From Brachynemurus nebulosus (lineage: Eukaryota > Arthropoda > Insecta > Neuroptera > Myrmeleontidae): a stretch of DNA of 64,000 bases. Under the pieces are notes generated by a model, which worked only from the letters and a program-made list of their open reading frames with translations, did not search any database and was not told the DNA's origin. The translations under genes and the position numbers were made by a program. Location: assembly GCA_035578155.1 (NCBI GenBank), contig JAPWDM010000070.1:144001-208000 (forward strand), given 5' to 3'. Below, in pieces: positions 1 through 64,000 of the stretch. Every line of letters begins with the position of its first letter. The stretch's first letter is position 1.

Positions 1-60
1 TGTAATACTGAACACTAAAATTATCGAAATTAGACAACTAATTGCTTGATTTTCCTTGCC

Positions 61-770
61 AAAAATTTGGGGGACAGGTCCACACACACTGTCAACTTCC
101 CATTGGATGTCTTTAAAGACTATTGCAAATGAATAACTTTTTTTTAATTCAGGGGACTCCTCCTTTTGACCCCCCACAGAGGCTTTGCCCCTTGCACCAC
201 ACCGGGGGCTTCGCCTTCTGTACCTAAGGGTGGGGGCTCCACCCTTATTAAACAAATGATAACATCATTTGTTCTCAAGATACGCGAGGCAAAAACTATT
301 TCCAAAAAAGTTTCTTATTTCGTTTTTCCGTTTAATTTTTTTTTTAATTTTATTAAATTTTACAGTAATTTACTGGCGTTTTTAACATCACGGAAGGTTC
401 TTAGGCCATTATATAATAAAGACATGGTAAAAAATCCATATAATCTATATTATGTTAATGAAGTTAATTCCGTTTTTTTATCACAAAAAACAAACCGCTA
501 ATCCGAATTTGATGAAAACTTTATCCGGTCTTCATTTTTTGATTACGCGTCTAATGAAATTAGTCCGGAGTTGATATCATCATTTGTTCTCGAGATATGC
601 GAGACGAAAAAAAATTTACGAACAAACGAACGAACGAACTAACGAACGCATACAGAGACATCACGCTAAAAACGATATATTCGGATTCTAGTGACCTTGA
701 AACGTGGAGATATGTCAAAATTAGCAATTCGTAAAATCGGACTAATTACAATAACTTCCAATTGGAAAAG
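61..770 (+). repeat. Dispersed structured repeat, copy 1
   Basis: This stretch is closely repeated, in the same orientation, at 62041-62742, and its first ~80 bases recur at 22752-22830. It opens with a GGGGGACAGGTC-type motif, has a GC-rich middle containing a stem (AAGGGTGG with CCACCCTT near 225-245), then an AT-rich part and a conserved tail ending near ATTACAATAACTTCC. A 111-residue open frame at 166-501 is not conserved as protein between copies, so I do not call a gene. The class of element is unknown to me. No terminal inverted repeats were seen. Confidence 0.75.
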
Positions 771-979
771 TTAATAACTACTTGTTAAGGTATGCTTAAT
801 AGATGATAAAATCATCAAGTGATGTCACAAAATTTACATCTATTTAATAATACGAAAAAATTTGATTTTTCTTTCGTAATAGTGAATTTCCAAAAGAAAA
901 ATATAAATATTTTATAATTAACATTCGGTCATTACTTTAGGAAATTTTTAAAATATTCTTTTTAATATTTTATTTCATA

Positions 980-2215
980 CAGGGTGGTCCAGAATTATGT
1001 ACCGTAATTGCTGGAGCTGATAGTATACGTTCAAAAGTAATGGTTCCCTATCATCTACACTTTTTTTAAAAATTCGATAATCAGGGAGATAAAGTAGAAG
1101 GGTAAGATGTAGAGGGGTGTAACGAAACCGACTTTTTTTTAAAATTTTTTAGGCCCTTTTGAATAATGGATTCATATTTTAGGGGTGCGTATGAACATCA
1201 GGATAATTAAATTTATGATACCTACCAATTATTTCATCACTTATAATTAGGGGATAATTTGTAAATAGGCACTTCTACTTTAAATTAGTCGAAAACGATA
1301 TTATTTACCGAATGTTACAAGTATACCTTTTTTGCGTGGAATTGTCTGAGGAACCATATGTTTAAGAATTTTGTTTAAATAACTGCAAATGAAAATATGT
1401 ATTCCTGTCGCAGCATCTGCATAACGTAGCGATTTTCCAAAGACTGAACACTGGAGGTTCTCATATAATAACTTGTATCCATCTAAAATACTTTAGCTCT
1501 CTAACAGTTAAAAAATTTTCAAAACCAATTGAGTAGTTAATTTTTGGCGCTTTTGGATCCCCAGGACCCTGGCGGATCTCATATAGTATAGCATATATGT
1601 ATTTAAAAGAAATTAAATTTTTAATGGTGAAAAAATTTTCAAAACCGGCTGGATAGTTTTATTTTTGGCGCTTTGGGACTCCCGAACCCTAGCAGACCTC
1701 ATACAACATAACTGAATAAATTTTCAAAATCGGTAAAAAGTTAGTTAATTTTTATTTTGAAAAATGAAACAGATATAAATATTGTTATTGTAATGATAAA
1801 GTCGATGAAGCATTTATTGTAAAGAAATTTAGCAAATTTCTTAATTTTTCTCGAAAGCTAGTTTACTTAAAACAATGTTTTAAAAGCTCGTCTTCTGTGA
1901 ATAGGAATAAGAAAAGATGTGATAACTCACACCTACCACAAAAAAAACCACCGCTTGATCATAGGTGGTGGAATAAGTGTTAACATAAATTTCGTACTCC
2001 TAACGCAAAGTACGTATCCCTAAAATTTCAATCCGTTATTTAAAAGCGTTTGGAAAATATTTAGGAAAAAATGGTTTTCGTTTCACTCCTTTACAGGGTT
2101 GTATCTCTCTTATTATTGAGTTTTGAAAAAAAGTATACATGAAAAGGTAGGTACCATTATTTTTGAACGTACTATCAGCTCTAGCAGTTACGGTACATAA
2201 TTCTGGATTACTCTG
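980..2215. mobile_element. Foldback/MITE-like element with ~230-bp inverted ends
   Basis: The left end (CAGGGTGGTCCAGAATTATG) and right end are inverted copies. The similarity continues for roughly 230 bases, through motifs such as TACCGTAA, GAGCTGATAGTA and ACGTTCAAAA, to an ATTTATG motif on both sides. TA dinucleotides flank both ends (978-979 and 2216-2217), consistent with a TA target duplication. The ~800-bp interior has no convincing coding frame, so the element would need a transposase from elsewhere. Confidence 0.8.
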
Positions 2216-2217
2216 TA

Positions 2218-3459
2218 TATTATTTTTAAAATATAAAATTTGATTATCAGCAGGGCGCGTTATATCTATTTCAAAACAAAGAGACGCCAGTTTAGATTAA
2301 AAATCCAGTTTTATGAACACTGTAAATAAAACACTACCTTACTGACGTCAATAAAGTGAACATTAGATGGAAATTTCGAAAGCTTCTCTAACATTGTAAG
2401 CAAAAATGGAAGTTGTTGTAAAAGTTTTAAGTTTTTCCATTTAATAATTTTATTTATTTACTTCAGCAATGAAACGCTCTGTTCATTTTTATGCAAAAAG
2501 AAGCTGTAAACATTAAAAATAATTGCTACCCAAAGTAAAATTTGATTTATATTGCTTCTAATGAAGAGGTCAAACTCCGAAGTCGACACCTAATTCAATA
2601 ATTTTATTAGTGAAAGGAGGCATTGTCATATATTCTAATATAGATTTTCACAAAGTACCTGTGTAAATCCTTCAAATTTTAATTATTTAATAAGACAAGC
2701 CCCACTAAAAAAAAGCAAAAAAAATATTTTTTAAATGGCACATTTTGATCTAGATATTCCGTTCCCAAAAGTTTAGACAAACACACATGTTACCCTTAGT
2801 ACACATGAGCAGCTTTTGTGATTGAGATATTTTTGCCGCCTCTATCTAACTCGTATGTTAACCATTGTGCTAGAAAGAGGGAGAGAACATTTTTTAACTC
2901 TATCGACATAAATATCTCGATAGAAAAAATCGCCCGGGTGCACTAGATTTAATATGATGTAACGATTACCTACGTCGCTAAATTCATTAACAAACCTTAA
3001 GGAAATTTCAAGAAAAATTGTTGATATATCTTCAGCCAATTTATTTCCCTTTAGCATGTATGTTACAGAAAAATTGCTAAAATAATATTTTAACCGTTGA
3101 CAATATCATATTTTTCAAACCTTACGTTTGGTTACAAATGGAAATGTAGTAGGTATATACCTTCATTTTGTATTCAGAGCAGAAAGCGAAATGATTTTTG
3201 TAGAAGTGCTGAAACACACACCTACCTACACACTCACTAACTTTAATTTTATAAATAAACATTTTCAAAAAATCAAATATTATTAATGGATTGCTGTTCA
3301 TTTCTTTTAAGAAAACAAATTGTGAAGAATGTTTTGTGCAGAAAAATTTAGAGTAAGTGTGAAGAAGTATTTTCTTAGAAATCGTGAATTTAAAATATTA
3401 CCTTTATTAATTTTTAAACAAAAGTAAAATAGAATAAGGCAAAAAATATTTTTTTTCCG
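2218..3459. other. AT-rich DNA without recognised feature
   Basis: I saw no convincing gene, RNA or repeat boundary here. A 71-codon minus-strand frame at 2842-3057 has no recognisable motif and is probably chance. Confidence 0.5.
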
Positions 3460-3489
3460 TTTTATTGAAAACACTGAGGTAAATTATGA

Positions 3490-4235
3490 TAGATAATTCC
3501 TATGGGGAATAACTTTATTGTACAGGTGAGTTTTTTGGCAGGTGCAGCCATTTTTACTACGGCCGAACTATTCCTACACTTGATGGAAAAATTGTTCAGA
3601 TAATAGTTGTAGGTATCGCTAGGGGCACAGATCAGAATCCGGGAATTCACAATCAAAAACTTTATTGGAATCTGTCGAATGACGGTATGACATTTGGTGT
3701 TGAAAAATCAGACTATTCTTAAAGTGCATTTGCTCAAATGTCATTTATGAGCTGAATTTTGTACATCCGAAAAAACATACAATTGATTTAATTTTTCCAT
3801 TCATTTACAGTTCTCCAGTTATTTTATGATGTTTGCTATTTAAATTTGACGTTTGTATACTCTAAATTGTAATATTCATTAACTCATTCACGCATTTTTT
3901 TCATATTTTAACCACATTTTAACTGTTTTACAGATGTAAAATTTTCTCTTCTTCAACAAAATTCCTTTGCTACGAACTTGTGTCAACCGAAGTTATATAG
4001 ATAGCACTGGTTACTACATACAAAACTGATGTTAATGCATTTTTTTGTCAGTCATTTTTTCTGAAGCTCCTCCTTTTGAACAGATCCCAATAGCTCCCTT
4101 AGTTTTCAAATTATGATACAAACCTGTACTTTTTAAATGCAATTATATATTAATTTGTTGAAAGTACTGATCAAGTACCTCAATAAAAAACATAAATGGA
4201 AAACAAAAAATTTCTTTTCCAAGTTTAGTTATTGC
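3490..4235. repeat. Dispersed repeat shared with 36220-36520
   Basis: Several blocks reappear in the same order at 36220-36520: GCCATTTTTA-TACGGC/CAGC, TTGTAGATATCG-like text, the AGCT-C-TTAGTTTTC / TATGATACAAAC block, and AACAAATTTTTTACCCAAGTTTA-like text. The copies are clearly diverged. No coding potential or element ends were identified. Confidence 0.5.
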
Positions 4236-4723
4236 ATTGTTTAATTTGTTTATAATATATTTGACATCATATTATTTTGCACAATTTAACTACGGGGCTA
4301 ACTTACAACTTAACATACAACTTAACTTTGAATACCTGGCCTTGGAATTTTACAGGCCCTCTGGCAACAAACTTCATACTTGGAATCAAAATTCACACTT
4401 AATACTTTAGTCCCTTGGTATATAATATACTATCATTATATTAGGCTTAAAATGTTTGAAATTCAGAATTATTGTTTATTTTGGAAATAAATTTCATTCA
4501 AAAAGAAAAATATATACGATTACATCAAATCCAACTGATTGTACCAAATATAATTTCCGCATGTGCCCTTAACGACTTCCACTTAATGACTTGCACTTTT
4601 TAGTCGAATTTTCTCCGAAAAATTAGACTTATACAGTCTATACGATAAGAGCTGCGAGAGGCGAGAGTAGGGGCGCTATCCGTTTTCGGACCCGTAGAAC
4701 ACGAATATGTAGAAAAAAAAATG

Positions 4724-4727
<4 letters not shown>

Positions 4728-4777
<50 letters not shown>
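4728..4777. repeat. (AT)n microsatellite
   Basis: About 50 bases of uninterrupted TA/AT dinucleotides. Confidence 0.95.
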
Positions 4778-4780
<3 letters not shown>

Positions 4781-4804
4781 CCCGCCACCTTTTAATTTGT
4801 GTAG

Positions 4805-5690
4805 GGCCCCCCTATGGAAGTTAAGAGATGAAATTTGGTAAATGGGGCTCATTTTCGAGGCACCTCATACTATCAAAGTGGGGTCAAATTTTGGGCAAAT
4901 TTTTTTTCTGACCCGACCTTTAAGGGGGTGGTGGGGGGCGGAAAAGCAATAAAACTTTTTCAAACCGGTTTTAAATAATGTTTCGGTCAACTATCTACAA
5001 CATATCCAAAATTCAGCTTCCTAGGATGATATGGTGGGAGTAGAGGGGGGAAAAACGATTTTCGCTGGATCTAACAGGCCCCCAGCCCCCCAGAATTAAC
5101 GTAGAGGGTTGAAATTTGGTGTGTTGATAAAGTTCGTACCTAGGTTGTGCTTTTTGGAGGTTTTAATATTTTACCCCCACCCCCCTCATTTTTAAGCTAC
5201 AATTTCATGCATTTTCGACGTTTTCGAAGTTTGTACCACTCGCACAGGTCACCCGAATAAACCTAGAGGGCTGAAATTTTGTATTCGGATTGAGTTAGTA
5301 TCAAGGGGGTGCCTTTTGGGGGTCTCGACTTTTAACCCCTACCCCCACCATTTTTATACCCAAAAGAACATGATTTTTCTTGTTTTTTAACAGTTTCGTT
5401 CGGGTCAAAATCTCCCCAAATAAACCTAGAGGGCTGAAATTTGGTGTACAGGTTAAGCTAATAGCCAGACACTGTTTTTTGGAGGTTTCAACTTTTAACC
5501 CTTACCCCCACGATTTTGACGCCAATATTTCCTTAATTTTTTTGCTTGTTTTCTAACACGTCTAGAGACTCCATAAGGAAACCTAGAGGGCTGAAATTTT
5601 GTACGTGTATTCAGTTAGTATCCAGCTAGTACCTTGTAGGGAGTCCGCATCACTTTTCCCCCCACTTCTCCCATTTTTACATCGGAATTG
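4805..5690. repeat. Diverged ~160-bp tandem repeat
   Basis: The phrase AACCTAGAGGGCTGAAATTT recurs near 5098 (as CGTAGAGGGTTGAAATTT), 5259, 5423 and 5580, so the period is about 157-164 bp. Each unit then carries a ~GGTTT/GGTCTC and TTTTAACCCCTACCCCCAC block. Two further, more diverged units seem to lie upstream, at ~4815 and ~5000. The units are non-coding in all frames I followed. This could be a local tandem array or the body of a larger dispersed element. Confidence 0.75.
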
Positions 5691-6393
5691 AATGCTATTG
5701 TTAAATGTGTTTTAAAAGCATTATGTTTATTCTAAATACAAGTAGGCGAATAGTAATTTTAAAAAATTTAAAAAAAAGTGAACTTACTTTTATGACAAAT
5801 GAAATACATACATATTAAGTAATTTAAAAATGTTATTAAAGTCACTGTTTATTTATAAATTAGGAATTTTGGATTTTTAGTATTTATAAAATAGAAATTT
5901 TGGATTTTTTTGGAAAGAAAAAATATCTTTATAAAGGCCTTCCAGTTTACTATTGAAGGTCCTTTTTTAATATTTAAAACTAAAACATAAAGGCAATTAG
6001 CGGATAAACATGGGCAGGAATGTCCTCGTACGAATTGTGTTGGCTTTTTTTCTGCTACCTGTTTTCGGCACAAAATTGAAATTTACTGAGATACAGCCCT
6101 TAAATACTTAAAACCTTTTTTTAAAGCCTCGATCAGCCGAACACTCATCACCAGTTTTGAAACCAACAAAATGACAATTCGGTTGTAGACTTTCAATCAC
6201 ATTTCGCTTGTAGACATTCAATACCGAAGATGAAGGGGAAAATTCGACTACCGTGATGGGGCCCCGCTGCTCACGGCGTTTTTTTAATATGACACGCTGT
6301 TCTATTTTTAATTAAAATTTAAAATTTTTAATAAACCACTCTCGTTTAAAGACGATATGAATACATCGGTATTTGATTTAGCATGTACAATGT
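5691..6393. other. AT-rich DNA without recognised feature
   Basis: Nothing supported beyond simple AT-rich text and a short GC-rich patch at 6255-6290 (TGGGGCCCCGCTGC). Confidence 0.5.
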
Positions 6394-6401
6394 AAGTATA
6401 T

Positions 6402-8350
6402 CAGTGTTTCCCAATCGCCGGTTCGCGGATCGTCACCGGGCCACGAAAGTATCTCACTGATTTGTAAACAAATAGGTACCCATGTGTGAATTACAATGAA
6501 TTACAAAAATGAATATAATTTTTATTTTTTGCTTTAAAAAAAGAAAAAAGAAAAATAGAACACGGCGGAACTACTAGTTTTGTGAAAAAAGACGTCTTTC
6601 GACGATGCAAGACCCATGTTTTGGAATTTAGTACCTATATTTTTTTACGGCACGTGATAGCACACAATAGCACAATATAGTACAACCCTTCTTGTTTCAA
6701 AAAAAGGTAACGGAGGAACTAACTTTTTGGGCAGATGGTCTTCAGTTGGTCAGAAAGCGACAATTCAAATTACACGACCTAGTTTTATTTTAGTTAATGG
6801 CACGAATAGCTCCAGACTAGAAGAATTCTACTTAAAATTAAAGAATTGATATTAAACATTTCTCTATCGGTTAAGAAAGTGTCAATATTTATCTAAATTA
6901 CATTGTAGGCCAAGTTCGTAGACTAAGTGGTCGGTAAACGACATTTCATATTACACGATCAAATATTATTCCAACTAACGGTGGAAGTGATTTCAGACTG
7001 CATGAATTTCAATTAAGTTTAAAAACTGCCTTTAAACATTTCGTTAATGCTTGAGAAAGTGTCAATATTTATTTTAATTACCTACATAACACTGGTTTAC
7101 AAAATTAAAAAAATTTTTGTCCTTTCAATGAATTTGATATTTTTTTTATTTAACTGCAACAATTAAACGCAAACATACATATTTTGTATTTTTATTTATC
7201 ACGTCACAGTTTCAAATTATTAACACATTTTATTTTCGGCTACTCACAAGTTTGTTTTGAATTTATTCTTAAACTTCGATAGAGTTTGACCTTCAGTTAA
7301 ATAAATATTTGTTATCAAAATGTCAAAAAGATAGTGAGTGTATAATGCATCCTGATCATTTTTGTTACGTTTGCGGTAATCTTATTATATCTAAGAAAAG
7401 ATATCCCATAATGGAATCACTCAAAGAAGTTTATTTTTGTTATTTCAAAATCCCGCTCTCTCAACAGGAGATATCCCTGGTAAAATGAATATAAAACATA
7501 AGTGTTTCTGATACCCTCACAAAAAATTATTCCACTGCCGCTTCACATAAAATTTAGTTTACTTAAAAATTTTGTCAAAGCATTAGACAAAACTAATGCA
7601 GCGTTTAAACATTTTTCTGGTTTTTCTGAGGCGGAATTTAAGAAAGGTGTTTTCATTGGACCGCAAATAAAAAAAATGTTAAAGGATGAGATATTTGAAG
7701 ACAGTATTTCGAATACTGAGGAAGCCGTTTGGAATTCATTATGACTTGTTATCCAAAAATTCCTGGGTAACAAAAAATAGAAAATTATCGAAAATTAGTT
7801 GCGGATTTGTTAAATAATTTTCAACGGAAAGGTGTCAACATGTCCCTGAAAATTCGTTTCTTGCAATCACACCTCGATTTCTTTCCTGAAAATATCGGAA
7901 ACGTCAGTAGCGGGATGGCGGGCATTTTCATTAGGACTTGAAAATTTTTGAGCAAAATTATGAGGGATACTGGGACCAAACTATGTTAAGTAACTATTGC
8001 TGGTTTAATGTAAGAGACACAGACACAAAAAAGTACAAAAAAAGCTAAGGTAGTTCATTTTTAATTTTTTTAACATTTTTATACTCTCATTCCTTGTAAA
8101 TAAAAAGTAATAAATATTTTGGAAATGTGACGTGCTGGATTTTTTTCATATCTTTTTTGAAACTCAGAGCACCTCACTCGTTACGAAAAAACACTTTTCA
8201 TTTCAAGGACAAAAATTTTGTAAACTAGTGAATATAAATTTAATGTAATTTCGAAAACTCCTAATTGTCATTTGTTATCCAATGATCCGTACAAAATTAT
8301 TTGAGATTCTACCAGGCGGTGAAGCCGTGAAAAAAGGTTGAAATACGCTG
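6402..8350 (+). mobile_element. hAT-type element, copy 1, internally deleted
   Basis: The left end reads CAGTGTTTCCCAATCGCCGG. The right end, read inverted, begins CAGCGTATTTCAACC, so the ends are imperfect inverted repeats of hAT type. The flanking octamers AAGTATAT (6394-6401) and ATGTACAT (8351-8358) agree at 6 of 8 positions, which fits an old 8-bp target duplication. The interior contains the broken coding region at 7345-8048. A second copy lies at about 30590-31927, interrupted by a Helitron. Confidence 0.75.
7345..8048 (+). pseudogene. Broken copy of a widespread arthropod element-associated protein
   Basis: The start at 7345 opens a cysteine-containing N-terminus (HPDHFCYVCGNL). After a large internal deletion the C-terminal part follows in shifted frames: LPLHIKFSLLKNFVKALDK near 7530, GVNMSLKIRFLQSHLDFFPE near 7830, and YEGYWDQTMLSNYCWFNVRD near 7960, ending at TAA 8046-8048. 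From memory, arthropod genomes contain many uncharacterised proteins with the same order of blocks (FCYVCG..., LPPLHIKLGL..., SLKVHFLHSHLDFFP..., MADYCW). I know no assigned function. At least two frame changes and the deletion make this copy inactive. It sits between hAT-type ends, so it may be the element's own protein or captured cargo. Confidence 0.75.
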
Positions 8351-8358
8351 ATGTACAT

Positions 8359-10895
8359 TGTACATCTTACACACACACAGGTACATCGCAAAATTTTCTT
8401 ACAAACGGGTGTATGATTGGAAAAGAAACTGTTATCTCTATCACATCTTCAGCAAAATTGTTTCCGTTTTCCTCCGCCATTCATCGTATAGCGGATAGGT
8501 AGTTGGTAATACAATAGTTTCACAACGGTATTGCCGTATAAATTTATAAAATAATTGATACATTAAATTTTATGCTGCACAAGTAAGGTGAAAGGAAACT
8601 TCTTATAAGAATGAACGCGATCGAAGCAAGATATATTTATGTGAAGCTATTCTATAAGGGAAATTAGGCTATAATGTAACATTACAGCCGTTTATTGATG
8701 ACATATGACAACAAGTGTACGTTCAAATGATAAATAAATATAGTGAAATTTGAAAATTTACCTTTATTTACGTTTAAATAAAATTATACACTAATTTATT
8801 ATATTATGTAGTTACGTTCATGTGTTAAATTTGTTTACGGAATATATTTTACTTGGAGCTATTCTTTAAGACTTTAACTTTCTCAACTTTAAGCTGACTT
8901 TAAAGTTATTCACGTAGGAACTTTATCTCGACTTGATAATTCTATGAATTTAAATTAATAAATATTAGCTTAGGAATAGATGAATATTATACCAGTTATT
9001 ATCAAAATGATTTTATAATTCCATTTTAGTTAAAGATAGATGGTAAAATTTAAAAATATTTTACTTATTGTTAGCAAAAAATACCATTTTATTTTTCTAA
9101 TTGTGACAATTGTTCTGAGCTTAATTGCTCATTTTCAAATAAAGTAAAAATTATACCAACTACATGCTTTCCATATACTAAATTCTAACTATATCTTATG
9201 AACAAATAAAGTGGTATCTTTTGCTAACAGGGAAAGGTATCCAACTGTATCTCTCAAAAATTTTTGAAACTTTGGTGGATTGTAGAGTATTTTTGAAACT
9301 TTGCCATATTTCGTTCGTGCCCATAAGCGGTTTAAGGGGGTGAACCCACCCCTGAATATTTGAGTTTTTTTCAATTTTCTTAAATATCTTGGAAATGGTA
9401 AGAGCTTTGGTAAGGAAACTATATATATTTGTAAATGGCACTTTAAGACCTTTATTATAATGCCAAAATTAAAATTATAAAATCACTGGAATTTCATCCC
9501 CCACCGCCAATCCCTAATTTTATCAGGTATTTTTTAGTGAAAGAGGAAACTATTATGTGTAAATACATGAATTTCGAATTAATGTATTTTACATCACTCC
9601 AGTTTATTCCTTTTTGCATATACCATTTGCTAACTTGGAAGAATTTTAACTTTTTGATTTAATAGTGAGCAAAAATATGGTCAAAGAATTTTGTATTATT
9701 TTAGTAATGAATTGTAACAAACTGACGCTATATTTTAAAGTACATAATTTAGAAAGAAAAAATACACTGCAATCCCCCCTCCCCCACCCTGGACTCTGGA
9801 AACAATTCATCAGAGTAGTTTCGGATAATTTAATTCTAAATGAGTATGATTACATCGCCGTAACAATATTCTAGAACTTTAGTCTCTAACTCACAATAAG
9901 TTTTCCTCGCCTCGTTTTTAAAATTTGTTCAAGTATGGATGATATAAAAGTGGATATATGGATCAACGATCGGAGAGATTTGAAAATTCTGTAACATATT
10001 GCTTTTTCAAGGAAGAAAGAGAAACACCAAAATGTAGTGTATGTAATAAACCACGCTCTTTTCTGCATTGTGTGGGCAATTGTTAATTTTTACATATAGT
10101 TAGCCGTGCGCAAAATCTTACTTTTAATAGTAGGAGTTGAAAAAAAAACTTTTTGCACGATCGCGTATTTTCATGCATTTACCGATGCTGTTGACAATGC
10201 TAGTAAGTTACATTTCCCGAAACTTTGTCTATATCCATGGAAACCAAAGAATAATGCGGTAAGTAAAATATATGCCTGGTAAGTGAATAGAAATGCCGTA
10301 AGTGAAATTAGCTCAAAAATGATTGTAATTATTTATTTATATTGAAATTAAAAGTGCAATTTTAACAATTAGGAAAATTAATCGATTAATATGAAAATTT
10401 TCACTAGTTTGTACATTATTTCTATTATTGTTGCCATTAGTCTTCATATTTTATTGACATTTCAAAAGGTTGTTCAATCATTAAAATTTTCTGTGGTTTT
10501 CATAATCTTCCTTTCATTTTACGAGAACATATTTACAACCAAAATTAAAATGCTTCATCAGTTTCACTATTCTAACTAATATTATAGTTTAACAAAATAT
10601 TTTCCCCAATTTTTTTAATAGAAAATTCAAAAAAAAATATTTACACCAATTAAATATTAACACTTAATTTTTTATTTACAAATATAGTTGTTAATTGTCA
10701 CTACCAAGATTCGTATTATAATTGCTATAAATATTTATAATATTTATTCACGGCATCTTTGTCATAACATAGAAATATAAATTTCACCTATATTATCCGA
10801 ATTTTATTTTTTATTTAACATATTTTTATTCTTTAATTATTTTAAATCTCTCATGCAAAAAATATTATACAATACACGATGCATTAAGTGCCTCT
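8359..10895. other. AT-rich DNA; weak repeat similarity only
   Basis: No gene is supported. Text at ~9240-9470 (GTTTAAGGGGGTGAACCC, AAATATCTTGGAAATGGTAAGAG) is a distant relative of the repeat family at 15288, 34745 and 52664. Short minus-strand frames at 9189-9441 fall in that repeat and are probably chance. Confidence 0.45.
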
Positions 10896-10898
10896 ACT

Positions 10899-10965
10899 GA
10901 TCTCGAAAATTGCAAAAACTCGACCCTGCGGGTCTCGTTTTCGCAACATTTTCTCGATCAGTATA
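10899..10965. other. Strong imperfect hairpin
   Basis: CTGATCTCGAAAAT pairs with ATTTTCTCGATCAG across an inner stem formed by CGACCC and GGGTCTCG. The total is about 65 bases with a very small loop. It may be the end of an old element or a chance structure. No gene adjoins it. Confidence 0.55.
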
Positions 10966-11140
10966 AACAACTTACCGAACTTATATTGTAAAATACTATT
11001 AAAATCTGCAAAAAAATATAATAAGGTAAAATAAATTAAAAACACAAACGTAACAATTTTTTAAAAACCCTGAATCTAAGCTGGCCCACCTTGTATTTTT
11101 ACCACATTAAGTGTTCTTTAGATGTCGAATTCTCTCTCTT

Positions 11141-11176
<36 letters not shown>

Positions 11177-12060
11177 GTGCGGTCTTGTGTTAACCCAGGC
11201 AGAAATAGTTTTTAATATTCATCATTTTTTCATCAATACAATTTTTCGTTAGCCATCTTTTTTAATCCATCTGACAGTTTCACTGCATAAAAGTCTTTAC
11301 TTTTTTTGTAGCGTTTTCAACTAAATGCACTCTTTCACCAGCCACTTTTTAAGCTACACCCATCTGACAGTTTCCAATACCTACATAAAACTACTCTTTT
11401 TTTGGCGTGTTTTCCCCTATATGGGAAAATTTGGTACACATAGTTGGTGAAAAGTTTTTGAAACTATCTCTTGGAAATATATTCTTTTCATACAGCAAAC
11501 AAGTAGGTATGTACCACTGTGTTTGTACAACATGTATACATGCATACCTACATACAAAAAAAAAGTCGATAAAAATGTTACTATCGATGCAGGTATAAGT
11601 TAAAAGAGAAATATTAATTTTAAATAAAATGTTCATCTCTGAGAAGTTTGTCGTACAAACTGCCATCACATTAGCATATCGAATTATTTATATAGTATAA
11701 AAACTTGCTCACTTCTTATTAATAAAGCAACATAAGTGAAAATAGTATATTATTCAACGAGCTAGTAATGATAGCTATTATACTCACGAAGATGAAATTG
11801 CGATACGAGCCGAGCTTGCGAGGCGAGTGTCGTAATGTATCTGAGTGACTAATAGCCATTGCAAGCGAGTAGAATACGATATTTTTTCTACTTTTTCCCT
11901 TTTTGATTTAAATAAAATTGAATATAAATTTTAAATCAAATTTTTAATATGTTTCTAATTTCATTAAAAGTTTGTATAATATTATGTATAAAACAATCAA
12001 AACAAAACTACTTTGTTGACTTGAACGTTACTATGCAACATATATTAAATTAAAACTTGA
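10966..12060. other. Non-coding DNA with a 31-T run and a short GC-rich patch
   Basis: There is a run of 31 T at 11145-11175. A short duplicated phrase, CATCTGACAGTTTC, occurs near 11268 and 11360. At 11800-11870 there is a patch of GCGAG/GAGCTTGCGAGGCGAG words that looks like a degraded repeat end. No gene is supported; the overlapping frames at 11391-11669 lie on opposite strands and lack motifs. Confidence 0.45.
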
Positions 12061-12066
12061 TACATA

Positions 12067-12266
12067 TTATGGGCGCAAGCTCAAAAGACCTCCAGAAACT
12101 GAGGTGAGGGGAACACAAATTTTATTAACTATTTCTATAGTTACCAACTAAACCAAGTAATTAGGTTTTTATATGACTGAGTGAGTAAACTTCTATTTAT
12201 TAATATGATAGACAAAGATAAATGCAGATGTAGATAAAAAAGTTCTTTATTAGCTTGCGCCCATAA
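12067..12266. mobile_element. 200-bp MITE with TTATGGGCGCAAGCT ends
   Basis: The ends are perfect 15-bp inverted repeats (TTATGGGCGCAAGCT / AGCTTGCGCCCATAA). TACATA is present on both sides (12061-12066 and 12267-12272) and looks like a target duplication. It is non-coding. The superfamily is not assigned. Confidence 0.85.
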
Positions 12267-12855
12267 TACATATATACACAAAACAATCGCAAACTCATTT
12301 AATAATGGTTAATACTGTGATTTCATTGGTCAAGAAGGTATTGAGTAATGAACATTCCTCCACACTTTTGAATAATGCCTAACTTTCTCAACAATTAACA
12401 GATATATAATGAGTGTGGTCTTCAACAGGAGTAGAAAAAGTAAATATTTAAAATATAGAATTTCTTTTAACACACCTAGGTATTCTTACGTGCGTTTTGA
12501 AAATCCGTTTAAATTTTATTCTTTAGGAAAATATATAAGCAAAACGGAAGAAAATAAAAAACGATATCCAAGCTATTCTTTTGTTTAAAATAACTAATAC
12601 ATTTTTTAATGGTTTTAAACAAAAAAGATCTGAAAACCGTAAAATTGAAATTAAAATTTCTGTAGCATCGTAATCGATTCGAAGTAGGTACGTAATAAAT
12701 AAATATTAACTGCAGAGAACAGTGCTAACAGCCAGTGCGTAAGGTTGTGTCTAATCCTGTTCTACGACGTATTTAATTGTTGTATAATTCACATAAATAT
12801 AAACAATTAATATTAAATTAATTAATATACATTTTTGTCAAAAATCTACGTAATA

Positions 12856-13669
12856 CACGGAGAGAAAAATCCTATAATTTTTGTAGAGAAAATTTCAGAA
12901 AAATTACCATGCTCCCCTATAATCCGTGCGCGATCGACGACCAAAATAAAAAATATGTGCTAGCATGGTAAAATTTAATGTGGTGCTAACACAACTTTTA
13001 TCACACTCTTATGCATATATATTATAGTTTAATTCTTGTTGTCGTACTCTTTCATTTGCGCATCTGACCTTTGCGACCTTATGTTGGTTGCACTGTACCT
13101 GTAAAAACATGTATACAAAAATGATTGCCAACAATATATTCTAATACATATACTAAAGATAGGTAAATAACAAAAAGATGAATTAAACGATGACATCATC
13201 CTAAGAGAGTGTAAAGAAACTGACTACTAGCTGTGCTAGGCTGCTAGCTGCTTGTAACACAGTCTGATAAATAAAGGTGCTTGGTGCGAACTGTCTGACA
13301 AAGTTTCTTCCACAGTCCACACCTATGGTTCGCATGTAACTCGCTGATTGAGGTACATTTCATTACAGCGTTCCCAACACAACCAACCTTCTTTCTGTTT
13401 TTTTTCTTTCTATTATTAGCATGTTAGCATGGTAATTTTTTTAATAAAAACAATTAAAAATTATTTTTTTGTCGGTAATGGAACTTTTTACTGTGCTGTT
13501 TTACAAATTTTACGGAGATAATATTAGGAAAAGAACATTCCATCCTTTAAATTTTTTATGATTAATTATAATCTTTATATTTTTACCTTACAGAATTTAA
13601 TATGTTCGTCTTTTACACGTCGATTGTAGTGCTGAGCACAGTAATTTTTATAGGAATTTTCTCTCCGTG
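12856..13669. mobile_element. CACGGAG-type MITE with TA target
   Basis: The left end CACGGAGAGAAAAATCCTAT and the inverted right end CACGGAGAGAAAATTCCTAT match. TA dinucleotides flank both (12854-12855, 13670-13671). The right-hand ~60 bases are nearly identical to one arm of the palindrome at 57297-57458. The interior is non-coding. An (AT)n tract begins 10 bases after its right end. Confidence 0.8.
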
Positions 13670-13676
13670 TATAGTA

Positions 13677-13814
<138 letters not shown>

Positions 13815-13839
13815 TGTTCTGTAGGTACTCACTCGGAGA

Positions 13840-15265
13840 GTACCTATTTAATAAAATATGTACGTGAAGGATACGATACCATTGAAGTAGTCAGTGGCGC
13901 TACACCAATGGAGACGTCATCAAATCACCAAGAAAATATTACAACCAAGCCAACAACGAAATCATCCACTCAATCAGCTTAAGATAAAAGAAAACACTGT
14001 TCCGAATCTGACAGTGACCATGGGCGGAGTCATAAGTACTTGCTAGTGACTCAAAACCGATTTGAACGTCTCTCTGATTCTGACGAGCAAACAGCATCTG
14101 CGAGACCTGGGCCTTCAGCAACCCAAAAAAACCCAGGATCAACGACACCAACATCAAAAATTTCGCCAATCTCATCCACGAATCAGACAACTATCAGAAG
14201 CTCTTAAAGGATCTTAATCGAATTTTAAAGTCGGAGTTCACCACGAAACGGAAAACAAACCAGGTGTTTAAAATTAATTTTCAAACATCATTAGATTATC
14301 GCAACTAAACAGAATATTTCGATACAAATAAAATCAAATATCACTCATTTTGTCCTCCCGATAGTAAAAAATTTAATGTTGTTATGCGCAATGTACCTTA
14401 TGCGCTCTCAGAACAAGAAATATTTGACAAACTAGCTGCAATATACATTGTAACAAAAGTTATGAGATTACTTAATCGTAATAAAAGACCTACTGCCTTA
14501 TGTGCAGTAGAACTAAAGCCAAGTGATCCAAAATCTAAAAGAATTACGCACACTATTTCGAGCTGTAGTGAAAGTAGAACCTAGACGTCAAAGCCAATTA
14601 ATTCCGCAGTGTACTCGTTGTCAAAGATACGGGCATACAAAAAAGTTTTGTAAACTGGACGAGCGATGTGAAGTGCGAAGCATTTCATCACTACTTAAAA
14701 TGTAACAAAGGACGCAACGAAGAACGCAAATGTGTCAATTGTCATGAAAATCACCCTGCCAATTTCAGAGGGTGCATTTACTATCAAAATTTAAAACACC
14801 GATTAACCAACAATAGAACATTTACAAGACAACATGTCCCTTCACAACCGATAAGTCAAAATAATCCCATAAATAGCAATACACCTATAGGACGACCGAC
14901 ATACGCGAACATTACCGCTAACAATATCCCTCCTAGAACTGCCCCCTATCCCAACTCCTAACCATCACAGTTGCCAACAAATTCATTAGCTGAGATAATA
15001 AGTCATGTTATAAAAACCGTGATTGATTTAATTAAACCTCATTTTGAGGCCCTTAAAAACATGTTCATTAGCCAAACAACAAACATATTTAATAATGGAA
15101 AATAAAAGACAAAATCAACTAATCAATAATATCAAAGTATTAAATTGGAACTCAGACGGTATCAAAAATAAAAAGGCTAGTTTATTACATACCTTACAAT
15201 CCGAAGACATTGATGTAGCCTGTGTTACTGCAACGCACTTACAAGTAAACGTCCCGAGGCCGGAC
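13840..15265 (+). pseudogene. 5' part of a dead Jockey-like non-LTR retrotransposon (ORF1 plus start of ORF2)
   Basis: The ORF1 product would bind element RNA; the following ORF would nick DNA and reverse-transcribe. Visible parts: a polar Ser/Thr-rich N-terminal region (13910-14210); a PRE_C2HC/gag-like block around 14384-14570 (VVMRNVPYALSEQEIFDKL); then zinc knuckles, the first being CTRCQRYGHTKKFC (CX2CX4HX4C) near 14610 and the last CVNCHENHPANFRGC near 14730. After a short gap, an endonuclease start follows (VLNWNSDGIKNKK, then VACVTATHL) at 15140-15240. The frames change near 14520 and 14670, so it is a pseudogene. It stops abruptly at ~15265 at a different repeat, with no reverse transcriptase left. 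Confidence 0.82.
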
Positions 15266-15287
15266 CTATCGATTTTGATGAAACTTA

Positions 15288-15745
15288 GATATGTTGTAGA
15301 ACACTAAAAAATAAGCGAAACGTATTTTTCTTTATCGGCGGAAAAACGGTTTGAAGGGGTAAAATCGCCCTCCAAAAATTGGGGTAAAAATTTAATTTTT
15401 TAAATATCTCGAAAACGGTAAGAGATAGAGCAAAAGTTTAAATTGGCGATATTGTTCTTTTTTAAAGAGCTATCTGTTGGTATGCAATTTGTTCAAATTG
15501 TGTCAACAGGGGTGGCTGGGTAAAATTTAGGGGTTAATTTTGCAAAAAGGGGGTGAAAATTAAACAATATAAAAATTTTGTTTACAGATTTGAAATCTAC
15601 GTCAAAAAAATCTAATTGACCTGTTTTTGCTCAATGTCCTAATATTAAGTCTAGGGTTAGTTAACTAGGGGGTGACTGTGTCGACAGGGGTGGCTGGGGG
15701 TTAAAATTTAGGGGTTAATTTTGCAAAAAGGGGGTGAACCTTTTA
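15288..15745. repeat. Dispersed repeat A, copy 1
   Basis: It shares long stretches with 34745-35170 and 52664-53423, including AAAATTGGGGTAAA, AAATATCTCGAAAACGGTAA, AAAGAGCTATCT and CCTAATATTAAGTCTA. The copy at 52664 shows that the family has terminal inverted repeats, so this is a fragment of a MITE-like family. Internally the CAGGGGTGGCTGG...GGGGTTAATTTTGCAAAAAG block is duplicated. It abuts the truncated Jockey copy. Confidence 0.75.
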
Positions 15746-15848
15746 ACAGTCATTTCTATTGTTATAAACTTATTGTTATAATGTTTGTACACATTGCTAG
15801 GTATAATACTTAATATTGATCTAGCAAATACAAATTTTAATCACCCAA

Positions 15849-17700
15849 AAAAAAAAAAAAAAAAAATATTTACTGCACGAGTAGAATCAAGTTTATACAC
15901 ACCAGGAAACATTATTCAAATTGATAACATTTTAGTGGCGATTCAATTTTAGTACAGGAGTTTAGGATACAATAGGACACAGTATTGTGATCATTTTCAG
16001 GTTTTTTAGTAATTTGGTTATTATGTTTATTCATTTTAAATGAGTGAATGCCCTATATTAAGATTTTTCTATTTACCTGTTTGCAAAACATCAGATTTTA
16101 TATTGGCATGAAATTTGATTTTTATCATAAAACTACCTTCACTTATTGTTAGTCATAAAAATATGATCCTCACTTTTAGATGACTATCCAGTGAATATTA
16201 TAATAAATATTATATAAGTATGTAAAGGTTGTGATCCGCAAACGAACCCTTTAGTTTTGTTATACCTAACGATAACTCTTAATCGAATAGTCTAGTTTTA
16301 GTGAAAAGTGAAAAAGTAAAATATCATCATCTTTGTCACAATTTTATTTTTTTAAACTATTATAATTCTGAAGATGTTCCAAGAATTCAATCATGGAAAG
16401 CTTGTACTTTCATTAGCTCTGTCCATCTGTTTGTAAAAACGCCATAATTACTTACCTAATCATTTGACTTATGAACATGAAATTTTGAATATTTTAGTTA
16501 TGATACAACCAAAAATTTTTCTTAATTTTTTTAAAAAATAGAGATAAATATTCTTTTTTGATGTACTCAGAGCCGGTGAGTAAATTGGTAGACTTCGTTG
16601 ACACACAAAATTTTTCAAAAAAATGTTTTCTCTAAAAACACAAAAGTCGACGAATAGAAGAAACAATAGACACCATTTTTGCAAGGGCCCCATACCAATG
16701 ACTCCGATTCCCCTCTTTGGGTCTAGGCTCCTGAACTACAGTCTCGACTGCCTCGCCTCTCATCGACCCAGCATGAACCGCATCGTATGAAAGAGTTCTT
16801 GAAGTTGAAGTTTCTTTTACCATTTTCAATTTTTAAGCTTCGTTTGCAAAATATTAAGGTTTCTCTTTTGGGGTGGTTGTTTTTATTAAAGCGTTGATTA
16901 ATTGACCTATATATCATAAAGAATTTTCTTCAATATGATTGTAAATTTTTTTTGACAACCCATTTTACCTATAAAATTATAATTTAGCACTTTATGAGCT
17001 ACGAGAAAGGTATAAATTATACAATACTGAACAAATAAAGAAAAAAATATATAGGTAACATGTTTAAAATAGTCTTTGTGTCTGCATACCTATATAATAC
17101 AATCATATTATATAGTCAACATACTCTATATTTGCTATTATCAATTTGAATGCTGATTGCTGATAAGACAGATTATTTGATCGTTAAAGTATACGTTCGT
17201 TCGTTCAAATATCTACATATGTATGTATATACGTTATAAAGTGTATGTATGTCACATTATAAAATATCTAGTAACAATAAAAGCTGAATGTGTTTGTTGT
17301 TTGAACTTTTGAATTTTATACACGCTTTGTTCTTCTGCATTGTTTTGCTTTATCTATGCATGTAATCTAATTTAAAACTAATAACAAACTATGGTTGGCA
17401 TTAAAAAGACCAAGTTTTGTGTTTGTCAAATACATACATACATATGTATGTTTTTATGTGTGTATGTGATATGTTCAATTCAATTGTTTAAATTTCAAAG
17501 AATTTTGTAAATATCTACATACTCGTATATGAGTATATTGATAATGTGCTTTTTAATGTCGAACATTTTCAAGTTTTCATTGAAATATTTCAGATAGTTT
17601 GTTGCATATCTTTGTTTCTTAATTTGTAAAGTTATTTTGTAAAGATTAGTCACATTTTGAAAAAGAAGTATCAATGACTGTGTAGAATTTAGAACAATAT
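15849..17700. other. AT-rich DNA, possible degraded hAT piece near 16568
   Basis: A poly-A run lies at ~15849-15866. CAGAGCCGGTGAG at 16568 and GGGCCCCATACCAATGACTC near 16687 look like fragments of a hAT MITE, but I found no matching right end. No gene is supported. Confidence 0.4.
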
Positions 17701-17711
17701 CTAATGGAAAA

Positions 17712-18060
17712 CTGTAAATTAAAAATCACAAGGTGATTGAAAAAATTATCCGGATCGGCCGGGAACCGAACCCAGGATCTCCTGGTAACTAGCCAGGTGT
17801 GCTAATCTCTACACCAACGATCCTATACTCGGCAAGCGTCCGAGCCGGACACCCATTCAATCACCTATGTGTATTAGTACTCTCTCTGATTCGAGAAACA
17901 GTTACAATTTTAATTTCAAATATTATCGAGTGCTTGTGAGACATTACTACGTATGACAAACTTTTGTTTGCATTTCAACACACGCAATATTGATATCCTG
18001 GGTTCGATTCCCGGCCGATCCGGATAATTTTTTCAAGCACCTTGTGATTTTTAATTTACA
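17712..18060. repeat. Inverted pair of tRNA-derived SINE units
   Basis: Both ends carry the same sequence in opposite orientation (TGTAAATTAAAAATCACAAG), running inward through GATTGAAAAAATTATCCGGATCGG-type text. The left arm contains a whole tRNA-like head (17752-17823, minus); the right arm keeps only its 3' half with GGGTTCGATTCCCGG (B box). The structure is therefore a short palindrome with tRNA-like ends rather than a single SINE. Confidence 0.75.
17752..17823 (-). tRNA. tRNA-Thr-like (AGT) SINE head, not a functional gene
   Basis: Read on the minus strand, the 72 nt fold as a cloverleaf: acceptor GGATCG... with CGATCC, anticodon stem CCTGG/CCAGG with loop CTAGTTA (anticodon AGT, Thr), and a T-arm containing GGTTCGGTTCC. 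Repetition within the window and continuation into a conserved body show it is SINE-derived. Confidence 0.6.
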
Positions 18061-18228
18061 GGTGGTTTTTGGTCATACTATACCAAGGAAATCGAGTGCT
18101 TAAAGTTTCAGTTTAGCTGAACGATAAGTGAACATATCAATATTGCGTGTGTTGAAATGCAAACGAAAGTTTGTCATACGTAGTAATGTCTCACAAGCAC
18201 TCGATAATATTTGAAATTAATAATGGAA
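17905..18228. repeat. SINE body sequences in inverted arrangement
   Basis: The block at 17905-17997 (TTATCGAGTGCTTGTGAGAC ... CACACGCAATATTGATAT) is repeated inverted at 18135-18228. It is homologous to the body of the SINE units at 27484-28809 and the fragment at 52440-52600 (ATCGAGTGCCTGTGA). It overlaps the tRNA-headed palindrome to its left, so two rounds of insertion or rearrangement occurred here. Confidence 0.65.
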
Positions 18229-18356
18229 AACTGTTATGTAAGCTGTATACAAAACCAAAATTAAGCAATATATTGATGGGAACATATGAAAAACTTTCTC
18301 AGTTACAAATAAATTGTAACATTCTCATAGGTTTTTCGGATATAATCACAAAACAT

Positions 18357-19189
18357 CAGAGGCGTATCTAGGGTGAGGCAAGTAGGGCACGTGCCCCGGG
18401 CGCCTTTCAAAAAGGGGCGTGCAAAATCGCCAATTATTAAATTTAAAAATCAAAATCCGGCACAAACTAATTTATATCAAACAAAATCTCTTTCAGAGTT
18501 CCCACACTTCGCGAATGAACGAGAGGGAGTGAATGTTGTGCTCAATTTAGGTGCGATGAAGACCTACTTAAATTTATTGTGCAGTATGGAGATAAAAGCG
18601 TATTTCAGAATTTGTGCATTTCCATTCAAATTCTGCTCACAATTACAGTACCTATTCATCGCCATTTGTGAGCGATCTTCAAGTAAGTTAAAATTAATAC
18701 TTTTGATTTTGAGGGGTACAAGGGATTAAGAAAGGTTAGGCGACCTAACTTTGCTCAGTGTACAGCGAAAAGAAACGAAACATCGGAAACATCACCCATA
18801 TGTTTGCGTCGTAGAAGGCCAGGAAGGTGCAACTGTAAGTGTAATGGTTTTACGGTTTCACTTTCGTTGTAAAATAGAAAATAAATACAGTAGCGTAGGT
18901 AGGAGGGGCAAGGGCATCTATCATACCCCGGACGCTGCTTACAAAGAGGCGCCAAATGTGTACTAATACAGTACCATATATTACTACAGTTTGTTTATTT
19001 TCTTTGGAATATGAACATCATATTTCCTTCTCGGTTATGCAAAATAGAAAAAATATGCAAAACAGAGAAAGAAATATGGTGTTCATATTCCAAACAAAAT
19101 AAACAAATTATCTATGTGTTTCTGAAGGGGCAAGGTGGCGGCAATGAAGAGTCGTGCAGCGGGTGCCACTTATGTTCGCTACGCCACTG
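18357..19189. mobile_element. hAT-type MITE with 8-bp target duplication
   Basis: The left end is CAGAGGCGTATCTAGGG; the inverted right end is CAGTGGCGTAGCGAAC. Flanking octamers CAAAACAT (18349-18356) and CAAGACAT (19190-19197) match at 7 of 8. A second hAT-like start, CAGTAGCGTAGGTAGG, lies inside at ~18889, and the right third contains an internal inverted repeat (GGAATATGAACATCATATTT / AAATATGGTGTTCATATTCC), so a smaller palindromic relative is probably nested within it. No transposase is present. Short frames at 18373-18966 overlap on both strands and are not genes. Confidence 0.75.
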
Positions 19190-19219
19190 CAAGACATTGT
19201 AAGTTCGTTATGAATATAC

Positions 19220-21234
19220 ACAGAAAAAAAAAACTCACTGTATATTACAAAAACGTGAATTAATATTACAAAATTTTTACTCCAATTTACCGTTTAGTAA
19301 TATTACAAAACCACTTTTATTAAAAATCTGAGTACTAAAAGGTTCTATTAATTCAGAATAATTTTTGTAATTATCACAAAGACTTATTTTTGCGAATAAA
19401 ACTCAACGTATGTTTTGTTGAACATTTAATAAACTTTGTTATAATTACTAAATGGAATTTGTAATTGGTATGATTTATTTATTAATAAATACTAAATTTT
19501 ATAGTAAATTTTACTATATTTTTTTGTTGTACTTACAAATAACCCCGGTAAATATTATTAAGGATATTTGTGAAGGAAAGGAACTTATTGGATATACTTT
19601 GATAATTAATGTAAAAAACAAAACAGATGTGACTATAAAATATGTACAAAATTCAAACTTCACATCTATTTTACACAGCATTACATTAATTATCAAAGTA
19701 CATCCAGTTAGTCCCTGTAAGAAAAATTTTATTTTATATAAACGAATTTATTAATTAATTAATACAAAAAAATAAAAAGTTATGTTAAAATGTATTAACT
19801 TACAGGAGGTATGGCAAGTGTTTTAGAAATATTTCTAACATATTTTTATATTCAGAACTAATATTAAGCAAATTTCAATAAAAGATATAACTGTAGTCCA
19901 ATATTCAATTACATCTTCAAAAACCAGTGAAAAATTTTAAAAAACAAAACGAAAACAAACATGTTGTTTATCTGTAAAAAAGCATATTTTACTAAAATAT
20001 GAAACATAAAAAATGTCTAACCAAATAATAAAAAACTTACTTGAATTTGAAAAAGAATCCTTTTTGTTAGTAATTTACTTGACTGAGGTTTTTCACATAT
20101 AGGCGAATAATGGATTACATATTCCATTCAGAATCAAAGTAAAAAGATAAAATAGGAGTACCTAGCATGTTTTCCACCTGTAAAAAAAGAATATTTTACT
20201 GACTAAAATATGAAGCTTAAAAACATGTCTAGCCAAAAAATAACCCTTACTTGAATTTGAAAAGGAATGCAAATTTGCTAGTGTTTTATAAATTTCTGAA
20301 CTGAAGGAACTTTTCTTTGGTTATAAAACAGTTTAACTGCAAATCTGAAATTATTTTTTCCATAATGTTCAAAATTGCTTTTAGTATCTGAAAAAAAAGA
20401 GATCAAATTTTAATAGGAATATTATTAATATTTGTGAGCAAAAAATAATTTATGAAAATACATACTAGCCATTGTCAGATTTTCGATAGTAAAACCATTA
20501 GCAAGTTTTCTTGTCATATTTCTAACGTACAAACAATCTTTTAAATTGAGATTGTATACTATGTTTTTTCATAAACTCTTGTCAGGTTATAATAAATATT
20601 TATGAAGATGGACTCTATCACAGAATGACGCTATGAATACTACACAACATTCTAAAAATATAGAATTCGTTAATATTGCGCTTGCGTCAGTTATTTATTA
20701 CAAAACTTTTTGTTATAATTACAAAACACAATTTTTAAATGAGAAATACAAAACTTTTTGATAATCACTAAATCAGGGTTTCTTTAAATGCGTATATAGG
20801 TATTATGAACGTTTACAAAATATTACATAAACGTATCAACTTGTCAACTCTGCGCAAGCGTCATTTAATTATTACAAAAATTTTTGTTTTAATTACAAAA
20901 GAGACTTTTACTTTAAGCATGCGCATTTTGATTTTTAAAACAGTGTTATAATTACAAATATTTTTCTTATATTTACTTAAAATATTTAATAGAACTGTAA
21001 TTAATGCTACAAAAATATACTACTAAATTATTTTTTTTGTTATTACAAAAGTTTTTGTAATATTTACAAAATTTTATATTAAAAAATTAATAAAACGCAA
21101 TTTGTAGGATTAATAAAACTTATATTAATCACTGAAAGCGAGTTTTGTTACAATTACTCAAATTTTAGTTCTAACAACGAAACCTAAATACTAAAAGCGG
21201 TTTTGTAAATAAAATCACTGTTTTTTTTTCTGTG
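19220..21234. mobile_element. 2.0-kb TA-target element with CACAG ends
   Basis: The ends are CACAGAAAAAAAAA... and its inverse ...TTTTTTTTTCTGTG, flanked by TA (19218-19219, 21235-21236). The interior is crowded with TTACAAAA / TTTTGTAAT words in both orientations, which suggests many internal binding-type repeats. A 100-residue plus frame (19452-19754) has no recognisable domain and is low-confidence. The ends resemble the CACNGAG MITEs at 12856, 57297, 58515 and 61594. Confidence 0.7.
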
Positions 21235-21776
21235 TAGTTTTTACAAAATTTGAGCAAGCATGGTTGAAAGATACGTAATTCTGAATATTTTCAGTCATAA
21301 AAAAATAGTTTATCTTTCTTGGAAGAAGAGTCAAATTAACGAATAGGTATCTAGGTTTCATCAAGTAGATCCTGGCACGAAAATTACTTATTTTCAGAAT
21401 AAATTGTGCATAATTAGCTTTATTTCAATTTGTACCACCTGAAAATTACTTTTAAATAATTTGCGCCCGCCGGAAAAATGAAAAAACCAAATATAATAGC
21501 GAATTTGAAAAAACATAGTCCTGGCAGAAAACTTTTTGATTTTTATTAAAAAAATTATTTAGACAGCTTTCTTTTAATTTGTACCTACCATCCAGAAATC
21601 CCAAAATTTTCATTTGCACCCCCGTAGAAAATTAGAAAAATGACATTTTCGTGGTGTAGCCCAACTGTCAAATTGATCATAACTTCTGCGCATGTGCGGT
21701 AGAAAAACCGTACTCTAATACGAAAATTTCTGATATTCATAAAAAAAATGATATCGGCATTTTTTTGATCTGTATC

Positions 21777-21902
<126 letters not shown>

Positions 21903-22751
21903 TTTTTATTTGCACCCCCGTAGAATTTCTAAAAACTAGAGTTACTTATAGTTACAAAACTATCCCGCCAAAATTCAAATATTTTTGTTCTTTTATTTTG
22001 TTTATACAGAGCGTTTCAAAAGAACTGAAGTGCCAAGATCACAAAAAATGTATACAAATAGAAATAAGAAATATTGCTATGAATATATAATATCTTCTGT
22101 TCTGTTAGTCGACCAACAATAAGAGTGTCATCATCAAACTTGTCGATTAGTTAACTCTTTACAAAAGAAAAATCCTTAACTATTACAAAATTTGCTACCT
22201 CCTCGAACTATATACCTACATCTGATTGTGAGCATTAAAATGTATTGTATTTACTGTACTACCTACGTATATCTAATTTTGTATGTTATTTGACACAAAA
22301 TAATTTAACATTTCATATAGAAAATCAAATCCATGTATTCCATCCATTTTCGTTATATGAATTACGAACATTTACATACACACATAAACATGATAATGAT
22401 GTCTCGTGTGTGTGCCGTAATTAATCCTAATTATGAATGTAGGTACATACAAATATGTATATTATGTATTGTATACCCTCAATATACATAATATATAAAC
22501 ATTATGTAATAGGTATGTATGTATGAAGAGAGCTGTCGCATTGTACATTCATTATACTGTAATTTGTTTTCGCTTTACTTTCGACGTTCTAAGGAATTTA
22601 GAAGAATTAAGGAATTAGAAACTTTATTATAAAATTTAAACTAGGTACGCAAACATACATATTATAATATATTAGAAGTATCTTAATGTTATATATGTTA
22701 ATATGTATGATTCACAGCAATTCTATACACAATGTTTTGAAACGTATTTTT

Positions 22752-22830
22752 AAAAATTTGGGAAGACAGGTCTACCCACACTGTCAACTTTCCATTGGGT
22801 GTCCTTAAAGAGATAGAGACGACTGTTATA
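22752..22830 (+). repeat. Dispersed structured repeat, 5' fragment (copy 3)
   Basis: It matches the first ~80 bases of the copies at 61 and 62041 (ACAGGTCTACCCACACTGTC, CCATTGGGTGTCC), then similarity ends. Confidence 0.8.
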
Positions 22831-22922
22831 CAGAAATAATTCTTTACACCTAACTATCGACGGCGCCCAGGACCATCAATATTGGCGTTTAGGAGGAGTG
22901 AGGCGGCTATCAGTTGTATAAG

Positions 22923-22925
<3 letters not shown>

Positions 22926-22987
<62 letters not shown>
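22926..22987. repeat. (AT)n microsatellite, ~62 bp
   Basis: Uninterrupted TA dinucleotides. Confidence 0.95.
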
Positions 22988-22988
<1 letters not shown>

Positions 22989-23673
22989 CTTCATTTAAAA
23001 GTGTGTGGCGCTTTATTAAAATTAAATGAAATTGAAATTATTTTCGATCGACAGAGTTAGAAGTTAAGCTATGCTTCTCGTACATTAAAAAATATTCTAC
23101 TTTAAATTGTAATATTATGTATTGCTTGTACTTCAATTCACGGTAGCTTTAAAATGGGTCAAAAGAGTAAAGAAAACTATTGTTTATAATGTATTTCTCT
23201 TATTTCACATATTAAAATGACATAGCTAAAGAGAGATTTTAACTATATATGGCGGCGTTGCGTCAAATTTCTTCAATTTCCGGACCGGCAGTATATCCAC
23301 GTTGGTTAATATGATAATTAATTATTGTTGATTATAATATTAAAGATAATAAGTAGCTATCATATTATAAAATAACGATTTCATCAAATTCATAGTAATA
23401 TTTGAATTTTATCGTACCTACATTGTCGAGTAATGCGAATATCTAATGATGATAAATTCAGCCCTCAATTATTTATTTTGATTACGTGTTTATATTATAA
23501 TTATAATTCTTAATTAAATTAATGTTTTATGAGTTAAACTAGAATTTGTTATTTGTAGAGCATTTTATACAATGTTTTCCAAAAAATTTCCAACATTTTA
23601 AATGTTTATCTAATTTAAGAATATCCGCCAACTTTTAGTAAGGATAACATTTTCTGAGAAATTTAAAATTAGA

Positions 23674-23942
23674 ATTGAAGACATGAGTGGATGAAGGCAT
23701 TATGTAACATTTTTTTATTATTATAATTTTACAATAGAAGCGTTTGAAAATTTTTATTTACAAATACTTCCCATGCAATAGTACGTGTTTATTATTGAAT
23801 TTCTACAAAACTATTAGGCGTAATGAAACCAAATTGTAATAATTATATGATACTTCAGCACAGGATATTTCAAAATTTTGCAAAAAATGACTGTTTGAAA
23901 AAATGTTATATAACACCTTCATCCACTCATGTTTTCAGTTGT
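23674..23942. mobile_element. ~270-bp MITE with GACATGAGTGGATGAAGG ends, copy 1
   Basis: The ends are inverted repeats of ~38 bp (GAAGACATGAGTGGATGAAG... and its inverse). A second copy lies at 63014-63272 with the same ends and inner text (AATTTCTACAAAACTAT-type). The 65-residue frame at 23823 is inside the MITE and not a gene. The target duplication is unclear. Confidence 0.8.
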
Positions 23943-25231
23943 TCATATGTTAAAAAGACTTTAGTGGACACTGTACTCACATATTGTAAAAAGAGGGCGA
24001 ATTTATGTATTTTTAATTAAAAGACAAGGTACCTACCTAATATCACGGTAAATATTTTGAAATAAAGTTTCAGAGTGAAAACAATTAGTATAGATCTGTC
24101 TATACTAAATGGAATTAGATTTTATTACATGTATGTACATAGACATAGAAATATAGGAAATATTCTGTCATAAGAAATACTTATAAGAATCATTTAAAAG
24201 TAAAATTAGAGAAAAATCGTTTGAATATTTGGATATTTTTTTTTACTTTTAGTGGTTTGTAACTGTTTAATATAGAACGATATTTTTTTTTTAAATTCAG
24301 ATTTAAATTTAGAATACTCTAATATAATTTTGAAAACTAGCGAATCTGTAGCCATTACTTAACAAAACTGGAGTTGTTACCAAGTTTTTGAAAAAAACAA
24401 ACATTGCGCAATTATAACAGTCAAAAGAATCTGTCATTCTAGATGACTGTTGTAAAAAACAGAATATTTGAAAATAGTTTCCTAAAAATGATATTTTTGA
24501 GATATCTGCTTAGGCTATTGACTATGTACAAAAAAACAGGGGGAAAAGGAACTAATTTGTAACAGGTGTTTTATTGTTTCATATGTTTAGTTGTACCCCA
24601 AAGATGATAAATTCACAAAGTGCTATTAAATTTAGGCGTGCGTTTTTACGAACGGCGTAAACTTATCGACGCTTACGTTTTTTAACTATAACTCAAAAAC
24701 TATGCATTTGTCGTAAATACACATGAGTTTTTGTAGAGAATTAAATTTCCTATCGAAATGGCACTTTATGAACTCAAAAAGCTTTTTTCTCAACAAAATA
24801 AGTCAAAACAATTATTTAAAAAAAAGCTCAAATTTTTCAATTTTTCTTTTTTTTTAAATTTTTGAGTAGTACTTTTTTCTGAGTGAATTTAGGTATAGGG
24901 ATTGGTTCACAAAAAAGAAAGCTGATGTAATTCCCGTCAGAATGGTGACCGATCAAAATATTTTCGATAAAAACCGGCTGAGATACAGTCGTTCAAATTT
25001 ACCTACTTTTTTACAATTTTATTTCTTTTGACTTTTATACCATATTATTTGTAATTTTTACACGCAAAAATTATTTTTATTGAGTACAAACATTATTTCT
25101 GCTTTACCAGAGGTAACGATATAAGTGGTAACGATAAAATTTTGATATTCATATGATCTTAGGTATAAAAAAAAACTTTAATATTGTACTAATTTATAGT
25201 TCTAATTTTTTTTTAAAGTTACGTGTACCTA

Positions 25232-25407
25232 TTATATTTCTCTCATAATGTTTTCAAATTCAGTATCAATTTCTTCATCAACATCGTTTTGGACATCCTC
25301 TTCTGTCATTTCTGGAACATCCCCATTTTCACAATTTAGGCCCATACATTCTTTGCAGAACATGGAGGAGCTAATTCCTATAATTTTCTACAGCCGCAAT
25401 TTACGTA
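25232..25407 (-). pseudogene. Inverted, decayed copy of the cysteine-rich gene end
   Basis: The minus strand encodes the last part of the same protein as the plus copy at 25520-25896: a decayed cysteine block followed by an acidic tail containing DVQNDVDEE and FENIM. The cysteine part is frame-disrupted near 25385. It lies in the left arm of the palindrome and ends at a TAA at 25232-25234. Confidence 0.7.
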
Positions 25408-25519
25408 ATAGAATTAAATCGTAATTTTTCTTTATGGCATTAAGGCCAACAGAGTTTAGGTAGTTCTCGGTTACAACTTTTTCAAAAATTATCAAAAAGC
25501 ACAAAATTTTCTCTAACCA

Positions 25520-25896
25520 ATTTCCCACTAACTTCTGATGCTACTAAATATCACGGTTTAAGGACGTACCACCAAATTCAACAGTGGGAAGGAAATATTT
25601 TAAATCCATTTGAGTGGGGTTGGAAAAAATCTAAAAATGGATTAGTGCCAATTAAAACAACAAAACCTCCTGCACTGCAGAATTTACTGGAACAAATAGC
25701 TTGCGGGTGTATAAAAGGTTGTCACGGAAATTGCAGCTGTAGAAAATTAGGAATTAGCTGCAAAGAATTTATTTGCGAAAATGCGGATGTTACAGAAAAT
25801 TGTGAAAATGCGGATGTTCCAGACATTACAGAGGGAGATGTCCAAAACGATGTTGATGAAGATATTGATATTGAATTTGAAAACATTATGGGATAA
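25520..25896 (+). pseudogene. C-terminal fragment of an element protein with a CXC-like cysteine cluster
   Basis: The open frame continues upstream of the first possible start and is read from about 25520: LTSDATKYHGLRTYHQIQQW, then NPFEWGWKK, then CGCIKGCHGNCSCRKLGISC near 25705-25765, ending in an acidic tail (DVDEDIDIEFENIM). Similar C-termini (SDAA..HSLRVY.Q.Q.W, then a C.C..GC...CSCRK.GL.C cluster) are familiar to me from repeated, uncharacterised insect proteins, and the cysteine cluster resembles the Tesmin/TSO1-like CXC zinc-binding motif. The N-terminus is missing. A short acidic or cysteine segment appears duplicated (CENADV twice). Confidence 0.7.
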
Positions 25897-27059
25897 ATAT
25901 AACAGGTACATTTAATTTTTTTTAAAAAATAGAACTGTAATTTAGTACAATATTAAAGTTTCTTTTTATACCTAAGATCATATGAATATCAAAATTTTTA
26001 GCAAATAATTTTATCGTTACCTCTGATAAATTAGAAATAATTTTTGTACTCAATAAAAATAATTTTTGCGTGTAAAAATTACAAATAACATGGTATAAAA
26101 GTCAAAAGTAATAAAATTGTAAAAAAAGTAGGTAACTTTGAACGACTGTATCTCAGCCGGTTGTTATCGAAAATAGTTCTATCGGTCACCATTCTGACGG
26201 AAATTACATCAGCTTTCTTTTTTGTGAACCAATCCCTATACCTAAATTCACTCAGAAAAAAGTACTACTCAAAAATTTAAAAAAAAAGAAAAATTGAAAA
26301 ATTTGAGCTTTTCTTTAAATAGTTTTTTTGACTTATTTTGTTGAGAAAAAAGTTTTTTGAGTTCATGAAGTGCCATTTCGATAGAAAATTTAATTCTCTA
26401 CAAAAAATCATATCATGTGTATTTACGACAAATGCATAGTTTTTGAGTTATAGTTAAAAAACGTAAGCGTCGATAAGTTTACGCCGTTCGTAAAAACGCA
26501 CGCCTAAATTTAATAGCACTTTGTGAATTTATCATCTTTGGGGTACAATTGAACATATGAAGCAATAAAACACCTGTTACAAATTAGTTCCTTATTCAAC
26601 TACATAGTCAATAGCCTATATAGACTGTGGTACTTCTATTTCCGTCTTAATTTACCTATTTTTTTTTTTTAATTAAAATTGGGACACTGCTGCTGATGGA
26701 TGGCGCGGTCAGCAGTGTCCGGCGGCATCGCCATCGACGCGTATGCGCCGCCAAAACGGGAAAATGATAAAAAGTTTAAAAACGACACATAAAGACAGGA
26801 ACACATAAATGCAATAGACAACGGACAAACACACACATGATAAAATTCACCGATGAGCCCTGTCATCCCAGGGATTCAAAACGAGCGGACAGTCCTTGGT
26901 GGCGGTACGCTAAGTACTAGCCAGAACGTCTGGTCACCAAGGACCGAAAACCAACGATGAAACTCCCTCCGAGGTGTAAAGGGCCCCGGAGTGGAGGAAA
27001 CCGACTACAGACACACAATAATAAAAAAGAATAGTAAGTAAATATCACAGACTACATCA

Positions 27060-27430
27060 CAGGACTCCACTGTACTCATGAGGGCCAGGAACCACCCACC
27101 AGCACAATGGAGTAACAAACGAAAGAAGAAACAAAATATCACAGACAATCATCACAGCAACCCACTGCACTCATGGGGGGACTAAACCACCCAGTGGTGC
27201 AGTGGGGATCATAACAACGCTGCAGGAGGTCCACAGAGCCTCCATTAGCTAAATAACAAACAAAAACTCAACAAGAAAGGAAATAACAACAAAGAATAAC
27301 AACAGATTATCACAGTCAATATATATATCACAATTAGCCCACTGCATTTCTGAGGGCCTAAAGCCACCTAGGAGTACAGTGGGGATCACAACAACACCGC
27401 TGGAGGACCTCCAAGGGCCTCCAGTGGTAG
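27060..27430. repeat. Three diverged ~130-170-bp repeats in the LINE 3' UTR
   Basis: Blocks near 27065, 27160 and 27338 share CCCACTGCA...TGAGGGCC/GGGGGAC...CCACC(C/T)A and AGTGGGGATCA(C/T)AACAAC, followed by GGAGG(A/T)CC. These are tandem but unequal repeats within the structured non-coding part. Confidence 0.65.
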
Positions 27431-27690
27431 AAAAACACACAAACGGACAGAAAAACAATAACAAAATAAACTTACTATGTGTTATACTTTTAATTTCAAA
27501 TGTTATCGAGTGCCTGTGAATGATTATTAGTGTATGGCGGATTTTTATCCGTATTTAAACATACACCAATATTCATATGTTCACTCAATGTTCAGCTTTG
27601 GCTGATACTTGAACACTCGATGTACTTTGGCAAATGGCCAATTCATTATGTTAATTAAAATTGACATAGTGTTTGAAAAATTACCAAACT

Positions 27691-27761
27691 GGATCGGCTG
27701 GGACTCGAACCCGGATCTCTTGGTTACCAGCCAAGCGCCTTACCAACTAGGCCACCGATCA
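27691..27761 (-). tRNA. tRNA-Thr-like (GGT) SINE head 1
   Basis: It is 71 nt with a cloverleaf: acceptor GATCGG/CCGATC, D-arm GCC...GGC with TAGTTGGTAAGG, anticodon stem CTTGG/CCAAG with loop CTGGTAA (anticodon GGT), and B box GGTTCGAGTCC. It is part of a SINE, so tRNA function is doubtful. Confidence 0.6.
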
Positions 27762-28038
27762 CTTGTTCGAGTGCCACTCTAATTCAGTAATCAATCAAAC
27801 ACAACCTCTCTCTAATGCGAGACGCAGTTTTATACTTTTAATTTCAAATGTTATCGAGTGCCTGTGAAACATTATTAGTGTATGGCGGATTTTTATCCGT
27901 ATTTAAACATACACCAATATTCATATGTTCACTCAATGTTCAGCTTTGGCTGATACTTGAACACTCGATGTACTTTGGCAAATGGCCAATTCATTATGTT
28001 AATTAAAATTGACATAGTGTTTGAAAAATTACCAAACT

Positions 28039-28109
28039 GGATCGGCTGGGACTCGAACCCGGATCTCTTGGTTACCAGTCAAGCGCCTTACCAACTAGGC
28101 CACCCATCA
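28039..28109 (-). tRNA. tRNA-Thr-like (GGT) SINE head 2
   Basis: Same as the neighbouring heads, with one acceptor-stem change (CCCATCA instead of CCGATCA) and a changed base before the anticodon stem. SINE-derived. Confidence 0.55.
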
Positions 28110-28354
28110 CTTGTTCGAGTGCCACTTTGGCCATTTGCCAAAGTACATCGAGTGTTCAAGTATCAGCCAAAGCTGAACATTGAGTGAACATATGAATATT
28201 GGTGTATGTTTAAATACGGATAAAAATCCGCCATACACTAATAATGTTTCACAGGCACTCGATAACATTTGAAATTAAAAGTATAAAACTGCGTCTCGCA
28301 TTAGAGAGAGGTTGTGTTTGATTGATTACTGAATTGGAGTGGCACTCGAACAAG

Positions 28355-28425
28355 TGATCGGTGGCCTAGTTGGTAAGGCGCTTGGCTGGTAACCAAGAGA
28401 TCCGGGTTCGAGTCCCAGCCGATCC
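28355..28425 (+). tRNA. tRNA-Thr-like (GGT) SINE head 3
   Basis: An intact cloverleaf with A box TGGCCTAGTTGG and B box GGTTCGAGTCC. Mirror partner of head 1. Confidence 0.6.
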
Positions 28426-28702
28426 AGTTTGGTAATTTTTCAAACACTATGTCAATTTTAATTAACATAATGAATTGGCCATTTGCCAAAGTACATCGAG
28501 TGTTCAAGTATCAGCCAAAGCTGAACATTGAGTGAACATATGAATATTGGTGTATGTTTAAATACGGATAAAAATCCGCCATACACTAATAATCATTCAC
28601 AGGCACTCGATAACATTTGAAATTAAAAGTATAAAACTGCGTCTCGCATTAGAGAGAGGTTGTGTTTGATTGATTACTGAATTGGAGTGGCACTGGAACA
28701 AG

Positions 28703-28773
28703 TGATCGTTGGCCTTGTTGGTAAGGCGCTTGGCTGGTAACCAAGAGATCCGGGTTCGAGTCCCAGCCGATCC
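28703..28773 (+). tRNA. tRNA-Thr-like (GGT) SINE head 4
   Basis: Like head 3, but with changes in the A-box region (TTGGCCTTGTTGG). SINE-derived. Confidence 0.55.
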
Positions 28774-29555
28774 AGTTTGGTAATTTTTCAAACACTATGT
28801 CAATTTTAATTACTATGTGTTGTCTTATTTATTAACTAACCATAGCCCCGTTAGCCTGCTAGCCAGCTAGCAGTTACCGCCGAGCACGACGAGGACGAGG
28901 GGTTGGATTTATGCCCGGCATTTACCTAGTTGATGTTGAATTTGTTGTAAATTTCGTTTTCTGTAGGTATGTATAATAACATGATATTTTTGTATTTATT
29001 TTTACATTAAATTTATTAATAATCATAATATAGTCCTGTAAAATATATCTATGAACGTATAGTCTAACAAATCTTTTCAGTTCATAATTCATTGTAGCAG
29101 TTATATGTTTTTGGAAATAATATAACAATATAAATATGCCTTTGTTAGTTGGATTAATGTCATAATCTTACTACATCTGATATAGTGTAGAACCACTATA
29201 ACCTTACTATTTTTAATATAGAACAGCTATAACTTTACTAATTTTGGTATAGAAGTTTGATGGATAAAATTACTGAAGAGGTAAATTGATCTTGATTAAC
29301 AATAGATAAATATAGTTTTTACAATAGTAACAAAATTAAAACGTAGTTCAAATAAATTAAATATTTTTAAATAAATATTGTAATAAAACTTCACGAAAAA
29401 TTTTGATTTCATTAAATAAACCAATATCGTCTTTCAAAGGCTACATTTAAATTTTTGATTTTACAAAATCAGTCGGTGGCACAGGGCCTTCAGAAACGCA
29501 GGACTTGGTGCGGTACACCGTTTGCACCGTTCTCAGGCCGGACTTGCATAATAAC

Positions 29556-29929
29556 TAGGGATGTTATGGATATCCGTAACCGTAACCAAAACTACCGGAT
29601 ATCCGAAATAATTAATTATCCGTAACCGAAAATAAAAGTTTCGGGTAATAACAGGCAACTGCCGTTGGAAAACGGAATTAAATTGAAGAAAATTTTTGCT
29701 GCATGTGCTTCTTTTGATAGATTTTTGTTGATCCACGTTTGGCTTTCACTTTTTTCGGTACAATTTTCCCCGTTTTCCTAAAAAAAAATGTTCACTAAAA
29801 ACAATTATCCGTAACCGTAACGGTATCCGAAACATTATCTATTATTATTATATATCCGTAGCCGAAACCGAAACCGAAAAAAATGTTTTAAATATCCGTA
29901 TACGAAATTTCATATCCATAATATCCCTA
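29556..29929. mobile_element. hAT-type MITE (TAGGGATGTTATGG ends)
   Basis: The ends TAGGGATGTTATGGATATCC and its inverse (GATATTATGGATATGAAATT... on the other strand) are imperfect inverted repeats. Flanking octamers ATAATAAC and ATAATAAG match at 7 of 8. The interior is full of TATCCGTAACCG words in both orientations, i.e. subterminal repeats. It is non-coding. Confidence 0.8.
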
Positions 29930-30589
29930 ATAATAAGATATATGCTGCTAACGTTTTCAAGTATATTTATCTATTTTTAAATGTTCTACAGTTCTATATA
30001 GTTAAATTCTCTATATTTAACTCAAAGGCTGAACAAAATTCAAACTTCTAAAGATCTTTTTGACTTAATGCAAGTCTAACAAGCATTTGGCGAATTCATT
30101 TTCAACTGATATGAATGAAATACGCGCATTTCAGAAGTATGAACCATAGGACAGAAAAGAACGGTTAGACTATATTTTGGTATTTTAACTTAATTCTAAT
30201 AGCATACATATTTGCACACTTAGTACAGTAAATATGTTCGTCAGGTATATACGTTGCTTGTTACATGAATTACTACCGAATATGCAAACCGAGTATCTAC
30301 TCTTCAAAGAGCAGTAATCAGTAGTACCATATTTTTTGACAGTTCAAGTTTTAATATGTAGAGCTTGATTAAGGTAGACCGTTGGCAATAGTAGTAGACC
30401 AATAAATATAAGGTACCCCTATTGCAGCATCACACAAAACATAATACCGAGTTTTCGGTTACAAAAATTACTTTTTCTTGAAAACCCGCTTACATAGGAT
30501 AATGGTTCAAAAACGTACTTTTCACTCGTTGGCATGGTGTAAAAAAAATTTCGAAAAATTTTATTATTTTTATTTATTGCATATAATAG

Positions 30590-31927
30590 CACCCGTTTAG
30601 CATAGTACAGTACAAACTTTCTTGCTTTTTAAAAAAAGGAAAACGGTGGAGTTAATTTTATAAGCACATGAACGACCAAGTGGTCGGAAAATGACACTGC
30701 GTATTACATGCCCTAATATTGTTTCAACTAACGGTGAAAATGATTCCAGGCTACAAAAATTCTTTTTAAAATTAAAAAAATTGCTCATAAACATTTCTCT
30801 AATGGTTAAGAAAGCGTCGATATTTATCTGAATTGCATGGTAGACCAAGTGGTCTGCAAACAACATTTCATATTACACGACTCAATGTTATTCCAACTAA
30901 CAGTGAAAATGATTCCAAACTACAAGAAATCTGTTTGCTTTAAATATTTCTCTAATGTTTAGAAAAGTATCGATAGTTATTTGAATTACATATAGTCGAC
31001 CAAGAAAATTTCGAAAACTGATATCCTAACTAATATTATAAATGCGAAAGTGCGTTTGTTTGTTTGTTTGTTTGTTTGACTGGCTTTCACGCCTAAACAG
31101 TTTAACTAATTAACTTAAAATTTTGCACAGACTTATTTTGCGGAACAGAGACGGTTATAGGCTACTTTTTATCCCGAAAAAATATTTAATTCCCGTGGGA
31201 AAATGTATCTTATACTATTAAACGAGCAATGTTTTAATTTATTACTAATTAAATGTATTTTACATTTTACAATAATAATAAATATTTCTATAGATACCAC
31301 CAATAATAAATAATAATATTTCTTCCGACGACTACTATGAAATTACTTATTTACTGTTCAAAATATTATCTACATACTTGTATCCTATAAGGAAATAAAC
31401 AACCGGTAATTATCCAGTTATCGTCAATTAGCACATCCGCTATTCTTAACAAATTCCATAAAGATGAAATTTCCACCGGGCTGGGGTCGGTCACCCTGAT
31501 TTTTAATTATAACAACGGACAATTGATTAGCATATTGTTAACAGAAAGAACAATACCTATACAACGATAAGCATAGGTTACTTCCGACCCCGGGAAAATA
31601 TCCAAATCCTATGGGAAGTCTTATTCCCGTGGGAGAATATATTTAGAATGATATAAAAAAAGAATATTAGAGTCTATTTTCTATCCGGGAAAAATATTTC
31701 AGTAGGAAAACTCCTAAGAAAAAAGTAACAGCTCTCAATAGCGACGCGATGAAAGTATACCTTATACGATTTAACTACATGTCATAATTTCAAAAGTCAC
31801 GCGAGCGAAGCCGCGGGTAAAAGCTAGTAATCATCATAATTATATGTAATTCTATATGTGATCGGCCCGCACAAAATTGTTGGAGATTTTACCGGGCCGT
31901 GATTGAAAAGAGGTTCGAAAAATACAT
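30590..31927 (+). mobile_element. hAT-type element, copy 2, split by a Helitron
   Basis: 30597-31016 parallels 6665-7090 of copy 1 (CCAAGTGGTC, TTCCAACTAACGGTG, TGGTTAAGAAAG(C/T)GTC). After the Helitron, 31850-31927 parallels its right end (ATCGGCCCGCACAAAATT, ACCGGGCCGTGATTGAAAAG). The left end and coding part are not recognisable. The copy is older or more deleted than copy 1. Confidence 0.65.
31024..31828 (+). mobile_element. Non-autonomous Helitron (~0.8 kb)
   Basis: The left end starts TCCTAACTAATATTATAAAT and continues with GCGAAAGTGCG and a (TTTG)n run. The right end has a GC-rich hairpin region (GCGAGCGAAGCCGCGGG) shortly before the terminal CTAGT. This pair of ends is typical of insect Helitrons. 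There are no inverted repeats, no target duplication and no Rep/helicase coding. It sits inside hAT copy 2. Confidence 0.85.
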
Positions 31928-32381
31928 TATCGATAACTCTCCGCTACTTAACTACAACTGCCGTTATCAAGTTACCCAAGAATCGAACGATTGGTTTCCA
32001 GTGGCAATCCTAGTTGGTCCCGACAATATATTACCTATTGATAGTTTTAAAGATACATTGGGTTGAATGACTATATCATACCTTTATGTAGGTAAATGTA
32101 TTAAGTTCACATTTGCATCTACAACTCGCCTCCATATATAAATTGCATCTATCCCTTGAATGCTAAATGATTTTGACTAACAATCAACTCTGTGTGTATA
32201 TAGATGCGGAGTAGTTCATTTTCCTTTACTCAGCAACCAACCTGGCATTTTGTTGATAGTAGTTCAGTAGTATTAAATATAATCGTTTTATTAGATGTAA
32301 GGACCTACCTGGGGACTATACAACAAGGTGCATCATAATAATGTTATACGAGTATTTACATATCGGTACATTATAACAATA

Positions 32382-34406
32382 GTCGGTTATCTGGGCAAAA
32401 TTACGTTTTTGAGTTATCTACACCATTCGAAAGTGGAAAAGCGTATCTTTCAGATGCTACAACCACTTAAGCTCTAAGTTTAATATTTTAGCTAAATTTT
32501 AAATTTTAATTATTGCAAGACTAAGATATATCGATATATCCTTACTGTTGAAGCGTCAAATTCAATTTATTTTTACTACAATACTACATAGGTTATTGCA
32601 TTTTATCCGAGTATTAAAGCAAAAAAAAATTTGAAGATTTTACAAACTAAACAACATATCCGAATTTTAAAATTTTAACGTCTTCATGATTAAATGTAAT
32701 GATTTAGTTTCTGTAGGCTATTGTGTTTTTTAAACAAATCTCTAAGTTTAACCGATTTTTTTATTACCTGGTGTTAACATTAGTATAGCAATAAGAAATT
32801 CGTTATGTCAAATCAAACAAGGAAAATATTAACAATGTAGTAGATGTATTACAAAGTGCACCGTTTTATGATTAGTATAATGTTATTTAATCAATTTTTT
32901 AATTAATTATGTTAGTAGAATTTCACTACGTTTTAACTATAGGGGAGAGGTGTGTCAATAGTAACAAAAAAAATATACAGGATAGTAATTTTGTATTTAT
33001 AAGTCACAGAGAATTAAATTTTTGGTACAAGATACGGGCATTTTTCAGGTTTTGAATGAGTTGCACAAAAATACTCTATGTTGACTTATATTTAAAATAA
33101 CTGCATTTATGTGGACCAAAGTGTAATGTTACAATTGTCACCAACAGAGGATCAGTTGTTACAGGGCTTAGGTTCAATTGTAACACTCATTATTTATTTG
33201 AATTTACACGTTAGTTATTATAATTAATCCAGTTTTAAAAATTCTTCCTTACATATTGAGTAAGGAAGGTGACAAATCGCATAGTCTCAGGCAACACCTC
33301 TGAATTTTTTCTCTTTCTATTACTCTTTTAACGGAATTCATATATACATCATTGAATATAGTTTCTATCCTAGTTTTTCGTTTTGCATATTATAAGCATT
33401 TTTTTAATCCCATTAATGGAAGATTTTTGTTTCTCCTTTATTATTCTGATTCATACCTAAAATATAAAGTTTAATTTTGTTCAACTAAAATTTTTTGTCA
33501 GTTGTACATGTTACAATCGACACTACTGAATTTGTTACAATTGTTCCACCGCTGTTTCATTTTATAAAAAAATTCATAAAATATTAATTAGGATTAAAAA
33601 AGCTAAGCTACCTATCTGGTAATATTATTTGATTGATTGTGTTTCCAATAAAATCAATTTTCTTCCAATTGATGGGGTATTTGCCTCAAAAATCAAAAAA
33701 TTGTTAACGCACTCAAAATTTACGATTAGCTAATATAAACACATTTGATATTGCTAAGAGAAAACCGCCGGATGATATTAACTGAAAGTTTTGTCAGTAA
33801 AGCACAACTTTAGAAGCCACTTTATGATATGTAATACTCTTCAATAGGATTGATAGATGTCTCGCAAATTTTGAAGTTACAATTGACCCTCTGTTACTAC
33901 TGACACACCTCTCCCCTACTGCCCGGATGTTCAAGAAAAATCATAATAGGAGAATACCAGCTCTCAAACTTTATCTTTGGTGTCCTGTAAAATTTGTGAA
34001 ATTGTCGTTATCAAGTTCTTTCTTTTTAGGTTTTAATTAACTAGTGAATAATTTGTGAGATAAGTTTGTTAACTTTTTTTTGGTATTTTTATGTTGAATA
34101 AAATGGTTTTATTTCAGTTAATAATGGTTTTCATTTTTAAAATTCGGTTATTTTTACCATCGTAGTAATTCTATTCAAAATATTTTTAAGCAAGAGTCGG
34201 TTATCTAGGAAAATTTGAAAATTTGGGCCGACAAAATAAAATAGTTCTTTTAATTTTTATACCATTATTTAATATCGTGTTTAAAAAGTTTTCTGTCAAA
34301 ATTGTATTAAAATTAGATTTCAAATAACTCTCAAAAGACAATAAGTATTTTCTAAAAAACTTTAAACTTGAATATCTCAAAAGTTGATATTTCTCAGATA
34401 ACCGAC
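32382..34406. mobile_element. 2.0-kb TA-target element with GTCGGTTATCTG ends
   Basis: The ends GTCGGTTATCTGGG and the inverse of TCAGATAACCGAC are flanked by TA (32380-32381, 34407-34408). A direct copy of the end motif occurs inside at 34196-34209 (GTCGGTTATCTAGG). It is interrupted by another TA-target MITE at 32942-33916. No transposase is visible. Confidence 0.75.
32942..33916. mobile_element. TA-target MITE with GGGGAGAGGTGTGTCA ends, nested
   Basis: The terminal inverted repeats are GGGGAGAGGTGTGTCAATAG and the inverse of CTACTGACACACCTCTCCCC-type text, flanked by TA (32940-32941 and 33917-33918). Internal GTTACAATTG/CAATTGTAAC motifs recur. TA target and end style fit the Tc1/mariner group. 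It is non-coding. Confidence 0.8.
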
Positions 34407-34744
34407 TATTGCAATAATGGAGCGATATCGGTACATACAATAATAATTTGTTTTCTTAACAACTACGCTCATTAATATTGGGAATTAATATTTGGCAAAT
34501 ATCAATTAGTTTACATATCAAAACATATCAAAAGCATATTCTAGCGGAAGCAAATAAATAAATAAAATATCTAATTAAAATTAAAGCTACGAAACTGCAC
34601 AACTCGATACATACACAATAAGAGTGATGAAACTGACAAAGTGGCTTTTTCAGTACAGCCATTTAAAAGTTTCGTGTTTTCTGCAAGGCTTGTCCCATAA
34701 TCTTACAAGGAACGTCACGGGGGTGTACCTTTCCAATTTTGTTA

Positions 34745-35170
34745 ATTCTTTGATACGTTGTAGAACATCAAAAGATTAGGGACACTAATTTTTTTTAGCG
34801 GTGGTAAATGGTTTGAAGGGATGAAATTGCCCTTCAAAAATTGGAGTAAAAAATTAATTTTCAAATATCTCAAAAATGATGAGTTATCTATTGATGTACA
34901 ATGAAACCCAATATTAAGTCTAGGAGTAGTTAACTAGGGGGTACCGTGGCGACATAATCATACTATTTGAGTAATTCAAGAACTTCTTATATTTAGACAA
35001 TTAGAATAACTTAGGAATAAAATTTTCGAATTCAAAATTCAGTTTGAGCAACATTGGGGACGGAGATGAGTCACTCTGTTAAATTACATTACGTTTTCAT
35101 ACACTCATTTGCACTATTTTCACACTGGTTGATGGGTAATAATGTCACAATAAGTGCTTCTGAAGTTGGA
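34745..35170. repeat. Dispersed repeat A, copy 2 (internally deleted)
   Basis: It shares GATACGTTGTAGAACATCAAAA-like, GGTTTGAAGGGATGAAATTG-like and AATATTAAGTCTAGG blocks with 15288 and the right half (GTTTGAGTAATTCAAGAA, CAGTTTGAGCAACATTGG) with 52664. A central part is missing. Confidence 0.75.
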
Positions 35171-35198
35171 CTGTCGGATGCAAAATTTTTGTTATGTT

Positions 35199-35520
35199 TG
35201 TAAATTAAAAATCACAAAGTGATTGAAAAAATTATCCGGATCGGCCGGGAACCGAATCCAGGATCTCCCGGTAACTAGCCAGGTGTCTTCGCCATTAGAC
35301 CAACGTTCCTGTGTTCGACAGCCACCCGAACGAGGCAATTGAAAAATTGTAACTGTTTCTCGCATTAGAGACAGTACCAATACACATAAGTGGTTGAATG
35401 ATTGTCTGGCTTGAGTGGCTGTCGAACACAGGATCGTTGGTCTAATGGCGAAGACATCTGGCTAGTTACCGGGAGATCCTGAGTTCGATTCCCGGCCGAT
35501 ATGGATAATTTTTTAAAATA
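35199..35520. repeat. Inverted pair of tRNA-derived SINE units
   Basis: Two whole tRNA-like heads face each other: 35238-35309 on the minus strand and 35431-35502 on the plus strand. Both have anticodon loop CTAGTTA (AGT) and B boxes GATTCGGTTCC / GAGTTCGATTCC. Outer ends carry TTGTAAATTAAAAATCACAA and its degraded inverse. It has the same architecture as 17712-18060, which supports a family that exists as head-to-head dimers. Confidence 0.75.
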
Positions 35521-36219
35521 AATTTTGTAAATGATACAATCTTTGTCAAAGCACTAGAGGTCACATACGAGATTAAAAGTTCCTAGTATTTCGGAAAAAA
35601 CGACTAGACCGAATTTGATGGAATTTCTTTTCAGATCATATTGCCGTTAATACGATACCTAAATATACTTCGATTGGTAGACTAATGAAGTGTAAACCAT
35701 TTTTTTTTTTTGGTGCGTTATCGTGTAAGAATAACGGTGATGTTTTGAACGAGTTTGAAGTTTTATATTATCTAAAAAAAATCATAGTTATGGGGACGGA
35801 GTCATGCAATCATTGTTATCGTTAAAGCACAAACTTTCATTTTTTGAAAAAAAAAAAAGGGACAAGGTTCTTAATAGGATAAGCGAAATTTTAAGAAAAA
35901 TATTTGGCGTGGGGCTGTGGTAAGGAATATATTTAATATAAAAACCACCTTGGGAGATTTTTAGAATAGAAAACCCAGTTCAAGTCGACAAATGCTTGAC
36001 TTAATTTCCGCATCCACATCCCTTATCTTCTGCCATATCATTTTAAGAAATTTTGTTTAAGTTTTGAATTTTCCATACACACGGAACAGCTGACCCCCTC
36101 CCTCCCTAAATTCCGCCTATGCTTAATAGCAAAATACTTAAACATTTGTGTATAATTTTTTTTTTGGCACACGATAACGAAACCGTACATTGTTATTAAA
36201 AAATGTACGTACAATGAAA

Positions 36220-36525
36220 ATTTAATCGATTACAGATTTACTGTGTGAGTTTGTCGAGAGTTGCCATTTTTATTACAGCTAAACCGTTGATTTAATCGGA
36301 AAATTGGTTAAATAAGAATTGTAGATATCGACGGGGGCAACCGGTTGCTATAGTCAGGAGCTTTATAGCTCTTATGGTTTTCGAGCTATGATACAAACTT
36401 ATAGATTTTTAAATGGGACTAGATATTAATTTTTCGATAAAACTGATCTAATGCATTAATTAACAACATAAATAAGCAAAACAAATTTTTTACCCAAGTT
36501 TAACTAATTTTTCTTTAATTTATTA
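36220..36525. repeat. Dispersed repeat shared with 3490-4235
   Basis: See the shared blocks listed at 3490. This copy is shorter. Confidence 0.5.
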
Positions 36526-37906
36526 GTTAGGCAGTAAAAATATGCATATGTACTTGAGGCTACTTCAACCGATAGTGTTTTTCTTGGTTACATTTCCATT
36601 ACATCCAAGAACAGAACCTTTTCCAGTACCATTTCTATCATAAAAATTTGGTTGTAATAAAAATGGCAACTTTCAAAAAACTCACGTGGTATATATAAAT
36701 AATAAAGACAATGCGGTGGCATATTAATAAAAATATATACAGATAAAAATTTAGTAGAAAATCACCCGTGGATAAATGTAAACAAACAAAGTCCAACGGC
36801 AGTAATAATAACGATAATAAAAATATTGCTTGCATGAATTTTAATGAAACAACAACAGAATCCGGCAATCTTATGCCGGATTAATAACATTTACAATATG
36901 AAACTAATAATAAAGTATCCAATATAAATTTAAAATTGCCTAGGGAACATTGTAAAGTCCCCAAACTCTTCCTGAATATCCGACAAATAATTTCAACGTT
37001 ATTTCCGTAACGAATCACTTTGAACTTGATCGTACACAAGACAATACAAGCACACCGCACAGAGAAAGCTAACCACTCGAACTAACTCCATACATACACA
37101 GTTTTGTATTTCGTTTAAATATAATGCCGCGTTATATGTGATGCATGACAAGCGAGGGCCCCTTGTTGTGCGTCGCGTAAAACCTCCGCGTCACCCCTTC
37201 GATAAACCGCGTCGTTCATTCATATACTCGTTCTTTATGTTTTATGTATGTTTCCATGTATATGTATGTTGTTACTTGCAAATAATACATAGACGTTTGC
37301 CCATAATATATTATAAGAAAAGTTTTTTAACATGTAACCGCACCAATATTGAATGTCAGTTCTGTATCACGACTGGTGGTGAATTTTCTATATGCACATA
37401 TTTTTATTTTAAAAGAATTCTGCCGCCGTAAGTCAAAAAGACGTAACTGACAAATTTTGACTTTTTGAGGTTTACATTGATTTCCATTTTTTTAACCACG
37501 AGAAATCTAAAAAAACTAATCCAAAAAGACGTATAATAGTTTCTAAGATACAGCGGTTCGTAATAGCCGTATCTACACTAAAATTGCATAGATATTAGGG
37601 TAAAAGGCAGTAAGTTACATTTCATAGGAAAGAAAGCAGTATCTACAGTGTAGTTATTGCTATTTGGCTTAACACTAGTCGGTTACTGCTTTTTAACTTA
37701 GCAAATTTCATAAAACGACTGTACTTACGTTCATTTGTTTGTCTTCAACACATGATGTTATACATATACTTAATTATGTTAAATGTGGAAATTGATGTAC
37801 TGGTAATTGAATCATATTGTATAAGTTTTCGCCACGGTCTGTTGTCAGTAACTAGCAACTTAATTTCTTAATGATCAGCTGTTTTTAAAAATGGGAAATA
37901 ATAGTT
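36526..37906. other. AT-rich DNA without recognised feature
   Basis: A plus-strand frame of 97 codons at 37138-37431 starts in a GC-richer patch but has no motif and turns hydrophobic. I do not call it a gene. Confidence 0.4.
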
Positions 37907-37914
37907 GGAATATG

Positions 37915-38546
37915 CAGAGATGTGACTTATTTAAAATTCAAGTATTTGAAATACAGATACAAGATACAAAATACGTACTTTCATCTTATATCTGAAATAA
38001 TCTTTTAAAAATTCATTTTGCATCTTGTATTTAGATACACTATCTTGGTATCTTAGTATTTTGTAAATATTTAATTTACTAAAATACTTTTATTAATTAC
38101 CTACGGCATCTCATCATCAGGTAAATACACCTTTAAAATGCCGAGTTCCGCCCCTGTGGAGCGACTTTTGGGGAGATGATAATGAGACCTCAGCGAAGAA
38201 AAATGAGTGATAAAATGTTTAATGAACTGGTTTTGCTCAAGTCTCAATTAAAACTTGAAAAATATAATATATTCTCACCTTTTCGCGATAAACGTGATCC
38301 ACTGTTCATAATTAATTTGTCATGTAATAAACTTAAACTAAGTAAATCTCAAAATTAATAAAAATATGTTATTTTTTATTTTTTTTTTTAAAGTTTTTAT
38401 TTTAAAAAAGTACTTAGAAAATATATGTATTTTGTATCTAGTATTTCAAATACCATTTCCACCAGTATCTTGTATCTGCTATCTCAAATGTCATTTCCAA
38501 AAGTATCTTTTATTTCCCTTTTTATGAAGTAACTTGCACATCTCTC
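37915..38546. mobile_element. Deleted hAT element with perfect 8-bp target duplication
   Basis: The left end CAGAGATGTGACTTATTT and the inverted right end GAGAGATGTGCAAGTTA are flanked on both sides by GGAATATG (37907-37914 and 38547-38554). Subterminal regions are rich in AGATACAAGATAC/GTATCTTGTATCT words in both orientations. Only the last part of the transposase remains inside. Confidence 0.9.
38138..38358 (+). pseudogene. hAT transposase C-terminus (dimerisation domain) remnant
   Basis: Two overlapping frames encode MPSSAPVERLLG (38138 on) and MRPQRRKMSDKMFNELVLLK (38182 on). This corresponds to the conserved hATC end (SSAPVERLFS..G.I...RR..L......LVFLK.N) of hAT transposases. The frame breaks at ~38175 and the upstream catalytic region is absent, so it cannot make active transposase. 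It lies inside the hAT ends at 37915-38546. Confidence 0.85.
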
Positions 38547-39063
38547 GGAATATGGTTATGCATGTTATGTTTTGATGTTAGTAAAGTAAGTTTAAAGAGA
38601 GTTTGTAATGAATCGAACTGAATTGATATGATTTTATTTTATTATTATTATTATTATTGCTTACTTCTTTTTTGCTTAGTAAAATGAAATTTTTCGATAT
38701 TATATTTTACTATTTAAAATAGAAAATAAGTTGCAGTAAAACAATAAAAAGTATTAAAATAAAAAAAAAAATGGAACTTTTCGTCATTTAATGTAAAAAA
38801 AACTCACAAGACGTGAAAAACGGCGATTACTCAAAATGTTGATTTATACACTTACTGCTTTTTGGCTTAGGAGGGCAGAATTGGGCACAAACATTTTAGA
38901 AAAATTGTGCACTATTCTTATACATAGCTAAAAGTTAAGACAAGCTTAAGTTGAACTTAGCTACGTTAGTATTAGGACTGAACTTATCACTGATATTCAT
39001 TCACAAAGAGATTTTAAATTTTTTCTAGTAAAAACAGGCTAATGATGAACTGTTTGAGGGTTA

Positions 39064-39507
39064 GGCCCGATCTACACTATAGTGCCGATATCCATACGCT
39101 CCCGCTCCGGTTTCTTTCCGATAAAATCTTCTTATGTTTATATTACAATGCTGATACGATGCTGGTACCTATTCGTTCTTCATTCACATTATTATGCCAC
39201 TCTCGTTACGCTCCCAGTTTGGTCTCAGTTCGATACCAAAATTATTCATACCACCTAAATGCAAGCGGAGCTGAGTGGAATCAAAAAAGTGTTCACACTA
39301 TCGGTCTGATATCGTTCCGATACCGCTCCGATAAAATATTATCTGGTTGGTATTGCTATTCGAGCAATATTGGAGTGAGAGTGTACCGCAACTGATATCG
39401 GAGCGATGATGTGAACACACTCATTGTTTCTTGTGTAAGAATATTTTATCGAATCGGGCGCGTTACAATATCGTACCGAAAGCGGAGCAATAGTGTGGAT
39501 CAGGCTT
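39064..39507. mobile_element. ~445-bp MITE with GATCTACACTAT ends
   Basis: The ends GGCCCGATCTACACTATAGT and the inverse of ATAGTGTGGATCAGGCT are imperfect inverted repeats flanked by TA (39062-39063, 39508-39509). The interior has repeated CGCTCCGATA/TATCGGAGCG-type words. A 117-residue frame (39042-39395) overlaps the MITE and is not a gene. Confidence 0.65.
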
Positions 39508-39596
39508 TACACACGCTTAGTATCAATTCAACAATCAAAATCGTTCAATAAAAAAAAAGTTGCTTGAGTAATTTGAAGAGCGTGATGTATTTTTAA

Positions 39597-39852
39597 CCCT
39601 AGAACGACAAGGCGCTGTTATGGGATAAATTTAGCAAGTGAGTGTCATAAATGACACTTATAATACACCGGTTCTAGTGTGTCAAATCGATATTTAATTG
39701 ATGTCAGTGTCAACGTCTATCTGTCTAGATGGTATTCAAATTTTTACCAAAAAAGAAACTTATTAGACTATTGTCAACTTCTACATTATCAAAAGTTACA
39801 GCGCTGAAACAAAAAATGTAGGTGTCATGTATGACACCGACTTGTTCTACGG
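39597..39852. mobile_element. piggyBac-type MITE, TTAA target
   Basis: Flanked by TTAA on both sides (39593-39596, 39853-39856). The ends are CCCTAGAACGACAAG and the inverse CCGTAGAACAAG. Two subterminal perfect or near-perfect hairpins, GTGTCATAAATGACAC and GTGTCATGTATGACAC, lie near each end. It is non-coding. Confidence 0.85.
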
Positions 39853-39924
39853 TTAATTATTTTTGCTATAAAAAATGAAATAACATAATAATAATTCTCA
39901 CAATAACCCAGTAAACACTGTTGG

Positions 39925-40625
39925 TTTGGTCCAAATCAAATTGTCCAAAAAAAAACTAAAGTTTGTTACTCGACCATCTTAGAAAAAATTAATATTCTCT
40001 CAGTTGTTTCTACTGTATCAGAGGTATTAAGACCGATTCTTAAAAAATTATTTAATTATTCTTGTTTTCCAATTTGCGCTGATTTTTCTGTTTGCAGCAC
40101 TTTACGCCAATGCACATATTTCATAAACCGTTCATCCTAAATGGGTGAAATAACAACTATTTTAAAGGTAATAAATCTCTCTTTATTTCAAGTTATGTCC
40201 ATATTCGGCCTATTTTCGTCCCTTCCACAAGAAAACTTCACTTAAAGTTTGATATAAAAATTTAACAAAATTCATTTTTTGAACATTTTTTCTCCAAAAA
40301 GGAATGTTTTATACAGCTTGATTTTTTTGTTTGGAAATAGCTGTATATGGATACAACTACCCAAAAAAATTCAGTTATAATTCTGAATTTCCTTTAATTT
40401 TTACAAAAATCCTTTAATTTTTATAAACTCCCAAAAATTGACTTTTTTCCAAATTTTGGAACTTTCAACCCCAGTATCTCTAATGGGGCTGGTGTTAAAA
40501 ATCTGAAATTTGCACAATTTGTAGTGCTTTCGGAGTAGATTTCTTAAAATAAAAAATAAACTTTTATATTGAGCCTTTACAATTCCCTCAATTTTTACCA
40601 TTGCTGCAAAGTTCACCTTAGCCAC
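39925..40625. repeat. Dispersed repeat, inverted relative of 55070-55460
   Basis: Shared blocks read on opposite strands include CATATTTCATAAACCGTTCA, TTTTCCAATTTGCGCTG, and TTCAGTTGTTTCTA-type text. The partner lies inside the hAT-like composite at 54049-55529, so this is probably the inside of the same element without its ends. Confidence 0.7.
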
Positions 40626-40687
40626 TTAAATTGTATTTAATTAAAATCGATCAATACTAAAAAAAATATATTTCGCAAATATCTTTT

Positions 40688-40693
40688 TATATT
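40688..40693. repeat. Left 6-bp target duplication (TATATT)
   Basis: Identical to 50601-50606, immediately outside the AG...CT ends of the big element. Confidence 0.9.
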
Positions 40694-41139
40694 AGTAGAA
40701 TAGCTGAGCGGGTTCTGGGCCACCGCAAAACGGAGTAACTTGAACCCTTTTGACGATGTTTGAAAGCGTGTGACTTACGGTCCTATTGCACCCATTCTAC
40801 GGTACTACACATTCCGAACTGATGAGTCATCAAACTGTATCGATGTGCAAACCTTGACCTTTGACCCGGCACGTACCGAGTACATGTATTTAAAATTTGT
40901 TGTTGACATTTGACCCCAACACTCGCTCATACTGTTGGCCTTGAAATTCCAAACACATGAGTCATCACCAGCAACCAAATTAATTTATGTTAACCCATTA
41001 TGCGTCATCACAATTTACTTATAACAATTTCATTTTGTGTTAACCCATTACCAGCCAAACCTAACGCATGCGCAGACTGAATTTAAGTACACGACGCATG
41101 CGCAGACTGAATTTTAGGTTACAATTTGATAGATGGGGC

Positions 41140-41640
41140 ACACTACCGCGTCAAAAATGTGGGATTACCCTAACTCGGGGGGTGGCCCCAAATTTTTGAC
41201 ACCGTACTGTACTTAAATTTTTGGTACACTACCGTGTCAAAAGTGCGGGCCCCCCTGACCAAAAAGGTATCCGATCACTTTTTGAAACGTACTGTACGTG
41301 CAAACCTTGACCCCTACGCGCGCTTGCCTTAAGTACGTCATCTTAAACGAACTATCACGTCAAAAAATGTGGGGAATACCCTAACTCGGGGGTGGCTCCA
41401 AACTTTTGACGCCGTACTGTACTTAAATTTTTGGTACACTGCCATGTCAAAAGTGCGGGCCCTCTGACCAAAAAAAGGTATCCGAACACTTTTTGAAGCG
41501 TACTGTACGTGCAAACCTTAACCCCAACACGCGCTTACCTTAATTGCGTCATTTTAAACGAAAGGTACATTACCAAGTCAAAAATGTGGGGAATACCCTA
41601 ACCCAAGGAGTGGCCGCTAAATTTTGCGGGGCACTGTACC
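41140..41640. repeat. Subterminal ~210-bp tandem repeats, left arm
   Basis: Two full units begin at ~41223 and ~41433 (GGTACACTACCGTGTCAAAA / GGTACACTGCCATGTCAAAA), with a partial unit upstream from ~41150. Units carry GTACTGTAC palindromes, TGTGGGGAATACCCTAACTC and GTGCAAACCTTGACCCC blocks. They are GC-richer than the surroundings. Confidence 0.8.
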
Positions 41641-42872
41641 AAGCGCTGGATTTTAAAACCAGACTCCGGGGTCCAGATTTCTGACCGCTACTGTACTGCC
41701 GGAAATCGAGTGTTAACTGTACCTTATGGGGATTTTTGGTATATTTAACCTTGGAAAATTCCAGGAATTTTTATCAGTTTTAAAATAAACAAACAACTAA
41801 TAATTAAATGTTTATTTTAGCTGAATTATGATCATATGACTCATATATGGAGTTTTTTTTGGTATAAGAAAGATGACGTCATGGAATATTAATGAGTTAA
41901 AAAATTGTTTAGTAAAAAATATCACCCATTGTAGGCCTCAAGCAAGAAATTATTTTTATCAGTTTTAATACTTTAACATTTAACCTACAGTGACCAATTT
42001 TTTAGTTAACTAACAAAAGTTCTTGAAATTTTAACAAGTTACAAAAAATATTACTTCTTATGGTGCACAACACTTTTGAATTTGACTGTAGCACAAAACT
42101 GTTTCTATATCAAACGAAAATTATCTGAAATAATTCAGTATGTACATATGTATAGACTCTGTATATTAAAAATATTTTATGTATACACTCTGTATATTGA
42201 GAATAAGAAAGAAAATTTGTATATAATTTTAATTTTTATGAATACTAGTAAACGAATTGTATAGCCATTTATGAATAAGTATTAAATCTAATTATAAAAT
42301 AATTTATAAATATTGCAAAAAATTTGTTTAATCAGCAAAATCAATGTATATCATTTTAATACTGATACATATTTATATTAGGGTATAATCTATAATAGTA
42401 TTGTATTTAACATTTTTAAACAGAATAAAAGTTCAATTTTTGGTTTTAAATTACTATAAACACGTCGCTTAATATAAAAATGATAACAGCATTGAGTTTT
42501 ACTAAATTTTTAAGTCTGTAAAATCAAAATTTTTATAGACTAGAACATTTTGAATTTGATACTTTATCAATCATTAACATATATATAATATCATGTATAT
42601 ATAACTGGTGTATATTTAGTATTTTTAATAAATATTTTAGTATACAGGGTGTATCATGAAATATGCTTTTCAATTAGAATAATAAATTTCATAAGATTTT
42701 TGTTAATACTCTTATTGGTTAACGAAAGAAACTTTTTGCTGTAAAAAAAAATAGGGGAATTCACGGTAATAATTAAATAAAACGCACATATTTTTCTTTT
42801 TTTTTTAAATTTTATTTATAGAATATGTATACAAAAAAATTAAATTGCTTAAATCTATATATTACTAAAAAT

Positions 42873-43347
42873 CTATTTATTTTCCATATAAAATTTTTTT
42901 AAAAGAATACAGTTTTCTAATGAGCAAATTTTATCTGAATGGATCATACAGCGTCTTGAATAATATTCATCTCGCAGATTGGAAATCTTCGGTACATCAA
43001 ATATTTCTTCCAAATTCAAAATCTACGGCTGGTTTTCGGTACCATCAAACAAATTTGAAATCCATTTCTTCTTTTCACCGCCCTTGAAACTTCTTTAATA
43101 TAGGTTTCAATATGGAATGAAGTTTTTTGTACGGAATAAATCCATATGACCAAGGTATCCCATGCCAATTTCGGCAAAGCCAACGTGCAGCAACCCGTTC
43201 ATATTTCTTCGGCAACTCGTTGAAATCAAACGGTGCGTCGAATATAAGATGTAATATTTCATCCGAATTTTCCGCAACGATACCAACTTCTTTAAAATAA
43301 AATTGGTTGTTAGCTCCTTGATAGCCTTGTATGTCAAGAAACGCCAT
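42873..43347 (-). pseudogene. Outward gene 2, left copy: nuclease-like protein of insect mobile elements, broken
   Basis: The frame from 43347 to 43075 (90 residues) begins MAFLDIQGYQ and contains LPKKYERVAARWLCRNWHGI and IPWSYGF. Repeated insect element proteins that I recall share a DIQGF...KEL...H..F..P..F..L....R..V.WL...HGI.W..G pattern, probably a DEDD/RNase H-like nuclease fold; this assignment is inference. After the stop at 43075 the family pattern continues in a shifted frame (GEKKKWI), then an in-frame stop, then a cysteine/histidine C-terminus (RRCMIHSDKICSLENC) ending at 42873. One frameshift plus one stop therefore interrupt a ~155-residue gene. The right arm has the same breaks. 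Confidence 0.6.
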
Positions 43348-43505
43348 TTTTTATCGCCGCTGTAGAACTGAATTTACTCACACAATCCACAACTTTATAT
43401 AAAATAATTAAAATTGGTGAGGATGTTAATTTGTGGGATGTATCCGAAAAAGGATACTAATAGCTATTGCTAGTTGACCATCAAATTACAAACTGTTAAT
43501 AATAT

Positions 43506-43862
43506 TTAGCACATTGGTGCGTACCATGTTCTTTTCACTTTAAGACCTAGTGATTTAAGGAATGCTAAATTTTCGGGTGAAATGTGTTGTCGCTTAAAAG
43601 TTTTACGTTTAATGATCTTAGGTTTCGAAAGTCCTTTGCTAGGTTGTTTAGCGTTGGACTGCTCTGAATTGTAAATTATCATGGTTCGAAATGCAATTGT
43701 TTTACCACGAAATTGTTTTTTCAGCGAAAGTGATGTTAACTCTTTGACAACCACCGGTAAATTGACAATATTTTGTGTAAGTTTAACTAATTTATACCCT
43801 TTAACCATGATAATGTGTGTGAGCCCTTTAACCATGATAAGGTGTATGAGCTCTTTAACCAT
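43506..43862 (-). CDS. Outward gene 1, left copy: small basic protein, unknown function
   Basis: 118 codons, read outward from the array. The first ~20 residues come from three copies of a 27-bp repeat (MVKG motifs), so they may be untranslated. A TATAAA at 43791-43796 (minus strand) lies inside the frame; a transcript started from it would use the ATG at 43682-43684, giving a 58-residue protein. The C-terminus is basic (KRKTFKRQHI) followed by SPENLAFLKSLGLKVKRTW. I recall similar N..FL.SLG.KVK endings in short genes of insect virus-like elements, but cannot name a function. An identical copy lies at 47431-47787. Confidence 0.55.
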   Translation of the reverse strand: MVKELIHLIMVKGLTHIIMVKGYKLVKLTQNIVNLPVVVKELTSLSLKKQFRGKTIAFRTMIIYNSEQSNAKQPSKGLSKPKIIKRKTFKRQHISPENLAFLKSLGLKVKRTWYAPMC

Positions 43863-43875
43863 GATAAGGTGTATG
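43797..43875. repeat. Three 27-bp repeats next to the array, left arm
   Basis: The core TTAACCATGATAA occurs three times at 27-bp spacing, between the 21-bp array and the TATAAA of the outward gene. A further inverted match (TTATCATGGTT) lies near 43675-43686. The position suggests a promoter-proximal control element. Confidence 0.7.
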
Positions 43876-44742
43876 AGTCACTCCGGGGGCAAAATAAGTC
43901 ACTCCGGGGGCAAACTGAGTCACTCCGGGAACAAGATGAGTAACTCCGGGAGCCAAATGAGTCACTCCGGGGGCAAAATGAGTCACTCCGGGAGCAAAAT
44001 GAGTCACTCCGGGAACAAAATTAGTCACTCCGGGAGCAAGATGGGTAACTCCGGGAGCCAATTGAGTCACTCCGGGGGCAAAATGAGTCACTCCGGGAGC
44101 AAGATGAGTAACTCCGGGAGCCAAATGAGTCACTCCGGGGGCAAAATGAGTCACTCCGGGAGCAAAATGAGTCAATCCGGGAGCAAAATGAGTCACTCCG
44201 GGAGCAAAATGAGTCACTCCGGGAGCAAGATGAGTAACTCCGGGAGCCAAATGAGTCACTCCGGGGGCAAAATGAGTCACTTCGGGAGCAAAATGAGTCA
44301 CTCCGGGAGCGAAATGAGTCACTCCGGGAGCATGTGAGTTACTCGTTGGAGTTAAATGAGTCACTCCGGTAGCAAAATGAGTCACTCCGGGAGCAATATG
44401 AGTCACTCCGGGAGCAAAATGAGTCACTCCGGGAGCATGTGAGTTACTCGTTGGAGTCAAATGAGTCACTCCGGTAGCAAAATGAGTCACTCCGGGAGCA
44501 ATATGAGTCACTCCGGGAGCAAAATGAGTCACTCCGGGAATAAAATGAATCACTCCGGGAGTAAAATGAGTCATTCCGGGAGCCAAATGAGTCACTCCGG
44601 GAGCCAAATGAGTCACTCCGGGAGCAAAATGATTCACTCCGGGAGCATGTGAGTTACTCGTTGGAGTCAAATGAGTCGCTCCGGGAGAAAAATGAGTCAC
44701 TCCGGCAGCAAAATGAGTCACTTCGGGAGCAAAATTTGTCAC
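43855..44742 (-). other. Open frame of APGVTHF heptapeptide repeats, left arm
   Basis: 295 codons of near-perfect APGVTHF/APGVTHL repeats are open because 21 bp is a multiple of three and the unit has no stop in this frame. The opposite strand is also open with SHSGSKM repeats (43681-44337). Translation is not shown. The frame runs directly towards the outward genes and its last residues overlap the start of outward gene 1. It is probably a by-product of the minisatellite, but a low-complexity protein cannot be excluded. Confidence 0.4.
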
Positions 44743-44745
44743 CCG
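43873..44745. repeat. 21-bp minisatellite with AP-1-type sites, left arm (~41 units)
   Basis: The unit is GAGTCACTCCGGGAGCAAAAT (rotated and split here only for description; variants differ at a few bases). Nearly every unit has TGAGTCA, the AP-1/TRE consensus; some have TGAGTAA. A higher-order pattern of three units recurs, and a 105-bp block (five units) is duplicated at ~44331-44540. The period equals two turns of B-DNA, so sites face the same side. It also keeps frames open on both strands (SHSGSKM repeats at 43681-44337 + and APGVTHF repeats at 43855-44742 -). Confidence 0.92.
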
Positions 44746-44786
44746 TTGGAGTCAAATGAGTAGCCCGGTGAAGCAAATGAGCTAAG

Positions 44787-44794
44787 TATATATA
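44787..44794 (+). promoter_or_regulatory. TATA-like edge of the left inverted repeat
   Basis: GCTAAGTATATATA ends the inverted repeat. On the right arm the same text (46752-46759, minus strand) reads TATATAAG about 71 bp upstream of the zinc-finger gene's ATG, a plausible TATA box. By symmetry it would start transcripts here at ~44815-44825. Confidence 0.5.
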
Positions 44795-45381
44795 TGAAAT
44801 TGTCTGAACCGGAATCAATGGAGTGGGATAAAATGGATGTTTCAATTGGTGAATTTTTCGAACGTGAACCAATGCTACTGAACGAACTGACTTTGGAAAT
44901 ATTTCTTCAAATCTACAAGTGGATCAGTTTGAATGTGCTGGAAAGTTATGGTGCGAAAATCATACAACGCGCCTGGATTTGGTTACCATCCTATTATCGA
45001 GCCATGTTTCAAGAATGTGAACCATGTTTTAAACATTATAATCGACCATGGCCACAAGATCATATTGATGGACCACCTGGTTTGAAAATTCGCTGTGAAA
45101 TGTGCAAGAATGGCGTGAAAATGGAGGAAAACTTTCAACCGTCCGTTGGTGAACCATTGACATTTGCAACACGGATTTCACACGTTGAAGACATATTTCT
45201 GACTCATCCCTATTTGTATACAAAAGTCAGAAATTTCGATATGTTATTATACTTAACAAAACAACTATTGAAATATGATACTTGGGTGCAACATCTGTAT
45301 GCATATATGATACCCGAATATGCACAACGAATTTGTCAAGTATGGGATCAGTTACCTGAAAACATGAAACAATTACGTTAG
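44794..45381 (+). CDS. Core gene 1: 195-residue protein with two CxxC pairs
   Basis: The frame opens exactly at the edge of the inverted repeat. If TATATATA at 44787-44794 is the TATA box, the first ATG (44794) would be upstream of the transcript, and ATG 44818 (residue 9) or 44833 (residue 14) would be used. C75-x2-C78 and C101-x2-C104 could form one zinc site. KIIQRAWIWL (residues 55-64) resembles an IQ-type helix weakly. The C-terminal half is rich in aromatic residues and predicted helical. No family is recognised. It is unique to the core and runs towards the zinc-finger gene. The frame is intact and codon use is ordinary, so I think it is real. Confidence 0.75.
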   Translation: MKLSEPESMEWDKMDVSIGEFFEREPMLLNELTLEIFLQIYKWISLNVLESYGAKIIQRAWIWLPSYYRAMFQECEPCFKHYNRPWPQDHIDGPPGLKIRCEMCKNGVKMEENFQPSVGEPLTFATRISHVEDIFLTHPYLYTKVRNFDMLLYLTKQLLKYDTWVQHLYAYMIPEYAQRICQVWDQLPENMKQLR

Positions 45382-45700
45382 GGTGTTATTGAATATATAA
45401 ACAAATCATACAATTTTTAATATTTATTTATTGTAAAAAATATTTCATATACATTTATTGTAAAAAATATTACATATACATTTACTGTGAAAATATTTTA
45501 TATTCATACTTATATTTTAAAAATAAAGAACAATAATTATTTACATATATGTGTTATTTATTTGAAAAAAAAAACCTTTTTATCTTACAGGGTTAAAAAA
45601 TATAAAAATAAAATATACACTTCAATGAGGGATAACTACTGCTGCTTCTTATACGGTGGTGTTCTTCAAAATTCAGTAAATTCTTAGTGTGAATAATCAA
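45382..45700. other. Convergent intergenic region with ~28-bp repeats
   Basis: Three copies of a TTATTGTAAAAAATATT-CATATACAT unit lie at 45424-45510, followed by AAATAAAG at ~45520. This AT-rich stretch separates the two tail-to-tail genes and probably holds both polyadenylation regions. Confidence 0.6.
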
Positions 45701-46681
45701 TTAATCAGCATCATCATCATCATAATCGCTAGCATCTTCTTTATCAGTTTCATCCAGATAATCACCTAGTGGTTCAATAACATCAGCCTTTTGAAGTTCG
45801 CGAAGTATAGAGAATATTTCTCGACCAACAGTAGTTTCTTTTAAAGCATTTAACTCTTTGATTAAATCTTCTCGATCGTAAACGTTAAACAACAACATAT
45901 TTTTATTTTCCTCTAAACTTCGAATAATACTGAGTATTTTTTCACCAGTCTCTGAAGTCTCGTATAAACGTTGTAATTCATCTATTAAAGTATTAGGATT
46001 ATGCCAGTATTTTATTTTGTTCGATTGTATGTTAACATTTCTAGACTCTCTCAAGTTGTCTTGCTTAAAATGCTTAGCTAAGACCCCGTTTTCGACATTT
46101 TCATTTGAAGCTATATGACGTTTTAAGCTTATTGGTTTAACCTGATTGACAATTTTCGCTTCATTTTCCGAGTCAGCGTTTCGAACCTCTTTTAACATTA
46201 TAATATCTAAAGCAGTTCCTAGAAGTTTAGTTAGTTGTGAAGAGGAGGTTGTTTCATTGCAATTGTTATTAATTGCTGTTAAGCGATTTACTTGCTTACT
46301 TTCATTAGACCAACTATCTTTCTCGTTTTCAGATTGACGACGGTTTTCTCCTCTTTTCAAAGAGTTAAATTTGGTTTGAATGGCTTCAGTTGCAGCATCT
46401 ATCCTTTTTTGGTCAAACGGATTCAAGATTGCTTCAGAGGAATCAATATAATGCTGTAGTTGAGATGTATTTTCATCATCATTATCATCAAATCTAGATA
46501 TAGGGATATCATCAGGTGTTTTATTATTAGCATCATATGGTATGAATTTGCTTGATGAGTTATCATTCTTTCCAATCGTACCATCATTAATATTGCTTAA
46601 CGAATTATGTTGAGCATTTAAGTGTCTAGAAAGATTAGACTTTCGCGTAAATGCTTTACCACAAAAATCACAATTATACAT
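45701..46681 (-). CDS. Core gene 2: C2H2 zinc-finger protein, 326 residues
   Basis: Residues 4-25 form a classical finger (C4-x2-C7-x12-H20-x4-H25; YNCDFCGKAFTRKSNLSRH). The middle is polar and Asn/Ser-rich. Near the C-terminus are two related helical blocks, LIDELQRLYETSETGEKILS and LIKELNALKETTVGREIFSI, each followed by an LRELQ/RSLEE-type helix, then an acidic tail (DYDDDDAD). One-finger proteins with ILDEL-type helical ends occur, as I recall, in insect Polinton-like elements and related virus-like genomes; the role could be DNA binding or structural. Its start lies 71 bp inside the TATATAAG at the right inverted-repeat edge. The frame is intact. Confidence 0.85.
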   Translation of the reverse strand: MYNCDFCGKAFTRKSNLSRHLNAQHNSLSNINDGTIGKNDNSSSKFIPYDANNKTPDDIPISRFDDNDDENTSQLQHYIDSSEAILNPFDQKRIDAATEAIQTKFNSLKRGENRRQSENEKDSWSNESKQVNRLTAINNNCNETTSSSQLTKLLGTALDIIMLKEVRNADSENEAKIVNQVKPISLKRHIASNENVENGVLAKHFKQDNLRESRNVNIQSNKIKYWHNPNTLIDELQRLYETSETGEKILSIIRSLEENKNMLLFNVYDREDLIKELNALKETTVGREIFSILRELQKADVIEPLGDYLDETDKEDASDYDDDDAD

Positions 46682-46751
46682 AGTTCAGCGGGAGGTCTGA
46701 AGCGTTCGCTAGTAAATGAATAACTGTTCAAAGATTTATTGCTTCTCTACT

Positions 46752-46759
46752 TATATATA
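46752..46759 (-). promoter_or_regulatory. TATA-like promoter element of the zinc-finger gene
   Basis: On the minus strand the text is CTAAGTATATATAAG. It lies ~71 bp upstream of the ATG at 46681, leaving room for a ~40-nt leader. The AP-1-site array begins just beyond it. Confidence 0.55.
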
Positions 46760-46799
46760 CTTAGCTCATTTGCTTCACCGAGCGACTCATTTGACTCCA

Positions 46800-47420
46800 A
46801 CGAGTGACTCACATGCTCCCGGAGTGACTCATTTTGCTCCCGGAGTGACTCATATTGCTCCCGGAGTGACTCATTTTGCTCCCGGAGTGACTCATTTTGC
46901 TCCCGGAGTGACTCATATTGCTCCCGGAGTGACTCATTTTGTTACCGGAGTGACTCATTTAACTCCAACGAGTAACTCACATGCTCCCGGAGTGACTCAT
47001 TTCGCTCCCGGAGTGACTCATTTTGCTCCCGAAGTGACTCATTTTGCCCCCGGAGTGACTCATTTGGCTCCCGGAGTTACTCATCTTGCTCCCGGAGTGA
47101 CTCATTTTGCTCCCGGAGTGACTCATTTTGCTCCCGGAGTGACTCATTTTGCCCCCGGAGTGACTCATTTGGCTCCCGGAGTTACTCATCTTGCTCCCGG
47201 AGTGACTCATTTTGCCCCCGGAGTGACTCAATTGGCTCCCGGAGTTACCCATCTTGCTCCCGGAGTGACTAATTTTGTTCCCGGAGTGACTCATTTTGCT
47301 CCCGGAGTGACTCATTTTGCCCCCGGAGTGACTCATTTGGCTCCCGGAGTTACTCATCTTGTTCCCGGAGTGACTCAGTTTGCCCCCGGAGTGACTTATT
47401 TTGCCCCCGGAGTGACTCAT
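46800..47420. repeat. 21-bp minisatellite with AP-1-type sites, right arm (~29 units)
   Basis: Same unit as the left array, read inverted (TGACTCAT in each). It is about a dozen units shorter. It lies between the zinc-finger gene and the outward genes, so it separates divergent transcription units. Confidence 0.92.
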
Positions 47421-47496
47421 ACACCTTATCATGGTTAAAGAGCTCATACACCTTATCATGGTTAAAGGGCTCACACACATTATCATGGTTAAAGGG
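47419..47496. repeat. Three 27-bp repeats next to the array, right arm
   Basis: ACACCTTATCATGGTTAAAG and variants occur three times at 27-bp spacing and are followed at once by TATAAATT (47497), a plausible TATA box for the outward genes. Confidence 0.7.
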
Positions 47497-47787
47497 TATA
47501 AATTAGTTAAACTTACACAAAATATTGTCAATTTACCGGTGGTTGTCAAAGAGTTAACATCACTTTCGCTGAAAAAACAATTTCGTGGTAAAACAATTGC
47601 ATTTCGAACCATGATAATTTACAATTCAGAGCAGTCCAACGCTAAACAACCTAGCAAAGGACTTTCGAAACCTAAGATCATTAAACGTAAAACTTTTAAG
47701 CGACAACACATTTCACCCGAAAATTTAGCATTCCTTAAATCACTAGGTCTTAAAGTGAAAAGAACATGGTACGCACCAATGTGCTAA
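47431..47787 (+). CDS. Outward gene 1, right copy: small basic protein, unknown function
   Basis: The predicted protein is the same as that of the left copy (43506-43862), read outward. The ATG at 47611 lies downstream of TATAAA at 47497-47502 and is in frame, so a 58-residue product is the more likely one. The C-terminus has KRKTFKRQHI and NLAFLKSLGLKVK. It lies 158 bp upstream of outward gene 2, in the same direction. Confidence 0.55.
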   Translation: MVKELIHLIMVKGLTHIIMVKGYKLVKLTQNIVNLPVVVKELTSLSLKKQFRGKTIAFRTMIIYNSEQSNAKQPSKGLSKPKIIKRKTFKRQHISPENLAFLKSLGLKVKRTWYAPMC

Positions 47788-47945
47788 ATATTATTAACAG
47801 TTTGTAATTTGATGGTCAACTAGCAATAGCTATTAGTATCCTTTTTCGGATACATCCCACAAATTAACATCCTCACCAATTTTAATTATTTTATATAAAG
47901 TTGTGGATTCTGTGAGTAAATTCAGTTCTACAGCGGCGATAAAAA

Positions 47946-48420
47946 ATGGCGTTTCTTGACATACAAGGCTATCAAGGAGCTAACAACCAATTTTATTTTA
48001 AAGAAGTTGGTATCGTTGCGGAAAATTCGGATGAAATATTACATCTTATATTCGACGCACCGTTTGATTTCAACGAGTTGCCGAAGAAATATGAACGGGT
48101 TGCTGCACGTTGGCTTTGCCGAAATTGGCATGGGATACCTTGGTCATATGGATTTATTCCGTACAAAAAACTTCATTCCATATTGAAACCTATATTAAAG
48201 AAGTTTCAAGGGCGGTGAAAAGAAGAAATGGATTTCAAATTTGTTTGATGGTACCGAAAACCAGCCGTAGATTTTGAATTTGGAAGAAATATTTGATGTA
48301 CCGAAGATTTCCAATCTGCGAGATGAATATTATTCAAGACGCTGTATGATCCATTCAGATAAAATTTGCTCATTAGAAAACTGTATTCTTTTAAAAAAAT
48401 TTTATATGGAAAATAAATAG
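47946..48420 (+). pseudogene. Outward gene 2, right copy: nuclease-like protein, broken
   Basis: The first 90 codons (47946-48218) match the left copy exactly. The coding signal then continues one frame over (~48208 on), meets a TAG at about 48268-48270, and reads on to a Cys/His-rich end with RRCMIHSDKICSLENC and the stop at 48418-48420. The two disruptions are shared by both arms, so they arose before the arms were last made identical, or the short 90-residue form is what is used. Family and fold assignment is from memory of similar insect element proteins. Confidence 0.6.
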
Positions 48421-49653
48421 ATTTTTAGTAATATATAGATTTAAGCAATTTAATTTTTTTGTATACATATTCTATAAATAAAATTTAAAAAAAAAAGAAA
48501 AATATGTGCGTTTTATTTAATTATTACCGTGAATTCCCCTATTTTTTTTTACAGCAAAAAGTTTCTTTCGTTAACCAATAAGAGTATTAACAAAAATCTT
48601 ATGAAATTTATTATTCTAATTGAAAAGCATATTTCATGATACACCCTGTATACTAAAATATTTATTAAAAATACTAAATATACACCAGTTATATATACAT
48701 GATATTATATATATGTTAATGATTGATAAAGTATCAAATTCAAAATGTTCTAGTCTATAAAAATTTTGATTTTACAGACTTAAAAATTTAGTAAAACTCA
48801 ATGCTGTTATCATTTTTATATTAAGCGACGTGTTTATAGTAATTTAAAACCAAAAATTGAACTTTTATTCTGTTTAAAAATGTTAAATACAATACTATTA
48901 TAGATTATACCCTAATATAAAATATGTATCAGTATTAAAATGATATACATTGATTTTGCTGATTAAACAAATTTTTTGCAATATTTATAAATTATTTTAT
49001 AATTAGATTTAATACTTATTCATAAATGGCTATACAATTCGTTTACTAGTATTCATAAAAATTAAAATTATATACAAATTTTCTTTCTTATTCTCAATAT
49101 ACAGAGTGTACACATAAAATATTTTTAATATACAGAGTCTATACATATGTACATACTGAATTATTTCAGATAATTTTCGTTTGATATAGAAACAGTTTTG
49201 TGCTACAGTCAAATTCAAAAGTGTTGTGCACCATAAGAAGTAATATTTTTTGTAACTTGTTAAAATTTCAAGAACTTTTGTTAGTTAACTAAAAAATTGG
49301 TCACTGTAGGTTAAATGTTAAAGTATTAAAACTGATAAAAATAATTTCTTGCTTGAGGCCTACAATGGGTGATATTTTTTACTAAACAATTTTTTAACTC
49401 ATTAATATTCCATGACGTCATCTTTCTTATACCAAAAAAAACTCCATATATGAGTCATATGATCATAATTCAGCTAAAATAAACATTTAATTATTAGTTG
49501 TTTGTTTATTTTAAAACTGATAAAAATTCCTGGAATTTTCCAAGGTTAAATATACCAAAAATCCCCATAAGGTACAGTTTACACTCGATTTCCGGCAGTA
49601 CAGTAGCGGTCAGAAATCTGGACCCCGGAGTCTGGTTTTAAAATCCAGCGCTT

Positions 49654-50154
49654 GGTACAGTGCCCCGCAAAATTTAGCGGCCACTCCTTGGGTTAGGGTA
49701 TTCCCCACATTTTTGACTTGGTAATGTACCTTTCGTTTAAAATGACGCAATTAAGGTAAGCGCGTGTTGGGGTTAAGGTTTGCACGTACAGTACGCTTCA
49801 AAAAGTGTTCGGATACCTTTTTTTGGTCAGAGGGCCCGCACTTTTGACATGGCAGTGTACCAAAAATTTAAGTACAGTACGGCGTCAAAAGTTTGGAGCC
49901 ACCCCCGAGTTAGGGTATTCCCCACATTTTTTGACGTGATAGTTCGTTTAAGATGACGTACTTAAGGCAAGCGCGCGTAGGGGTCAAGGTTTGCACGTAC
50001 AGTACGTTTCAAAAAGTGATCGGATACCTTTTTGGTCAGGGGGGCCCGCACTTTTGACACGGTAGTGTACCAAAAATTTAAGTACAGTACGGTGTCAAAA
50101 ATTTGGGGCCACCCCCCGAGTTAGGGTAATCCCACATTTTTGACGCGGTAGTGT
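49654..50154. repeat. Subterminal ~210-bp tandem repeats, right arm
   Basis: Mirror image of 41140-41640. Confidence 0.8.
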
Positions 50155-50600
50155 GCCCCATCTATCAAATTGTAACCTAAAATTCAGTCTGCGCATGCGT
50201 CGTGTACTTAAATTCAGTCTGCGCATGCGTTAGGTTTGGCTGGTAATGGGTTAACACAAAATGAAATTGTTATAAGTAAATTGTGATGACGCATAATGGG
50301 TTAACATAAATTAATTTGGTTGCTGGTGATGACTCATGTGTTTGGAATTTCAAGGCCAACAGTATGAGCGAGTGTTGGGGTCAAATGTCAACAACAAATT
50401 TTAAATACATGTACTCGGTACGTGCCGGGTCAAAGGTCAAGGTTTGCACATCGATACAGTTTGATGACTCATCAGTTCGGAATGTGTAGTACCGTAGAAT
50501 GGGTGCAATAGGACCGTAAGTCACACGCTTTCAAACATCGTCAAAAGGGTTCAAGTTACTCCGTTTTGCGGTGGCCCAGAACCCGCTCAGCTATTCTACT

Positions 50601-50606
50601 TATATT
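50601..50606. repeat. Right 6-bp target duplication (TATATT)
   Basis: Identical to 40688-40693. Confidence 0.9.
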
Positions 50607-51324
50607 TATTTTATTATTTCTAAAATGAGTAACACTCAAGCCGTAAATTCAAAACAGTATTTAAAAAATGGGTTACATGAATGTCTACATGTTACTGTTC
50701 CATTCAATAAATAATATGAGAATGAATATTCATAGTATGAATGTCAGTGTCTAATATTTCAGTAGCTAATACGAATAACGTATTCCGTTCATATTTACAT
50801 ATTATAGTATATCAAATTTCGGAAATACCTAACAATAATATAGTATTTTTTGTGTGATCAAATTAGGTACATATTATAAAGTTGTCAAGCTTGAAACTTC
50901 TACAGCTAGCAGCCCGATGATAAACCTATACAAGAAAGTTAGTCCTTCTTAATAACTTTGCAACGCTAAAAATCTCGTATTTAGTTAATTTTCATCTTTA
51001 TAATTGCACTTTTTTCACTTTCCTTATAGTACTTAAGAAGAAAACAAAAACAAATAAATTACAATTATTACATTACAATTCTTTGGTATAGTTTAAATTG
51101 TAAAGAGGTAATCTAGTAACCAAAATGACATGTTTATTATTCGCCATTTAAATTTTATTATGAGATAAGAATTGCACGACCATAACATAGTTTAAAACTG
51201 CAATATTTGTTTTCCTTAATGTTTTTAATACCTGTATTACGAATGCTAAACATATAAGAATGTAATAATATACCTAATTACCTACACATATGTATGAATA
51301 AATGTATAACAATATCTGACGAAA
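50607..51324. other. AT-rich DNA without recognised feature
   Basis: Nothing was recognised. Confidence 0.5.
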
Positions 51325-51326
51325 TA

Positions 51327-51523
51327 CACCAAACGTTCACTATATGGTACACAAACATGCATAGTGCGCTCTCTCTCTAGGTATCATGATACCACAGGTT
51401 CTAGATATGCTGTCACAATATATGATGTATTGTAGAACACACTCAGTAACTGTGGTATCTATGTCATTTAGAGAGAGAGAGCGCACTATGGATGTTTGTG
51501 TACCATATAGTGAACGCTTGGTG
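51327..51523. mobile_element. 197-bp MITE with ~70-bp inverted ends, TA target
   Basis: CACCAAACGTTCACTATATG at the left and CACCAAGCGTTCACTATATG inverted at the right, continuing through GTACACAAACAT and the GCGCTCTCTCTCTA run. Flanked by TA (51325-51326, 51524-51525). It is nearly a hairpin and non-coding. Confidence 0.85.
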
Positions 51524-51525
51524 TA

Positions 51526-52439
51526 ATACGGTACTTGACTGTATTCAAAAATTGTTTTAAATGTTGAATAATTTTATGTATTGTCCTTAAATATATTCAA
51601 TTTTAGTAGTGACAAATAAAAATATTCTTTAGTTACTTAAAAATTCGATTTCGAAAATTATAAATTTTTAGCCTTCATTTAAATGGTTAAAAACGCAGTG
51701 ATATTTGAAAATGACGTCATTTTTTAATAGTAGATCTTATTACTCTAGTTACGGTTTGTCTATGACAAATTGCATTTTCATTGTGACATTTTTACAATTC
51801 TAATTGACCAAGAGAAGTTATTTTTCTTTGTAATTTATTTTGAACTTTTTGGTTTGCAATTAATTTTGCACTCAAAAAAGATTGATGGAAGGAATACATC
51901 GTCACTCAATACGTAAAATATCCGTAGTGTTTTAAATATTATGTTAAAAATGCTTTTATTTTTTGCTACAATTTTAAAGTTACGTTTTCCTAAAGTGCAT
52001 TTAATACTTGTAGGGCTTCATGAAAATCTTACGATGATGATAAATGAAGAAGATAACAAAGTAGAAAGTTGTAAATACCACTAAAACTGAGCATGATGAC
52101 TGCTGAATATTGTGTACAAATTTGAAACCGTGTTGACAAGTGTTGATATGAATGAAAGCGACATCTGTTTGAGTTAAATCGTGACGTCATTGCATACGTT
52201 ACTACGCCAAATCGTTTTTCCCGCCAATTGGTTCATTTAAAATTGAACAATGGTTTTTTGAAGATTTTTAAAAATTTAACAAAAATTAACTAATTTATAC
52301 GTAAGAACAAAGCATTTAGAATCATTTCTCAATTGCAGTCAAGTACCCTATTCTGATCCCATTTGAAATTAATGTTGATCATGTTGATCATTGAAAATAT
52401 TGTTCGACTTTAAACTGAATATGTATGTTTTTGAGCTGG
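51526..52439. other. AT-rich DNA without recognised feature
   Basis: Nothing was recognised. Confidence 0.5.
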
Positions 52440-52605
52440 AATATTTTCAATTTCAAATGTTATCGAGTATCTATGAAACATTATTAATGTATGGCGAACG
52501 TTTATTCGTATTTATACATACACCAATATTCATATGTTCACTTAATGTCCAGCTTTAGCTGATACTTGAACATTCGATTTACTTTTCAATCACTATGTGA
52601 ATTTT
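52440..52605. repeat. SINE body fragment
   Basis: Similar to the body of the units at 27484-28809 (TTTCAAATGTTATCGAGTAT, TACACCAATATTCATATGTT, TTAGCTGATACTTGAACATT) but without the tRNA-like head. Confidence 0.75.
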
Positions 52606-52663
52606 AATCAACTGCTGGTATATTATTGAAAAAGTTCATGACTAACAAGGGAGAAAAGCCGCA

Positions 52664-53423
52664 AAGTTGAAAATTCAAAAAAATCTGAATCTCTATCAGT
52701 TTGTAGAGGGCGACTACCTAATAACATAAAAAATATCAGTTGCTGCTAAAAAACGTTTTTAAGGGGTGAAATTGCCCTTCAAAAATTGGGGTAAAATTTA
52801 ATTTTTCAAATATCTCGAAAACGGTAAGAGATGGAGCAAAAGTTTAAATTGGTGATATTACTCTTTTTTAAAGAGCTATCTATTGATATGAAACTGGTTC
52901 AAATTGCATCAACAGGGGTGGCTGAAGGTTAAAATTTGGAGGTTAATTTTGCAAAAAGAGGATAAAAAATAAGATATATATACAAATTTGTTTACGGATT
53001 TCAAATCTACGTAAAAGAATCTAATTGATCTGTTTTTGCTCAATTTCCTAATATTAAGTCTAAGGTTAGTTAACTAGTGGGTGACTGTTTCGACATAGTC
53101 GTTCTGTTTGAGTAATTCAAGAATTTCGTCATGGAAAATAATTTAAGACAATTAGACTACTGTAAGAATGAAATTTTTGAATTCGAAATTCAGTTTGAAC
53201 AACATTGGAGAGAGGGGTGAGTCACCTCCTTAAATTACTTACTATTTTTCATACATTCATTTTTACTATTAACACACTGGCGGTGGGTAACAATGTCAGA
53301 ATAAGTGTTTCTGATGCTGATTCCTAATCTTTATTTCATATATAGAACTGATACTTTTATGTTATTAGGTAGTCACTCTCTACAAATTGAGAAAGTTTCA
53401 GATTTTTTTGAATTTTCGACTAC
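52664..53423. mobile_element. Dispersed repeat A, copy 3, with terminal inverted repeats
   Basis: The ends match in inverted orientation over ~75 bp: GTTGAAAATTCAAAAAAATC on the left and GTCGAAAATTCAAAAAAATC inverted from the right, then (T/A)TTTGTAGAG and GACTACCTAATAACATAAAA. The interior carries the repeat A blocks (AAATATCTCGAAAACGGTAA, AATATTAAGTCTAAGG). This copy defines the family as a ~760-bp MITE. No coding region. Confidence 0.8.
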
Positions 53424-53429
53424 GTGACC

Positions 53430-54040
53430 TTTCTTTGTAAGTACAACTATGTATAATCGAATACCATTGAGCTATAAACAACGAATTACGTGTCGTTATA
53501 AACATTTTCACTATTAAACTTCTAGACGCTTTATCATTTATATTTTAGGTGTGTGTGCCTGTGTGTGTATATATTTATGAATATTGTTATTTTTTTGTAT
53601 AAAAGAATTTTACCGAAAAAAAAATATTGTGATGTAAATAATTTTGTCTCATTTTAAAATTAAATTTATAAAAACAAATAAAGGCGTTTATATACATACG
53701 TGGCCTATTTCCATTTATTCCCTTTTTTCTATGCATGCAAGGATATATAGGAGCCGAATAAAAATTTTACAACATGACGCACGTATACACATATCGGAGC
53801 AGACACGTTTAGATCTTACATATATATGTATGTACATGTTGGTATATTGGTTATATTATAAAATTTCGCAATATTACGTTTATGGAGACTAATGTTATAA
53901 AGTTTGCGAATAGCTCTATAAAATTAAATTAATTCATAGGTACCTACATGAGAAAATTTTTGAAAAATTTAATGTTACTAACTACTTACCTAATAAAACT
54001 ATCAAACGTATCAGAAACTTGATGTTGAACTCTTTTGTGT
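53430..54040. other. AT-rich DNA without recognised feature
   Basis: There is a short GT-rich run (~53550-53570). An 82-codon frame at 53644 lacks motifs. Confidence 0.45.
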
Positions 54041-54048
54041 CTGCTTCC

Positions 54049-55529
54049 CAGCCCCGGATCTACGATTTTTTAGAACCGCGGCAGAAGTTTGATATTGGTC
54101 CCCCCTCTCTCCAGTGTTGGAGATAAATTCTTAAAAAACCTCATAAGTATACAAGTCCTATTTTCCCATTGCAGCAATGGTAATAATTTAGATCTTTGTA
54201 AAGAATCAATATAGGGTGAATGCGGGAAAGATGCCGCACATTTTGAAAACACTTGATAATTAATTCTTAAAGTATGCATTAAATTAACATTTTTGTAGAG
54301 CCTGCAAAGCGGCGTCTCTCCCACACCTATGGGAGAGATGCCGCATCAAAGAAGGTGAGACGTCGCATAGTTCATATTAAAAATTTTGCATTTTACACAC
54401 ATCTCCATACATGATGCACGCCATATGTAACCATTTTTGGCACTTTATACATCTTAACCAGTCAAATTCTTTTTTGTTTCTGAGTACTTTTCAAAACATT
54501 CAATACACAGGCAATCATCATTATTTTCGTTATTTTTACTAATATGAGAGCTCTTCCTGATTCATTAATGGATCTTTTATATTTACGTGGCATAATTTAC
54601 AGTCCAAAAAAATTACATAATTAAGGTATAAGTCTATGATTTTAAAAAGTAAAATATGATGCGGCATCTATACCAACTTTAAATGTGGCATCTCTCCTTT
54701 TTGTTGGGATAGATGCCGCATGTTGCTATAGTAAGCATAGTGCGGAATTCTAACCTAAGATTTTACACGGTACTTTTAAATGTACCTAAATTAATAACAA
54801 AACTTATTTTCATTCAAACAATGAAATATAGATTCTTAAATTCTACTGAATTAAGTGCTTGATAAAATATTATGTTAAAAAAATTACTTTTCAATAACAA
54901 AAATTTGGGTAATTACTAAACTGATGGACTAATCATAAATATTACCATATACAACTTAAATAAGTAACTTATCTTAAACATATAATCCATTAATAGCGCT
55001 ATCTATCAATCAGCGGACGAACTATGGCTACTGCGGCATCTCTCCCCCACTTACCCTACAATTTGATTTTTATTTTAATAAACTTACTCCAAAAGCACTG
55101 TAAGTTGTGCAAATTTCAAATTTTTATCATCAGCCCCATTACAGATATAATATAGAGACTCAAAGTTCTAAAATTTGAAAAAAAGTGAATTAAAAACTTA
55201 AAGAAATATTTATTACCCTTAAAATTGTTTTTATTTCAATCTTTTAGGGTGAACAGTTTATGAAATATGTGTAAAAGGTTGTTAACATAAAAACCAGCGC
55301 AAATTGGAAAACAAAACTGGCCACTACGCGTAAACGATTTAAGATAATTTTTTTTAAGAATTGTTCTTAATACCTCAAATACAATAGAAACAACTGGGAG
55401 AATATTATTTTTTTCTAAAATGGTCGAACAACCAATTTTTTCTTTGGACCATTTGATATAGACCGAACCATTATGATTTTGGCGCCCCCTAAAACTGCCG
55501 CGGTTTGCTACCCCTTAGATCTGGAGCTG
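54049..55529. mobile_element. hAT-like composite element interrupted by a MITE
   Basis: The left end CAGCCCCGGATCTACG and the inverted right end CAGCTCCAGATCTAAG are imperfect inverted repeats followed on both sides by AACCGCGGCAG. The interior right half (55070-55460) is the inverted relative of 39925-40625. A TA-target MITE is nested at 54214-55056. The target duplication is weak (4 of 8). Confidence 0.6.
54214..55056. mobile_element. TA-target MITE with repeated GATGCCGCA motif, nested
   Basis: The ends GGGTGAATGCGGGAAAGATG and, inverted, GGGTAAGTGGGGGAGAGATG are both followed by CCGCA and flanked by TA (54212-54213, 55057-55058). The end motif GAGAGATGCCGCA recurs inside at ~54334 and inverted or variant near 54660-54720, so several potential transposase sites lie between the ends. 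The style fits the Tc1/mariner group. The 84-codon minus frame at 54070 is chance. Confidence 0.8.
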
Positions 55530-55539
55530 CTCTTTGTAC

Positions 55540-57159
55540 ACATGACTCCGCACAGTGGAGTTGTATCGCACACAGAGAATGGCTCTTTCGGAGCGCATAG
55601 CACAGCTAGTAGAAGATTTGTCAATAGAGTCAAATACTTAAGACATCAGTAAATATCTTTGGTTGATACTAACGATATTCTACACGATGGAACATAGAAA
55701 AAAAATTTTATCATCACTTTTTCCAGTTACCTATATTAACTGAGATCTGTAGTAACTGTAATACCTATGTAAAGTATTAATTAGTCAATGACAAAAATAA
55801 GTCAAAGACAATAATGACAAAATTATAAAAGTTCCAAGCTGAATATGAACGAATAAAATGGCTGCTTTTATAAACATTCGTTAAGCAAAACGTTACCGAC
55901 AACGAAGAGATATAAACCCTGGTAACTCCAAAAACGATTCCAATTTGAACCTAATAGTGTCAATTTTTGGGTGACTCAGCTTTTGTCTGAAGATAATGAT
56001 GATATAAAAGCAAGCCTGTAACTAAGCTGGCGCAAGGGGGCTTTGCCCCGGGGCCTCTAGCCAAACAGGGCCCCAAAGAGAATACAAGAAAATCTAAAAT
56101 ACGCATAATAAAGAGTTTGAATTAAGTTACCTAAAGCATTTAAATTAAATCACCTAATTTTCTTTTCACAAAACTGCTAAATCTGCTCCTCAGTTGTAGA
56201 AACAGATTAACACTCTCAAACAACTCACCGTCATCTCCTCCATCCCGAAAAATAATAAACTCATCCACGATATCCACCAAGTCTTGTTGTTAACACTGGC
56301 GCTTAACGGCATTTCACCTTTTCAAAAGCTTTATGTTCCAGGGTGGGCATTGCTGTAAATACAATAAAAATTAAATTTAAAAATAAAAAACCCGACCGCG
56401 TAGAAAGTGAACTAAGAAAATGGAAACAAGAATAAATAGAAAAATGAATTAAAAAAAGTAGCTGGAGGCATCAGATATTTCTGTTCAACTTGATACATGT
56501 ATGCCTCTGACTAGTTTAGTTTTTTATTCATTTTTCTATTTTTGTTTTTCTGTTTGCGTCTTTTTAGTTAAATTTTTACGCAGTGGGGTTTTCTAATATT
56601 TTAAATTTTTTTTTTCTCTTTAAGACCTTTACTTTAATACACCTCTTAATAAATTTTCATTATATGTTTTTTGTCGAAAATTAAATATGGTGTTTTACAG
56701 CCGCCACAGCCGCCATATTGAATTTATTGACATTTCATGTATCCTGTATCATTCTCGAGGTTAAGACGAATCCGTTAAATTAAAATTTTTCAATAAATTG
56801 CGTTAATAAATTTGCTAACAGATTTTACGATGATGTAACGCCATTGTTCAAAGTTCAGATTTTATCAGTCAGAAATGCTTTTAGACTAAAATTAAAGGCG
56901 TTCGCAGATATAAAACAGTTTGCGAATCTCCTACTGACAGAAAACGGTTCCTTAGCTTCAAGCTACCCAAATGTACTTACCGCTTGCTTTATATACTTCA
57001 TTGTCTATCAAAAATTATCTACGAAGCTCCCTATGCTCTAATGATAGAGCACAGGGAATTGATTTTAACGGAGTTACTGATGTTTTTGCCAGTGTCAAGT
57101 CAAGAGAAACAAGAGAAACAAATGACAAGTTCTGTACTACACCTGTTAGTCATTTAACT
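55540..57159. other. AT-rich DNA with a GC-rich patch at ~56030-56080
   Basis: GGGGGCTTTGCCCCGGGGCC near 56037 looks like a degraded hAT end (compare CACGTGCCCCGGGCGCC at 18390). No partner was found. Frames at 56844-57162 lack motifs. Confidence 0.4.
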
Positions 57160-57245
57160 TAGGTTAATTAAAATTCACATAATGTTTGAAAAATTATCAA
57201 AATTTGATCGAACCCGGATCTCTTGGTTGCTAGCCAACTAAACCA
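57160..57245 (-). repeat. Degraded SINE tRNA-like fragment
   Basis: AATTAAAATTCACATAATG, TTTGAAAAATTATCAAAA and CGAACCCGGATCTCTTGGTT match the minus-strand heads at 27660-27740, with loss of the A-box side. Confidence 0.7.
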
Positions 57246-57296
57246 CATATTAAGTTACAGTTTGTTTAATTACTTACTTTAGAGTTTGGGTACCTA

Positions 57297-57458
57297 CACG
57301 GAGAGAAAATTCCTATAAAAATTACTGTGCTCATACTACAATCGACGTGTAACAGGCGAACATATCCAATTTTTGTACGGTAAAATTGGATATGTTCGCC
57401 TGTTACATGTCGATTGTAGTATGAGCACAGTAATTTTTATAGGAATTTTCTCTCCGTG
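57297..57458. mobile_element. 162-bp near-perfect palindromic MITE (CACGGAG type)
   Basis: Both ends read CACGGAGAGAAAATTCCTAT inward and the two halves pair almost completely to a loop near 57376 (TTTTTGTACGG). Flanked by TA (57295-57296, 57459-57460), and the symmetry extends to GTACC/GGTAC. Its right half matches the right end of the element at 12856-13669. Confidence 0.9.
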
Positions 57459-57461
57459 TAG

Positions 57462-58512
57462 GTACGGGCCTGCACCAAAGGTGGAGAATTAAGCTAAAAA
57501 GAAAAAATGTGAATGCTGGATTTTCCTGTTTGCAAAAGTATCTTTTTTTCTTGTTTCCAAACATTTCAGTTGATTTGTAGACAATAATATTGACATCAGT
57601 TTTCTTTTTACTGTTGCTTTACGCGTCCTGGGCTCAATTCTCATCACTTTACCCGTTATAATGCTGAAATTTTCATAATAAAAATTCGCTAAAATTTATC
57701 ATATCCAAATGGGCGTACACTTCATAAATTAGTAACGCAATAACACTTGACTCAAATAAAAAATTAAATAGGACACATAATTTTTGAACAACAAAAATCA
57801 AGTCGATTTTGGTTTCGGTGAGTTTATCTCGTTTTCACAGCAATGTGTATGTTTGATTGGACTATTGTCAGATCAGTCTGTTACTTGTTTCTTGTACGCC
57901 AAATCTTCACAACTTAACAATATATGTCTCCTGCAAAACTGGTCCATTCAGCTTAAGCCTTGTTAACATTTTTGTAAACGTACTGTACCTACACGCAATG
58001 GTAACATTTTATTTTGTACCTTGTTATAAATAACGGTGACATTATTATTTTCAGTTCATTTACTTAACATTGTGCGATATTTTTCCTTTGATGTTCCTTC
58101 ATTTTACACGATACACATCAGAGATTCTCCAGCTCTGGAAATTTTATTTGCCAGAGTTGTTAGATAGACGTACAAAAAGGAAACGAGCGGAATTATATTT
58201 CCACGCAGAAAATTTTCCTTTAACATTAATTTAAAAAAAAAAAAATAGATCAAACTGTCGTCAGTTAGATTAAATGTCATATTAAGAAAAAATTACATAA
58301 TTTATTCTCACTGAATGTTGCAGATAATTAGATAACCTTCGTTTACGAGTTTTATTGTATCGACGTGGGTGTGTAAAAAGACCAAATCAATTTTGTTGCT
58401 TATAGTATTACATAGGAATTAGGGAATATTTCATAGGGGATGGGTAAGTAAGTTATTCTTCAAAAGTAAAATTAATGTGAAGTATTTCTCATCCAATTTA
58501 TATTTTATCTTA
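57462..58512. other. AT-rich DNA without recognised feature
   Basis: A 60-codon frame at 57784 has no motif. Confidence 0.45.
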
Positions 58513-58514
58513 TA

Positions 58515-59457
58515 CACTGAGAAAAAAATACAGTAATTTTTACTGAAATTTCTGGTAAAAAATTACTGAGCTCTCTGGTAATGCGGACATAAGTGACAGG
58601 CTAAGTAAAAACTACGATAATTTATAGTAAACATTTAAATTACGCTACAGCTCAGTAAAAATTACCGTATTAGTTATAAATAAGGTTTTTTTTTATTTAT
58701 TAATAAATAATTGAATTAAAATAGTTTAAAAGGATATTGATAGAAGGGTAAGCATTAAAATCAAATTATTAATATAGAAAAAATTTTTTGTGGTTTTTTA
58801 TTATTTGTGGATAAAAAATATATAAATTCTTAACAATAAGCACATTACAATAATTTGTATAAAAACATGTTTCAATTAACATATCAATACATATAAAAAA
58901 CATACAAGAATTAAAATAAAAACTAAACAAAAATTCATGAGACGTAACAATTTTTGTTTTAAATGGAAAGTCCAATAAATAATAATTTATTATAAAAAAA
59001 AAAAAAAACACTTTATAACATCCAGTCACTATATTGGCTATTGAGCAACTGATCGAACCAACGGTTGCTGCGTCTGTAAGTCGTGTTTTGGTCTAACACG
59101 GGTGCTCTGGGTGGTTGCGTGCTTGGTATGCAGTGATGTGTGAGACATGTGAAATACACAGCACAAGTGAAATACACAGCGACTCAGTAAAAATTATTCT
59201 ATGTCCAGTATAATTTTACAAAAAATTAAGTAAATTTTCCCGGTGTCCACTTGAAATTTTACTAGCCCATCGAATTTTACGCAGCTGTATAGGAAAAATT
59301 CTTAAGGTGTACAGGAAAAATTTTCAAATGAATCGTAAAAAACAATGTTTGAAACTCATTTTTTATATTTTTGCTTAATAATTTCCTACGGACTGGTCAC
59401 TTAAGACTCGTTTACCGGAGGCAGCTCAGTAATTTTTATTGGAATTTTTTCTCGGTG
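58515..59457. mobile_element. CACTGAG-type MITE, TA target
   Basis: The ends CACTGAGAAAAAAATACAGT and, inverted, CACCGAGAAAAAATTCCAAT are flanked by TA. The inner text GGTAATGCGGACATAAGTGA is shared with 61594-61848. A minus frame of 86 codons inside (58769-59029) is low-complexity and not called. Confidence 0.8.
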
Positions 59458-59580
59458 TAGCTCTTTTTGGCGAATTTCCGAATATTATGAAGCCCTTTTA
59501 AAATCTACGATTATAGTTTAGAAATAAAATTTATTCATCAGGATAAATATGTAAATACTTCGTTTACCTTCGCTCTTATA

Positions 59581-61564
59581 GTACAGTCACTGAAAGACAA
59601 AATAATGTAAAAGCTCCCAATTTTTTCGGATTGAATGGATTTTCCTGAAAATTTGTATACCAGCTCATCTGACCCTACACTTCAAAAGTTATATTGTCTT
59701 GATGTGTGCTTTTTGATAATTAGGGGTAAAAACTACCCTTGTATGACAAAAATGCGAAAAGTCCAGATTTACGTATTTTAAAGATTCAATTTATGTTCAA
59801 ATATGTTGGATAAAATTCCTTTCAAGTTTTTTAATATAATTTATGAAATTCAATTACTTTTCTACCCAAAAAATTCTTAAAAACTACCCCTTTGTTTCCG
59901 AAAAAAATAGGAAAAAAGTTTTAGCAGCCTAAAGTAACCTTTTGGTGCATTCACAATGTATTATATCTCTTTTATTTTTCGTTAGAAAACTTATCACTCA
60001 TTATCACTCGTTAAAAAATAAACCACCCCTTATAATAAAATAAAGAAGAAAACGATTATTAACAGCTTGAGATATTATATACTGGTGTACATATGATGAA
60101 TTGTAACTTTTTAAAAGTTTTCAAATGTATGATTATATTGTAACTTTTTAATCTCCCAAAAACCTTGATAGAAGAACTACCCCTTATAAAAAATCCTACC
60201 CTTTATGGAAAAATAGCATAAAAATTATATGTATGGAAAAATAGCATGTGAGTTATATATTACATGTTGATATAATTAATTTTTTTTTCATTCTATTGAA
60301 TTTATTTTTAAAATTTTTGACTAAATTATTAAAAAAATACAAAAAATACACAAAGATGATGGTAATTTAACTGCTCCAAAAATTTTACCGAAAAAATGCA
60401 ACTGGTTTTCTTACTATAACTTTTTTAATTTTTAAGTTATCAATTCGCTTAAAAAACCATTTGGTAGGAAATTTTAAGCACTATAAGTCTTGTGATTAAC
60501 AATTTTTTTGAGTTCTTCAATTTTTAGATTTGTAAGTTTAAAGGGCTTAGGAAAGGTAGTCTTCGCGTTCTGTTTTGAGCTTCTAACGATCATAACTCAG
60601 TCAAATTTGGACGTACGAAAATGAACAAAAAAGGAAATTTTTCAGCAAGAAAAGGCCTACAATTTTCACTCTACAATTTTTTTTCATAAATTTGTTAGTT
60701 TTTTAAATATTTTGAGAAAAACTATGATTTTTTTAAAAATTAAATTTTTTTTTCAAGAGTAAATCAATCATTTTTTCGAATTAAAATTTCTAAATCCGTT
60801 CAAACTCCCAGAACCCATTGTTTATATATGAATAAAGTAAACTGGCGACGGATTACGCTTAGTTTCAATGTTTGCCGTCAAGTAATTAATTTTGATACCA
60901 ATTTTTTTTCTCAAAAATCAAGACAACCATTTTGCTTTGAATGTAACTCCGTTAATTTTTATACTAATGGCTTTTAGCACAGCTCAAAATAAAGGTCTAT
61001 TCAAGTACTTTAAAAGGTGTAATATGAGTTTTTTTCGAAAAACCTCTCATTTTTTCTCCAAATGACATTGAAAGTTTCGATTTTAGCTATCGTCAAAATC
61101 GATTTTAACTTCAAGGAGTCATAACTTGGGTTCTGTTCTACCTACAAAAATAAAAAAGAATGCAATCTCTTTGTTACTTAATTTTCTTTATTTTTACTCA
61201 TACCCATTTTTTTGCGTAAAACTTGTAGTTTTTGAGATATTTGCGAAATATTCCTCAAAAACATGCATTTTTTGGGCTAAAAACGACTACATTTAGGCGC
61301 CAATATCTCAAAAAGTATTGATTGTACAAAAAATTCTTATAGAATATTTTTTGCTTAGAATTTGTCCCTCTATCGAACGGTGAGGTTATTTTTCATAAAA
61401 AAATTTCCAACCCCTAGAAGGGGTGCCTTCCACCCCTAGGATGAAAGCACACATCGGCATTATATAACTTTTGTTTCTTGGGCTACTCCCTAGCTACAGT
61501 TCAAATTTCAAGCCAATCCATCCCATCCGAAAAAATTGGTAGCCAAATGCTTCAGTTACTGTAC
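59581..61564. mobile_element. 2.0-kb TA-target element with GTACAGT(C/A)ACTGAA ends
   Basis: About 140 bp at each end are inverted relatives: GTACAGTCACTGAA / GTACAGTAACTGAA, CCAATTTTTTCGGATTGAAT / CCAATTTTTTCGGATGGGAT, and GATGTGTGCTTTT on both. Flanked by TA. The interior repeats AACTACCCCTT phrases (~59745, 59880, 60010, 60175) and holds no recognisable gene. Confidence 0.75.
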
Positions 61565-61593
61565 TATTACATAAAATCACAAAACTGATTGTA

Positions 61594-61848
61594 CACTGAG
61601 AAAAAATTACGGTAATTTTTACCGAGCTTTCTGGTAATGCGGGCATAAGTGACAGGCAACGGGAAAATTACGGAGCGCTATAGGAACAATTACGGAGCTG
61701 TATAGGAAAAATTCTTAAGCTGTACAGGAAAAATTACAGAAAAGCTTAAGAATTTTTCCTATACAGCTCCGTAATTTTCCCGTTGCCTGTCACTTATGCC
61801 CGCATTACCAGAAAGCTCCGTAAAGATTACCGTAATTTTTTCTCAATG
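61594..61848. mobile_element. 255-bp palindromic MITE (CACTGAG type)
   Basis: CACTGAGAAAAAATTACGGT and its inverse close a long hairpin; arms share GGTAATGCGGGCATAAGTGA and CAACGGGAAAATTACGGAGC. Flanked by TA. It is a foldback derivative of the family at 58515. Confidence 0.88.
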
Positions 61849-62040
61849 TACGGGACACTATTCGCGCACCTGATAGATCCTTTTATTTCAACTTACTTCG
61901 GGGATACAAGGTGATAAATTATGATAATTTTGGTAGGTAAAACCACTTTGACACTTTTTTCTCGTATACAAGGATTTTTTCTAGAAAATAAATTCAGTAA
62001 AATGCTGAAAATGTATATTCCCTTTTCCAGTTACAACTTT

Positions 62041-62742
62041 AAAAAATTTGGGGGACAGGTCTACCCACACTGTCAACTTCCCATTGGGTGTCCTTAAAGA
62101 CTAGAGACTACTTAAATAATAAATAATTCGTTTTTCATTTCAGGCGACTCCTCCCCTGGGCCGCCGATAGAGGCTTTGACCCTTGCACCATACGGGGGGC
62201 TTCGCCTTCTGTACCTAAGGGTAGGGGCTCCACCCTTATCAAACAAATTATAACATCCTTTGGTCTCAAGATATATGCGAGACCAAAATATATTTCAAAA
62301 AAAGTTTCTTACTTCGTTTTTTTTTCTTTTTTTTTTTAATTTTATAATAAAATACTAGCGTTTTTAACATCAAGGAAGGTTCTTAGGCCATTATATAATA
62401 ATGTTATGGTAAAAAATCCATATAATCTATGTTATCTTAATAAAGTTAATTCCGTTTTTTTACCACAAAAAAACAAACCGCTAATCCGAATTTACGGAAA
62501 GCTTTATCCGGTCTTCATTTTTTGATTACGCATCTAATGAAATTAGTTGATATCATCATTTGTTCTCGAGATATGCGAGACGAAAAAAAATTCACGAACG
62601 AACGAACTAAAGAACGCACACACAGACATCACGCTAAAAACGATGGATTCGGATTCTAGCGACCTTGAAACGTGGAGATTTTTCAAAATTAGCGATTCGT
62701 AAAATCGGACCCATTACAATAACTTCCTATGGGATATAAGCA
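62041..62742 (+). repeat. Dispersed structured repeat, copy 2
   Basis: A full-length partner of 61-770, same orientation, with the same GC-rich stem (AAGGGTAGGGGCTCCACCCTT region, split stem AAGGGT/ACCCTT) and the same tail (ATTACAATAACTTCC). Differences are mostly single bases and short indels. Confidence 0.8.
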
Positions 62743-63013
62743 CTCAAAAATTTTAATCCATTTTCTGCATAACTATTAGGCTTTTGTTTTATTTAACTAT
62801 TATAAATCGTATTTTTTTAACGTTTTTGTTGCAAAACTGCCCCATGCGTCACGCGAGAATCGCTTATATAGAAAAATGACCTATATACTAATTTGACGCT
62901 ATAATTTTCCCGAAAATTCGATCAAGCCAAAATCACACATATATTTTTTACAATTTTATTGCTGTAGGATAATATACATGTAAGAAATTCCCTACCGTAG
63001 TTTTCCTTTAAAC

Positions 63014-63272
63014 TTTTGAAGACATGAGTGGATGAAGGTGTTATGTAACATTTTAAAAAAAATTAATTTTTTGCCAAATTTTGAAATATTCTATGCTCAA
63101 GTATCATATATTTAAATTTGGTTTCATTAGATCACATAGTTTTGTAGAAATTCAATAATAAACATGTGCTGTTATATGGGATGTATATGTAAATAAGAAC
63201 TTTCAGACGGTTCTACTGTTAAATTATAATAATGTTACATAACGCCTTCATCCACCCATGTCTTCATTTGTT
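63014..63272. mobile_element. ~260-bp MITE with GACATGAGTGGATGAAGG ends, copy 2
   Basis: Same terminal inverted repeats as 23674-23942 (GAAGACATGAGTGGATGAAG ... CTTCATCCACCCATGTCTTC). It is non-coding. Confidence 0.8.
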
Positions 63273-64000
63273 TGAATCTATTTCAATTTTTTAATCTGTG
63301 TCTACCTTACCAGAACAGTATACAGAAGGTACTGCTTGTTATATAATATTGTAGGCTACAGTTCCATTGTATTTTATTGGAACAAAACAAACAAGTTGAA
63401 TTAAGCGACATATATAATAATTAACTTGTAAAATTCCATTATAAACTAATTTCAAATTGGACCCATATTAAAACGGTTTTATAACATATTCATAATAACA
63501 ATTGTAATAATAATGTAACTTCAGTAAGTATAGACGGTAATAGATACAACACTTATCTAAATTATTGACAGAGGAATAATTTTTGAAAACAATGAAAACT
63601 GACAAATAAATCTTATCTACGAAATTACACGATTTAAGTGTTGTATAGTTCGTTAATTACATTGGAATTATGTACAATTATGATGAAGGAACCGTAGGAA
63701 CAGAGTTCCCCCCCCCCCCTTTATTGAAACATTTCGCATACTGTAAGTTGGTGACTGATGATTTAGAAGTTGATGGAGAAAGTGAAGAAAATTACTTACT
63801 TAATTATAAAGTATTCAAATAAGTAATATAAATATTTGAAATTAAAATATAGAGATGTTCATATAAGGTATGCATTTTATCAAAATTTTAAACAAATATA
63901 CACTTATAGCCGTATGCGTATATGTACAATTGGTTTTACGAAAATCTAACAAACTCTTATGGATTACTTTCAAGCCTTTTGAGATTGTAAAATTGTGAGA
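63273..64000. other. AT-rich DNA, C-run at ~63708
   Basis: A run of about 10 C occurs at 63709-63718. No gene or element was recognised. Confidence 0.45.

Follow-up and report, generated by a model that had tools for sequence, protein, structure and literature searches.

A Polinton-derived element with one end doubled in Brachynemurus nebulosus: a probable helper-dependent satellite

A compact element in the window (the whole 64,000-nt stretch of Brachynemurus nebulosus DNA analysed here) consists for the most part of two giant inverted arms, and raises the question of what kind of mobile element it is and how it acquired them. The initial annotation proposed a non-autonomous or gene-exchanged relative of the Polintons with its own two-gene core, possibly a new subfamily. 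The best reading of the sequences compared here is that of a helper-dependent Polinton satellite, apparently built like a copy-back defective viral genome and with its arms kept identical.

Structure of the element

The entire non-autonomous element is 9,907 bp long (40,694–50,600; 5'-AGTAG...CTACT-3'). Its ends, AGTAGAATAG...CTATTCTACT, are enclosed by target-site duplications of TATATT, visible in the sequence at 40,688–40,693 (left) and 50,601–50,606 (right). The left arm (4,101 bp, 40,694–44,794) stops at a rearranged junction, and the right arm (3,849 bp, 46,752–50,600) runs into a zinc-finger gene just as in an un-rearranged 11.6-kb copy; we infer that the left is the copied-back arm and the right the original one. 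Between them lies a core of 1.96 kb with two ORFs. The initial annotation had described this architecture accurately (a 6-bp duplication around AG...CT ends, inverted repeats of ~4.1 and ~3.85 kb, a core below 2 kb), except that its range of 40,688–50,606 takes in the duplications.

Outside an array of 21-bp tandem repeats at their inner ends, 3 substitutions and one 1-bp indel separate the arms over 3.18 kb. Most of the remaining differences come from the length of that array, with ~41 copies on the left (43,873–44,742) and ~31 on the right (46,765–47,420). A 211-bp tandem repeat is also found in each arm (41,142–41,602 and 49,732–50,152). As the initial annotation had it, the core is without polymerase, integrase, ATPase and capsid genes: neither PolB nor a retroviral-type integrase was found in the window element by its ORF list and by comparison with the complete elements described below, and the same two approaches, together with Pfam, revealed no capsid, ATPase or protease genes.

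Related copies and autonomous Polintons in the same genome

A search of the 960-Mb genome for exact matches to the 28-bp terminus gave 31 (reversed control pattern, 0). Thirty of them pair up as the ends of 15 elements; the remaining one belongs to a sixteenth, whose other end departs from the pattern by one mismatch. Exact 6-bp duplications flank all 17 complete copies examined, the window element included; for one of the 17, the ends were set by hand at the AGTAG motif, where of four possible pairings one had matching duplications. The duplication is TATATA in two copies and TATATT in the window element, and these three are weak evidence because the DNA around them is TA-rich. Termini of the form 5'-AG(T)...(A)CT-3' inside inverted repeats are present, as in Polinton/Maverick elements; the exact (AGT)2 or (AG)3 terminal repeats given in the sections of PMC8097293 consulted are absent here.

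Complete Polintons of 16.6–17.0 kb, hereafter helpers, are present in the same genome, with PolB and integrase in all six that were read, and capsid, ATPase and PLA2-like genes in the two that were annotated. The window element has its ends and arm sequence in common with them, as well as a portion of one core gene, which upholds its placement as a non-autonomous Polinton relative and supplies the autonomous counterpart. Pfam E-values for helper proteins are 4e-15 for the integrase (rve), 6e-123 for the double-jelly-roll capsid, 3e-10 for the A32-type ATPase and 9e-13 for the PLA2-like protein, while a 126-aa ORF without Pfam match is, from its motifs, a putative protease. The helper PolB (1,165 aa) drew E≤0.001 for 7,272 of 7,976 scored candidates; among the 120 matches listed are a Megastigmus wasp adintovirus PolB (61%) and many proteins with Pfam PF03175. 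The protein was not recognised as a polymerase when scanned directly against Pfam, PHROG, NCBIfam and PDB, and its identity is drawn from homologues. Forty full-length copies of the gene were scored at 98–100%, 35 of them free of internal stops. In all seven PolB-bearing copies read (the six of 16.6–17.0 kb and the 11.6-kb copy) the inverted repeats measure at most ~1.26 kb. Neither PolB nor integrase was found in six long-arm copies tested besides the window element.

Genes of the core and arms

The two core ORFs differ in origin. The 195-aa ORF (44,794–45,381, forward strand; no Pfam match) is a truncated piece of the 251-aa helper gene that adjoins PolB, corresponding to the middle part of that gene at 97.3–98.3% identity. 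The 326-aa ORF (45,701–46,681, reverse strand), a C2H2 zinc-finger protein by Pfam, has no match within the autonomous element. The proposed gene exchange with a private two-gene core is therefore half right: from these comparisons the zinc-finger ORF is the satellite's own, and the second core ‘gene’ is a truncated helper gene. Each arm also holds a 90-aa remnant of the 161-aa terminal gene of the helper (43,075–43,347, reverse strand, starting MAFLDIQGYQ; 47,946–48,218, forward strand); the same short deletion and copy-specific stop interrupt it in both arms. A 118-aa ORF (43,506–43,862, reverse strand) has an identical counterpart in the right arm (47,431–47,787, forward strand); by eye it resembles the C-terminus of a 259-aa helper ORF joined to another segment. 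Among the window ORFs, the Pfam look-up recognised the C2H2 finger only, and in PHROGs the finger region weakly matched one uncharacterised family (E 6.5e-4), with nothing else below 0.2. The 195-aa and 90-aa ORFs had no matches in protein searches, IMG/VR scans with three proteins confirmed nothing, and PDB look-ups returned no useful match.

The zinc-finger ORF falls into two lineages, A and B, each including long-arm copies. Lineage A has 123 scored genomic copies at 96–100% identity, 113 of them without internal stop; counts were drawn from the best-scoring candidates only, and so represent at least 123 copies for A and at least 135 for B. The dN/dS ratio is 0.66 within A and 0.63 between A and B, meaning that selective constraint is only moderate. 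Zinc-finger matches no more than 5 kb apart form seven pairs, every one oppositely oriented (three were fetched). A speculative possibility is that the protein targets the ends or arrays of its own element.

Origin of the arms and the turn-back junctions

Both window arms are homologous to one and the same end of the autonomous Polinton, the end away from PolB, and the PolB end is lost. Identity to the helper end is 93.7% over 2.77 kb for the window arms, and 98.8–99.0% over ~2.64 kb, on both sides, between type-B arms and the end of helper copy o16. In the 11.6-kb copy one end leads into the 21-bp array, followed by the zinc-finger gene, the helper gene, PolB and the opposite end. The window element keeps this arrangement until midway through the helper gene, where it reverses and returns through the array to the end it started from. 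The suggestion of a new subfamily understates this arrangement, in which one parental end is doubled, PolB and the other end are gone, and further turn points occur in other elements.

The founding junction (44,790–44,800), where the arm meets the truncated helper gene, was traced with a 24-base pattern containing two degenerate positions, which matches 213 times genome-wide (control, 0). It is carried by 22 of the 23 copies of zinc-finger lineage A that were read, while all seven helper-type copies have the un-rearranged sequence. It interrupts the helper gene in mid-frame and shows microhomology of 0–1 bp at most. Four other elements turn back at different points. One (d7.9) has a loop of ~140–150 nt and a 9-bp inverted microhomology with one mismatch; a second (L051) has an exact 6-bp inverted microhomology and a stem 100% identical over the 1,212 bp read. 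The third (L050) contains a 48-bp helper-gene scrap in a 191-nt loop, and the fourth (L052) has in its 94-nt loop a perfectly matching scrap of PolB, 67 bp long, and a stem 100% identical over the 1,851 bp read; for L050, L051 and L052 the reading covered the outer and inner parts of the arms. This makes five turn points in all, and as far as the sequences were read they lie on one side of the element.

Identity of the arms within copies

In five long-arm copies the two arms of a copy differ by a mean of 0.06% per block (maximum 0.42%), against a mean of 3.7% (range 0–9.4%) between copies. For five of the six long-arm copies compared, 42 private variants lie in both arms and 7 in one arm. The sixth, n9.7 (L023), is a mosaic that carries the founding junction, and its arms are unequal, by up to 6.7% per block; its private variants in both arms and in one arm number 20 and 13, or 5 and 17 when only long-arm copies and positions 950–3170 are used. 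Helper copy j17 likewise has mismatched inverted repeats (8–9% beyond 440 bp; 1 variant in both, 11 in one). Because of these two copies, homogenisation of the arms is not universal. Copy-to-copy patchwork exchange is visible in the arms. The counts for other helper-type copies (both/one: b 0/1, c 2/1, e 0/0, i 1/1, o 6/2, a11.6 5/2) are small and mixed.

How the end may have been doubled

The window element is best explained as a non-autonomous derivative of a complete Polinton of this genome. Strand-displacement replication with copy-back template switching is the likely source of its doubled end, and the element is predicted to use the complete element's proteins. A nascent strand would have started at the left end and passed through the array and the zinc-finger gene into part of the helper gene, would then have been released and re-annealed to the complementary strand, and would have copied back as far as the terminus from which it began. 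Both ends of the resulting molecule would be identical, each providing an origin and an integrase site, with the present core as a short unique loop between them. Its displaced single strand would fold into a panhandle of ~4 kb, and copying or repair over the stem would hold the arms identical. Replication and integration would proceed by the enzymes of complete elements. We infer copy-back and helper dependence alike from sequence, the latter from the shared ends and the lost genes.

An alternative, unlikely but deserving weight, is chromosomal break repair or gene conversion, in which the PolB end was rebuilt from the other end, of the same or another copy, with a tract passing the inverted repeat, and later conversion kept the arms alike. 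It yields the same end products, and the sections of PMC3573991 consulted set out such a model for TIR extension in Galileo. The patchwork exchange among copies and the mosaic n9.7 and j17 fit with gene conversion, and templated scraps arise in chromosomal break repair also. Against it stand the five turn points, one-sided in the sequences read, the loops of 94–191 nt with short inverted microhomology or inserted PolB and helper scraps, and the presence of the junction at different sites with different duplications, from which it follows that the structure was passed on by transposition. These features remain compatible with repair-based replication.

The other explanations fare worse. That this is a gene-exchanged but otherwise ordinary Polinton subfamily, whose long inverted repeats are ancestral and functional in an unseen long-armed autonomous element, would suit the presence of long-arm copies in both zinc-finger lineages, and is very improbable given the short inverted repeats of all seven PolB-bearing copies read, a junction that breaks the helper gene in mid-frame, and 40 scored PolB matches none of which lies near another. 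A Foldback/Galileo-type transposon of the P-element superfamily would look similar in its long arms with internal tandem repeats (PMC3573991, in the sections consulted); it is hardly tenable for an element with AG ends, duplications of 6 bp in 17 of 17 copies rather than 7–9 bp, and arms related in sequence to a Polinton that encodes PolB and rve integrase. Long palindromes are difficult to assemble, yet the chance of an assembly artefact is negligible: the assembly has 138 contigs, and several independent complete copies of the same structure, at different sites, differ in duplications, arm lengths and loops.

Extended to animal Polintons at large, copy-back replication would mean that they shed satellites as replicating viruses do. 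Repeated fold-backs on protein-primed, strand-displaced linear DNA would yield palindromic genomes with their own zinc-finger gene, which parasitise the complete element and possibly exceed it in number in the germline, the turn-back junctions being a fossil record of Polinton replication. This generalisation is tentative and falls just short of being probable.

Relation to known systems

With Polinton/Maverick elements and insect adintoviruses the window element shares AG ends and 6-bp duplications, and with the autonomous copies of this genome also terminal and arm sequence and a gene fragment. It differs from autonomous Polintons in its lack of PolB, integrase, ATPase and capsid genes, in its extra zinc-finger ORF, and in arms of 3.8–4.1 kb, whereas no inverted repeat in the autonomous copies read exceeds ~1.26 kb. 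Inverted repeats of intact vertebrate Mavericks are 46–1,447 bp long (mean 402) in the part of PMC8097293 consulted. Expansion of inverted repeats has been reported for Polintons, with three references including a 2007 review of repetitive sequences, in the sections of PMC3573991 used here. No paper on palindromic or copy-back Polintons was found in the literature searched, judged by titles and the openings of abstracts, and searches by exact wording for defective, truncated or non-autonomous Polintons returned none.

Copy-back (snapback) defective viral genomes are described, in the excerpts consulted, from negative-strand RNA viruses. As in these, one end is present, in complementary form, at both termini, both ends derive from one parental end by inversion, the unique loop has definable points of break and rejoining, and the opposite end and the replication genes are lost. 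Unlike them, the window element is DNA, has kilobase arms and a private gene, and belongs to a multi-copy transposon family of the host genome. Snapback AAV DNAs and defective adenovirus DNAs are further copy-back-like cases.

Galileo and Foldback of Drosophila are similar in their long, internally repetitive inverted repeats, in copies with extended or recombinant TIRs and no transposase, and in chimeric copies. FB duplications are 9 bp. As far as the consulted sections of PMC3573991 go, this group differs in belonging to the P superfamily, in 7-bp duplications and in TIRs of ~0.3–1.2 kb. Teratorn is likewise a virus-derived mobile element with long inverted repeats around a unique region (PMC6431247, in the part consulted), but is a herpesvirus/piggyBac composite of 41–182 kb, with a gene content unrelated by description.

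The case suggests a route by which a virus-like element could give rise to satellites with kilobase inverted arms, such that giant inverted repeats could be a product of replication rather than a feature of the transposase. To our knowledge, replication of Polintons as protein-primed linear DNA has been inferred from gene content and not observed. Self-strand turn-back junctions, with loops of 94–191 nt in three elements, microhomology and PolB scraps, are the trace to be expected of it. They point to palindromic linear DNA as a signature that can be tested for, in an animal whose genome has many near-identical helper copies and offers helper and satellite as a pair.

The element and its copies in the genome

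The element at 40694-50600 of the window is bounded by AGTAGAATAG...CTATTCTACT and flanked by a perfect 6-bp duplication (TATATT). Its arms are 4,101 and 3,849 bp long; over the 3.18 kb outside their 21-bp arrays (43873-44742 and 46765-47420), three substitutions and a single 1-bp indel separate them. The core of 1.96 kb holds two ORFs, one of 195 aa (44794-45381, forward strand) and one of 326 aa (45701-46681, reverse strand) with a single C2H2 finger (Pfam, E 4e-6).

The genome searched for copies comprises 960 Mb in 138 contigs. Exact matches to the 28-bp terminus number 31 (reversed control, 0); they form 15 inverted pairs, plus one end with a one-mismatch partner, and so represent 16 elements. 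Sequence was read for 14 of these (all except C103:910875 and C84:50462747), and for three more with a diverged terminus (AGTAGATAGGCTA...). Each of these 17 is flanked by an exact 6-bp duplication, which in three cases is TATATA or TATATT within TA-rich DNA. The 14 exact-terminus elements fall into seven long-arm copies (counting that of the window), six of 16.6-17.0 kb and one of 11.6 kb. Copies reached through the zinc-finger gene (L053-L058) bear the other terminus, so the 16 elements are a minor fraction of the family. At C84:50462746-50501489 two family termini lie 38.7 kb apart with a stop-free PolB gene between them, perhaps a nested or composite element.

The presumed helper Polinton

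Each of the six 16.6-17.0-kb copies, taken to be the autonomous helper, carries PolB and integrase genes. ORFs were listed for two of these, L009+L010 (separate pieces) and L019+L020, and their gene sets are the same. L009+L010 encodes a 1,165-aa PolB, an integrase (rve, 4e-15) with a chromodomain-like tail, a double-jelly-roll capsid protein (6e-123), an A32-type ATPase (3e-10), a PLA2-like protein (9e-13) and a 126-aa ORF that we take to be protease-like; a 251-aa gene adjoins PolB, and a 161-aa gene adjoins the opposite end. The identity of PolB comes from its relatives: E<=0.001 is reached by 7,272 of the 7,976 candidates scored, and the named proteins among the 120 listed are from insects, many with PF03175. 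One of them, at 61% identity, is annotated as PolB from a Megastigmus wasp adintovirus. Among the best candidates, 40 full-length PolB copies score 98-100%, and 35 of them lack an internal stop. Damaged helpers also occur: a stop interrupts PolB in one copy and the 251-aa gene in one, and PolB is broken in one. The inverted repeats measure 1,055-1,056 bp (99.6-99.9% identity) in four of the six copies and 1.24-1.26 kb (96%) in a fifth; those of the sixth are mismatched past ~600 bp. Beside the ATPase gene, at L009 7394-7867 and its counterpart in L020, a tandem array translates as repeated VRFDRN; by eye it is unlike the 21-bp array.

Origin of the arms

Positions 1-2726 of the window element, in both arms, match one and the same helper end, that of the 161-aa gene (93.7%), and the middle part of the helper's 251-aa gene reappears as the 195-aa core ORF. 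In L026/L027, the 11.6-kb copy, the parts stand in their un-rearranged order: one end is followed by a 161-aa-type gene, a 122-aa ORF, the 21-bp array, the zinc-finger gene, a 251-aa-type gene and PolB, which contains a stop, and then by the other end; the inverted repeats of this copy are only 1.23 kb and it has no integrase. Read from its right end, the window element keeps this order as far as the middle of the 251-aa gene, zinc-finger gene included, and there reverses via an array and an arm to the terminus from which it started. The resulting founding junction, of arm to truncated 251-aa gene, is found, small changes aside, in 22 of the 23 copies examined with the zinc-finger lineage of the window element (ZnF-A; the 11.6-kb copy set apart), L047 having no match; all seven helper-type copies have an uninterrupted 251-aa gene at that site. 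A junction pattern with two degenerate positions has 213 matches genome-wide (control, 0). A single founding event was thus followed by amplification. Six inverted junction pairs lie within 6 kb, among 100 listed of the 213 places. PolB and integrase were not found in the six other long-arm copies read.

The window element is placed as a non-autonomous Polinton derivative, new in its architecture and in its inferred origin. In intact vertebrate Mavericks the inverted repeats span 46-1,447 bp (PMC8097293). Extended inverted repeats are described for Galileo in PMC3573991, which also states, citing other work, that inverted-repeat expansion is reported for Polintons. The literature searched, judged by titles and the beginnings of abstracts, yielded nothing on palindromic or copy-back Polintons.

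Other turn-backs and a possible mechanism

In other elements the turn-back lies at further sites. Copy d7.9 (L021) consists almost wholly of a palindrome whose turn lies inside the zinc-finger gene; its loop is ~140-150 nt long, and a 9-bp inverted microhomology (one mismatch) marks the turn. Three further copies (L050-L052) were read at the centre and both ends. L051 bears the founding junction plus a second turn, from arm to 251-aa-type gene, at a 6-bp exact microhomology, and 1,212 bp of its stem show 100% identity. L050 and L052 turn in the 251-aa-type gene; the loop of the former holds a 48-bp scrap of that gene, and that of the latter a perfect 67-bp PolB scrap, with 1,851 bp of the L052 stem showing 100% identity. 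Zinc-finger hits less than 5 kb apart are always inverted, with three pairs in the A list (all three fetched) and four in the list of the second lineage, B. No doubled PolB end was seen, since no two of the 40 scored PolB hits lie close together.

In type B (L022, L024) the zinc-finger protein is a different one, of 288 aa, and is accompanied by a 120-aa ORF; the arms match the end of helper copy o16 on both sides (98.8-99.0%, ~2.64 kb). An un-rearranged form that would define the type B junction was not found. L022 and L024 differ by a deletion at a CCA repeat. The 120-aa ORF, beside the ZnF-B gene in both, starts MSEQHGVELSISDLW and is OB-fold-like by eye, with no match in Pfam.

Copy-back template switching would double the same end while leaving varied loops, with inverted microhomology and scraps of PolB or helper genes at the turns. 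A doubled molecule would retain two ends recognised by the helper, and so would replicate and integrate in trans; pairing of a displaced strand into a panhandle would then homogenise the arms. Homology, junctions, their recurrence and the concerted arms of most copies are demonstrated steps. Replication as linear DNA, dependence on the helper and the timing of homogenisation relative to insertion are steps that we infer.

Concerted evolution of the arms

Within five long-arm copies (window, d7.9, h9.9, L024 and L022) the two arms differ by a mean of 0.06% per block (maximum 0.42%), while the same copies differ from each other by a mean of 3.7% (0-9.4%), in a patchwork. In a set of 13 copies, 42 variants specific to one of these five are in both arms and 7 in one (window 8 and 3, d7.9 19 and 2, h9.9 14 and 1, L024 0 and 0, L022 1 and 1); a second tally, against long-arm copies only and over positions 950-3170, gives 33 and 5 for the five summed. 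Outside this set, the 10.7-kb copy k has arms 99.9% identical across 4.18 kb. The broken 161-aa gene of the window element bears, in both arms, a stop that is absent from all 12 other copies aligned; intact copies of this gene exist elsewhere in the genome. A low-resolution tree built from the outermost 440 bp of 26 ends, which comprise 12 distinct sequences, joins or ties the two ends of most copies, b16 and j17 being exceptions.

Two copies, however, run counter to arms evolving together: long-arm copy n9.7 has 20 private variants in both arms and 13 in one (second tally, 5 and 17), and helper copy j17 has 1 and 11. The other helper-type copies have few (both/one: b 0/1, c 2/1, e 0/0, i 1/1, o 6/2, a11.6 5/2). 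Within each of n9.7 (L023) and j17 (L017/L018), the two arms or inverted repeats are markedly unlike one another save for the last 200-440 bp, and the data suggest that both are recombinants caught ahead of full homogenisation.

The zinc-finger gene

Among the best-scoring of ~3,000 candidates, 123 ZnF-A copies score 96-100% (113 without a stop), as do 135 ZnF-B copies (129 without), and both lists are for that reason biased towards intact copies. Constraint on the gene is moderate: dN/dS is 0.66 in ZnF-A (24 copies, two partial and one with a stop) and 0.63 between ZnF-A and ZnF-B, the C-terminal part being lower (0.45). The truncated 251-aa gene is relaxed in the non-autonomous derivatives, judging from pN/pS (0.40 vs 0.09 in helper-type copies). 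Since both lineages kept a zinc-finger gene but lost the helper's genes for replication, integration and the capsid, a putative role of this gene in the element's own spread is suggested.

Other features of the window

Four tRNA-Thr(GGT) genes lie at 27479-28812, two per strand, in inverted copies 98-99.8% identical that form a small tRNA palindrome. An inverted repeat of ~800 bp at 24543-26597 (92.8%) is possibly another mobile element; a cysteine-rich ORF (25444-25896) lies between its copies and overlaps them in part. Segments 61-766 and 62042-62734 are direct repeats (85.7% identity) separated by ~61 kb. The ORF fragments at 14309-15307 resemble, by eye, a broken non-LTR retrotransposon.
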